From the NCBI GenBank assembly GCA_949152475.1, contig OX424561.1, forward strand, positions 28,266,481 through 28,330,480: a stretch of 64,000 nt of DNA. The letters are read 5' to 3'. A program made the translations under genes and the position numbers. The DNA comes from Terebella lapidaria (taxonomy: Eukaryota; Annelida; Polychaeta; Terebellida; Terebellidae). The notes under the pieces are model-generated. The model saw nothing but the letters and a program-made list of their open reading frames with translations, was not told the origin of the DNA and did not search any database. Of the stretch, positions 1 to 64,000 are shown piece by piece (the stretch's first letter is position 1; each line of letters opens with the position of its first letter).

Positions 1-1282
1 TTTTACAATCTAAAACCAAATTAGAATACGAGTCAATTTAACAGCATTTTGAATCAAATACATGCAGGCTTCGTGCACAATATATGTACATGTATAAAAA
101 TGTGACATGTTTCATTTTGCGGATCACCACATGATGTACTTTCTAGCACGTGATATCGAGTTATTATTATTTCCCCCAACATATACGTGTACATGTATTC
201 TGACAGACTGAAATGTGATACTACAATATTTTGAGTATCAGCGTCACATGAATTGTGTTCAGAACAATGCAGGGGTCTAGAATGAAAGGCCTACATGTAT
301 GGGTCCAGACCAAACATAGTGCTCACGTGTCAAACTAACTTCAGCTAGCAAATTAATATCCACACAAAAGAAATCAGTACACGCGATTGGAAGTATACAT
401 GTAAATTCGCAGTAGAAATTGATATTCTTGTTCACTCGAGCGAGCTCGAAAAGCACATACAAACCTATCTGTTTGGAGGTCGGGTAATAATATGTATATA
501 CATACGCATTGCAGGATAATTTTACACATGTTTTTGCCCATGGGATGGCTCAAATTATGTACGCGTACATATAAATCGGGTATCATAACGCATCTCGGAG
601 TATATAGTACTCGAAGTTTAGTATTCAGGTTTCAATGAATAAATATTTTTGTTGGGGTTTTATATTACTTCGAGTTTTGCCATTAAAAGGTTTTTGTTGG
701 AAGATCTATTCAGTCCATATAAACTTTTATACAGTTGGCCATTGTGTAAAAGGCAGCGAGCAAATAAATAATGGCTTCTATCAACGTGCTATAGACATTG
801 AAATGATTTCCTCACATATTTGGCAGTGCCAACTACATGTATTAAAAAGCTAACTTGTGAAAACCGGACCAATATCTCAATGTACATGTACATGTATGTA
901 CTGTATATATGCGGACCTGGATGTGCCAAACTGCTCGCATAAGGCTTCTATGGACGAATATATAACCATCTTCTTTGTACAAGCGCATCGGTCGTCGAAG
1001 TCTGAGCCAAATTTGCTGCCAAGTATCGTCTGGATCTAGCAATCAGGATATCGACAAAATCGCCGCCACTGATCCAGACACCTCATTAATTACGATAATG
1101 ATTTTTGTGCATTCGTTTTGTCAAATTGCGCATTGCCTTATGATTTACCTGTAAAAACAGGTGAATCGTTGTGTATATCAACCGGAAACCAAGCATGGAT
1201 AAACACGTGTCCAATTGTGCAAAACACATGTGCATTAATGGATGCGAATATGGAACAAATTGGAGGAATTTGGAATTACTGA
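1..1282. other. Intergenic AT-rich DNA, no gene seen
   Basis: Reading frames here are short, lack splice-site support and have no recognisable composition. TACATGTA-like palindromes occur repeatedly, as elsewhere in the window. I see no RNA gene or bounded repeat before the tandem duplication that begins near 1283. Confidence 0.6.
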
Positions 1283-1459
1283 TCTCTCCATGATTTCCTA
1301 ATGGCCAAACGCCACAATTCGCCGAAATATCTGGGACAAAATCTATTGGCTAATACATACATAACATTGTATGCCATAAACATAAAGCTTAAGGATTTAC
1401 CAAATTGAATTGAGATATTACCAGTTTTGTGCCGTACCCAAAACGTGTTTCATATCGAA

Positions 1460-1537
1460 ATGTCTCGTTGGTGCATGAAAGAAATGGACTATGATGGATT
1501 GGATTTGTTCAAGAAACCCGTTCCACAGCTGAAAAAA
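1460..1537 (+). CDS. Candidate coding exon of unknown gene (26 codons), present in all three copies
   Basis: A 26-codon frame starts at an ATG, reads MSRWCMKEMDYDG and ends PVPQLKK, and runs directly into a textbook donor, AAA|GTAAGT, at phase 0. The same exon and donor recur at 6519-6596 and 8667-8744. I do not recognise the protein and cannot find a convincing second exon. It may be the first exon of a duplicated gene or only a chance frame beside a splice-like site. Confidence 0.3.
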
Positions 1538-2784
1538 GTAAGTTCTAGCGTTGTATTTTTGTCTCTATTGCGCAATGTTATAGTTCAGCAAAACTGCATA
1601 AAAATGGAGATGTACATGTGCACTTCATGATGTACAGGCAGTGTTGTTTTGAACACACGGAACATCCTTTTAGGCGGCAAAACGATCCATATATTATGGG
1701 ATGATATATAATTGGCCACACAAACCATGGATCACTGCATTTACTTGTACAAAATATTATAAACGTGAACACAGAGATAGATTAACAGTCATATTCAGTG
1801 GAAATCATGGAACATAATACATATAGGAGCCGTAATCACCGTCTCTTATTGAAACAGTGCAGTCGTAAACTACATATATGTATAAACCGTACTTCCTTCT
1901 TAATATTACATGTATGTAGTCATGGCAGATTCAAAATTCAGTGTATTATACATAGAGGCCCTATTGCGTGTCGAGTGTCGAATGTTTTGTGCGGTATCAT
2001 AAAAGCACATAAAACCTATACATGTATCCGTCCAGAGTGTCAGATATTGTGTGAAATTGTAAAAATAGATTCTAAAAGATGAATACTAAAGCACAAGTAC
2101 ATAAGTAGTTGCGTGTTTAATTTCAGCTGCTTCACTCACGTAAAACGTACGACTGGGGCTAGTTACACATGTAACCCTCCTTATATAGTTTACATGTAGG
2201 CTACTTATGTATGTTTAAATTGCATATCCAGTGTATGACATTTTTGCACTGAATTTGAACGAACATTGAACCACGAAAACATTGTGTGATGAATTAGAGC
2301 TATGACGCCTTGACTTACACCATAGATCTGCTTTTTGGTCTATACTTATACATATCAAGGACATGCGACATTTCTTATCTTGCATGGACGATATAAATGA
2401 CACTATGAAATGGCAGGTAATCATTCATCATCGAGAGATTTGATCGTTGGAGCAGTACTCGATATCAACATTTTATCACAAGTTAGCCCTCCCACATATT
2501 CATTGGATTTCACGTACATGTATATGGCTAGTTTGTGTGACATATGCATATATTTACATTTATCGAAATGATTTATCATAACCGGAACAAATGAAATAAA
2601 GACAAATTGGTGCAACAGAAACAATATCAACAACACGTACATTATGGTCACTTTGTCCATGGGACATTTTGTTTATTAGTACGCCAAAACAAACTTGACA
2701 AAAAATGGGACAAACCTGGACAGTGTGAACGCAAATACAACTAATCGTTTGTTTGTCCGTGTATTTATTGTTCTTGAGTAAGCA

Positions 2785-4946
2785 CACAGTCGTCAACGTG
2801 CGCACAGGATTCCTGTAGCGGAGTTACAGGAAGCCTGCAAAAAACAACAACATAATCTGAGAAAATTGATGGTAGGTGGGTATTTTTAGTTGGAAACACA
2901 TGCCAAACGAGGTTTCCAGCAAAACGACTTAGCAGATAGACTAACATAAAGATATTCTTTTGGGTGGTAGTTTCATTTGTTGTTGACACCTTCGTTATTA
3001 TTAACTATAAACACATGAAGTGAGATTATTACTCAATTATCGTCCGATTGCCCCTTTGTCTACATGAAATCACCATATAATGGAACTTTTGCCCACTGCT
3101 AATGTGCATGGGGGTTGATTGGTTCACAGTTGATCGAATTCAACAGTTAATAGGAGGTGACACTCGTCTGTTTGTGTTTGTTAAGCAATTGCTTATCGTA
3201 GCACACACGAGATATGTGCTGCAGGATTCACGTAACAGGCGCTGAAGTTTTCACGTAACAGGCGCTTCAGTATTCAAGTAACACTGGATGTAAAATTGCC
3301 CTAAAATTTCTCTTTCCACTAAATTAACTTTGTACACATCAATATAAACACATACAAAGGTCAGATTCATGGATATTGCATTGTACTGGAAAAGTACAAG
3401 CATATAGGCTGCATTATTCCTGGCTGGATCTCATCAATTGGCAATGCAAGTACCACTAGATGTAAAATTGCCCCCGAATCTCTCTTTCCACTAAATTTAC
3501 AGCAAAATTATTTATTATATTTAACAACTGGAATGGTATAATATGTACACTATACATAAACTGAATATATACAGTGCTCACCATGACCTCACTGATCAGT
3601 ATTGGGACCAGCGTGGGACTGGATGCAGTGTTGTACAATGTCATCCGTTTGCTCTGATGAGAAACTGCAGTACCCACAGTCACCAGCCATAATTCCCGGC
3701 CCCTCAGGGCCGGGTATATGTGATTGTCGTTGACCTCGCCCTATGTATCTCCTGTCTTCCGACTTCTCCGGACGACTCTCTCAGATTCAGCATACAGTGG
3801 TGTGGGTTTCGCAAATTTGTGATAAAACCCGGTACATCCCGTTAAACTGATTGAAAAACACTGCTGATATTAATGTATTAATAACAGTAATTGCCTGACA
3901 ATGGAAAGCGCTGTTTTGAATTAGTCTGCGGCTGGTATGCGCAAGTGCAATTACCGAATCTCCTACCAGTTATCTTGGAACTCGCATAAGTCTGACCTGG
4001 TTTAATTACTATAATTACCTATATTACTACGCCAACACGTAACCGCTAGTAATTATCTGTAGGAAAGTTGCTAACAAAAACACACACGTAATATAGGTTA
4101 GGTCCATGCAACACACCAATACTGATATCATTGAGGACATGATGAGCACTGTATATTCAGTTTATTATATTGTTCCAGTTGTTACACATAAGTTATTTTG
4201 CTGTAAATTTAGTGAAAGAGATATTTGGGGGCAATTTTTCATCTAGTGCTACTTGCATACTAAATTACTTTACAAAGAAGAAAAGGCATTGCCAGTTGAT
4301 GAGATCCAGCCAGAAATATCGCAAACTATATACTTGTACTTTTCCAGTACAATGCACAATCCATAAATCTGACCTTTGTATGTGTTTATATTGATGTGTA
4401 CAAAGTTAATTTAGTGGAAAGAGATATTTTGGGGCAATTTTACATCGAGTGTTACTTGAATACTGAAGCGCCTGTTACGTGAACACTGAAGCGCCCGTTA
4501 CGTGAATCCTGCAGCACATATCTCGTGTGTGCTACGATAAACAATTGCTTGACGAACACAAACAGACGAGTGTAACCTCCCATCAACTGTTGAATTTGAT
4601 CAACTGTGAACCAATCAACCCCTACGTACATTAGCAGTGGGCAAAAGTTCCATTATATGGGGATTACATGTAGACAAAGGGGCAATCGGACGATAATTGA
4701 GGAATATTCTCACTTCATGTGTTTATAGTTAATAATAACGAAGGTGTCAACAACAAATGAAACTACCACTCAAAAGAATATCTTTATGTTAGTCTATCTT
4801 CTAAGTCGTTTTGCTGGAAACCTCGTTTGGGATGTGTTTCTAACCAACAACCCACCTACCATCAATTATCTTAAACTATGTTGTTGTTTTTTGCAGGCTT
4901 CCTGTAACTCCGCTACAGGAATCCTGTGCGCACGTTGACGACTGTG
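2785..4946. mobile_element. Non-autonomous DNA transposon with very long inverted repeats and 5-bp target duplication
   Basis: The ends are inverted copies beginning CACAGTCGTCAACGTGCGCA. The inverted similarity extends inward about 700-800 bp with mismatches: the same peptide-like frame appears at 2765-2989 on minus and 4744-4938 on plus. The element is flanked by AAGCA at 2780-2784 and 4947-4951. Copy 3 of the surrounding duplication carries the uninterrupted site with one AAGCA near 10,070-10,077. A 5-bp duplication with ends starting CACAGT fits the Transib/RAG-like superfamily best, but no transposase is encoded, so the superfamily is an inference. Confidence 0.8.
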
Positions 4947-4962
4947 AAGCAAGTCCAGCTTG

Positions 4963-5295
4963 TTATTTGTCCAGTATTGAGGCTGCCCGCTCAACGAAAA
5001 GAACAATATTTGTCATACATGTAGCTTGTATATCACATGCGGCCTTGGATGGATGTACTGGGCATGTATTTTCGCAGCTATCAAGCACTTTGCCAGGGAT
5101 GAATGGAAGATGTTCTTTTGTTATAGATGTGAACATGGTAGTGTTTTGTCTGGTCTTTGATCTGTCGCCGACTACAGTGATATTGCGTGTTTGTATTTTG
5201 TTAAGTGGCTGAGGTTGAGTTGCAAAATTAGTTACCATACGTGTATGTGTAGTTTGTCTCGATATTTCCACTGCCAATATTACAAAACTGACCAT
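4963..5295 (-). CDS. Unidentified 110-codon frame, partly repeated in copy 3
   Basis: A minus-strand frame beginning MVSFVILAVEISRQ and ending VERAASILDK lies just right of the inverted-repeat element. A shorter, altered version occurs at 10135-10410 in copy 3. Residue composition is ordinary, but I see no known domain, no splice-site support and no neighbouring exons. The indel differences between the copies argue against strong constraint. Probably non-coding or a decayed fragment. Confidence 0.15.
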   Translation of the reverse strand: MVSFVILAVEISRQTTHTRMVTNFATQPQPLNKIQTRNITVVGDRSKTRQNTTMFTSITKEHLPFIPGKVLDSCENTCPVHPSKAACDIQATCMTNIVLFVERAASILDK

Positions 5296-5815
5296 GACAC
5301 TTATACATCATTTTTCTTTCCCAGATCATTTCAGAAGTAAAAGTATTATATGAACGATTATTGTATTAGGGACCGTATGCCATACACTATTAAAAGAGTA
5401 AACTAACATCGACAGGTTGGGGAAAATGCTCGGTAAAATGGAGAACAAAAATACATGTAGACTAATTATAATTGGAATTGTGATTGAAACTCAAACGTCT
5501 AACGATGTACTGTATCTGAGTAACCATTCTCCCCAGAGAACAAAACTTTCAACACCAGAGAAACAAGAAAATGCAGCTAACTACATGTCTATGTGCTGAC
5601 TTTTTCATGGAGGTTTCATGCCAAACTATCGACGCCCGTTTTGGCAGGTAAACCTTCAGACACCTACTCCAAATGAGGATTTTCTTCGTCTTTGACATAA
5701 AATCTGTCGAATTGATGGCAAACTTTTAATATTCCACAGATGTATAATGCATAAATCGATGTGTTAGGATTGAGAAAATAACGTAAGATCCTCAGATTAT
5801 CCAAAAAAGTCCAAA

Positions 5816-5941
5816 ATGGCGGAGCCGATGGAAATTGACGTTCCCAGAATGCAAAGCAAATTTTACCGCAATGACGCGTATTATGGAACACACAATTTTC
5901 TGTGCAGCAATACGTGCATGCATACATCATCTTGCGTGTGA
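5816..5941 (+). CDS. Small ATG-started frame in a strong initiation context (41 aa), duplicated
   Basis: The frame starts in the context AAAATGGCGG, close to an ideal animal initiation site. It reads MAEPMEIDVPRMQSK, continues FYRNDAYYG and stops after 41 residues. An identical frame lies at 7964-8089 in copy 2; copy 3 ends before this point. It could be a short coding exon or upstream frame of a duplicated gene. No donor site is obvious before the stop and I do not recognise the sequence. Confidence 0.25.
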   Translation: MAEPMEIDVPRMQSKFYRNDAYYGTHNFLCSNTCMHTSSCV

Positions 5942-6341
5942 CATTCTCTGGCGCTATGGTGAAGTAAACACGATGATACGTCTGCGACGCCACGGCTAAA
6001 TTTACCGTAATTTGACGTATTGTATCACATGACAATTAAGGTGTTCCATGCGGGGATGCGAATTTTTATTTTAAACTGGCCTTTCAATTCGCCCAGTAGG
6101 CATATGTATCATGATATCAGATGCAGATATTTCTCATGGTTTTCAATATTTTCTTTTATTTTTTTTTTAATGAAATACCATTTTAGTAGGCTTAGATCTA
6201 TCTGTTACATTGAGTTCAAAATAAATTTTTACTTATTAGGAATATGAATGAAGTAGGCCTATGTTTTTCATCATAATATACTGTCGTGGTGCTGATGATG
6301 TGCTCGAGCTCTAATGTCGTCCCCCGCAGTTAGCTGCATTT

Positions 6342-8489
6342 TCTCTCCATGATTTCCTAATGGCCAAACGCCACAATTCGCCGAAATATCTGGGACAAAA
6401 TCTATTGGCTAATACATACATAATATTGTATGCCATAAACATAAAGCTTAAGGATTTACCAAATTGAATTGAGATATTACCAGTTTTGTGCCGTACCCAA
6501 AACGTGTTTCATATCGAAATGTCTCGTTGGTGCATGAAAGAAATGGACTATGATGGATTGGATTTGTTCAAGAAACCCGTTCCACAGCTGAAAAAAGTAA
6601 GTTCTAGCGTTGTATTTTTGTCGCTATTGCGCAATGTTATAGTTCAGCAAAACTGCATAAAAATGGAGATGTACATGTGCACTTCATGATGTACAGGCAG
6701 TGTTGTTTTGAACACACGGAACATCCTTTTAGGCGGCAAAACGATCCATATATTATGGGATGATATATAATTGGCCACACAAACCATGGATCACTGCATT
6801 TACTTGTACAAAATATTATAAACGTGAACACAGAGATAGATTAACAGTCATATTCAGTGGAAATCATGGAACATAATACATATAGGAGCCGTAATCACCG
6901 TCTCTTATTGAAACAGTGCAGTCGTAAACTACATATATGTATAAACCGTACTTCCTTCTTAATATTACATGTATGTAGTCATGGCAGATTCAAAATTCAG
7001 TGTATTATACATAGAGGCCCTATTGCGTGTCGAGTGTCGAATGTTTTGTGCGGTATCATAAAAGCACATAAAACCTATACATGTATCCGTACAGAGTGTC
7101 AGATATTGTGTGAAATTGTAAAAATAGATTCTAAAAGATGAATACTAAAGCACAAGTACATAAGTAGTTGCGTGTTTAATTTCAGCTGCTTCACTCACGT
7201 AAAACGTACGACTGGGGCTAGTTACACATGTAACCCTCCTTATATAGTTTACATGTAGGCTACTTATGTATGTTTAAATTGCATATCCAGTGTATGACAT
7301 TTTTGCACTGAATTTGAACGAACATTGAACCACGAAAACATTGTGTGATGAATTACAGCTATGACGCCTTGACTTACACCATAGATCTGCTTTTTGGTCT
7401 ATACTTATACATATCAAGGACATGCGACATTTCTTATCTTGCATGGACGATATAAATGACACTATGAAATGGCAGGTAATCATTCATCATCGAGAGATTT
7501 GATCGTTGGAGCAGTACTCGATATCAACATTTTATCACAAGTTAGCCCTCCCACATATTCATTGGATTTCACGTACATGTATATGGCTAGTTTGTGTGAC
7601 ATATGTAGACTAATTATAATTGGAATTGTGATTGAAACTCAAACGTCTAACGATGTACTGTATCTGAGTAACCATTCTCCCCAGAGAACAAAACTTTCAA
7701 CACCAGAGAAACAAGAAAATGCAGCTAACTACATGTCTATGTGCTGACTTTTTCATGGAGGTTTCATGCCAAACTATCGACGCCCGTTTTGGCAGGTAAA
7801 CCTTCAGACACCTACTCCAAATGAGGATTTTCTTCGTCTTTGACATAAAATCTGTCGAATTGATGGCAAACTTTTAATATTCCACAGATGTATAATGCAT
7901 AAATCGATGTGTTAGGATTGAGAAAATAACGTAAGATCCTCAAATTATCCAAAAAAGTCCAAAATGGCGGAGCCGATGGAAATTGACGTTCCCAGAATGC
8001 AAAGCAAATTTTACCGCAATGACGCGTATTATGGAACACACAATTTTCTGTGCAGCAATACGTGCATGCATACATCATCTTGCGTGTGACATTCTCTGGC
8101 GCTATGGTGAAGTAAACACGATGATACGTCTGCGACGCCACGGCTAAATTTACCGTAATTTGACGTATTGTATCACATGACAATTAAGGTGTTCCATGCG
8201 GGGATGCGAATTTTTATTTTAAACTGGCCTTTCAATTCGCCCAGTAGGCATATGTATCATGATATCAGATGCAGATATTTCTCATGGTTTTCAATATTTT
8301 CTTTTATTTTTTTTTTAATGAAATACCATTTTAGTAGGCTTAGATCTATCTGTTACATTGAGTTCAAAATAAATTTTTACTTATTAGGAATATGAATGAA
8401 GTAGGCCTATGTTTTTCATCATAATATACTGTCGTGGTGCTGATGATGTGCTCGAGCTCTAATGTCGTCCCCCGCAGTTAGCTGCATTT
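6342..8489 (+). repeat. Tandem duplication, copy 2 (part Y deleted)
   Basis: This 2,148-bp copy joins X directly to Z near 7605: the sequence goes from the X end (GACATATG) straight into TAGACTAATTATAATTGG, skipping the whole Y part seen in copies 1 and 3. Otherwise it is almost identical to copy 1. Its boundary with copy 3 repeats the boundary with copy 1 exactly, as expected from unequal exchange. Confidence 0.9.
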
Positions 8490-10679
8490 TCTCTCCATGA
8501 TTTCCTAATGGCCAAACGCCACAATTCGCCGAAATATCTGGGACAAAATCTATTGGCTAATACATACATAACATTGTATGCCATAAACATAAAGCTTAAG
8601 GATTTACCAAATTGAATTGAGATATTACCAGTTTTGTGCCGTACCCAAAACGTGTTTCATATCGAAATGTCTCGTTGGTGCATGAAAGAAATGGACTATG
8701 ATGGATTGGATTTGTTCAAGAAACCCGTTCCACAGCTGAAAAAAGTAAGTTCTAGCGTTGTATTTTTGTCGCTATTGCGCAATGTTATAGTTCAGCAAAA
8801 CTGCATAAAAATGGAGATGTACATGTGCACTTCATGATGTACAGGCAGTGTTGTTTTGAACACACGGAACATCCTTTTAGGCGGCAAAACGATCCATATA
8901 TTATGGGATGATATATAATTGGCCACACAAACCATGGATCACTGCATTTACTTGTACAAAATATTATAAACGTGAACACAGAGATAGATTAACAGTCATA
9001 TTCAGTGGAAATCATGGAACATAATACATATAGGAGCCGTAATCACCGTCTCTTATTGAAACAGTGCAGTCGTAAACTACATATATGTATAAACCGTACT
9101 TCCTTCTTAATATTACATGTATGTAGTCATGGCAGATTCAAAATTCAGTGTATTATACATAGAGGCCCTATTGCGTGTCGAGTGTCGAATGTTTTGTGCG
9201 GTATCATAAAAGCACATAAAACCTATACATGTATCCGTCCAGAGTGTCAGATATTGTGTGAAATTGTAAAAATAGATTCTAAAAGATGAATACTAAAGCA
9301 CAAGTACATAAGTAGTTGCGTGTTTAATTTCAGCTGCTTTAGTCACGTAAAACATACGACTGGGGCTAGTTACACATGTAACCCTCCTTATATAGTTTAC
9401 ATGTAGGCTACTTATGTATGTTTAAATTGCATATCCAGTGTATGACATTTTTGCACTGAATTTGAACGAACATTGAAAACATTTGCTGATGGAATATGCA
9501 CGTTTAAATGGTAACTATTCGTTCTCAGCCATATAGTATTTTTAACGATGGGTACCACGAAAACATTGTGTGATGAATTACATCTATGACGCCTTGACTT
9601 ACACCATAGATCTGCTTTTTGGTCTATACTTATACATATCAAGGACATGCGAAATTTCTTATCTTGCATGAACGATATAAATGACACTATGAAATGGCAG
9701 GTAATCATTCATCATCGAGAGATTTGATCGTTGGAGCAGTACTCGATATCAACATTTTATCACAAGTTAGCCCTCCCACATACATATATTCATTGGATTT
9801 CACGTACATGTATATGGCTAGTTTGTGTGACATATGCATATATTTACATTTATCGAAATGATTTATCATAACCGGAACAAATGAAATAAAGACAAATTGG
9901 TGCAACAGAAACAATATCAACAGCACTTACATTATGGTCACTTTGTCCATGGGACATTTTGTTTATTAGTACGCCAAAACAAACTTGACAAAAAATGGGA
10001 CAAACCTGGACAGTGTGAACGCAAATACAACTAATCGTTTGTTTGTCCGTGCCTTTATTGTTCTTGAGTAAGCAAGTCCAGCTTGCTATTTGTCCAGTAT
10101 TGAGGCTGCCCGCTCAACCAAAAGACAATATTTGTCATAGCTTGTATATCACATGCGGCCTTGGATGGATGTACTGGACGTTATTTTCGCAGCTATCAAG
10201 CACTTTGCCAGGGATGAATGGAAGATGTTCTTTTGTTATAGATGTGAACACGGTAGTGTTTTGTCTGGTCTTTGATCTGTCGCCGACTACAGTGATATTG
10301 CGTGTTTGTATTTTGTTAAGTGGCTGAGGTTGAGTTGCAAAATTAGTTACCATACGTGTATGTGCAGTTTGTCTCGATATTTCCACTGCCAATATTACAA
10401 AACTGACCATGACACTTATACATCATTTTTCTTTCCCAGATCATTTCAGAAGTAAAAGTATTATATGAACGATTATTGTATTAGGGACTGTAGGCCATAC
10501 ACTATTAAAAGAGTAAACTAACATCGACAGGTTGGGGAAAATGCTCGGTAAAATGGAGAACAAATATACATGTAGACTAATTATAATTGGAATTGTGATT
10601 GAAACTCAAACGTCTAACGATGTACTCTATCTGAGTAACCATTCTCCCCAGAGGACAAAACTTTCAACACCAGAGAAAA
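8490..10679 (+). repeat. Tandem duplication, copy 3 (empty transposon site, truncated Z)
   Basis: This copy keeps X and Y but only the start of Z, ending near 10,679 just before the PRAME-like gene. Y lacks the 2,162-bp element of copy 1 and has an intact site near 10,070. X holds about 77 extra bases near 9476-9552 that are absent from copies 1 and 2. Several small indels elsewhere in Y also distinguish it from copy 1. Confidence 0.85.
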
Positions 10680-10744
10680 AAACCTTTTAAAAGCCTATCA
10701 TTTTATTCTATTCAACGTTCTCCTTTTTCACCCCTATCCCCCAG

Positions 10745-13700
10745 CCGCGGCACAGAAGCCGGTCATCTAGCGTCTCCTCCGGCGGCAGTACCCTCTCCTC
10801 CCGTGGCAGCACGACGTCCCATAGCTCACGCGGGAAGGGCGCGATCCGCTTCGTGCTGCCCACACCGCCGCCGGCTGGATCGGCGCCCCGACCCACTCCG
10901 CCCGTCCCGACCCCGGAGCAAGTGCAAGCCTCGGCGAGCGACCGACTGCGCGCTGCTATGGTCTTCCTCGAGAGTCACAGGCACATCCCCGAGTTGTTGG
11001 CCGAGTGGCCCTGCACCACTCTCAGGCAAGTTTCCTTTTTATGTGCATTTTGATTTTCAGCAAAAGAAACATTTGTAATGTATTGTACACGTAATGATAT
11101 TTAAGAAAATGACAAAACACAATGTGAACCAAAAGGCCCTATAGATATTAAACAATATATAGACAGATTATTTTCATTTTGGATATGATTAAATGGAATT
11201 CCTCAAATTTTCACATTACAAACGCAATGGCTCTGGCTTCTATACACAACAATAAACAGCCAAATATTATTTATTATCAAGTACAAATGTATGTTCAGTA
11301 TCACTGCCCTAAATATTTGTATACAACATGAAAGAAACGCGTAGAACCAGTTTGGCAAGGTTCTCAACATACTTATCCTGCGATAATTTTGCATACAAAC
11401 AGACCTATATCGCGATAGTTCACCAGTAGCCACAATATATTTATGGGCACTTTGTTGACACAAACACTTGACCTACATGTTCTTGTAGGCCAAGTCGGGC
11501 ACATCTGTATTCGTTAACAATATACATGTACACTGCTTCTCTGGTCATCGTCTGATCAGAGTATGTTATTTTCTGCAACGATTTTGATCAAACAAATATA
11601 CTACAGAATGAAATTTCATACATCGATTTGTGAACGTGTATCTTGAATGGGATAAAGCATGGGAAAATGGCACAATCTTGTATGCTTCAGAAAAGCTGAA
11701 ATGATGAACGTTTTTTATTTCATTTAAATATAAATATTCCAGGATAAACTGCTTCGCCGAAATGAAGCCAAAATTTTAATTCAAATTTTTGAATGAAAAG
11801 TCATTCTGTTTTTTTTTAATAAACATACACATATGTAGTTCAAGTCTGTAAAACTCAAGTATGTTGCAGAAGTGGTGAAATGCTTTAACTCATACGTTAT
11901 TGTATAGTTATACTGTACATGAATGTTTGCATATATCTGTGTAAAATATTTTTATTGCAATTTCATAATATACACAGACTAAACAAATTGTCTCCCAATG
12001 GTTGCTTCACTTTGACTGTTGGTGTATACACTCTATCAATGACATGTAAAATGTGAAAAAAAGATAACAATGAAATCACCTGAACAGGTGACGTCATATG
12101 ACGTCATATAGTAATGACGTCATTATAGATCAACAAACTTGAATTAGATCAACAAACTTGGTGTGAATTTATGTTCAAAAATTGAAACCTCAGAGATAAT
12201 TTTTATTTTGTAAATACGATGATTAGAGTATGCACTTTACATTGTATTTCTCACCTGCTGCTCGCTGTGTACACAGACTGTCTCAGATCCTGACACCCGA
12301 GGCCTGCGAGAGGGTCTTCCCGTCCCTGGATCAGCTCTGGTCCCTGATACTCCATGGCTGCCTGATCCGGACGCCGATCTGTCGGCTTCGCTGTCTGGAT
12401 CTCACTGACTTCGTCCCCTGTACGTATTGGGTATATTAATTTTTTTAATGTATTATATTGATACAAGCCTCAAAGTTCTACGGAGTAATGAAAGGAAGTA
12501 TATTTTATACAGTATATGTAATATGTAGCGCCGTACTGTTGGAATCTTGGACAAAATCTTGGATTTCTTGACTTGAACAGCAGGTTTTCATCGAGGCTCG
12601 CTCCAAAGGAGCGACTGAATTAGAGTAATGTCTGATGTGGGAGATTAAATCCCACTTCATCATTAGATTTCGTATAATCTTGTATAAAATACGTCACGGG
12701 ATGTCATGGTCATTCATGGGGCTTCAAGTCTGATATTGTTAATTAATGTTATTTGCAGCCAACACGATGATTTACACGGTGTTACAGCTTATCCCGCTAC
12801 TGTCGTATAGAGGCCAGCTACAAAGGGAAGACATCTACCAGAGAATCGTTACCAGACACGGTACATAGATACAGTAGCAACTCGTTAAACCGCAACCCGA
12901 TTAACCGAAATCTCGAAAGTAATTTTTGTAGCATATCTATGCACAGACCACAGATATTGATGATAATTAATTTCCAATATTCCAAAAAAAAAAAAAAAAA
13001 TCTACGATGTCCTCGAATGCTCTTGACCAAGTATTCTGCCTAACACTTTGACATAGTTATCAAACCCACATTGTTGTACATTTACCATCATACACATCAA
13101 TTCATTTTTCTGATATATTTACATGTTTATGGAATTCAACAATTGCCATACATGTACATCCCCAGGTCTAAGGGACCCTGATGTACTAGAGAACCTGCGC
13201 CAGTTCCTGGACAAAGTCCTCCGTCATCCCGTGTTCTCCCGGGGCCAGAGAGTCCACCTACCAGGTCTGTCAGGAATAGTAAAAACCATCGATGAATAGA
13301 TCTTAACGTAGTTCGCTACAAACAGGTAGGTAATGAAAAGTCATAATTTGAAAGCTACATCTTGAATATTATCTCTTCAAAATAACATATTTTATAGAGT
13401 AACTGATCAGCATTTTAATACTGAAAAGAAAATACGGGGTCACCGTGCTGGTTTCTTCGACATATTCGATCAAAAATCACAAACATTTACTAAAATGACT
13501 TAATTTATGGTATTATTACACATTATTTTTGCCCATATTCACATCTTGCATCTTGTTCTCCAAGAGAACGGATACGGTGACCCCCAATTTTTTTTCAGTT
13601 TTAGAATGCTGATCAGTTACTCTATAAAATATGTCATTTTGAAGCTCTAGATTTTGTTAATACAGTCATTTATTTTGAAAAAACTCTTTGACCCCCTCCC

Positions 13701-15475
13701 CTCACTGTTTGGAGCGGACTACCTTAAGCGAATAATTGATCGTAATTTAATTATCACTTATTTTAATTAATTGCTCAGAGTGTCTACTTCAAAAGAAAAC
13801 ATGGCGCATGTATAATATATACTGTATGTGTGTCTCTCTCTCTCTGTCGTTTGCAGGTCCGTTTGAGATCATACTAGACTATTTACCAGTGTCTGCCGAT
13901 AAACTATCACTCTACTGCTGGCTCATGTCATCATCTCTATATGACGTCACCAACGTGTTCATCAAAGTCAGAACTGCTATATTCACGTGAGTACCATTGT
14001 CTTAGTATCTATTATACTTACATCAGATGTACTCAAATATACATGTACCAAAAATAATACATGCACTGTGCGTTTCGAATACTGAATAACACAATGTTGT
14101 ACTTTGCAGCTACTCCACCGCTAATTCCGAGTTGACCCCGATTGACCCATTGCTACCTCTGGAGATGTTTGCCAGTAGTACTTGTGTTCAGGTGAATATC
14201 ACTTTCTAAATTACTTACATTGCATGTCTATGTTAAATACATACTATATGCAATGTTATTCCTCAAGGGAGAAATAGGCCTATACAGTGTACATACATGT
14301 ATTACAAACCAAGTGTCCTCTTTGTTGGTGGAGAAAAATTGTGATTGTTCCATTGTATAAGTATGTTCTAATGTAATTAGAGGTGGTGTTGGTATACTTC
14401 GATCTGTGCGTAACTGACATTTCCTTTATGTCTTCATGTCTGTCCATTTCAGGATCTCGAAGGTTTAGCAGTTGACGAAGTTCCCACCAAACACATCAGC
14501 AAAGTCCTCCACGAGACGCTGCCGAGGTTGTTGCGCCGGAGTTTCAAACTGAACAAGCTCGCGTTGAGCAATAGTGGTGCTGACTTCTCAGAACCTACCC
14601 TTCTGGAGGGGCTGACTTCGCTCGTGATTTCTTGCTCAGGTCTCCGTAGACTTGACCTATCTAGGTCAAAGTTGCAAGGCATGCTGGGGCACGTGCTGGA
14701 GAGCACATCACTTCCTCTAGAGTTCCTCAACTTGACCGGATGTTGTCTCGACGATGATGACCTCGCTGTCATTTTCCATTCCAAACATTCCACGCATTTG
14801 AAGGATGTCAACCTCTCCTACGTGTATTCTAGTAGGTGTGTGGACTGTATGTCGTCATCTTCTACGGGTGGGCCCCTCACAGGACGAGATGTCAACCATA
14901 ACACCTGCCAATGGGACATACCAAGTGATGATGGTGATCTGGAAGAGGTCGTCTCGCCACGAGGAGGTCCTTCTTTAGACTTCTGGAAGAGTCAGACCAG
15001 CATATCCAGTCCAAGAATTAAGACCGATGAGAAACACACAGAGGACCGTCGTCTGTACAGTATGATATTCTCCAAAATCCACCACTTACCTCGCTTGATC
15101 ATCTTAGATCTCATGACGGAGACCTTCGGAGACTTTCGCGTGGACGGCGAGAGTCTTCACGTGCTCACATCTTCACTAGAGCGACTTCCCGCGCTGAAGC
15201 AACTCAACGTCCAGCGTATACCGCTTTGGGACGAAGACATTTACTCGCTCGTGGGAGCCGTCTCAAAGATCCCGTCGTTGCAAAGCTTGTCCCTCACGAG
15301 GTCCCGCGAGGCTCCCACGATGCAACAAGCGGACAGGTTCCAGTTCTCCAAGCGAATGTACGCAGCAAGACGCGGAAAACTCCTGAGAACTTTCATCGAG
15401 AATTTCGGGGAGGATAGCGACCAGGTCGGCGGAGATCGAGAGTCAGACTCGGGGGAATCCACGGGTGTGCCATGA
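10745..15475 (+). CDS. PRAME/LRRC14-like leucine-rich-repeat protein, seven exons seen
   Basis: Proposed exons are 10745-11025, 12277-12419, 12759-12860, 13166-13264, 13857-13986, 14110-14191 and 14453-15475; all junctions agree in phase. The protein opens with a Ser/Arg- and Pro-rich stretch. It then has PELLAEWPCTTLR and RLRCLDLTDF, which resemble the start of LRRC14 and PRAME (human PRAME has MVQAWPF and LQVLDL). The last exon holds leucine-rich repeats such as LRRLDLSRSKLQG and LPLEFLNLTGCCLDDDDL, matching the family's PLETLSITNC repeat. Family members are often substrate receptors of Cullin-RING ubiquitin ligases; that role here is inferred. The first intron uses a GC donor (CAG|GCAAGT). 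An upstream first exon is likely missing from my model because the first visible exon starts at an acceptor. It could instead be an LRRC41-like relative. Confidence 0.8.
12076..12122. promoter_or_regulatory. E-box palindrome followed by three full CRE sites in intron 1
   Basis: TCACCTGAACAGGTGA at 12076-12091 is a perfect inverted pair of CACCTG/CAGGTG E-boxes. TGACGTCA, the full palindromic CREB/ATF site, follows at 12089-12096, 12099-12106 and 12115-12122. Three perfect eight-base sites within 34 bases are unlikely by chance in AT-rich DNA. The cluster lies in the first intron of the PRAME-like gene and may be an enhancer or alternative promoter; its function is inferred only from the motifs. 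Confidence 0.5.
13379..13646. mobile_element. Small inverted-repeat element (MITE-like) in PRAME-like gene intron
   Basis: About 49 bases at 13379-13427 return as their reverse complement at 13597-13646 with few mismatches; the shared core is TATAGAGTAACTGATCAGCA. The roughly 270-bp unit could fold into a hairpin and sits in the intron between the fourth and fifth visible exons. No target duplication was resolved. Confidence 0.55.
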
Positions 15476-15590
15476 TAACAATTCATAGTCATCTATGGGG
15501 CCATCATGATAACAATTGATAGAAATCCATGGGAGCATCATGATAACAATTCATAAAATCCACGGGGAGCATCATGATAAAGATACAATT
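15470..15590 (+). repeat. Short tandem repeat just after the PRAME-like stop codon
   Basis: About four imperfect copies of a 33-36-base unit containing CATCATGATAACAATT begin at the stop codon and run into the 3' untranslated region. They are degenerate and show no further structure. Confidence 0.6.
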
Positions 15591-15938
15591 GCTTTCACCA
15601 TGGTCGTAGGACTTTCTGGGATCATCCTGATCACACCAGTATTATGCATGTACATTTATATTTGATGTTTTTGATCCAGCCTCATCATCTAGCTCATTTC
15701 ATCAAACATTATTCTGAGCTGGGTAGGCCTGTGTTAAGGTCCTTATAAACTCGTAAATCCCACCTCTCTGTATTCCCAAAGGTTCAATGGAATGTAGAAA
15801 ACTATTAATTTTGTCACATTTATAACCAAATTATCGAATTTCGTGATTTCAATCAAATCGACTAGTTATACATGTTTAGATTTATTTGTTCATTTGTGGT
15901 GCTACACATCAGTTTCTCGTTCACAGGGTATGAAGTCA

Positions 15939-15944
15939 AATAAA
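15939..15944 (+). terminator. Possible polyadenylation signal of PRAME-like gene
   Basis: AATAAA is followed by an A-run about 465 bases after the stop codon. It is the first canonical hexamer I noticed downstream; actual cleavage is unverified. Confidence 0.35.
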
Positions 15945-18149
15945 AAAAAACATTGAATCATTAGTATATCGGTGGCTTTTCATATTCTGTACGTATCGGG
16001 CACAGAAACCCCACACAATTTATATTTATAAATATAATTTGGTGTCTCGAAGACATTACATGATGTCTGAGTATTCATTTTCTGTCCTGTATTGAAGTGA
16101 TCATGCCCTTGATACTGCGCCATGAATCAAACTTTGAGTTATCATTCAGATATCACATAATATTAAGCTGTGTCTTTCGGGACGACAAACTTCCGACAGG
16201 CGGGGAAAATGGTGAAAATGGTGTCGTTAAAATGTAATGAAAAGGGTCAATAATAATGTAGTTAATTGGTGGGAAAATGATTCTGCCGTCATCGTAAGGA
16301 TGGAAAGTTCTGGTAACAAACAATGTCTTTCCAGTTATCCATTCGGAGTTAAGTTGAGAAATGCGATTGTCATTAAGTAGCATGGATCTATCACATAGTT
16401 CATGGAATTTGTTTTCAATTAGGCATATGCCTAATTACTTTTCAGTTCTGCAGACATGAGAATAGAACGTCGTAGTCAAAACAAACGACGGTTACGGTAA
16501 ACAATTGTCGCTTTGTTTTGATTTTCAAATGAAACCAAGGCTTATTCTGAAGTGCATCCTCAGCGTGTGCATATATATTCCAAGCACCATTGTCAAACAC
16601 ACGCCAACAGGGTGTCACACATTGCTTTCTCATTTGAATACATGTAATGTGTAGGTTCTGTCGCCTAACATGTAAACAGAGAGCCGACTTTTCTGATATC
16701 GTGTCTATGAGAGCCGGGGAGTGACGCTATATCCTGCGTCCTGATCAATCGCTTCTCAAGGTCAAAAGAATGATCGTAGCTTCAGGATATTTACGAACAT
16801 ACTCTCAAAGAAAAAGATACACATTATTATTCTGTGAAATAGATCAAATTTTGAACAATTTCTATATTGTATGATATGCCATCACTAGGCATTGGGAATG
16901 AAACGCAAGTATCACAATTTTATGAGCATTTTTGTGTATTCATGACAATAATGAAATGGGCATGATTGGGACTACCCTGTCACAAAAAATTCACCATACA
17001 TGTACGACTGCAAATATTAATAAGCCTTTTGTTACTTTGTCGCAAGCCATATCATGACATATGAGGAATGTCCGTATTATGTCAGTAGACTGAATAAAAC
17101 CTCATGAAACTGAGAAAGGAAGTATGATACTGGGAAAGAGTCAAGAAAGAAACGCAGTAGATTGATATTGGTCCGACTTCTTTGTCTATATAAAGATTGC
17201 CCAATCACGAGTCTCATTCGTTTTCTATTTGAAGTACATTGTTAGCAAATATGGTTTGTCGAACAATCAGCGTGATTGAAGGCTCTTGATGTGGCTTAAG
17301 ATTTTATTTGCTGCGATGTCTTGTTGTGATGAATTGTTACGCGAACACACAATACTATATTATTATAATGCACGGTGTGTATGTATGAGCTATGCGAGGG
17401 AGGAACAAGGAAGACGCCGTTTTATATCAACAGTTATGAATCGAACGATGCCGTGTGATGGTTTGATGTGGGAGCAGGAAATATTCAACCGCGTGGATTT
17501 TAATCCTGTTTTAAACCAAGTGTTTCGAGCATTTTTTCCTCATTTTTTGCTATAAGAGGATTCATATTCTGGGTTGAGACATAATATTCCATTTGCTGGA
17601 ATATAATTTATAAGTTCATGAGTTTTCAGGTTATGTACAAATCACGTTCTCCATATGCTGGACTTGGTCCGTATGTAGGTCTTCTGTCGCGATGTACTTG
17701 ATTCCAGTAAATCACAGTCCAGATCTGAGGAGAGATCTGCTGGAATGATCCCGTGACTAGAACGTCCGGTCACCGGGAAACGGCCGGGAAGAATCCCCGT
17801 GTGGCTAGGGCTTGCGTGGCGGCTCGTGTGTACTGATCCTATGAAAGTATCTTCGGTTAGATCATCTAAAATCAACAAAATTTTCAAAAACGGTCCTCAA
17901 TAATGATGATATCTCAAAAATTGTCTCCGTGTTTTGAAAAATTAATTGCAAACATGTACATGATGAGCATAAATAACATAAATAAAACCCTTATGTTTCA
18001 GATCAGGAAGTTGTTGCAAATTGGTTTCAATTTGAGAGACTGAATCATCCTAAAATTAGTGCAACCATGCGATGGTCAGATTTCCTTTGATGAGAATGGG
18101 CGGCCCCATATCCCCAATTCAGAATGTGTACATGTACCTCAATGTCTAG
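15945..18149. other. Intergenic DNA, no gene recognised
   Basis: Frames such as the 89-codon one at 17286-17555 have no splice-site or domain support. No inverted or tandem repeat of note was seen until the fold-back arm that begins near 18,150. Confidence 0.5.
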
Positions 18150-19630
18150 TGGCATACTCGTAGTCCGTGGGCCAAATCAACTATTCATACCATTTTTATG
18201 GACCAAGGGGGACCTATATTTTCTGAAAGCCCTGAGTCTGTAGTTCATAAAAATAATGGGGGGGCCATTTTTAAAATGATGCTTTGGGTGATTTTTTGGT
18301 TGCCATAGCAACAGTATGGGTGGGAATATTTCAAATATGCACAGACAGCAAATAACCATTCCGCAGAGCCTATATTGTATATTTTATGAAAATTTACATC
18401 CATTTTGATAGATTTGAAGATGCTCTATCCGACAAGATAGTTTTCATGATCTGCCAATACATAGTTGTCATGGTAACCTGCATGGCAACGAAAAAAATGC
18501 TTTTATCATCGAAGTTTCACACAACTTATTTAAATATTTTTATTCTGAAATGTAAAAAAAAAAATCAATAAATATTTGTTTTATTGAATTGTCCATGCAC
18601 ACTGAACTCATGACAATAAAATAAAACACCGGGATAACTTATGTCATGCCTCGGTATCTATGGTTACATATTGAACTTTCATATAGTATAAGGGTGTAAA
18701 AATCGTTCAATTTGATAACGGTGGGGCAGACATATATAGACATCTGAAAGGATTGTGGTAACAGCATTAAAATGGACACAAATGATGCCAATGACACATG
18801 GTTTCGTTTTGGGTTTAGGGCCATGCCGGATTTTTCATTATTCCGGAATTTTGACGGAAAATTCAAGATGGCTGCCATGCTTGTTGTTGAATCTAGTTAT
18901 TGCAATATCTCAGCTAATAATTGCAGTAAGATGATAAATAATGGGTCTATTCCTATGTTTTCAGGCACGCAGAAGTCGATTCTAGGGTCTGTTTCACACT
19001 AAAAGTTCCACAATAATGCATTCGTCATTTTTTGTTGAAAATGAGTGGAAAAATCCAAGATGGTGAACACAATTCGCAGTCACATTACGATGTTGCGATA
19101 GCCCAGCCAGTATTTGCAATAAGATAATGAATAGCAGGTCTATTTGTATGTTTTCTGACATGCAAAACTTGGGGCAACTTTGTTTCACTAAATGCATAAC
19201 TTGTCATTCTTTGTTGAAAATGAGTGAAAAAAACCAAGATGGCCACCGCAATTTGCAGTTGATTCACGCTATTGCCATATCCCGGTCAATATTCGCACAA
19301 AGATGATGAATAGTAGATATATTCCTATGTTTTCAAGCATGCAGAAACCGAGTGCGAGGTCTGATAAACAGCAGGTCTAATCTACTGTTTTCAAGCATGC
19401 ATAAGTCGAGTATGTAGTCTGTTCTTCAATAAATACAAAATTTGTCATTTTTCGTTGGAAATGAGAGTAAAAATCCAAGATGGCCAATACAATTCACAGC
19501 TGAATCAAGATGTTGCAATATCCCGACCAATATTTGCATTCAGATGATGAAAAGCAGGTCTATTGCTATGTTTTCAGGCATGACAAAATTCTTCTCTGAT
19601 AGGCCTACACTTAGAAGACGTTTGTGACGG
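18150..19630 (+). repeat. Left arm of a long inverted-repeat (fold-back) structure
   Basis: This stretch is the reverse complement, with roughly 90-95% similarity by eye, of 35,725 to about 37,120. Shared landmarks include peptide-like frames at 18386-18571 and 18772-19002, mirrored at 36700-36882 and 36266-36496. From about 18,840 it holds four diverged tandem units of about 185 bp, each with an AAGATGGC-type core and a segment like GCAGGTCTATT. It is probably half of a large non-autonomous transposon. Confidence 0.75.
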
Positions 19631-22270
19631 TCCAAGAGCTCTGAAATAATGGCCTTTCCACTCAATGACCATACTTTGTATGGTGATTGGGACAAACCAA
19701 TCTTTTCTCTGAAGAGTCAAGTTTATTGGATCCAACCGAATAACCAATAAAGAACCTCAGATTGCCATCATTTACCAACTTAGAATTCTTTTTGGATTAC
19801 ATGCTGCAAGTTTTGTCTCAATCATGTGGAAAAATTGAAAATGATTGTGCTAACATTCACATGAATTTCTGTAAATACAATATACATATGATGTTCAACA
19901 GTTGTCCAATCTAGCGCCTTCAGTTCCGTGGTTATATAATACTTCAAGCTATTTCCTGTGATCAAAGGGACATTGTTGCTATGTACCGCCTTTTGCAGGT
20001 ACAACTGAAATCGTAAAATCTGTACATTGGATTTTTTCGCATATTTGGAAGTGATCTTTCGAATGCGTCGCAGGACATGAAGTTATGGAGATGCTTGTAA
20101 CAAGCTCTTAAGATTAGCGTAACATTTATATCCATGGTCAGGTGTTGTCTTTGACTAATCCAAGGTAGAAGCACTGTCCATGGCACTCACAGGTGTGTAA
20201 CCTACTTCAACATCCAAGAGGCATCCAAGACAACGTCAATGCATTCTGGTTTGAGATGACTCTTGTACATACATGTACTAAATGATTACGACGAGAGACA
20301 GATCTGTGAGGTTCACCAACAGTATTGCTCGTACTTTTCTTCCGATGATGTACGCGTGAGCGGGAAAGCAAGAGTCACGACAGGGCAAACACCCCTGATG
20401 TTGAATTTTGTTCAGTATAATATCGAAATCAACCATGTCTAACGCGGTTGAGTGAAGAGGTCCATTGTAACGATAAACACACTTTGGTAAGCGCTTTGCA
20501 TTTGATCTGCCGGCTGATTCTGATGCATTTGAGCAACTAGTCGTCTTTTGACGATTCTTTTAGTAAGCTTGGTGATGTACTTTTTGGGGAACCTCCTGCG
20601 TGTACATTGCAGTCCCGAAATTCAAAGTTATTTTGTTTTGGCTGGATTTTCTGACTCTAATGTCCATACTGGACTCGTGTACCCAGGCCAATCCATAGTG
20701 ACGCCAAAGACCTTGACATGGTATACATGTATGCTTGATGTTGTAGTTCTCTGGTAGTAACTCATGGATCAGAATGTCATCCTTGAGTACCAGGCCATAT
20801 TTTTGATATGCCAATGACATCAAAAGTTCCTGTGACATAAACTGTGACATAGTGATGCTACTTCGGCTTTTATTGAGTGTGCATAGTTAAGACAGATATT
20901 CAAATGAATAGTGAGACTGAATGAGCAAGATTGATCACACTGGGTTCCTGGTAATGTTACATAGAAAAGCGTATATCGTTTTTGAGCCAGCCACTGGGTT
21001 CTTGAAGTCCATGAGGATGAGCTCGATAATTTTATTTCCAGACATATCTACATAATTTTACGGCAATGGCTGTGAGACTTTTATGGAGGTCCATGTACCA
21101 CCAGGAAAGAAGCCTATTGACGTCATTCAACCTTTGACCCAGAGCTCAGAAGATCCCTGAGGCTTCTGAGATTGAAATAGACTATATTTTTGGATCCGAA
21201 ATCGTACACGCTCTCTTTGGAGTATGTTAGGTGAAGCTTGACCTAATTTTCATTTGCGAGTCAGCAATTTTTTTTGATAGCTCAGAAATGATCGTCGTAG
21301 CGTAAAAAACGAGCATTATATCCAGATGGGTCGACCAAGACAAAAATTTCTTTGGGGCTCGTTTGGTGAATTTTGACCTTGTCCTTCTTTATTTTTGCCA
21401 AGTCAGCATTTCATTTTTGTCTATATCTCGGAAATGGTGCATCGTATAACAGAAGTAGCATTATTTCCGGACTCGTCGCTCTATACAAGCATTTCATCAG
21501 GGTATGTTGGGCGAACTTTGACCGTGACCTCAATTTTTCTTTGCTAAGTTAGCATTTTTTACTGTTGTTGATATCTCGGAAATGGTGCTTCGTAGAGTGA
21601 AACAGGCATTATTTCAAAATGTGTCACACTAGATAAACATCTCTTAGTTTGTCACTAACTTTGATCTTGACCTATTTTTTTTTCTTTTTGCTGAGTCAGC
21701 AATTTCATCTAGGGAACGGTGTATCATAGATATGAATGAACTTCGCCCCAGACGAATATGTCTTAGGGATATTAGGGGTGATGTTGTCCTCCACACAATT
21801 TTTACGCCCGAGATGGCAATTTGTGTTATCGTTAATATATCGGATTTTTTTTTTTGTGAGTCGCAATTTTTTCATGTTTATCGGTCTCGGAACGTTGAGT
21901 GGAACGAACATTATTTCAGAGCTTTGGGACAACAACAAACGTCTTTATAGGGTGTTAAGGATGGATTCTGTCTGTCAACTATTCTCTCCTGCTGAGTGAG
22001 ATTTTTGTGTTTCAATTGATATCTCGGAAACGGAGCACTGTACAGCTGAATGGACAGTGTTTTCGGACACGTGCCTAGGTGAAATATCTTGCAGGAATCA
22101 GGGATGAACTTCGTTCTCTTCTCCAGTTTTTTTTTCAACATGTCCTATTAGGGGCTCCGTAACTTCGACCCTGCTCCAATGTATACGGCCGAGTCTCAGT
22201 CGACATTGTGTCTTCTCGTTATTCACACTGAATGCCTTCAAGGCCTATAGGCCTATGATGTCTATAATGC
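19631..22270. other. Spacer between fold-back arms, with diverged 140-150-bp tandem units
   Basis: From about 21,270 to 22,180 six or seven degenerate units recur, each with a core like ATATCTCGGAAATGG followed by GCATTATTTC. They look like an old minisatellite core of a non-autonomous element. A minus-strand stretch around 20,560-21,080 has weak protein-like signal, treated separately. No intact gene is visible. Confidence 0.5.
20560..21080 (-). pseudogene. Possible decayed fragment resembling mitochondrial ribosomal protein L9 (very tentative)
   Basis: Two minus-strand pieces have weak resemblance to animal MRPL9: one reading KIIELILMDFKNPV, compare LELILTQ in MRPL9, and one reading KYGLVLKDDILIHELLPEN, compare a GVVVAPHTLKLPEEP-like stretch. 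They are out of frame with each other and separated by stops. If real it would be an old intronless retrocopy. The match is from memory and short, so chance similarity is quite possible. Confidence 0.15.
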
Positions 22271-22743
22271 TGGGAACATAGGCTCATACATGATACTCAT
22301 ACATTATGTTCAGGATGTTGAATTGTTTGGGTATGAGGATTATTTGCTGGTGGCCATCTTGGATGTTTCCATTTATTTTGTATTTATAGCAAAACATATC
22401 CCCGCAATCGACTCCTGCATGCCCAGAAACATAGGACCTGCTATTTATTGTTGTAGTGCAAATATTGACCGAGATATTGTAACATCGTAATTTAACTGCG
22501 AATTGTGGTCGCCAACGTGTATTTTTCCACTCATTTCCAATAAAAAAAAACGACATATTGTGCATTTATTGCTCAAACAGACTCCATATTCGGCTTCTGC
22601 ATGCTTGAAAACATAGAAATAGACCTGCTATTCATCACCTTAGTGCAAATTTTGGCTCCGAAATGGCAATAACGTGAATCAACTGCAAATTGTGGCGGTC
22701 ATTCGGGATTTTTTTTTCACTCAATTCCAACAAAGAATGATAT
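22271..22743 (-). repeat. Right fold-back arm, inner part, cut off by the LTR element
   Basis: The 185-bp-type units of the left arm recur here in reverse orientation (for example GACCTGCTATTTATTG and GGCCATCTTGGATG). The arm stops at ATAT (22740-22743), where the LTR retrotransposon begins. It resumes after the matching ATAT at 35,721, so the two pieces were one arm before insertion. Confidence 0.75.
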
Positions 22744-23498
22744 TGTGAAGAATACGGTTCACTGGCCCGTATCAGGCCGAATGTCTGAGATGTTGTGTTA
22801 CAGACCAACAAGCCGGCAGTTCAATTCAAACTGTTTATTGTGGTGCTAATGTCCAATGTTCAATCACACACACCACAATCGGGGCCGCTCACACCTACGT
22901 CGGTGATTTCCCAGTCGAAGTATCCTAAATATTATAGTCCTCTGTATATATACAACAGTTTATATATCCACGTTATATCAGCTTTTATATTTCTTTATAT
23001 GATCATGGCCGTTCTTCTTGGTACAACATATAATGCGACCGTCTTCATTGATCATTTCTACTCAACTGCGCAAATAACTGGGGCCGAGAGATCATGTGTC
23101 TGTGTAATTTTCCGCCAAGTGTAAGCGGTGTTGTGATAGGTTGAATGTATGCTGCAATGCGCTGATGTCACCGGGAAAGTGGGTTTCCCCGGCTCGTGTT
23201 AATACTTGTAATGCCTGTATCTGTGCACGTGATGTGTGGAGTATGTGTGTCAAGTTCTATGTTTAGAAGTCAGTGCATGTGAAGGTCAAGGTCGAGTAAA
23301 CGGGGCCGAGTGTACTGAACTAGCGGGGCCGCAGGTGCGTGGTTTGACCTGTGTGTGTAACCATGACTACATGGAGTTTATGCTTGTGATCGTATAGTAT
23401 GTACCTGTCCTGTATGTAAGTCATGTAGAATGAATGTTTGTTGTGGAAATGTGTAGTGCGCGGGAGGGACGGGAGTTACAGTCGCTAAAATTACTACA
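22744..23498 (-). repeat. 3' LTR of the Ty3/gypsy element
   Basis: This 755-bp repeat is nearly identical to 34962-35720. It starts TGTGAAGAATACGG and ends ATTACTACA on the plus strand. The element is coded on the minus strand, so this copy is the 3' LTR. Confidence 0.95.
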
Positions 23499-23513
23499 TA
23501 ACACCCCTTCATT
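23499..23513 (-). other. Polypurine tract candidate
   Basis: On the coding strand AATGAAGGGGTGTTA directly precedes the 3' LTR, the position where such elements prime plus-strand DNA synthesis. It is only moderately purine-rich. Confidence 0.5.
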
Positions 23514-24003
23514 AATCCTACGCCCTCGGGATTACCCTCCCCGGACCCTACCGTCGCCAAAAACTAAACAATAAAAAGCTAAGAAGTCCTAAAGGTCAAA
23601 CCCAAAAACACTCACACACACACGCCGCGCGAAATGAGAAAACACTTCATACAATAAAAATTCCTAACTGTCAAAATAAACGTCAGCAGTCAGTCCGTCA
23701 ACAGTCTCTACGATGATACATATACAAATACATGCACTACAATGAATGGAATGAATTATATGAAATGGAATGTATAAAGACAAAACTCCTCGACATTCTC
23801 TAGTAGAATGGAAAAAATCACTCTTTAAAGTTCATTGCTGGAATAAAATGATTATTAAACTTAACTAAATTACATGTATAAAAACGAAATGCCGTGACTA
23901 GGATAATATTGTTATTTACAACTATTTACACAAATAACCTGTGACCAGGATGATTGGTCATCACTGGGCCGCATCGAAGGGGGCCGAACAGTTCAGGGTC
24001 GAA

Positions 24004-25422
24004 TCACTTCTCTTCCCGTTCACGCCTGCTGGCAGGAGGAGGCGGGGCCGCTGGCGATGCTTGCCGCATCAATTGCAGCTGCTCGTCCGGGGGCAATCTT
24101 GGCAGGATTGACACGATTGTGGCCAATAGCTCTCCCGGGATGGTCGGAGTGGTCGGGGCCGACGAAGCTGGTGCTTCCGATGGGGTCGGGGTCGAAGTGG
24201 CTCGAAGTCGAGCGATCTCCTGTTGGTGGTTGGCGACTTGATCTTCCAACTGGGTCACGCGGACTCGAAGTCGAAGGTTCTCCTCGGACAGAGCGTCCGG
24301 GAACGTGGGCTGGTGGCGCTCATGCAGAGCCCCCATCCCAAAGCCGACAGACAGGCCGTTGTACTCTGCCTGCCTGATGTGGTGATCCAGGGCCGACAAG
24401 TACTCCCGACGAATGAGCCGAAGGTACTGATGCGCTAGGTCATCAGCGCGGGCGAGTGACAGGGTCGGAAGGTGCTCCTCCGGTTCTGACGGCAAGAGCA
24501 AGGGGTCGGCGTTATGGGCGGCCTGTTCGAGACGAGCCGTCCAAAAGTCCTCGTGAAACCCGAGGTAGTTCGGGAGCCGCTGGGCGTCCTCATCCCGCAG
24601 GAAGTCCCTGAGGTCGGGGTTCTGGCCGGGTAGCGCCTGCAGGCCGGGAAGCGAACGGGTCGCCAGACGTCTGCCGTGTTGCCGCAAGAATTGAAAGTCG
24701 GCCGCAAACTCGCCAGACCCATGAAACGGGAGACGCTCGTCGAGGTCCCTGTGGAGCGACTCAAGCTGTTCCGGGTCGTCCACTTGGAGTCGGGGCCGAT
24801 CTCTATCGGTGCCGCGTGTCGGGACGGAGCGCAGAGGCTCCACTTCCTCCGTGAGGTACGGCGGGAGCGGGACGGGTTCCACCATCCGTCGCGAAGGCTC
24901 TGGTGAGGATTCCGGGGTCGAAAACGGTGTCGGGGACGTACGTGCAGGAGACCCGGGTGTGATCTCCCTGAGTGGAGGCGGCCGATCCTCAGCTGGACTC
25001 TTTGGTTCAGGAGTCTCCTTGCCGGGTGATGAAGATACCGGTGTGGTATTCAGGGGTCGACTTGGGAGTGGCGGATACTCCTCAGGTGGAGGGACCAATC
25101 CCTCACGGACTCGGTAGTCCGTGACGTTAGAAGCCGTGGGCCGCTCCACCACCATCCGCCTGGGTATAATGTCCGAAGGCCGAGCTCTGGACGGGGTCGA
25201 GGATGTCACTGTGGTGACCGGTCGGGTTGTCGCTGGCGATGCCACTGACGCGAACGAAGCCGTCGTGACGACTGCCGAGGCCGAAACACCGGTGGTCGTT
25301 GTCGGGACCTCCTCCGCCGTACTCACTGATGTCGTCTGGTAGTTGATGGGCCGGACAAAGAAGATCGTGCTGGGTCGTCGTACTCGAACCCGCGTGTTCA
25401 TGGTCTCGATATCACTGACCAT
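24004..25422 (-). CDS. Extra ORF 2 of the LTR element (472 codons), function unknown
   Basis: A long frame lies in the position where some relatives carry an envelope gene. It opens with a Thr/Ser/Pro-rich region. A more ordered part follows (LPNYLGFHEDFWTARLEQA), then a short leucine-heptad stretch (RVRVTQLEDQVANHQQEIAR) that could form a coiled coil. No signal peptide or membrane segment is visible, so it does not look like an envelope protein. It begins almost immediately after the end of extra ORF 1. I know no family for it; the coiled coil and low-complexity composition would suit a structural or RNA-binding role, but that is a guess. Confidence 0.6.
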   Translation of the reverse strand: MVSDIETMNTRVRVRRPSTIFFVRPINYQTTSVSTAEEVPTTTTGVSASAVVTTASFASVASPATTRPVTTVTSSTPSRARPSDIIPRRMVVERPTASNVTDYRVREGLVPPPEEYPPLPSRPLNTTPVSSSPGKETPEPKSPAEDRPPPLREITPGSPARTSPTPFSTPESSPEPSRRMVEPVPLPPYLTEEVEPLRSVPTRGTDRDRPRLQVDDPEQLESLHRDLDERLPFHGSGEFAADFQFLRQHGRRLATRSLPGLQALPGQNPDLRDFLRDEDAQRLPNYLGFHEDFWTARLEQAAHNADPLLLPSEPEEHLPTLSLARADDLAHQYLRLIRREYLSALDHHIRQAEYNGLSVGFGMGALHERHQPTFPDALSEENLRLRVRVTQLEDQVANHQQEIARLRATSTPTPSEAPASSAPTTPTIPGELLATIVSILPRLPPDEQLQLMRQASPAAPPPPASRREREEK

Positions 25423-25427
25423 GCGAG

Positions 25428-26798
25428 TTAGCCGAATTTCATCTGCCGGGGTCGAAGCACGATGTACTCCAGTCGACGGAGTACCTGTTGCACATCCGGG
25501 GCCGAGTTGGGCGGATATTGTTCAAAGAGCTCTGGCGCCATGTGCCAGATGCCGAACGTCAGGACGGTGTTAACATCCCTCCTGAAGATCGGGATGTTGG
25601 CCGGAACTCTTGGGGGTCGATAGTTCGGGTTCGGCTGCATGTCGACTCTGCAGCGTAACGCGAACCTGACGAGCATGGGGCCGGATGCCGATAGTCGTCC
25701 CTCCTGGTAGAATGGGAACGACGTCACATGTTGCGGGGTCGCTTGGGACAGATGCCGGAACATCTCCTGGGCCAATGTCCGGAAGTTGTCGCGGGCCGGG
25801 CACACGAAGTAGCGTAGAAACGGGATGTGATACGCCAACACGTGTGCGTCAAGGTTCTGGGCCGTCCGGAAAGGTCCGCGTCGTGGTACGGAGGACCACT
25901 GTCGCTCTCCTGCTCCTTCCTCTTCGCCGATGCAGAAGGGGCACTCGTAGCGACCGTCTCCACGCTGTAGCGGAGCCAACGTGAGGAGGTTTCCCTCCGA
26001 CAGGGTCGACTGTTCATCGAAGTTGTGGATATGGCCGTATCCAGCACTCCGATTCCGTTTGCTGAGTGGAAGCTTGTTCCAGTCTATGGGCCGAGTTCCG
26101 TAAGGTGTCACGGGAGGTGGCACCAATTCCATCAGTTCGGCCACTTGCCGACGGAAAGTCGAGGTCAGGGCCGTAATAGCAGAACCGCCACTAGAGCGCG
26201 ATGAACTGCTAGATGTCGATCGGGCTCCCGCTCCATGTTTCTTCTTAAAAGAAGTGTAAGTTCTCTTGTTTGGAGAACGGGAGGCCGCAGGTCGTGCTAC
26301 CGCTGAACTGGAAGCGGGTGAAGTCGGGGCCGGAGCGATCGGGGCGATCACTTGATTTGTTGGGTCGGGTTGGCGGCTCGCCGTGGCGACTCGTTGAGCC
26401 TCTTGGGCCGCTTGTCGTGCTTCGATCGCACGCTGGACGATACTTCCGCCCTCCTCAAGTCGGCGAGAGCGTTCGGGGTCGATGTTGAAAATGTCGTCCG
26501 GAGTCGGGCTCGGTGTATGGCGCTCTCCTCGTTGCGCCAGCTTGTTCCGGGCCGTTTTGGGTCGTGCTCCCTTCTCTGAACCACTCGCCGTGTCGCTGAG
26601 CGTGACTGGATTGCGCTGCTCAGGCTGCGAGTCGGGGCCGGACGAAGCTTCGTTGTCGGGGACGATTATGGGATGATCCGATTCATCCCCGGTGTCGACG
26701 ACTTGGACGGTGATATTATCGCCGTCCAACTTGACTGTGCGGGGCCGATTTTCGCCTGGGTCGCCATTTTCCCGGTCATCCCCGGGTTTGTCAGCCAT
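25428..26798 (-). CDS. Extra ORF 1 of the LTR element (456 codons), zinc-finger-like
   Basis: The first half is acidic and Ser/Pro-rich low-complexity sequence. Around residues 270-350 there is a Cys/His cluster beginning YECPFCIGEEEG and continuing NLDAHVLAYH, spaced like one C2H2 zinc finger with a long loop; more Cys and His follow. The C-terminus is a folded-looking, Pro/Arg-containing domain. There is no hydrophobic signal or membrane anchor. The frame lies downstream of pol after a 1.4-kb non-coding gap, so it is probably expressed from a spliced or separate message. Its role is unknown. Confidence 0.6.
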   Translation of the reverse strand: MADKPGDDRENGDPGENRPRTVKLDGDNITVQVVDTGDESDHPIIVPDNEASSGPDSQPEQRNPVTLSDTASGSEKGARPKTARNKLAQRGERHTPSPTPDDIFNIDPERSRRLEEGGSIVQRAIEARQAAQEAQRVATASRQPDPTNQVIAPIAPAPTSPASSSAVARPAASRSPNKRTYTSFKKKHGAGARSTSSSSSRSSGGSAITALTSTFRRQVAELMELVPPPVTPYGTRPIDWNKLPLSKRNRSAGYGHIHNFDEQSTLSEGNLLTLAPLQRGDGRYECPFCIGEEEGAGERQWSSVPRRGPFRTAQNLDAHVLAYHIPFLRYFVCPARDNFRTLAQEMFRHLSQATPQHVTSFPFYQEGRLSASGPMLVRFALRCRVDMQPNPNYRPPRVPANIPIFRRDVNTVLTFGIWHMAPELFEQYPPNSAPDVQQVLRRLEYIVLRPRQMKFG

Positions 26799-28244
26799 GC
26801 TGACGGCCGAAATTAAAGTCGAGGTACTCCCAAGTACTAACTAGGCTGGCTGTAACTAAGTCCCGATTTCTTCAAAACCAGCCTAGTTTAGATGCCGATA
26901 ACAATGCCGAATTATTTCCCAAAGTCTTGTGACCAGGATTTCAATACTAACAAAGTTCACAAGCCGACAATTATACACGATTATCACAGTTTTTGTAACA
27001 ATAGTCCGTATTCTGATATCTGAAACTTTCGACAACAGTCCTTCTCCTCCAAAGTCTCAGGCACAAGTGACCTGATTGCCGCTAATCACTTCAGCCGTAC
27101 ACAAAGATGCTAACAGCATCTCGATTTTTAGAACTGGGTCGGGGGGCGCTCTCTATCTGTATAGAAAACGTCTTTACGCTATGTATCATTGTTCCAAGCG
27201 TACACACAGCAAGGCGGGGCCGTCGTCAAGGAAACGCGGAGCGATCCTTCTCTGACCTCTTGGGTCAGTCCATTACGACAGTAGGGGTGTCCTCACACTG
27301 TCCAGATTTCCGTATGTCCATCTGCCGTCCCCTGGATAACTCGTTCCGAATCATTGTCTATTTATACTAGTCGACTGTTCGAATTACTGGGCTCTTTTTG
27401 CCCGACGACTCACTATTGTCTTTATCAGGGGAGATTTCATGTAGGTGCTGTAAACAGCTAAAATGTTTATTAGCGCTCGTGCGTGCCTTGTGAACTAATC
27501 AGTCTATCGTTCCTTCTCCCACAAATTAGCGCACAATAAACTACGGGGTCGAGTTGCTGTTTCACAGACGACACACAGTTATTAAAGGCTGAGATATGAA
27601 TATCAATCACTCACAGGGGCGGACATCGTTCCATTCATTTTCAGCCAGTTCACAGGACGACGGGGCCGCAAATATTGTAGGGGTCGAAATTGCAATGATC
27701 TGGGTCGGTCACACCGCGGCGCTTTGAATATTTTGGGTGATGAATTTGATGACAGGCCGCATCTTGGCATGATAGCTATATAGTGACTGGTTCCCGTACC
27801 ACTGGGCCGTTCCTCCGAATATTACATGGAGTGAGTAGAGGCTCTGTCGACGCATACTCCAGAACGAATCACACTATCACCTCTTCGACAACTAAGTGGC
27901 CTTACTCACGGTGTGACTGGTTTTTATCCTCTTCGGCTGGCACATGGATGGAAGCTTTACATGATAATCTTAGTCATTGCGTAACATACGCCTTGATCAA
28001 TGGTACATGTTATACGGGGTCGAAACATATATCATAATGCAACCAATTTTTCACCAGCATCATAATTATAATATCATCTCTAGTGTGTATATATCAAATT
28101 TGCCTCACTGACATCTTGTACATATTAAATGCATATATTGTTATTATAATATAATATATTATTATGGGAAAAGACATGATATCATAGTCCATTAGACATG
28201 CATAATTCATCATCAATGATATCAATCAGATAACAAGGCCAGGG
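26799..28244 (-). other. Non-coding stretch inside the LTR element
   Basis: About 1.4 kb between the end of pol and extra ORF 1 has no long frame. It still contains the GGGTCG/GGGCCG words that pervade the element. It could hold a promoter or splice acceptor for the extra frames. Confidence 0.4.
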
Positions 28245-31200
28245 TTATCTGTATCGGGCCGGTCTGCGTGCATTGCGTCTGGGTCGATTCGGTCGTGCAG
28301 GCGGGGGCGTAGCCTCGCTTGTCTCAGGGTCGGAAGATACCACAGGCTTTTGCCTGCGCGTCTTGCGTGCCGGTTTTGGAGTGTCGGAACTTGATCTGTG
28401 TGATCTTTTCCGTTGCCGATGTCGACTTGAGCCGGATGAAGTCGGAGATCGTGATTGACGATCCTGGGTCGTTGGCGAATCAGACTCAGCTGTTTGGTCT
28501 GAATCGGTATGTCGATCTTGGACTGTTACCTCCCAAGGGTAGTAGAACTCCTTGAGAAGTCCCATGGGGTCGGGCGACTGTTCTGGGTCGGACTTGTTTG
28601 ACGACGACGTGGGTCGTACAGGGTCGGAATAGATGTGGGCCGCTTGGTTGTCACCTTCGTATGGCTTGAGCACATCTAGATGAACAACACGAGTGTTCCG
28701 AGGGTTGGAAACCAGGGCGATTCGGTAATCCACCTCGGTTACACAGTCGATGATCCTCCAGGGACCAGTCCAGGGCCGAGCGAACTTATTATTCTGCGTG
28801 AGTGGCAGATAATAATACCGGACCAGTTCGCCTAATTGAAACTGGGGTCGTGGTTTTGCGTGGGCGTCATAACCCATCTTTTGCCGAATTGCCGCTTTTT
28901 CGAGATGGTCTTGGGCGAAACCGTGGGCCGTCCTGATGGCTTGCCGCAAATACTCCACATACTCCGGACCACACGGAGGTAGAGGCTCAGGGTCGTAGGT
29001 CGGGAACATGAGGTCGACTGGCAAGTTACACTCGTGTCCATACACCATCAGATGCGGGGTGCATCCCGTGGACGAGTGTACTGAGGTTCAATAGGCCATT
29101 AACACATATGGCAAGTGCAAGTCCCAATCGTTTGCACGATCGCTGACGAACGCACTCAGCATGTTGAGCAATGTCCTGTTGAATCGCTCAACCTGGCCGT
29201 CGCTCTGGGGTCGGTATGGGGTCGTACGAATCTTCTTAGCGCCCAGTAGACGCACAACATGCCGGAACAGGGACGACTCAAACTCAGTACCTTGATCGCT
29301 ATGGATCGCCTTGGGGACACCGTGGTAGACTATCCACCGATTCACCAGGGTGTCGGCAACATTTTTGGCCGTATGTCGCCGTAGCGGAAAAGCGTCAGTG
29401 TACTTCGTAAAAGAAGTCCGACACGACTAGTACATACCGATAGCCTCTTCCCGTGACCTTGTGGGTGTCGAGGATGTCCATCGCTATTCTGTCGAACGGC
29501 GCTCCTGTCGGTAGCTGTGTCAGGGGCGATCTTTTTGGGGCCGGTTTACCCTTGCGGGTCACACATTGCGGGCAGCGGGCACACCAGCGGGCGACGTCCA
29601 GCGCCAAGCCGGGCCAGTAGAATCGGCGCCTGACTCTCTCAATGGTACGCTGTATGCCGAGATGTCCGACAATCTTCAGGTCGTGTAGTTGGTGCAGAAC
29701 TTGTGTCCTGAGTGCTACGGGGAGCACGGTTTGCACCACAGGCCGTCCGGCGGGGTCGGGTTTTATATGTCGAATCAGCACTCCGTCTTGTAGCGCCAGG
29801 AGGTTCCAGCGGGAAACAAGTGTCTTTACCTCCTCTCCTTGGCGGGCGACTTCTCTAGAGTCGGGCTTGGTGCCGGCTAACATCCATTGCCGCACTTTTC
29901 CGACGCTGGGGTCGGCTTGCTGTGCCGCGACAATGTCCTGGGTCGAATAGTCCGAAAGCCACTTTTGTCCGTCAAGTGTGGCGTCCAAAGCACGGACTCG
30001 AACAACTTGGCGTGCCGAGACTAGCTGGGGCAAGACCGGTGATGTTATCGAATCACTGTCCAGGAGGTCTGCCCTTGGCTGGGTCGGAACAACAGTTATC
30101 CGACGAACTGGAAGTTCTCCGGAACTTGTTTCTGGGTCGGTCGGAGGTGTGACGAGTCGTCCGGGACAGTCTTGGTGTTTACAACTGTGGCACCGTGACA
30201 GGCCGTCGGCGTTACCGTGTAGTTTTCCGGGTCGATGCTCTATCCGAAAGTCATACTGCTGTAGCTTGGCGAGCCACCTAGCGAGCATGCCGTCGGCGTC
30301 GTTGTAGTTTTTCAGCCACCTCAGCGAGCTATGGTCGGTCCGGAGGAGGAATTTCCTACCCCAGAGGTAGTGCCGATAGTGTTGCACCATCTCAACTACT
30401 GCCAGTAGTTCCCGATAGGTGGTGCAATAATTCCGCTGGGTCCGGGACAGGGTTTTACTGGCGAACCCGATGGGGATCTCCTTCTCGTTAACCCTTTGTG
30501 AGAGGGCACCTCCCACAGCAAAGCCGCTTGCATCCGTGTCGAGGATGAAGTAGTCCTCCGGATTCTGGGTCGGATGAGCGAGCTTGGGCGCCTTGATGAG
30601 GGCGTCACGGAGTCGCTGGAAAGCTCGTCGCTGGGCCGGTCCCCAAGTGAAGTGGCATTCACCTCGGGTAAGCGCTACGAGAGGTTCAGCGATCTCAGCG
30701 TAGTCCTTGATGAATCGCCTGTGGTAGTTGGCGAAACCAAGGAAAGCCCTGACGTCGGTGATCTCGCACGGGGTCGGCCATTCTCTGATGGCTTTAACTT
30801 TGTTGGGGTCGACTCGGATTCCTTGGCCGCTCACTATGAACCCTAAGTACAAGATTTCCCGTTGGAATAACTCACACTTCTTGGGCTGAAGTTTCAGGCC
30901 TGCCGATCTGATTCGATCCAGGACCGCTTCCAGGTTTGCGAGTGCCTGGTCGAATGTTCTGCCGTAAGCTATCACGTCGTCGAGATAGCACATACACCGG
31001 GTCCACAAGTAACCACGGAGTATGGTCTCCATAAGCCGTTCGAAGGTTGCCGGGGCGTTGCTAAGGCCGAATGGCATGACCTTAAACTGATAAAGTCCCT
31101 TCCTTGTGGCGAAGGCAGTCTTCGGTCTGTCGCTGGGGTCGACTTCAACCTGCCAGTAGCCGGAGGCCAGGTCTAGGGCCGAGAAGTAGTTGGCGCCTGC

Positions 31201-32541
31201 CAGGGCGTCATGAGTGTCCTGAATGTTGGGCAAGGGATACGAGTCCTTGCGGGTGACGTCGTTCAGGAGCCGATAGTCGACACAGAAGCGTACTTGTCCG
31301 TTCTTCTTCCGCACGAGCACTACCTGTGCGCTCCAGGGCGAATCTGACGGCTCAATACATCCCAAGCGGAGCATCTTGTCGATCTCCTCGTCGATGATGC
31401 TTTGCTGCGCCTGAGGGACGCGTCGCTGTCGTTGTCGAATCGGGGCCGAGTTGCCGGTGTCGATCCTATGCTGGACGACTTGGGTCCATCCCAGTTGGCC
31501 GTCTGGGTGCATAAATGTGTCCTGGTATTGGTGAACCAGGTTGGTGCAACGCCGATGCTGTTCCGGCGCTAGTCCGGCGCGATCCACCATTTCTTGTAGA
31601 TGTGGCGGTAGGTCGCGGTAGTGACTGGCGTCTACCGTGGCCGGGTCGGGCTCCTCTCCAGGTCGTGGCAGAGCTCCGACGACACTTTCGACAGGGCTTG
31701 CTATGGCGACAAAGTCGAAGCGGGTGAGCGTAATGCCGGTATCTGCTGGATTGACTACCGACACCTTTACGCACTGCCGATTCAGGGTCGTAAGTGTTCT
31801 CCCCATGATGAGGTCGGTTTCCTCGGGAAAGGTCGTAAGTGGCTGGACTATCCTCGGGTGTTGTCGAACTCGGACTCGGGAAGTCGGGACCAGCTCCACT
31901 ATTTCTTCGCTGCGTGCGGGGTCAGTGACAGCTCGTCGCACGGCCATTCTGACAACATTGGCCTCAATGTCTTTATGTGCGAACAGGATCTCTTTGTGTA
32001 CCTGTATCGTCCCTTCACCGTAATTCACTACAGCGTGAGCTTGCCGGAAAAAGTTCATGCCGAGAATCATGTCGTCATGTATGTCAGCCACACAAAAGGT
32101 TACGACCATATGGTTAGTTCCGACCTGTATTGAAAGGTCGATTAGTCCATCGATCGGGCTTGACTGTCCAGTGACGTCACGAATAATAGCCGAAGTAGAT
32201 CGCAAATGTCGCTGGTCGGCGGGGACGTGACGTAGCTGATCGCGTCGGAGCAGGGAGATCTGCGCTCCGGAGTCGAGTACAGCCTTTATCGTCTTGTTTC
32301 CGACGTGTACCGGCAGCTTCCAGCATTTGTGATTGGTGGCGCTGGAGTTGTTGATGACAGCCGGAATTTCGGGGTCGTCTAGCGGTGGCCTGAAAAGTGT
32401 GTGAAGAGGCGGCAGTTTGGATTCCGGTCCACTCGGAAAGGCGTAGAATCCTCCGTCGTCGGTGCCGTTGGCGGTCGGGGGTGACACCCCTTCAGGACGA
32501 CGGTTTCCACGTGGTGGCCGCTGTGGTCGCGGTGCGGACAC
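28245..32541 (-). CDS. pol: pol region of the LTR element (protease, RT, RNase H, integrase)
   Basis: Recognisable parts in order are: protease with VLDSGAQISLL; reverse transcriptase with YLDDVIAYG as the catalytic Asp pair; RNase H with ILDTDASGFAVGG; an integrase zinc-binding region (HLGIQRTIERVRRRFYWPG followed by ARWCARCPQC); an integrase core with DILDT, HSDQGTEFES and PYRPQSDGQVERFNR; and a C-terminal GPY/F-like region with RVVHLDVLKPYEG. The order and motifs are classic Ty3/gypsy. The region is in about three reading-frame pieces and is otherwise complete. Confidence 0.92.
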
Positions 32542-32731
32542 CCCTTCATGAAAAGAGGCCGGTTTCGGGGTCGGAGCTTGACATTTTGTACAAGGAGCTG
32601 AGGTGTGGGCTGGGCCGGCTGCGGGGTCGTTATTGGTGTTGTTACCGGTACAGTAGTCGTGACAACCGCAGATGTGGAGCGGGGAACGTTGTCCTGTTGT
32701 CTGGAAGGCCCTTGCTCCTCAGCACCTTCCC

Positions 32732-34901
32732 CTACTGGTTTGACGACGGGGTCGGAGGTGTTGGTGGGGCCGGTTTAGTTTGGTTACCGGTTTGGTTAGG
32801 TACTGACAACACTTGAGCTGTCCTTCTGTCAGTACCGGGACCATTAGGCCGAAATGCTAGTGGTTTCATGCCGTTGCGTACTAGCACATCCTTAAGCCGA
32901 AAGCACCGCATCCAGCGATGGCCGGGCTTCTTGCAAAAGAAGCAAACCATGGGTCGTCCGGGTTGCGGGGGTCGATCACCTTTCATCGGGGCCGTTGTTC
33001 GCAGGACAGAAAAGATAGCCGTTTCCTCACATAGTCCATTCTCGTCACTAAGGACGCACTGGAAAGCTTCAGCCACCCACTCGCGTGAGCTGGCCGGCAC
33101 TGAATGTTCGTCGCAACCTTGTAGGCCGGTAGTGTCACTGTCCCGCTTGAGGAACGGAAAATCGTTCGGGTTCCCAGCCCTCTAGAAGTTGGCGACGGAA
33201 CTCTCCCCAGGGAGTCGCGACCGGGATATTTAGAGCTAGCGCTTCAGCGCGGCCGCGCAGCGTGCTCCGGAAGGTCGTCGTCTTGTTGAGGTCGGAGTAA
33301 GTGAAAGCCGCAGTAAACTGTTCGAAACTCCGAATGTATTGAGTGAGATTGCCCTCCTTGAAGGTCGCACGCCATTGAGCCATTTTAGCCGTAGCCAACG
33401 TTTGGGGCTCAGACGTGAGTCTCTGTGGCGTGGGCGCTGCAGTGGCCGTCGGTGTAGTCGCTGCAGTGGCCGTCGGAGTCGGAACAGCCGAAGTCGCCGG
33501 AGCCGTCGTATCTGGGCCGATCGGGGTCGCGTTAGCGGGGGCGGTCGGTGCTGTCGTCGCGGAGACGGCGAGCGATGCGGCGGGTGGTGCCGTCGTGTGA
33601 CTGGGGTCGTGTGGTGCTTGTGCAGCGGGGGCCGGTTGACTGTATGGAGGCGTCACCCATGGTATCCCGACTGAGGGTGGGAATACAGCCGGTGGTGGAT
33701 ATCGGTATACCGATCCATCTGGGCATACACCATGGTACACTAATCCGGGTTGTGCACCATGATAGCCGGTGTCAGCTATCACGCTGGGAACGCCACCATA
33801 TCCGGGCGGTGGGTTCGCGTAGCCGACATGCGGTGAATAGTATCCGACAGCTACTCCATTTGGAACACCGCTTGTTGCGCCAGGGTATCCGACTGGCGGT
33901 ACACCATATCCGTTGGTGTTTCCGACTGATTGTGAGATCGGAGGTCCGATCATTGGCACAACACTTTCTGCCGGAGCAGACACAACTTGATCTTGTGACG
34001 GATCAAAGCGCGGTTGTTCTCGGGTAGTCGGCGATGGTCGGTGTGTGGTCGGCGCGGGAGCGCGTGTGTCGGAAGTCGGCGTGTCGGGGTCGTAGGGTCG
34101 ACGACTTGATGTCGAGGGTGCTTGTCGGGGTCGCGCTTGTCGCATGGTGGCGCGAGATTCCGTCATCGTGTCGCTGGGTCGTTGTTGTCGTAGAGGCGTC
34201 GCGATCCGGGTAGCGGTCGTCGCCGGGATGTCTTCGGATGTCGCTCCCATCTGGCTGGGTCGTGTGTACTCTACCACCGTAGGCTCGGTCGGTATGCGTG
34301 AGTACATTTCTGGCGCGGGGTCGTGTTGTCTCGGCGTCATGGACGGCGCCAGGGGTCGATTGGCCGAATAAGCGTTCGGCGGGGTCGGTTCCGGAACATT
34401 GTCAGACTGACAAACCCACTGTCGTATCCGAGAGTTACTTGGTGGGTGTGTAACCATTGACGTGTCTATGGTTACCGGCCGAACGTTCACTGCTAATTGT
34501 TCTGGGTCGATATCACGATCTACGCTCGCTCTTTGACGTGAGCGCGTATAGTTTCTGTCGGCAAAGTCACTTTTCTGGGTCGCTCTAGCCGGCGTGGCCG
34601 AGTACGCTCTAGCGTGTGCACGCAGAATGTCACTTACTGTATGTGACGGCGCGAGCAGGTCTTCGTCTAGGAACTCCTGCACCAGGTCGGTAGGCGGCGA
34701 AAACGATCTCAGGGACGAATGGTCGCCGATGGAGTCGAAAAGGCCGGACGGTTGTTGCTCCTGCGACAGTGGAACCGTATCGCTCATGGTAACTGAGCGA
34801 GGGCCGGAAGGTCGGAAGGCCGGATTCGGATTGATCGTCACTTCGTCATCCGTGGGGTCGAGTGGCTCACCGAGGGAAGCTCCCGGGGCCAATGCCATCA
34901 A
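32732..34901 (-). CDS. gag: gag region of the LTR element
   Basis: A long N-terminal region is rich in Pro, Thr, Ala and Tyr/Gly, including repeats around PPVGYPGA and GYYSPHVGYANPPPGY. A capsid-like helical part follows (KMAQWRATFKEGNLTQYIRS). The 3' part has one zinc knuckle, CFFCKKPGHRWMRC. The capsid and knuckle lie in different frames. A single CCHC knuckle is usual for animal Ty3/gypsy gag. The long low-complexity N-terminal region is unusual. Confidence 0.8.
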
Positions 34902-34942
34902 TGCCGGTCAGGTCTGGGTCGAAGATCCGAGACTAGCTCAGA

Positions 34943-34961
34943 TCCTGGTCTACGGCGCCAA
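34943..34961 (-). other. tRNA primer-binding site candidate
   Basis: On the coding strand TGGCGCCGTAGACC starts one base after the 5' LTR. The TGG start complements the CCA end of a tRNA, as expected for minus-strand priming. I could not assign the tRNA. Confidence 0.55.
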
Positions 34962-35720
34962 TGTGAAGAATACGGTTCACTGGCCCGTATCAGGCCGAAT
35001 GTCTGAGATGTTGTGTTACAGACCAACAAGCCGGCAGTTCAATTCAAACTGTTTATTGTGTTGCTAATGTCCAATGTTCAATCACACACACCACAATCGG
35101 GGCCGCTCACACCTACGTCGGTGATTTCCCAGTCGAAGTATCCTAAATATTATAGTCCTCTGTATATATACAACAGTTTATATATCCACGTTATATCAGC
35201 TTTTATATTTCTTTATATGATCACGGCCGTTCTTCTTGGGACAAGATATAATGCGACCGTCTTCATTGATCATTTCTACTCAACTGCGCAAATAACTGGG
35301 GCCGAGAGATCATGTGTCTGTGTAATTTTCCGCCAAGTGTAAGCGGTGTTGTGATAGGTTGAATGTATGCTGCAATGCGCTGATGTCACCGGGAAAGTGG
35401 GTTTCCCCGGCTCGTGTTAATACTTGTAATGCCTGTATCTGTGCACGTGATGTGTGGAGTATGTATGTGTGTCAAGTTCTATGTTTAGAAGTCAGTGCAT
35501 GTGAAGGTCAAGGTCGAGTAAACGGGGCCGAGTGTACTGAACTAGCGGGGCCGCAGGTGCGTGGTTTGACCTGTGTGTGTAACCATGACTACATGGAGTT
35601 TATGCTTGTGATCGTATAGTATGTACCTGTCCTGTATGTAAGTCATGTAGAATGAATGTTTGTTGTGGAAATGTGTAGTGCGCGGGAGGGACGGGAGTTA
35701 CAGTCGCTAAAATTACTACA
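34962..35720 (-). repeat. 5' LTR of the Ty3/gypsy element
   Basis: This 759-bp copy of the LTR differs from the other by about four substitutions and an extra TATG. ATAT follows at 35721-35724 and matches the ATAT before the other LTR. Confidence 0.95.
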
Positions 35721-35724
35721 ATAT

Positions 35725-37120
35725 GTTCTGCATTCATTGTGAAACAGACCCCACAATCGAATAGAAACGAATAAACCTGCTATTTATAATTGTAGTGCAA
35801 ATATTGACCAGGATACTGCAGCATCATAATTAAACTGCGAATTGTGGTGGCCACCTTGGATTTTTACTCTCTTTTCCAACGAAAAACAACAGATTTTGCA
35901 TTTATTGCAAAAACAGACCCCATACTCGGCTTCTGCATGCTTGAACACATAGGAATAGACCTGCTATTCATCACCTCAGTGCAAATATTGACTCGAATAA
36001 TAACGTGAATTAACTGCAAATTGTGGCAGCCATGTTCGATTTTTTTCTCTCATTTCCAACAAAGAATGACAAGTTATGCATTTATTGTGAAACAGACCCC
36101 ACACTCGACTTGTGCACGTAAAATAAACATACAAATAGACCTGCTATTCATCATCTTAGTGCAAATACTGGCTGGGATATCGCAACATCGTAATGTGACT
36201 GCGAATTGTGTTCACCATCTTGGATTTTCCCACTCATTTCCAACAAAAAATGACGAATTTTGCTTTCAGTGTGAAACAGACCCTAGCATCGAATTCTGTG
36301 TGCCTGAAAACATAGGAATAGACCCATTACTTATCATCCTACTGCAGTTATTAGCTGAGATATTGCAATAACTTGATTCAACGACAAGCATGGCAGCCAT
36401 CTTGAATTTTTCGTCATAATTCCGGAATAATGAAAAACCTGGCATGGCCTCAAACCCAAAATGAAACCATGTGTCATTGGCATCATTTGTGTCCATTTTA
36501 ATGCTGTTACCACAATCCTTTCAGATGTCTATATATGTCTGCCCCCACAATTATCAAATTGAACGATTTTCACACCCTTATACTATAGGAAAGTTCAATA
36601 TGTAACCATAGATACCGAGGCATGACATATAAGTTATCCCGGTGTTTTATTTTATTGTCATGAGTTCAGTGTGCATGGACAATTCCATAAAACAAATATT
36701 TATTGATTTTTTTTACATTTCAGAATAAAAATATTTAAATAAGTTGTGTGAAACTTCGATGATAAAAGCATTTTTTTCGTTGCCATGCAGGTTACCATGA
36801 CAACTATGTATTGGCAGGTCATTACAACTATCTTGTCGGATAGAGCATCTTCAAATCTATCAAAATGGATGTAAATTTTCATAAAATGTACAATATAGTC
36901 TCTGGGGAATGGTTATTTGCAGTCTGTGCATATTTTAAATATCCCCACCCATACTGTTGCTATGGCAACCCAAAAATCACCCAAAGCATCATTTTAAAAT
37001 GGCCCCCCATTATTTTCATGAACTACAGACTCAGGGCTTTCAGAAAATATAGGTCCCACTTGGTCCCTAAAAATGGTATAAATCCGTCCCAAATCCACTT
37101 TTGGCCCAAGGACTATCGGA
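35725..37120 (-). repeat. Right fold-back arm, outer part
   Basis: Reverse-complement counterpart of 18,150-19,630, continuing the arm interrupted by the LTR element. It contains tandem 185-bp-type units, then the mirrored single-copy part with GTTGCCATGCAGGTTACCATG near 36,780. Similarity fades near 37,125, opposite about 18,150. Confidence 0.75.
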
Positions 37121-37199
37121 AGACGGCGCTCATAACCGGAAAGCACACAGAACGAGACAATCAGAGATTGCAGACCCTCGCCCTTCAGATTTAGTAACT

Positions 37200-38215
37200 A
37201 AAATTAGGCGATAATTGAGAGTTTTGGTCTTAAGACCATCGATTGTACGCCATACGATTGGGAATTGGCCAAAGAAAAATACAAAAATAAGTTGAAAATT
37301 TAATATTTATTAGAACCGGAGTTATAGCCAATTATGTGATTTTCTTTTTTCCGTTGCCATGGCAATGGTTTTTACCCGATTTTGGCAAAATTTGGAAGGG
37401 ACTGAGCCACTACCATTTCTCTCCAGCCCTATGAGCACAGTTATGAGCACAGACATTTGCACTGAAACGTCGCTGGCCAAAAATAACCGAAATCGTGACC
37501 CCCAATTTTTCGACATCGGGCGATAATGAAGAGTTTTCGTCGTACGACCATCGGTCGTACACCATACAATCGGGAAATGGCCAAAAAAAAATACAAAAAT
37601 AGTTGAAAAAATTAATATCAAGTAGAACCGGAGTTAAAGCCAATTATGTGATATTCTTTTTTCCGTTGCCATGGCAACCGTTTTCATCCGATTTTGGCAA
37701 AATTCTGAAGGGGCTGAGCCAGCACCATAGCACTCTTGCCCTATAAATTTCAAATCGATCGGGCGGTTTGCCTTTGAGTTATAAGCGCAGACATTTGCAC
37801 TGAAACGTCGCTGGCCAAAAAAATTCGAAACCGTGACCCCCAATTTTTCGACATCGGGCGATAATGGAGAGTTTTGGTCGTACGACCACGGGCCATATAT
37901 CATATGATCAGGAATTGACCATAGAAAAATACAAAATTAGTTAGAAAAATTTATCTTGAATAGAACCGGAGTTATGGTCAATTGTTGATTTTTACATTTT
38001 CCGTTGCCATGGCAACGGTTTTTGTCCGATTTTGACAAAAATTGAGGAGGACCGAGCCACGGTGATACCGCTTCTTCCTTATAAATTTCAGGACGATCGG
38101 ACCATTCGGTTTTGAGTTATGCGCGCGGACAGACAAACAAACAAACAGACAAACAGACATACAAACTGACAGACCCAATTACAATACCCTCTGCCCCTAT
38201 CGGGGCGAGGGTAAT
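37200..38215. repeat. Three tandem units of about 320 bp ending in a CAAA/CAGA microsatellite
   Basis: Units near 37,205, 37,520 and 37,855 share a start like CGGGCGATAATGGAGAGTTT, a centre AGAACCGGAGTTA, and TTCCGTTGCCATGGCAA. The last unit ends in short AAAC/AGAC repeats and TATCGGGGCGAGGGTAAT. This layout of tandem core, microsatellite and short conserved tail is typical of non-autonomous elements in marine invertebrates. I cannot assign a family. Confidence 0.6.
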
Positions 38216-38303
38216 TAGGTTCAATTAGCGGCTAATCAAGCTATTAGCTATACATGTTTATTATTTGCCATCCGTGAAAATCACCCGTATTAAAGTTGGT
38301 ATG

Positions 38304-38597
38304 AATTGACCTATCGCCAAAGCCCCCAAAAGTTGTCCGAGTTTCACAAATTACGTCGGCAAACTTCTCTTCGGCCAATAATAACGTTTTGCAGAATGCG
38401 TCGTAAATGGCGTAAAAAGACTCGGACAAATTGGTTCGGCGATAGGTCAATTGACCTATCGCCGAACCCATTTGTCCGAGTGTTTTTACGTCATTTACGA
38501 CGCATCCTACCAAACGTTATTATTGGCCAAAGAGAAATGTGCCGACGTAATTTGTGAAACTCGGACAACTTTTGGGGGCTTTGGCGATAGGTCAATT
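38304..38597. mobile_element. 294-bp zero-loop palindrome (two 147-bp arms)
   Basis: The two arms are near-perfect reverse complements meeting at GATAGGTCAATTGACCTATC around 38450/38451, with no loop. Each outer end is TTGACCTATCGCC, the same word found at the centre. The unit therefore looks like two copies of one short element fused head to head. No open frame or target duplication was resolved. Confidence 0.75.
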
Positions 38598-38715
38598 GTT
38601 ACATATTCCAACTAATAGAACACTCCATTAGGAGGTCACTTATAACTTTTAACATTGATTTGTGACAGCAATTATCATGTGTGTATGACACAGTGTGACA
38701 ACTTTTACTATACTC

Positions 38716-39272
38716 AAGTTCATTCATCAGTGAAACACGCTTTTTGGCAGTAGTTTTGTTATAAACAAACGGATCAACTTGAAATTTTGTGTGTATTAAT
38801 TGGGCATCATGCCGTAATTTTTCACCAAATTTCAGAGTTATATCTCAAAATTTGAGAAAGTTGGCAATCTAACCCAATGTTAAATTTCAGCCCCAACATC
38901 GAATTTCAAAGTCTGCACAGAAAACAACAATTTTTATTCGATGTACGAGTTATATATTGCTTCAGAATACACATATTTACTCAATATAAACTGATTATGC
39001 CTTCCGACTCTAAATCAACACAATAGGTTCATTCTGTATGGGCATAAACACGATAAAAGCCTTGAATTTATTGAAATTTACTTGATCACATTTCCGACTG
39101 AAATTTGACATTGGGTTAGATTGCAAACTTTTTCAATTTTTGAGATAGAATTCTGAATTTTTGTGAAAAATTACGGCATGATACCCAATTGAGATACACA
39201 AAATTTCAGCTTGATCCGATCATCCAAAACAAAACTACGGCCAAAAAGCTGTTTCACTGATGGACGAACTTC
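38716..39272. mobile_element. MITE-like element with about 170-bp inverted repeats
   Basis: The left end (CATCAGTGAAACACGCTTTTTGGC) and right end (GCCAAAAAGCTGTTTCACTGATG) are inverted copies. The match extends through CATGCCGTAATTTTTCAC and TAACCCAATGT on both sides. The middle is AT-rich and non-coding. Confidence 0.65.
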
Positions 39273-39282
39273 ACTTTAGCTA

Positions 39283-39490
39283 GTTGTCTCACAGTACCGG
39301 CTGACTGATTACGCCCGGTGGTGTCGCAATGCCACATGTCGACGACGGCGACGAGACGCGAGTCGAAGCTGACGTGGCAGTAGGTGATACGCTGGTGGAC
39401 GTGCCATATCGACGGAACGTCAGGCGATTGATGCTCTGACTTCTTTTGATAAGTTTCGCCTTCCGAGAGACGGTCGTCATAGAACCACAA
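39283..39490 (-). pseudogene. Orphan coding-exon-like fragment, gene unknown
   Basis: One minus-strand frame has strong G/C preference at third codon positions, unlike the surrounding DNA. It reads DVPSIWHVHQRITYCHVSFD and then SRLVAVVDMWHC. A stop lies just upstream with no acceptor between, and the frame runs on into the neighbouring inverted-repeat element, so it looks like a stranded piece of a real exon. I do not recognise the protein. Confidence 0.35.
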
Positions 39491-39746
39491 ATGTCACACC
39501 CCCGTTAGTATGGTAATGTACACATTTAGGCGACAGCATCAGCATTAGATAATCGAATATATCCTACACGTGAGTCCTCTGTATGGGAATCGTATGATGT
39601 TGATATGGATTGTATTGCATTACCTGTTTTATTGCAATACTTAAGGGTAAGCCCCCAAAATAACTAAATACCCAAGAAACATGAAACGTGTTTTGTTTTG
39701 ACCCGTTTTCCACTATATTCAGGCAGTTCTCGTTGCTAGTATTTGG

Positions 39747-40226
39747 ATGTATAAATCTGTCAGATGTCTCAGGAATTTCGAACTTGATTCTGCGTGCAAG
39801 TTGTCATATGACGATGAAAAAGCCAACACCTGTATAAGCCATAAACCTTTGGCACTTTGCAGTTTAATGTATTCAAATTGCTATCCTGGTTTTAAATTGA
39901 ACCGGCATGCTAAATATCTACAGCAGTTCTATGAAAATTTCAACGTCCGTTGGACACTAGCTGTTGTATCCCATGACCAAATAACTATGTATAGTGTTCT
40001 CCAGTGTGATCTATGTACAAATACTAAAGTCCGAACTGCTCATACATTCATCATTCCCTCGCGTCGCTTGGAAGATGCAGAGTCCCACCAGCAGAAAATA
40101 TCGTTGGCCTTGTTCATACTGCAAATAAATGACGCTTTGAGCTGGGTTGACGCTCATGAGATTGCGTTAACATGGGCACATACACAGAAATTTGTGGCAG
40201 AATTTGACTTGAAGGCTGTCTTGTGA
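39747..40226 (+). CDS. Unidentified 159-residue protein frame
   Basis: A single uninterrupted frame starts MYKSVRCLRNFELD and ends AEFDLKAVL. It has Cys-containing patches (QCDLCTNTKVR) and a plausible amphipathic C-terminal half (LALFILQINDALSW). No domain is recognised. A diverged, broken second copy follows at about 40,300-40,620. The conserved frame here against the broken duplicate gives mild support for coding. It could also be a fragment of a mobile element. Confidence 0.35.
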   Translation: MYKSVRCLRNFELDSACKLSYDDEKANTCISHKPLALCSLMYSNCYPGFKLNRHAKYLQQFYENFNVRWTLAVVSHDQITMYSVLQCDLCTNTKVRTAHTFIIPSRRLEDAESHQQKISLALFILQINDALSWVDAHEIALTWAHTQKFVAEFDLKAVL

Positions 40227-40299
40227 ACTAGATACTGCAGTAAAAGGCGGGTTGGTATATTATCTCCGGGCCAGTCGTAATAGGATGAATTGTGAACCC

Positions 40300-40620
40300 A
40301 AACTTGCTTGGGACGTTCAACGTTGCTAGTATAGAGTTCTGTCAGTCTCATGAGTTTTGCATTTGATTATGCGTGACCCAGAAATATTTGGAACATTGAA
40401 CTGAAGTATTCAGATTGCTATCCTGGTTTCGGAACCACCCTGCATGCGAAATATCTTTATCAATGTTATCAACATTTCAACTTCCGTTAAAAACTACCGG
40501 TTGCATTCCATGACGAATTAACTAGCCGATAATCAGTGTTATCTTCTTATCAGTAAATTATATACATGTACCTCCCGACAGAATTTGTCTCAGAATTAGA
40601 CTTGGGGATCGAGTATTAGG
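40300..40620 (+). pseudogene. Degenerate tandem copy of the 159-residue frame
   Basis: Landmarks of the upstream frame recur in order: CGTTGCTAGTAT, AGATTGCTATCCTGG, CATGCGAAATATCT and CAACATTTCAACTTCCG. They are separated by indels and stops, and no long frame survives. Confidence 0.5.
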
Positions 40621-42240
40621 CGTTCTTTATCCTGGGCTATATCGGTCTATATATTAGGCGGTTTGTGTTCCCGGGCAAATGTCAATGTGCTGACGCAGCA
40701 AGATCGTTGAAAGATGAACTAAAATGTTATTTAGTGATAATACAATTGTGTGTTCCGTGAAGAAGCTGTATCATCTTACATCTACTAAATGTATGACTGG
40801 GTAATATAAAACCGATTCCATTTGCGCGGTTGTCATGCAGTACTGCCATTTTTCCCCTCTTATAATTGATGCGTGATTAATTAGACGAAATGGAACAATC
40901 AGAACCAAAAATGATGGACCACCAATGTAGACAAGCATACTGTTCCACAAACTGGAAAGGTATAAACAATGAGAATATATATATATCATGAGCATAGGAG
41001 ATGTACATTTATGCACGGAACATATTCCTATTTTTTTTTCTGAGAAACAAGCCCGCAAATCGGCAAATTCCTGATAGATACAATACATCAGGGCCGAGTT
41101 TGCTGGGTTACTCGTCAGTTCACTAAATTGCTGCGGAAAAATGGTATAATTTCTTCCACAATTCTAGTTTCTACTCAGACATCATGAACCCTCCCATGGT
41201 TCTGTTGTGCTCACATATCACTCAACCTGCAAGATAAAAATAACATCCGAATCAAAGACATTGCGTTTTATAGACATTATATTGGGTTAGCCTTTGTCAC
41301 GAGTGTAGAGAAATGTCTTCTCCATATCGGGCCAGTCGCTGGTTTCATTGCAGAATCGACCAAAATTGTTTTTCACTTTTTATAAACTAGCGACGTGGTC
41401 CTATAAGGAAGCTATTTTTTCAGTATAAAACAAAAAAATCAAGACCAACCTCACTATTGAGGAATAACGTGTTACCGAGAATATCCTTAAAGGGTCAGTT
41501 CCTAGTATATGTAGCATACCCCACCTTCGTTTGAATCGACCTCGTGGTCTAAGTTTCAATGAATTCATTGAAATATCATCGTATTCAAGAAGCGGAAATA
41601 TTAAGCTATTGAAATATGTAACCCAAATGCCGATATCTTTATTTAAAATGGAACTACGATCGATTTAATACAGAAATCGTGTGGATTTTTAGATGTTTTT
41701 GACGTTTTCAACTGCCGCCCGCACTTTACGTCATGCGCAGAGCACATGCGTAGCGATCATAAACTTGTGACGTCATAAGTTGTACAAGTGCATGTGCCCC
41801 TACATGTAAACAAACGCCGGCAATCCAGTATCGTTTGACAGTTTGACTGGGATTGTGGATGAACTATCCGAGAGAATTTAATGAAACTGCACATATCAGT
41901 TGTATGGTTGATTGTCTTCAAAACATCGTTTACAGAATTCAAATCGAAGAATTATTGACCATGTGGTACATGTAAACAAACACCGGCAATCCGTTTTGGC
42001 ACCTCGACTTGATTCTAACTTTCCACACTAAAATGTTTATGAATCTTGTTTTTATGAGTGGAATTTGGTATCCGAATTAAATGATGAATCTAGCAGCTAG
42101 ACTGTCAGCAGCATTATCGATGATTAGAACGATGTTAGCGAATACGGGCAGTACTGTTTGGTCGTGAGTTTGAGCCGAGCTTTCCACACGTGCACGTGGC
42201 AGAATCGAGTAGTAGGCCTAACCTGCTAACAACCAACGGG
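40621..42240. other. Intergenic DNA, no gene recognised
   Basis: Only short frames occur. A local direct repeat, ATGTAAACAAACRCCGGCAATCC, lies near 41,805 and 41,970. Nothing else was supported. Confidence 0.5.
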
Positions 42241-42248
42241 AGATGCAG

Positions 42249-42285
42249 CGGGGGGTGGGAGGGGGGGGGGGTGTTGGGGCGGCGT
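42249..42285 (+). other. G-rich run, possible G-quadruplex
   Basis: A run of six G, then GGG, then twelve G, then GGGG lies within 40 bases, giving more than four G-tracts of three or longer with short loops. This satisfies the usual G-quadruplex pattern. It lies in otherwise AT-rich spacer with no adjacent gene. Confidence 0.5.
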
Positions 42286-42698
42286 CTGGATAACCACTCC
42301 CTCTCATCCATGGACGTCTTCATTAGCCTAAACTTTTATTATAAATCGATGCTTACAGGTCTCCAGTTCATTTTCATTTATCAGTGATGACAAAAGAATT
42401 AAACAATGATGGTCCCGGGGAACTACATATTTAAAATTTTGCCAGCTTAACTAGATATTTGGTGGTCCAGGACTGAAGGGCCGGCAATAATTTCTATCCC
42501 TGCTGTAGGGATGCTTTGAGCGCTTTGAACTTGATACTATAGATGTTACAGGATATGCAGGGGAATACAGTACCAATATACTAGTATGCAAACTTCAAGA
42601 AACCTAGAAAATGTGGTGAAGGCTGAAAGAACACATACCACACTCGAAACAATGCCATATGCGTGTAGTCATACGACCGCACATTCCACGCCCCCTTC

Positions 42699-43298
42699 TA
42701 TGGAAGCGTTAATTGGTCATCAACTTAACCACATAATTTTTCACGACCTGGCGTGTTCAGTATCACAATAAGACGTCTTGTCATGTTAAATATCATGGCA
42801 AGTCGTCATGTTATGAAAATCTACTAAATTATAATGACAAGGAGACATACTGTGAAAATTTATCACGACAAGACGTCTTATCATGAAAAATATAACAATA
42901 TAATGTCTTACTGTGAAAAATGTTAACCACAAGACGTCTTAATATGAAAAACTATCACAATAACAAGTCTTATTGTGAAACAATATGATTACAAGACATC
43001 TTAACGTGAAAAAATATAACGACATTTATGCTGACTTACCATTATATTTAACACGATAAAACGTCTTCTTATGATAAATTTCACGGTAAGACATGTTGAC
43101 ATGATATTTTTTCACGGTAAGATGTATTGTTGTGATAATTTTCATGGTCACACGTCTTGTCAGGATGATTTTCCTACTTTTCACAACATGACAACTTGCC
43201 ATGATATTTATCACGATAAGGCAACTTACTGTGATACTCAACACGCCAGGTTGTGAAAAATTATGTGGTTAAGTGGATGATCAATTAACGCTTCCATA
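42699..43298. mobile_element. 600-bp inverted-repeat element with 6-bp target duplication
   Basis: The ends are inverted copies starting TATGGAAGCGTTAATTG, with inverted similarity of at least 80 bp. CCCTTC flanks both sides (42693-42698 and 43299-43304). The interior is an imperfect array of about 31-base units centred on the palindrome AAGACGTCTT. No protein is encoded. A 6-bp duplication fits IS3EU or Dada-type transposons better than hAT or Tc1, but the superfamily is not established. Confidence 0.8.
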
Positions 43299-43425
43299 CC
43301 CTTCCACCCACTCTCGGACAGATTTAAAAGGCACAAAAATACAACTCGATGAAGTTATGGTGACTGCTGCATGCAAGGTACCGGCCGGTGTTATGACGAC
43401 TGCATGTTCCATATATGGATACTAA

Positions 43426-46150
43426 TAGTCGGGCATGTACGGGGGGTCCCTTTGCACCCCCCCATGATCCTCCAAAACCAACTTTTTTCTCAAGGTTTTT
43501 TAATACTAATAAACATTACATATGTCTCCGGTTGCGCATCCATTGCAAAAATTGGTTTTCGGGCGATTTTTCAAAATGGCCGCCCCGCGAAGTCTCGAAT
43601 TTTGAGATTGCTTCACTTTAAGCTGCATAGGTCTACAAAATAAAATCTTTGTTACCTTTTGCTGCTCATTGTAGGGGCCTTATACATTGTACATGAGAAA
43701 ACAGTGGTTAAATAAACATTTATACTATGAATATGTCCATAAATCCAAGATGGCCGCCAAATTTAGATAATTTTTCACTAAAATGTCCATAACTTCGGAC
43801 TGAGTCAACCTAGGATGTTCATTTTGGGGTCTATACCTAGGTTTTCATATACAGGGAATCCATTTAGACCAAAATAAATACAATCAAGCTATTTCTTTTG
43901 ATGCATGCATCCAAGATGGCCGCCAAATTTAGATAATTTTTCACTAAAATGTCCATAACTTTGGACTGAGTCAACCTAGGATGTTCATTTTGGGGTCTAT
44001 ATCTAGGTTTTCATATACAGGGAATCCATTCAGACCAAAATGAATACAATCAAGCTATTTCTTTTGATGCATGTACACCTGCACACATGGTACACGCTAC
44101 ACATTCATTTAGATATCTCTCGAAAATAGCCCCCTTGACACCCTTATGGTCTCAATTGTGGATCTTGCTTGGATATTTCTGATAGAGACTTTTACTGATT
44201 TGCAATTCCAATAAATCCTTGAACAAATAGAGCTTGATTTGATTAGTTTTGTTAATTAACAGAAATCGAAGATGCCTGCTAAACACACCCCGAAAATTCA
44301 AGTTCGTAACTAATTGTGCTATAAAGATGTGTGATACTTACTTTCAAGGGTATTTTTGGTGTGTAGATTCCATTTTTGGTGTTATTCTAGCTATATAATA
44401 TCAATTTAAAATGATAACAGCATCTCATTGAGATGGAAAGCAAATAAAAACATATTGTTATTTGAATTTATTCATAAACTTGTGCATTACGCATTACTCA
44501 CCAACATGCTTGGGATATTTTTTATATCACAAACAGAGAACAATAATGTAGAATATCTTCATTGGCTATCTTAACAAATGAACACGATGGAACATGTTAC
44601 TATGATATTGGTACTGCTATATTGGCTGACTTATTAACTGATGATGTCTTCACCATTGCCCTGCATTCTCTTGCAGTACAACAACGTTGTCTTGAGCTGT
44701 CCGACATCATACCACTCAACATCCTCTATCTCAGTTCTGGAAAATTCTACATCACTTTTGCCACAATAGTCTCTTTCATTGATCTAGTCTCATTCATTGA
44801 TCTAGACACACCTTCGTGTACGGGTTGCCACTCTCCTGGGGCTGAACAGTTGTAATGCAAGTGATGTCGGACAGCTCAAGACAACGTTGTTGTACTGCAA
44901 GAGAATGCAGGGCAATGGTGAAGACATCATCAACTAATATGTCAATTCAGCCGATATAGCAGTACCAATATCATAGTACCATGTTCCATCATGTTCATGT
45001 GTTAAGATAGCCAATGAAGATATTCTACATTATTGTTCTCTGTTTGTGATATAAAAAATATCCCAAGCATGTTGGTGAGTAATGCGTAATGCACAAGTGT
45101 ATGAATAAATTCAAATAACAATATGTTTTTATTTGCTTTCCATCTCAATGAGATGCTGTTATCATTTTAAATTGATATTATATAGCTAGAATAACACCAA
45201 AAATGGAATCTACATACCAAAATACCCTTGAAAGTAAGTATCACACATCTTTATAGCACAATTAGTTACGAACTTGAATTTTCGGGGTGTGTTTAGCAGG
45301 CATCTTCGATTTCTGTTAATTAACAAAACTAATCAAATCAAGCTCTATTTGTTCAAGGATTTATTGGAATTGCAAATCAGTAAAAGTCTCTATCAGAAAT
45401 ATCCAAGCAAGATCCACAATTGAGACCATAAGGGTGTCAAGGGGGCTATTTTCGAGAGATATCTAAATGAATGTGTAGCGTGTACCATGTGTGCAGGTGT
45501 ACATGCATCAAAAGAAATAGCTTGATTGTATTCATTTTGGTCTGAATGGATTCCCTGTATATGAAAACCTAGATATAGACCCCAAAATGAACATCCTAGG
45601 TTGACTCAGTCCAAAGTTATGGACATTTTAGTGAAAAATTATCTAAATTTGGCGGCCATCTTGGATGCATGCATCAAAAGAAATAGCTTGATTGTATTTA
45701 TTTTGGTCTAAATGGATTCCCTGTATATGAAAACCTAGGTATAGACCCCAAAATGAACATCCTAGGTTGACTCAGTCCGAAGTTATGGACATTTTAGTGA
45801 AAAATTATCTAAATTTGGCGGCCATCTTGGATTTATGGACATATTCATAGTATAAATGTTTATTTAACCACTGTTTTCTCATGTACAATGTATAAGGCCC
45901 CTACAATGAGCAGCAAAAGGTAACAAAGATTTTATTTTGTAGACCTATGCAGCTTAAAGTGAAGCAATCTCAAAATTCGAGACTTCGCGGGGCGGCCATT
46001 TTGAAAAATCGCCCGAAAACCAATTTTTGCAATGGATGCGCAACCGGAGACATATGTAATGTTTATTAGTATTAAAAAACCTTGAGAAAAAAGTTGGTTT
46101 TGGAGGATCATGGGGGGGGTGCAAAGGGACCCCCCGTACATGCCCGACTA
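43426..46150. mobile_element. 2.7-kb near-perfect palindrome (fold-back element)
   Basis: The left arm (43426 to about 44,712) is mirrored by the right arm (about 44,860-46150) at very high identity, leaving a loop of about 150 bp. The ends are TAGTCGGGCATG and its complement, with TAA on both outer sides, a possible 3-bp target duplication. Each arm holds two direct units of about 170 bp with AAGATGGCCGCCAAATTTAG. The two minus/plus peptide-like frames at the tips are mirror images and not genes. Confidence 0.85.
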
Positions 46151-46285
46151 TAAGCGTTTAGAATACTTTTGTGGTCCAAAGTCCACTGGCGGTCCAGCTG
46201 TATTTTTTCCATGGACACTAAGCATTTAGAATACTATTGTGGTCCAACGTCCACCGGCGGTCCAGCTGTACTTTTTTCGATGTAG
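46151..46285 (+). repeat. Two tandem units of about 66 bp beside the palindrome
   Basis: The unit contains TTTAGAATACT, TTGTGGTCCAA and CGGTCCAGCTGTA and occurs twice immediately right of the palindrome. Only a few substitutions separate the copies. Confidence 0.7.
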
Positions 46286-46878
46286 TCAAATGTAGTTACA
46301 GTCGATTTGTTTTTTAACGTCATTTCCTTGCAAAATTTTCTACTAAAACATGTCAATAATAATATCATTTTGAATTGAAATTGAAATGTCTCAAGGTTAC
46401 AACAAAATTTGACTTACCCAGGGCAGCATTTATTTCCAACCGTAGGCTTAGGAACTAGAAGATACATAAAAAAATCCAGAAACAAAGGGCATAAGTGATA
46501 CATTTTATTCTCTGACGTTATATGAATTTCATACTCTACTATAATCCATACAAAAAAATACAACTCAATGCAAAGTGCATACAACAACATTTTGTTATAT
46601 ACAGTAGCCATGAGACCTTGAGGATATCCAAACTTACTAGTATCCATACATTTGAAAATGCATTTTGCCGCTGTACTGTCAGTACAATGTTTAGAATGTA
46701 TAAAACAAACATGAATATTATAATGATCAATATAACACAATTACTTGGCAATATTGCAACTCTTTATATTTTATATGCAGACCAAACTATTCATGCATCC
46801 CAACCTAAGTTATAATAAAACAAAAATACATACTAATTAGTATGTGAAAATCAAATTTTCTATTTTTCAAAGCAAAAA

Positions 46879-47428
46879 TCAGTGTGTTGCATATATGTAT
46901 GGAATAGCATCGCCTTGACATCTGCATACTGTTGTATGTGACAACAAAGTGCTATTTCCAACTTGCGCATGCTCCATAAGGTCTCCCCTTCTCACAGCAG
47001 CCAGTACTGTATCTGAAAATACAAAGTAGGTTTTTGTGATTCATTTTGTCATTATCGAATTTAGTATTAAAATTTGCAAATGGATCTATGTACCAGTGAT
47101 AGTGAATACATCTGTTTTTGTGCTTGGTGTAAGTATCAACATATTACAAGCAATACAACCAGATTTTGGTGATGCCAATTGAACATCAAATCTGAAATAC
47201 AATTTTGGAATAGAAACAGAGCCGACCAAACAGTTTATCCAAAGACAAAATTGCGTTATCAGGGTCAGACAGTGTGTAAAAACGTGTTCCTAGTTTGTTT
47301 ATGTTTTGTTTTACAATTGATAGCAAATTTCTCACCCATCTAACTTCAGTGTGAAGTGCTTGTATTCTATGAGAGGCTGTCGCCTCACATACCCACGACT
47401 TTACAGGACCAGTTCCAGCACCATCTTC
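46879..47428 (-). CDS. Unidentified gene, three 3' exons, head to head with the helicase
   Basis: Proposed minus-strand exons are 47232-47428, 47094-47191 and 46879-47012, ending in a stop. They join in phase through GT-AG sites, two of them with good TTTCAG acceptors. The reading includes EDGAGTGPVKSWVCEAT, RFYTLSDPDNAILSLDKL, FDVQLASPKSGCIACNM and a tail VCRCQGDAIPYIYATH. The intron between the first two would be only 40 bases. The N-terminal exons were not found and I recognise no domain. The gene's 5' side faces the helicase start, about 500 bp away, so the pair may share a promoter and belong to the same mobile locus. Confidence 0.5.
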
Positions 47429-47939
47429 CTTTAAATGGAAAGCAATGCATTAGTTAATTTAGCAAAGATTTAGTTAATTTATGCATTAATAATCATCATA
47501 AGTGAGAAATGGTCGTGTTTTACTGATTTCGTCACAGTAGTTTATTGCCTCGAATGGAAATGAGTAGCCATGAGATCATTTTCTATATGATTGAAATTGT
47601 GTGATATGAAACATTACCAGATCTACGAGGTATTTTTTACTGCAAACACTCACACAACCTACTTCAATTTCCTACACATTTCATGGTAACTTAGGGCAGC
47701 CAGCGGGGGCTTAGGAAGCCATCATTGTCCGCCGGCAATCCTCTAACACGGCTAAAACCGAGGGATTCGGTTTTATGCTACTGGGGCTTAAAAACACAGA
47801 TAAGCATTGAATAAAAACTACTTTTCGAATACCTGTGTTATTGTCTTTCAATTTCAAACTTCATTGCACACTTGTTTGTCGCAAGTTATTCCATAAACAT
47901 CCCTCAATCTGCTGAAGCGAACGTTCAGAAAGCGCGGCC

Positions 47940-48000
47940 ATCCTGTTGACATTACGAATGTGGGCGTTGGCAGACCACGTGATTTTTCAGCCAATCAGAG
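47940..48000 (+). promoter_or_regulatory. Promoter-like region of the helicase gene
   Basis: A relatively GC-rich stretch upstream of the helicase start holds CACGTG (47976-47981) and AGCCAATCAG (47989-47998), a CCAAT box. The spacing to the first ATG fits a TATA-less promoter. It lies between two divergently read genes, so it could act in both directions. Confidence 0.4.
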
Positions 48001-48080
48001 GGAGGCTTCTGACACCGCTACCAAAACGAGTACTAGAGTCTTTGAAAAGGGTTCACTTGTGTAAAACAATACATGTATAC

Positions 48081-51000
48081 ATGTACAGAGAGCAAGCAAT
48101 CGCCGAAGGAGAGATAACAAAGATGTATGATGAAAAGGATATTTTGGCTGCGTACGAAAAACACATCAAGCACGCATTTGAATTGAACCTGAAGGAAGAG
48201 CAGGTGAAACTGATTACAATGATTTGCAACAAAAAGAATGTTTTGGGGGTGTTACCAACAGGATATGGAAAGAGCATAATATACACACTTGCTCCGCTGA
48301 TCATGGATAAGGTACGAAGTTTGTTTCAGTCATTTTTCTGCATGAAGTTTCGATATAGAGGGCAGTAATAAACTTTTCTGCCCCTCTGATGTTTACTAAT
48401 AGCTAGTGTACCTATTTATGAGAAGACGACAAAATGATAGATGGTAGTCGGTAGCAAAGATTTTCTGTTCCAAGAAAGTCCACTCGGGGTATACAGATAA
48501 TGGCCGCCGCTGAGCTAAGGCCGCAAATTCATCTGTAATTGTAGACCCGTAGGCCTATATAGGTGCGATTCCATATTTCTGCTGTTGTTTCTACTGTTGT
48601 TTCTACACGTATACATTTCTTATCTTTTAGCTGAAGTGGGATATATTGGTATAGAAAATCTTTGATGATAGTTGTGGTAAAAATTAATTAGACTGTATGA
48701 ATGTTTCCTGGCTAAACTAACACTCAGGCTAATGACAGTCTTCTTAACGAACAATGGGTGTATTTTTGTGTACGGATCAGAAATCTGACGGAGATAAAGC
48801 AACTGTTTAGGAATAAATGCATCCATACAAATTGTATAGCCTAAGTTATTGTGTCAGAATGTGTGCCCAGTTACCCTTACTGAAATGGCTGACATTGAAA
48901 CCTCGCGAAATCCTAAACAAAAATTCTGATAGAGTATTTACATGAAGGAATGAACAATAACGGAACTTGTAAAATAATGATGAAAAAAATAGTTATTTGC
49001 AAGATTTGGGTTTGAGGCTATAATGGGTTTTGAGCTCATCATGCAAGATTTTTTTTCATGAAAACGCATACTATAATTGTTATAAAAACGCAGTCTACAA
49101 GAATGTAGCAATGTGCGGCGCCTGAATCAGCCTGATTATCCATTGTAGCTGTAAATGTCACTGGTTGTTAATTGTAATTGAAGAAGTTTGGAAAAAATAT
49201 TAACGCTACTTTAAACAAACTAGTAAGCATAGGAGAACAAATCTGAGCAAGCATGAATGAAATTGGCTTAGTGCGAAACTGAGACAAAAGTAAATACAAC
49301 ATCATAGCAGATGAATGATTTGTAGAAGTAACCAATGGCAAGACTGTCCGTTAAGTGTTAATATTTGTGTGTGTGTGTGCATCACATGTAGCTGGAGCCA
49401 ACAGCTGCACCCCACATCGTCTTGGTGATTTCTCCGTTGCTGGCACTGATGAGTGACCAACAAGAACAATTGAAGAGATGTGGAGTTTCTACGGCAGCTA
49501 TTACTGAACGAAAATCTATGGAAGATGACGAAGTTGAAGGTAACTTGATGAGAATTTTAATATGGATTATCCTTCAGGTTCTGAATATTACACCATGAAT
49601 GTGCGACGCAATATCTATGTCCATGGTTTGTAGCTGTCAATATATTTTGATTCACGTGCAGATATAAAGAAAGGCGTCCGACAGGTTGTAATTGCATCAC
49701 CGGAGTCAATTGTGTCAAAAGAATGGCGTGAAATGCTGCGTAGCGACACTTACAAACACCAATTAGTGTGTATTGTTTATGACGAAGCACATTGTATCTC
49801 TGACTGGTGAGTAAATAAGATACGATCAACATCATTTATTGAACAGAACTTTCATTTCACAGACAATGTTACATATGAATGGTATAATTTCCCAAAAAGA
49901 GCACAAGTGAAATCAAAACATATAGAATCATTTTGAAAAAAAGAAGCAGTAACTTCAAGACACATGCAACGTATGACGTTTTTTCAAACATATCTGGATA
50001 GCTCTGACATTTGATGATTTTTTTACATTGAACAAAAATGTTTTTGTGTAGGGGCTCCGACTTCAGGCCTGCATATTCGGAGGTATGCACTTTGAAAGCT
50101 GTGGCCGACTGCTCAGTTTGTTTGCTGACAACAACATGCTCTCGTCAGGTCCGCAACGATCTGCTGGAAGAATTTGGACTGCAGTATTTAGAGCAAGTCG
50201 CTGTAATGCCAGACAGGTAAGACTTGACAAATAAATAAGGTCTATGTACATGATCAATTAGTTGATGAAATCAATGTACCTAGTCATCACTGGTGTCGGT
50301 TTCACCGAGGACATTGCGAGAAATGTCTGCTGCAGTTTCGAGGACAGCATCTTCATCTGTATGCAAAGGGTAGCTATCCAGTAGGTTGTCCATCCTCTTG
50401 TTGTGGCGCAATAGTGCAGCCTTCACCCGTCCTGGATTGTTCACATCGAGTTTGTATTGGAAGTCCTCGAAGCCCTTGTGCTGTCTGGTACCCATGTACT
50501 GTACGAGTTTGAGAGACTGGTGAACACGGATATATTCCCGTACAACTTTCTGCTGAGCAGCCTCTTTGTCTTCTCTGTCTGCGGCGCCCATGATGGCCAC
50601 CAGACAACGTTTCGGTGAACAGTTTGTCCAGGTCTTTTCCCATGGCTCCAGCCAGCCTGCCTTTCCTGCGAACGTTTTTTTCTGTGTATTTTCCGCTGCT
50701 GTCCTTCAGCATGGCTAAAAAGTTATGAACAAATATTCATCCTATAATAATTTTGTTACCATGGTTACATGGAAAATAATATGAAACAAACACAGCAAGT
50801 GTTTAACAAGAAAAATCTGGAAACAACTGCTTACACTTGAAGTCATTGTTGACGAATTCATTGTAGCGGTCAACAGGGATATTGTGTCCACTTCCACCAG
50901 ACAGATTGACGGTCCTGTCCCAGGTTACACTGTGGGAGAGTCTGTCACTCCACACACCATTGACACCTAGAACCACGATCATTATTGTCTTCTGAACGAG

Positions 51001-54000
51001 TTGAATACATACATATTCCAACAAAAACACACCCCTCGAGAATGGACTTTTTTTCGAGAGTTGTACATGTAATACCGACTATACCTGTCAGTAGCATATG
51101 CCCGATTAGGAAGTAATTCCTGTGGTTTTTTTCTGCGAACTCGGGCATGCTTAATCTCCAATCTCTATTGAGGGCCGGTTGTTGAACCCACAAATGTTAA
51201 AACGCCCACAAATGTGAAAACCCACAAATGTGAAAAAAACATTTGTAAATCACCCACAAATGTAAAAAAAATCAACCACAAATGTGACAACGTTTTTTGT
51301 CAACTACCCACAAATGTGAAAATCTTCACCCACATATGTGAAAAAAACTTCACCCACAAATGTGAAAAAAAAAATCAACCACAAATGTGAAAACGATTTT
51401 TGTCAATTGCCCACAAATGTGAAAATCTGACACAACATTAGCTTCAACATGAGGAATGTTTTTAGGTTACCGACCTTTGTTCTGAAAACCTATTGCACAA
51501 TTAATACTTTCCCCTATTATCATCATTTTTCCATAAAAACCTTCATATCTCAGTAAATATTGATCGTAGAGCAAAAAGGACGTTATTTTCGGAACCGTAG
51601 GACAAATTGGCCATACTAGTGTGGTTTAGTATAAGATTACACCTGTGATGTCAAATTACACCAAACCGGAAGTAGAAATATTTTTCAAGGAAATGGGCTC
51701 ATGATGCCCAAGGATCAGTTATTAGGCCGTTTTGGTGTGTTTGAAGGCCAAAAATTTACACTTTCCCCTATTATCACCCACTTTTCCATAAAAACCTTCA
51801 TATCTCAGTAAAGATTGATCGTAGAGCAAGAAGGACATTATTTTCGAACCCATAGGGCTAATTGGCAATATACTAGGCGTGGTTTGGTATCAAATTACAC
51901 CTGTGGTATCAAATTACACCAAACCGGAAGTAGAATTATTTTTCAAGGAAATGGGCTCAGGATGCCCAAGGATCAGTTATTAGGCCGTTTTGGTCTGTTT
52001 GAAGGCCAAAAATTTACACTTTCCCCTATTATCACGCACTTTTCCATAAAAACCTTCATATCTCAGTAAAGAATGATCTTAGAGCAAAAAGGACATTATT
52101 TTCGAACCCATAGGGCTAATTGGCAATATACTAGGCGTGGTTTGGTATCAAATTACACCTGTTGTGTCAAATTACACCAAACCGGAAGTAGAATTATTTT
52201 TCAAGGAAATGGGCTCAGGATGCCCAAAATCAGTTATTAGGCCGTTTTGGGGTGTTTGAAGGCCAAAAATTGATACTTTCCCCTATTATCACCCACGTTT
52301 CCATAAAAACCTCCATATCTCAGTAAATATTGATCGTAGAGCAAAAAGGACATTATTTTTGAACCCGTAGGGCTAATTGGCAATATACTAGGTGTGGTTT
52401 GGTATCAGATTACACCTGTGGTGTCAAATGACACCAAACCGGAAGTAGAATTATTTTTCAAGGAAATGGGCTCAGGATGCCCAAGGATCAACAAGGCCGG
52501 ACGAACAACACGCCCAAGCGTTGTGGTTCCGGGGACCCCCCCCCCCCATGATTCTCGGGCCTCACGTAACGGCAACATTACTATTATTATTTATTATATG
52601 ATATGTGATATGTGATGTGATGTTTGTCTACTAACCATGCTATGACGGTACTAACCTGGTTGCTACTTAACGAAGTCACATTCGTTACAAAAATTTAAAG
52701 ATAAAATTGTTTACGGACGACGGATGGACGGACGACGGACGACGGACACAACGCGATGCCAATAGGTTATCGGACCAAAAGTCCGGTAGCCCAAAATATC
52801 TTTCAGGAAAGTGCATTCCTGTATTCTTAGGCATTTTAGCGCAAATTTCGAAAGATTCGACCGTAAATTCGAGATAAAAATAAAAATGTAAGACGTATGA
52901 CGGACGACGACGGATGAAGGACGCAATGCCATGCAATGGGTTATCAGAACAAGGTTCCGTAAAAAGACATAACAATAAAAGACATTTCTTATGTGGAACC
53001 TAATGCTGTGTTTGATTTTCACATTTGTGGGCAAATGACAAAAACCGTTTTCACATTTGTGGTTAAATTTTTTTTTCACATTTGTGGGTGGATTTTTTTT
53101 CACATTTGTGGGTAATGATATTTTCACATTTGTGGGTGATTTACAAAATTTGTTTTCACATTTGTGGGTTTTCACATTTGTGGACGTTTTAACATTTGTG
53201 GGTTCAACAGCCGGTCCATCACCTTCTCTGATGATATCCCTCGTCGCCATGTCCATTAGTCCCCGGAAGCCCAATGCTTTTGAATAAGCAAGTACACCAT
53301 CATGTTTGGTGTTTCCCACACCTTTGCGACACTCCAAACTGCAGAACCAATCTTTCGTGATGTTGCAAATTCTCGTTCGTCCTATTTATGAATGATGGAA
53401 GTTATGCGTCGAATGGGTGTTTGTCATTTGAAGGTAATGAATTGTTAAGGGTTGTCAGCGGAGTCAAAACATTATGGTAAAGATAAAAACAATATTAACA
53501 ATGTTAAATAATATATACACGTATAGTACATGTGTACAAAAAACCTGATGTAAGTACCTCGATTCTGTGATGCAAAAACATATGTTGAATTGATCAATTG
53601 ACGTGCAAATATTTTCACGTATGCCCTTATTAGTAACAGCATAGGCGCGGCTGTTTCGTCACTACAAAGCTGAGGTATATATACACATATATTGAAAGTA
53701 TTTGCACTCAGTGTTAATGCATGAGAGGGAGAGAGATAGGTAATACATAATGACGAAGAATAGTCAGATGGACGTCTAGAAGAAAATGAAACCACATAGG
53801 CAGAGAACACCAGAAGCCACATGTACACGCAAGTCACTTCACTTTGAAGCATGCTGCAACATTGTAGAGGATACTGCTAACAGCATACCACATGTATACA
53901 TTGTATAATTGTCATCACTTCACAACTTACCCATTTACACGGCACCTGGAACAATATTTCGATTTCACATCATTTTTAATAATGTTACTTGTTTGACATT

Positions 54001-57000
54001 GACAATTAATTTATCCTGTATTCATATTCACATGTTGGGCTCAATTAAGATGGCGTACATGTGCATACCTGATGTAAGTACCTCGATTCTGTAATGCAAA
54101 AACATATGTTGAATTGATCAATTGACGTGCAAATATTTTCACGTATGCCCTTATTAGTAACAGCATAGGCGCGGCTGTTTCGTCACTACAAAGCTGAGGT
54201 ATATATACACATATATTGAAAGTATTTGCACTCAGTGTTAATGCATGAGAGGGAGAGAGATAGGTAATACATAATGACGAAGAATAGTCAGATGGACGTC
54301 TAGAAGAAAATGAAACCACATAGGCAGAGAACACCAGAAGCCACATGTACACGCAAGTCACTTCACTTTGAAGCATGCTGCAACATTGTAGAGGATACTG
54401 CTAACAGCATACCACATGTATACATTGTATAATTGTCATCACTTCACAACTTACCCATTTACACGGCACCTGGAACAATATTTCGATTTCACATCATTTT
54501 TAATAATGTTACTTGTTTGACATTGACAATTAATTTATCCTGTATTCATATTCACATGTTGGGCTCAATTAAGATGGCGTACATGTGCATACTCAATTTC
54601 TCTTCATACTATAACGTGTGGCACTCATTAAATGAAATTGATAATATACAAGTTTTCAACCTACCAAACGGTTCTGACAGCTGTGTGATATACCCTACGC
54701 ATGACGGGTGGAAGAGTCTGCCTCGTTTGCAGTTGCCCTTGGCCTGGCACTCAATCAGAGGTTCCCGTTTTTTTAACCTACAAACGCACCAGTGGCCGCC
54801 TCTGGACTCCTTACAGTCATCGCAGCAAAACCACTCATCCGGTGGTGCCTCATCCAGTCCCACGCATGGGAGGTGATACCATCTGCCTTTGCACCACGGG
54901 TTAGAGCATTCCACCATATCTATGTCGTCTGCTCCATATGAAGCGTGCAAAATTTACCAATTGAGTATTCGACAACGATTAATGTACATACATGTACATA
55001 TGTACACATACCACTTGTGATTGTTAAATTTGCACATAACTCACCTAGCTTTTCTCCACAATGACAATATTCACGCCCATCTGTACCACTGTCATCATTC
55101 TCGACGATATTCATGATGTCAGTCATGGGTGTTTCATGCCAAAAAAATTTGACAACTTCCTTCACTGTTTCCTGAAGAACGTTTTCGCTTGAAGAGATGG
55201 CGGATCTGTTCACTTGTTCTGGCGACTGAATGTTCAGTAGTTTCATCGCTACCAGACAAATTAGGCCTTTGGTCGTCAAGTTAAGCATGTCTTCAATATG
55301 ATTAAAGGACTCGCTGGCCTTGTCATTCACACTCTTCAAGTCGAACAATAACTTCGTGTTGTAGAGTGTTCCTCTGCTCGATGCGCTCTCTTTCGTGTAC
55401 AGCATGTTCATGGTGTCTTGTAAGTGTAGAATTCTCCTATGGAAATCACCAGCGGCGGGATAAATACCTTCCAACCTTTCTGCAGGAGTTGCACTGGCCA
55501 CTCTCGAGCGCTTCGCAGCATACATTCCGATGACTGATGCAGCATCACCAAACACTGGCACCGGCAATGGAGCTTTAGCGGAACCGTCCGGAAACGGAAT
55601 GAAGTTGTGAAGCTGGTCCAGGACATGCAAGAGGCCGACAGACTCCCCTGGATTTTCTGGGATGATCCCTATTGTCACCAATTCTGACTTCTTCCGTGAT
55701 TCCCGACTGTAGATGTGCCCTACCGGTGGTGGCATTGGTGACTTGGAGAAGCAATCCAGGTGTGACACCAGTATTCTCTGGACGATCACCTCCATCCGGG
55801 TACGCATCACTTCTTTATCCTCGGGCGTTGGGTGCAGGTCTAGAAGGGCTACGTCTGAGCACCTTTTGTTGGAACATTCACCTTCTGGATTTGGGACAGG
55901 AGGTGGAAATCTACTTCGTGCCGCATAGGCACTGGTCCAGATGTGAATTGTCTTTCTGGAATCTTTGCTTTTTCGCTTCCTCTTCGACTGTGAATCGCTG
56001 ACGAGCGATCCCTGGTGGCGTGCTTTTTCCTCTATGCCCACGTTGTCGAAGCAGAGGCCAAAGTAGACAGGTTCTACAATGGGAGTTGCTGAACATATTA
56101 TAATGTTATGTGAATATTATAATACATGTACACAGCTGTATATAGTAAGTAAATTTTCGAACAGGGATGTTTGTTATTTGTCAGCGATCAATCCATTTGT
56201 ACCTGGTTTCTCCTGTATCTTTGTGTCGTCGAGACGCTCTGCCAAAATGTTCTCCGACTCTTGGCTTTGTCCCCCGAACAATTTCTTGGGTGCCAACCCG
56301 GTGGATGCTCCTTGTCGACCATCCCCGTCCAGCTCTCTGTCCGTTTCCCAATTGTCCTCTGACACTGTGAGGGGCTCATCGGCCGGTGTTTCTGGCGTGC
56401 TTGACGATGACCCAGTAGACATGTCCTCATCACTGTTCCTCTGTTTACACAGGCAAGTACACAACTTGCTACAATCCGTATTGAAATCAAGTTAGTGGAA
56501 ATATGACACAACATGTATATTAATCTAAAAACCTGGAATGACTGCTTCCATTTCACCAGCTCTCGTGTACTCTGTGCTCCAAGGCGATCAGCGTTGCTGA
56601 GAGCTGCTCCATAGCTCTGGCATAGTCCCAGACGATGCTGGCAATCGAATATCTAAATGTTGTTTGAATATGTAATTGAGCATACCATTAAGTCAGGTTT
56701 CTGTTGTGCAATGGTCATGGACTCATTGATGTATATTGTATGTTTTGATTTACAATTTATCTTCCATAGTGTATTTTCGGAATAGTTGTATAGTCATTAC
56801 ATGGGATATTAAATAGATAACATTTTATAACTATAATAATCATCCTATAATAATTTTGTTACCATGGTTACATGGAAAATAATATGAAACAAACACAGCA
56901 AGTGTTTAACAAGAAAAATCTGGAAACAACTGCTTACACTTGAAGTCATTGTTGACGAATTCATTGTAGCGGTCAACAGGGATATTGTGTCCACTTCCAC

Positions 57001-60000
57001 CAGACAGATTGACGGTCCTGTCCCAGGTTACACTGCGGGAGAGTCTGTCACTCCACACACCATTGACACCTAGAACCACGATCATTATTGTCTTCTGAAC
57101 GAGATGAATACATACATATACCAACAGAAACACACCCCTCGAGAATGGACTTTTTTCGAGAGTTGTACATGTAATACCGACTATACCTGTCAGTAGCATA
57201 TGCCCGATTAGGAAGTAATTCCTGTGGTTTTTTTCTGCGAACTCGGGCATGCTTAATCTCCAATCTCTATTGAGGGCCGGTCCACCACCTTCTCTGATGA
57301 TATCCCTCATCGCCATGTCCATTAGTCCCCGGAAGCCCAATGCTTTTGAATAAGCAAGTACACCATCATGTTTGGTGTTTCCCACACCTTTGCGACACTC
57401 CAAACTGCAGAACCAATCTTTCGTGATGTTGCAAATTCTCGTTCGTCCTATTTATGAATGATGGAAGTTATGCGTCAAATGGGTGTTTGTCATTTGAAGG
57501 TAATGAATTGTTAAGGGTTGTCAGCGGAGTCAAAACATTATGGTAAAGGTAAAAACAATATTAACAATGTTAAATAATATATACACGTATAGTACATGTG
57601 TACAAAAAACCTGATGTAAGTACCTCGATTCTGTAATGCAAAAACATATGTTGAATTGATCAATTGACGTGCAAATATTTTCACGTATGCCCTTATTAGT
57701 AACAGCATAGGCGCGGCTGTTTCGTCACTACAAAGCTGAGGTATATATACACATATATTGAAAGTATTTGCACTCAGTGTTAATGCATGAGAGGGAGAGA
57801 GATAGGTAATACATAATGACGAAGAATAGTCAGATGGACGTCTAGAAGAAAATGAAACCACATAGGCAGAGAACACCAGAAGCCACATGTACACGCAAGT
57901 CACTTCACTTTGAAGCATGCTGCAACATTGTAGAGGATACTGCTAACAGCATACCACATGTATACATTGTATAATTGTCATCACTTCACAACTTACCCAT
58001 TTACACGGCACCTGGAACAATATTTCGATTTCACATCATTTTTAATAATGTTACTTGTTTGACATTGACAATTAATTTATCCTGTATTCATATTCACATG
58101 TTGTGCTCAATTAAGATGGCGTACATGTGCATACTCAATTTCTCTTCATACTATAACGTGTGGCACTCATTAAATGAAATTGATAATATACAAGTTTTCA
58201 ACCTACCAAACGGTTCTGACAGCTGTGTGATATACCCTACGCATGACGGGTGGAAGAGTCTGCTTTGTTTGCAGTTGCCCTTGGCCTGGCACTCAATCAG
58301 AGGTTCCCGTTTTTTTAACCTACAAACGCACCAGTGGCCGCCTCTGGACTCCTTACAGTCATCGCAGCAAAACCACTCATCCGGTGGTGCCTCATCCAGT
58401 CCCACGCATGGGAGGTGATACCATCTGCCTTTGCACCACGGGTTAGAGCATTCCACCATATCTATGTCGTCTGCTCCATATGAAGCGTGCAAAATTTACC
58501 AATTGAGTATTCGACAACGATTAATGTACATACATGTACATATGTACACATACCACTTGTGATTGTTAAATTTGCACATAACTCACCTAGCTTTTCTCCA
58601 CAATGACAATATTCACGCCCATCTGTACCACTGTCATCATTCTCGACGATATTCATGATGTCAGTCATGGGTGTTTCATGCCAAAAAAATTTGACAACTT
58701 CCTTTACTGTTTCCTGAAGAACGTTTTCGCTTGAAGAGATGGCGGATCTGTTCACTTGTTCTGGCGACTGAATGTTCAGTAGTTTCATCGATACCAGACA
58801 AATTAGGCCTTTGGTCGTCAAGTTAAGCATGTCTTCAATATGATTAAAGGACTCGCTGGCCTTGTCATTCACACTCTTCAAGTCGAACAATAACTTCGTG
58901 TTGTAGAGTGTTCCTCTGCTCGATGCGCTCTCTTTCGTGTACAGCATGTTCATGGTGTCTTGTAAGTGTAGAATTCTCCTATGGAAATCACCAGCGGCGG
59001 GATAAATACCTTCCAACCTTTCTGCAGGAGTTGCACTGGCCACTCTCGAGCGCTTCGCAGCATACATTCCGATGACTGATGCAGCATCACCAAACACTGG
59101 CACCGTCAATGGAGCTTTAGCGGAACCGTCCGGAAACGGAATGAAGTTGTGAAGCTGGTCCAGGACATGCAAGAGGCCGACAGACTCCCCTGGATTTTCT
59201 GGGATGATCCCTATTATCACCAATTCTGACTTCTTCCGTGATTCCTGACTGTAGATGTGCCCTACCGGTGGTGGCATTGGTGACTTGGAGAAGCAATCCA
59301 GGTGTGACACCAGTATTCTCTGGACGATCACCTCCATCCGGGTACGCATCACTTCTTTATCCTCGGGCGTTGGGAGCAGGTCTAGAAGGGCTACGTCTGA
59401 GCACCTTTTCTTGGAACATTCACCTTCTGGATTTGGGACAGGAGGTGGAAATCTACTTCGTGCCGCATAGGCACTGGTCCAGATGTGAATTGTCTTGCTG
59501 GAATCTTTGCTTTTTCGCTTCCTCTTCGACTGTGAATCGCTGACGAGCGATCCCTGGTGGCGTGCTTTTTCCTCTATGCCGAAGCAGAGGCCAAAGTAGA
59601 CAGGTTCTACAATGGGAGTTGCTGAACATATTATAATGTTATGTGAATATTATAATACATGTACACAGCTGTATATAGTAAGTAAATTTTCGAACAGGGA
59701 TGTTTGTTATTTGTCAGCGATCAATCCATTTGTACCTGGTTTCTCCTGTATCTTTGTGTCGTCGAGACGCTCTGCCAAAATGTTCTCCGACTCTTGGCTT
59801 TGTCCCCCGAACAATTTCTTGGGTGCCAACCCGGTGGATGCTCCTTGTCGACCATCCCCGTCCAGCTCTCTGTCCGTTTCCCAATTGTCCTCTGACACTG
59901 TGAGGGGCTCATCGGCCGGTGTTTCTGGCGTGCTTGACGATGACCCAGTAGACATGTCCTCATCACTGTTCCTCTGTTTACACAGGCAAGTACACAACTT

Positions 60001-61371
60001 GCTACAATCCGTATTGAAATCAAGTTAGTGGAAATATGACACAACATGTATATTAATCTAAAAACCTGGAATGACTGCTTCCATTTCACCAGCTCTCGTG
60101 TACTCTGTGCTCCAAGGCGATCAGCGTTGCTGAGAGCTGCTCCATAGCTCTGGCATAGTCCCAGACGATGCAGGCAATCGAATATCTAAATGTTGTTTGA
60201 ATATGTAATTGAGCATACCATTAAGTCAGGTTTCTGTTGTGCAATGGTCATGGACTCATTGATGTATATTGTATGTTTTGATTTACAATTTATCTTCCAT
60301 AGTGTATTTTCGGAATAGTTGTATAGTCATTACATGGGATATTAAATAGATAACATTTTATAACAGTGTTTGCTCCTTGTGGCGCCAGTATGGCTTTAGA
60401 CGTGAATATGACTGGGATTTGGGATTTGTATCCATTCTACAGATGTTGTATTTAATTTTACCGTTGCCATCACTGACATCTGCTTGTGCACATTGAAATA
60501 CTAAGAAGTATGTTGAGCATTTACTATTCATATATGATTTTATTTTGTACAGTCACAATTTTTTGTTCCCATATTTTTCAGGCCGAACATCTTCCTCCAT
60601 TTCACATGCAAGTCAGACATGGATATTAGCCAACTTGATTGGCTTTCTCGGGAAATTGAAACCAGGGGAATAAATATGCCTAAAACCATAATATACACCC
60701 CGTTTGCATCATCCTGTGCAACAGTGTACGATTTCCTGCTGTCAAATCTGAAACTGAAGGCATATGTGGATGAACACAGATTCTTCAAAAATCGCCTTAT
60801 CGCAATGTATTTTGCAAATATTGGAGAAACTACAAAATCATATGTGCAGAAGGAGTTCACAAAGCCAGATAGTGTTATTCGTGTGATGATCAGCACTGTT
60901 GCATTCGGGCTCGGTATAAACATTCCCGATATCAAGCAAGTGATACACTGGGGATGCAGTCGGAATGCCTTGAGCTATTGGCAGGAAATTGGACGTGCAG
61001 GTAGAGATGGTGAGCATGTTGAAACACACATGTATGTCGTTCCGGAGCTATTCAAGGGACAAGCACAGGACAAGGACTTCGCACGTAAAATGAAAGAATT
61101 AGGTGGTCTTGTCATCCGCGAATCTCGTGGCAGCAAATCAAAATGCACACAAACTGACGAAACCTCTTTCGAGGGCGCCAGTTCTATGACAAGTGAGGGA
61201 GAAGAACTCAAACCATGTCTACGTCGTGCAATACTAGAAGAACTTATACTAGAGAAAATGAAAGGACTATCAATCCTTGATTCACTGGAGTGCTCGGGAT
61301 CAAGTTCTTCATGCCCACTGAGAAAGTGTTGTTCCCTATGTGTAAAGCGTTGTGGATGCCAGCAAAACTAA
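48081..61371 (+). CDS. RecQ-family DNA helicase, five exons
   Basis: Exons 48081-48311, 49392-49539, 49662-49806, 50052-50216 and 60582-61371 join in phase into about 492 residues with no stop. Motif I is GVLPTGYGKS, motif Ia VISPLLALMSDQQ, and motif II plus the RecQ signature YDEAHCISDW then GSDFRPAYSEV. Exon 4 to 5 rejoins the family sequence DRPNIFLHF. Motifs V and VI are STVAFGLGINIPD and QEIGRAGRDG. Motif III is altered: LTTTCS instead of LTATA. The C-terminus has a Cys cluster (CPLRKCCSLCVKRCGCQQN) rather than RQC or HRDC domains, as in the many RecQ-like copies of invertebrate genomes. It should unwind DNA 3'-5' using ATP in the nucleus. An alternative start is the ATG at 48123. Intron 4 spans 10.4 kb and holds most of an antisense gene. 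Confidence 0.85.
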
Positions 61372-63867
61372 AACAATGTGGTGATGTGATTCCAGTTGTG
61401 TTGGTTAATAATCGTCTGTGAACATTGACCAAATGCATTATCATTATAGTGGTGGCTCTAGTGAGCACCAATGTAACTTGTAAGTGAATTTGTTACAAAA
61501 TATGTTAATACCTTTCTTGAGCATCCTCCTCTGTACAGCATAATACCAACCAGAGCGGGAACGAACTTCCATTTGAAGGGCCTCGTCTTGTATAACAACA
61601 TGGCAATGCACGTACCAAGTGTCATACTTAACTTTTGTCTGCGATTAAAAAAAATTAGCCCAAAGGCTAAGATAGGTTACCGGACAATTTTGGTTTGGCC
61701 ATGGCAGCATTGGCAGGTAACAGACCTCTTACCAATCAAGGTTCGCAGTGTAAACATATGACCTTGGGATTTACCAATCAAGGTCATCCGTATGAACTTC
61801 GATGTTACCATTACATTTGATATTCTATATGTTGGGTGGAATCGTTTAGGCCGCTCAGGTCAATTTACACATTCCAAGTCAGACATTTGGCACTGAAGGT
61901 CATCTGACGTCAAGTTCAAGGTCATCATTAGTTGTGCCATATATGTCTTCCTATATGTTCATAATGCAAACATGAGCTCTATCTGCAAGCATTTCATCTA
62001 TAGAGGCAAATCTGGGCATTTTTTGACCCCAAAATGGCTGTTTTGACCTTTCAAGGTCATCGAAGGTCAAATTCAAGGTCACCACACAAGTCGACATATA
62101 TGACTTCCCATTTGAAAATGCCAATTTGAAAATGCCAATGCAAACATGAGCTCTATCTGCAAGCATTTCATCTATAGAGGCAAATCTGGGCATTTTTTTT
62201 ACCCCAAAATGGCTGTTTTGACCTTTCAAGGTCATCGAAGGTCAAATTCAAGGTCACCACACAAGTCGCCATATATGACTTCCCATTTGAAAATGCCAAT
62301 TTCTAAGCTCTATCTTCAAGCGTTCTATGAGTACAGTCTTGACAGCTCCCATTATGAAGGAAAAAAGTGCTGAAAATTTTCTAAGTCCAAAATTTGGGGC
62401 GAAAATTTTTTTTTTTCGCGTACTCGTCAAAAATTCAAAATGGCCGCCACACGGAGATCGGCGAAGCAAGGGCAACAAAACTAATACACGTCACAGAGGT
62501 ATATAAGAGGAATCTTTTAAAGCAAAAATCTCAAAACTGATCAGACAGTTTTTGAGAAAATACAGACCAGGTGCAAATTTGAGCATTTTTCGACCCCAAA
62601 ATGGCTGTTTTGACCTTTCAAGGTCATTCAAGGTCACCACACAAGTCGCCATATATGACTTCCCATTTGAAAGTGCCAATTTCTAAGCTCTATCTTCAAG
62701 CGTTCTATGAGTACAGTCCGGACAGCTCCCATTATGAAGGAAAAAAGTGCCGAAAATTTTTTTCAAAGGGTGAAAAATTTTTTTTGCAATAGAAATAGCC
62801 CAAAATGGATAGTAATGCGATTTGGGGCGAAAAAAAATTTTTTTGCCGACCCGACAAAAATTCAAAATGGCCGCCACACGGAAACCGGCGAATTTAGGGC
62901 AACCAAACTTATACATATCACAGAGGTATATGAGGGGAATCTTTTGAAACCAAAAACTCAAAACTGATCAGACAGTTTTTGAGAAAATGGCCGTCGAAGT
63001 CCAAAATTGCGCGTTTTTCGACGAAAATGGCCGCCATTTTGAAAAAATTGCGAAAATCAAAAAACAAAAAAATACCTCCTTCTCAAAATATTTTTAGGCA
63101 TTTTTGTGCAAAATTTCAGAAAGATTCGATCGTTAACTTTAAAGATAAAAATGTTAACGACGGACGGACGGACGGACGGACGGACGACGGACGCAACGCC
63201 ATGCCAATAGGTTATCGGACCAAAGGTCCGGTAACCTAAAAAAAAACGTTTTGTGTTCATGTTGTCATTTATATTCAGCACTTCTCTAGGAACTCCAGTA
63301 ATCTAGCTAGCTATATCAATACATCGCACAATCTGTGCATTCTCATTCTATTCATTTACCATTATTTATAAGAAAATATATGTAATTATACACACTGGGC
63401 ATCAGAATTGTCCGAGGTGAGGGTTGCAGCACATATAGCTGAATACAAAGTAGGCATGGAATCTTTCACGTTTTTGCAGATGTCCTGCCACGAAAAATTT
63501 TCCAGAGATTCTCTTGTGACTGTATCTGATAAATCGCTTGTAGTGAGCAAACCGTATCCTCGTACCTCATCTTTTATCTGTGCATAATTATATGTGGTAA
63601 TAAATTTCTTGTTTTCTTACACCATACCATCACCTTGTTGCTTGAAATATTTATTTGAATACTGACTCGGGGGCGTAAGCCCTGTGGATCGCCAGTTCTC
63701 TCCCTTCCCGGGACGTGTGACATAGGCTCTGGCCAGCATGTCGGACTGTACGGGGTTCCGTCCCCGAGGCAGACCGCAGCTCGCCAGGCCCCGCCAGTTA
63801 ACACCGTGGTGATGAACCAGTTTCTGAACGGTGTCCGTAGGTCTGGGAGTGTCGGGTGGGCTGTTAC
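50280..63867 (-). CDS. DUF6589-type protein with two PHD fingers, interlocked with the helicase gene
   Basis: Unique 5' exons 63634-63867, 63396-63570 and 61512-61638 read VNWRGLASCGLPRGR, ENFSWQDICKNVKDSMPTL and IAMLLYKTRPFKWKFVPALV. The middle exons exist twice (copies B and A). A unique terminal part at 50280-50714 reads VREYIRVHQSLKLVQYMG. The core VPVFGDAASVIGMYAAKRSR followed by RLEGIYPAAGDFHRRILHLQ and SARGTLYN-like text, and late HNIPVDRYNEFVNNDFK, match what I recall of DUF6589 (compare FGD...RRMLLLQDTM and NIPLDLHMEHLN). PHD finger 1 is split YCHCGEK / VECSNPWCKGRWYHLPC / WFCCDDC. PHD 2 is WCVCRLKK / ECQAKGNC / LFHPSC / DWFCSLEC. The domain probably acts on DNA as a transposase-like core, an inference. 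The terminal exon seems to need a frame change near 50,600. Confidence 0.65.
51180..53209. mobile_element. 2,030-bp DNA transposon with 57-bp TIRs, iterated subterminal motifs and 6-bp target duplication
   Basis: The ends are inverted 57-bp repeats starting TGTTGAACCCACAAATGTTA with one mismatch, flanked by GCCGGT at 51174-51179 and 53210-53215. Copy B has the uninterrupted site (GGGCCGGTCCACC) near 57,275-57,290. Next to the ends the word CCACAAATGTGAAAA is repeated about ten times on the left and eight on the right in inverted orientation. The interior has four tandem units of about 256 bp starting CTTTCCCCTATTATCA, then a fragment of another repeat rich in GGACGACGGA. No transposase is encoded. 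It splits a coding exon of the DUF6589-PHD gene. Confidence 0.9.
53544..54591 (-). repeat. 524-bp tandem duplication inside a copy A intron
   Basis: The segment starting CCTGATGTAAGTACCTCG at 53,544 restarts at 54,068. Copy B has it once (57,610-58,135). The units are almost identical, so the event is younger than or similar in age to the A/B duplication. The frames in it are intronic and not supported as coding. Confidence 0.85.
56840..60364 (-). repeat. Duplication copy B of the DUF6589-PHD middle exons
   Basis: Copy B holds exons 60219-60254, 60066-60185, 59736-59973, 58587-59621, 58207-58470, 57187-57447 and 56938-57069, which join in phase. The exon at 58587-59621 is nine bases shorter than in copy A: FGLCFDNVGIEE becomes FGLCFGIEE. 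The copy has no transposon insertion and no terminal exon of its own, and eight filler bases separate it from copy A. A message from the unique 5' exons through copy B could reach the terminal exon only by splicing past copy A. Confidence 0.85.
61372..61511. other. Helicase 3' flank
   Basis: Short AT-rich stretch between the helicase stop codon and the third 5' exon of the antisense gene. I saw no canonical AATAAA here, so the helicase 3' end may run into the antisense exon. Confidence 0.3.
61668..63237. mobile_element. Non-autonomous element with TAGGTTACCGGAC ends and a GGAC minisatellite
   Basis: The left end TAGGTTACCGGACAATTTTGG is inverted at the right end (CCAAAGGTCCGGTAACCTA). The interior has about four diverged 130-170-bp units, each with AAAATGGCTGTTTTGACC and AAGGTCA words. 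Near the right end are tandem GGAC repeats followed by GCAACGCCATGCCAATAGG. A fragment of the same family lies at about 52,690-52,990. The element occupies an intron of the DUF6589-PHD gene. Similar non-autonomous elements with tandem cores are common in marine invertebrates; the superfamily is unknown. Confidence 0.7.
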
Positions 63868-64000
63868 CTGGTTACCGTTAATGCTGAAGTAGTTACCGTG
63901 TCCGCAGTGACCTCCGGTGAGCAGCGCCGCCGCAAGGATCCGGAATAGCGGATGCGCGTCCGCAAGGACTCGCGGTGAGAGGACTATCCTCGAGGATCCC
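63868..64000 (-). other. GC-rich window edge, probable upstream exon of the DUF6589-PHD gene
   Basis: The minus strand is open in one frame (ADAHPLFRILAAALLTGGHC) up to a possible donor G|GTAACT that would be in phase with the exon at 63634-63867. The implied intron is only 29 bases, so a simple continuous frame or a different splice is equally possible. The window ends here. Confidence 0.25.

What the first reader, a model, noticed from the sequence alone, without database searches (positions are those of the whole stretch)
46879..63867. Interlocked antisense genes: RecQ helicase and DUF6589-PHD protein occupy each other's introns
Seen: helicase exon 5 (60582-61371) lies between minus-strand exons at 61512-61638 and 60219-60254. 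Nearly all other minus-strand exons lie in helicase intron 4 (50217-60581). Both gene models keep phase at nearly every junction. Known: RecQ-like genes are highly multiplied in many marine invertebrates, and Academ-type DNA transposons that pair a transposase with an SF2 helicase have been described. Inference: this is a mobile or domesticated transposase-helicase module with PHD chromatin readers in an unusual interleaved layout. Antisense overlap could couple expression of the two proteins.
Basis: partly seen in the sequence, partly recalled or inferred. Interest (0 to 1): 0.85.

Follow-up and report, generated by a model that had tools for sequence, protein, structure and literature searches.

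The report
Transposon with two interlocked antisense genes
This stretch is a damaged copy of a jumping gene in an animal-like genome whose two proteins, a DNA-moving enzyme and a DNA-unwinding helicase, are written on opposite strands with part of each gene lying inside an intron of the other, a layout shared by several related jumping genes and apparently derived from an ordinary side-by-side layout.

Summary
The interleaving is real and not peculiar to this locus. A RecQ-like helicase (+, five exons, open throughout) and a DUF6589 protein with PHD fingers (-) lie in each other's introns. The unit is a DNA transposon: a sister copy is 9.3 kb with an exact 9-bp target duplication, and three short relatives with the same ends have exact 9-bp duplications too. 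Four families, about 50% identical in protein, share the order helicase E1-4 | transposase C-half | helicase E5 | transposase N-half and the same intron phases. Of 50 DUF6589-helicase pairs found in this genome, 49 lie on opposite strands; in 39 the helicase C-end is 3' of DUF6589. One such tail-to-tail relative has the same two introns at 152 and 157 bp, so interlocking is probably derived, by exchange of two blocks through existing introns. The PHD fingers sit inside the transposase core. The window copy's transposase is wrecked: right end missing, tandem duplication, two insertions, frameshift. Closest known kind: AcademH; likely, but no Academ transposase was at hand for comparison. 'Domesticated' is not supported; antisense coupling is untested.

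The parts
47687..63658 (.). transposon copy (family A), right end missing; 15,972 bp here because of a duplication and two insertions, against 9,312 bp in the sister copy
   Evidence: 98.9-99.7% identity to C1:15688713-15698024 piece by piece, unrelated flanks
47687..47711 (+). left terminus TAACTTAGGGCAGCCAGCGGGGGCT
   Evidence: 25 of 37 genome matches to the sister copy's first 501 bp start exactly at its first base; 17 of 17 left ends read begin TAACTTAG, 15 different exact flanks, two of them near-identical
48081..48311 (+). helicase exon E1 (start codon inferred), Walker A GVLPTGYGKS
   Evidence: matches in families B and C
49392..49539 (+). helicase exon E2
49662..49806 (+). helicase exon E3, DEAH box
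50052..50216 (+). helicase exon E4; ends in a split codon (AG|G, Arg)
   Evidence: same phase 2 in families B, C, D and in tail-to-tail C383
50217..60581 (+). helicase intron 4, holding transposase exons T10-T5 on the other strand
   Evidence: 4,232 bp in the sister copy, 4,281 in B, 6,444 in C, about 3.4 kb in D, 152 bp in C383
60582..61371 (+). helicase exon E5 (Helicase_C, Cys-rich C-end), inside transposase intron T4-T5
63396..63577 (-). transposase exon T3; T1 and T2 lie beyond the break in the sister copy
61512..61638 (-). transposase exon T4
60066..60185 (-). transposase exon T5 (unit 2); T4|T5 phase 0
   Evidence: same phase in B, C, D; in C383 T5 is matched and T4 was placed by eye
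59736..59973 (-). transposase exon T5b, acidic linker (unit 2)
58587..59606 (-). transposase exon T6, DUF6589 core (unit 2); 9 nt shorter than unit 1, lacking Asp-Asn-Val of the first conserved Asp motif
   Evidence: PF20231 3.8e-12
58207..58470 (-). transposase exon T7, PHD finger 1 and start of PHD 2 (unit 2)
57187..57447 (-). transposase exon T8, end of PHD 2 (unit 2)
56938..57069 (-). transposase exon T9 with the DRYNEFVN motif (unit 2)
50280..50714 (-). transposase exon T10, frameshifted here; its stop codon ends 63 bp from helicase exon E4
50723..56831 (-). tandem duplicate, unit 1 (second T5 56533-56652, T5b 56203-56440, T6 55045-56073, T7 54665-54928, T8 split by an insertion, T9 50835-50966)
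56825..60364 (-). tandem duplicate, unit 2
   Evidence: the sister copy has a single unit
51180..53209 (.). foreign insertion in T8 of unit 1, inverted-repeat ends, apparent 6-bp target duplication GCCGGT
   Evidence: absent from the sister copy
61655..63237 (.). foreign insertion between T3 and T4
   Evidence: absent from the sister copy

Best explanation
A DDE-type cut-and-paste DNA transposon of the AcademH kind, in a lineage whose two genes are interlocked. The + strand makes a 492-aa RecQ-like SF2 helicase, the - strand a DUF6589 transposase of more than 930 aa with two PHD fingers set into its core. Shown: opposite strands, mutual intron occupancy, the same order in four families, conserved phases, element ends, 9-bp target duplications, and a tail-to-tail relative with the same two introns empty. 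Inferred: DUF6589 cuts and joins at a 9-bp stagger (conserved D, D and E); the helicase helps open ends or repair the gap; the PHD fingers read histone tails and so steer or tune insertion; both messages are spliced out of overlapping convergent transcripts. Inferred origin: block [E5] and block [T10-T5] changed places between introns E4/E5 and T4/T5, most simply by tandem duplication of [E5 T10...T5] and complementary loss. The window copy can still code for the helicase but not for a working transposase.
For: Window models: helicase 4 of 4 junctions GT-AG and open. E4|E5 falls in a split codon with phase 2 in A, B, C, D and C383; T4|T5 phase 0 in A, B, C, D. Order seen in the sister copy, C16, C6, C1:97.1M and C17; a decayed A-like copy at C2:17.12M keeps the PHD-exon/T6/T5/E5 part of it. 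9-bp exact flanking repeats in 4 of 4 copies with both ends located, in four flanks. PF20231 is one stretch 287-788 of the C6 protein with a PHD (PF00628, 548-593, 2.3e-5) inside it. Helicase: DEAD 7.8e-22, Helicase_C 2.2e-12, best solved relative WRN 8.5e-39. Relatives predicted as one protein across the E4|E5 point: Tubulanus P0002 (38% over 96%) and Saccostrea P0003. 50 of 76 DUF6589 matches have a helicase match within 15 kb (0.43 expected), 49 of 50 on the other strand. Interlocked families form one side of a branch, 100/99.
Against: No transcript data. Family B: no target duplication found at its right end; family C: no end found. Terminal inverted repeats are at most 2-4 bp. No structure: the AlphaFold model of P0001 failed (pLDDT 39.6) and the profile found no solved relative (best E 0.16). 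No Academ transposase was at hand. Polyadenylation signals (AATAAA/ATTAAA) are missing behind T10 in all four copies checked and behind E5 in the two A copies; present behind E5 in C16 and C6. No relic of a duplicate block appeared among the matches. The three odd nested loci (C12, C1:90.2M, C7:24.8M) show that E5-side helicase is not unique to this clade.
Confidence: 0.82

Rival explanations
1. The order is accidental: a helicase pseudogene and a transposase pseudogene were jumbled at this locus by rearrangement.
For: The window copy is duplicated, inserted into and truncated.
Against: The sister copy and loci of three other families have the same order and phases, and both proteins show the codon pattern of selection.
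Confidence: 0.02
2. The helicase is made in two pieces: E1-E4 and E5 are separate genes that are not spliced over the transposase exons.
For: Intron 4 is long (3.4-10.4 kb) for this element; no RNA evidence; no poly(A) signal was found behind E5 in family A.
Against: The split codon completes in frame in all of A, B, C, D (Arg, Arg, Arg, Lys) and C383 has the same intron at 152 bp; relatives are predicted as one protein.
Confidence: 0.08
3. It is a domesticated host locus that uses transposase and helicase jointly.
For: The helicase frame is still open in the window.
Against: Copies at unrelated sites, a 9-bp target duplication on the sister copy, and a broken transposase here.
Confidence: 0.03
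4. A transposon of another superfamily (KolobokH, MULE-like or an undescribed one) rather than AcademH.
For: KolobokH also has a RecQ helicase, and Kolobok-1_CCri has one on the complementary strand (PMC9587614, passages); DUF6589 has no hit in the held literature; terminal inverted repeats are almost absent.
Against: 9-bp duplications of unlike sequence, not TTAA (Kolobok's TTAA is recalled); AcademH has 9 or 10 bp (PMC10045372, passage); Pfam reports only DUF6589 and PHD at E 0.1 or better in the transposase.
Confidence: 0.25

Closest known systems
AcademH DNA transposons (Kojima 2020; that paper not held, known here through passages of PMC10045372, PMC10799480 and PMC8290104)
   Same: DNA transposon with an SF2 helicase beside the transposase; 9-bp target duplications against the reported 9 or 10
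   Different: Genes interlocked in each other's introns; two PHD fingers inside the transposase core. Whether published AcademH elements include such forms could not be checked
KolobokH and Kolobok-1_CCri (PMC9587614, passages)
   Same: RecQ helicase carried by a DNA transposon; in Kolobok-1_CCri on the complementary strand
   Different: Another superfamily; 9-bp duplications here; no nesting is mentioned in the passages seen
Nested genes in introns of host genes (e.g. 2mit in tim2, PMC3786989, search listing only)
   Same: Antisense gene within an intron
   Different: Here the nesting is mutual and lies within one mobile element

Membership tests
AcademH | second gene encodes an SF2 helicase | tested here: met
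   DEAD 7.8e-22 and Helicase_C 2.2e-12; RecQ/WRN by sequence
AcademH | 9 or 10-bp target duplications (source: passage in PMC10045372) | tested here: met
   exact 9 bp in 4 of 4 copies with both ends located; family B none found, C ends not found
AcademH | Academ-type DDE transposase | not testable with these tools
   no Academ reference sequence held; DUF6589 motifs D, D, E read by eye; structure prediction failed
AcademH | terminal inverted repeats | tested here: inconclusive
   ends TAAC... and ...GCTA share only TA(R)C; the defining form of AcademH ends was not available to me
AcademX | 3 or 4-bp target duplications and a nuclease gene | tested here: not met
   9 bp; helicase instead of nuclease
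KolobokH | TTAA target duplication (recalled) | tested here: not met
   TGCCAACAC, CTACAGTCA, TCTTTCAAT, CTAGACTAG
MULE (9-bp duplications possible, recalled) | MULE transposase domain PF10551 | tested here: not met
   not among Pfam matches at E up to 0.1 for the C6 transposase
DUF6589 (PF20231) | match above the curated cut-off | tested here: met
   46.1 bits in the window exon, 76.2 in the spliced C6 protein, cut-off 27

The most novel reading that the evidence does not exclude
A lineage of DNA transposons has locked its two genes together: each holds essential exons inside an intron of the other, so no simple deletion or exchange can remove one gene and spare the other, and each primary transcript is antisense to exons of its partner, which gives the element a built-in brake. 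Helicase-in-transposase-intron nesting has also arisen in a second helicase lineage (C12), so such nesting is favoured or easily reached in DUF6589-helicase elements.
Probability: 0.2. Interest if true: 0.8.

Novelty: new variant of a known kind. Interest (0 to 1): 0.62.

Why it matters
Genes nested in introns are common; two genes each nested in the other, inside one mobile element and kept through divergence to about 50% protein identity, is unusual and raises plain questions of splicing and of transposon control. A close relative with the same introns empty makes the origin traceable. The data also tie the unnamed Pfam family DUF6589 to transposase function (50 of 76 matches next to a helicase; exact target duplications) and show chromatin-reader fingers set into its core.

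Tried and rejected
Accidental jumble: dropped. Structure: AlphaFold on P0001 with 8 rows gave pLDDT 39.6 and was not used. Profile against solved structures: best E 0.16. Viral contigs: no match. Papers: 'DUF6589' 0 papers; Kojima 2020 not held; searches gave no paper on interlocked genes of a transposon in their listings (listings only; 25 or fewer titles seen per search). Helicase N-end census: not completed, so the 39 'tail-to-tail' rows rest on the C-end alone, except C383, read in full. L049 (C12): helicase C-exon lies between transposase exons; its N-end was not found. Duplication-and-loss origin: no relic of the lost blocks seen, so it stays an inference; direct exchange of blocks is equally possible. 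The tree left 3 of 11 inner branches open and has one long row; C_C6 fills 41% of columns.
Full report
Setting. The window is G000:C7:28266481-28330480 of an unnamed 761.6-Mb eukaryotic genome. Pfam on the long open frames gave DUF6589 on the minus strand (58462-59649, 3.8e-12; a second, near-identical frame at 54920-56116), weak PHD matches below the cut-off, Helicase_C on the plus strand (60538-61371, 3.5e-12) and a weak DEAD match at 47916-48368.

A second copy shows what is original. C1:15688713 onwards matches the window at 98.9-99.7% from 47687 to 63658 but has one copy of the middle block and lacks 51180-53209 and 61655-63237. Flanks differ. The window copy therefore has a tandem duplication and two insertions, and breaks off at 63658; the missing right part (1.06 kb, with transposase exons T1 and T2) was not found in 30 kb downstream.

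Ends and target duplications. In the sister copy the left end TAACTTAGGG is preceded by TGCCAACAC, and the same nine bases follow ...CACAATGCTA 9,312 bp further on. A genome search with the first 501 bp gave 37 matches (capped list), 25 of them starting exactly at base 1. Of 17 left ends read, 17 begin TAACTTAG, with 15 different exact flanks, two of which are near-identical. The right end was looked for in three 2.33-kb relatives; all three have exact 9-bp repeats: CTACAGTCA, TCTTTCAAT, CTAGACTAG. The other left ends had no 8- to 11-bp exact repeat within the about 1.5 kb held, where the right end is not expected. Family B right ends agree between two loci, but no target duplication was found. 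Inverted repeats are limited to TA(R)C; the right end has a short palindrome GGCGTCAATACGCC.

Gene models. Helicase, plus: 48081-48311, 49392-49539, 49662-49806, 50052-50216, 60582-61371; GT-AG at 4 of 4 introns, 492 aa, open. Transposase, minus: 63396-63577, 61512-61638, 60066-60185, 59736-59973, 58587-59606, 58207-58470, 57187-57447, 56938-57069, 50280-50714, in phase from T3 to T9, T10 frameshifted. Start codon of the helicase and T1/T2 borders are inferred or unknown. The sister copy is not intact either: E4 has two extra bases (167 against 165) and T7 a small loss.

The layout recurs. tblastn of sister-copy frames finds, in C16, C6 and C1:97.1M, helicase exons, then T10-T5 on the other strand, then E5, then T4, T3 and T1. 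Not every exon was found everywhere: C1:97.1M shows no E1 and E2, T2 was found only in C6, and E5 of C6 is in two pieces. C17:22.72M gives a fourth family: E3, E4 | T10-T5 | E5 | T4, T3, T1 (the stretch held starts at E3). A decayed A-like copy at C2:17.12M keeps the PHD-exon, T6, T5 and E5 in that order. E4|E5 lies in a split codon, phase 2: Arg in A, B, C, Lys in D; T4|T5 is phase 0 in A, B, C, D. Protein identity between families in E5 is 52-58% (A, B, C) and 48% for D.

Ordinary relatives. 76 DUF6589 matches were paired with 145 helicase C-end matches, both capped lists of exon matches rather than elements. 50 of 76 have a helicase match within 15 kb (0.43 expected), 26 have none; 49 of 50 are on the opposite strand; 39 have it on the 3' side, 10 on the 5' side (the window counted twice), 1 on the same strand. 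The ten are the six interlocked loci above (seven rows) and three loci of another kind. C383, of the 3'-side kind, was read: E2-E5 in a row, then the transposase tail to tail, with one PHD finger; its E4|E5 intron has the same place and phase but 152 bp, and T4|T5 157 bp, T4 being placed by eye without a database hit. In a 14-row helicase tree A, B, C and D fall on one side of a branch with 100/99 support, within a group that also holds C383 and bivalve and nemertean proteins.

Reading. The simplest history is that an element with E1-E5 followed by T10-T1 exchanged [E5] and [T10-T5] between two existing introns, perhaps by tandem duplication and complementary loss. The window's own fresh duplication of the T9-T5 block shows that such duplications happen in this element. 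A second type of nesting occurs at C12:19.54M: a helicase C-exon, closest to P0005 and P0010 (41%), lies between transposase exons.

Transposase anatomy. The spliced C6 protein matches PF20231 as one stretch (287-788) with a PHD inside; P0001, a metagenomic protein of 564 aa, has the same make-up in one frame. Among loci read, the slot holds two PHD fingers (A-D, P0001), one (C383), a C2H2-like finger (L004) or nothing (L001, L002, L005, L007), judged by eye. Conserved Asp (CFDN), Asp (HGD) and Glu (DRYNEF) fit a DDE triad; this is read from alignments, not tested. Unit 2 of the window lacks the first Asp motif; unit 1 keeps it.

Function. Transposition with a 9-bp stagger is supported by the flanks. 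The helicase's role in opening ends or repairing gaps, histone reading by the PHD fingers, and mutual antisense control are inferences. The mature exons of the two genes do not overlap in the models, but the primary transcripts must; T10's stop lies 63 bp from E4, and E5's stop 140 bp from T4. Poly(A) signals were found behind E5 only in C16 and C6, and behind T10 in none of the four copies checked.

Literature. PMC10045372, PMC10799480, PMC8290104, PMC9587614, PMC10294476 and PMC12210899 were seen as passages only. The AcademH paper itself was not held, so I cannot say whether interlocked AcademH elements are already in print.

Noticed in passing
window 43422-46154: Large inverted repeat, arms about 1.3 kb at 98.7%, just left of the element.
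   Followed up: no
window 24004-34907: GC-rich block (0.51-0.62) with long minus-strand frames; the 1107-aa frame 29395-32718 looks like a Ty3-type pol by eye; no profile run.
   Followed up: no
window 63659-64000 and L011: GC-rich foreign sequence follows directly where the element breaks off.
   Followed up: partly
window 53543-54592: A 524-bp direct repeat in an intron of unit 1 only.
   Followed up: no
L049 (C12:19537600-19543600), helicase 2019-2858: Different nesting: helicase C-exon of another lineage between transposase exons.
   Followed up: partly
L043, L044, L046: Non-autonomous 2.33-kb family, 98.7-98.8% alike between copies, sharing both ends with the element, so probably moved recently by it.
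   Followed up: partly
L001, L003, L004: The same slot of DUF6589 holds nothing, a PHD or a C2H2-like finger in different families (by eye).
   Followed up: partly
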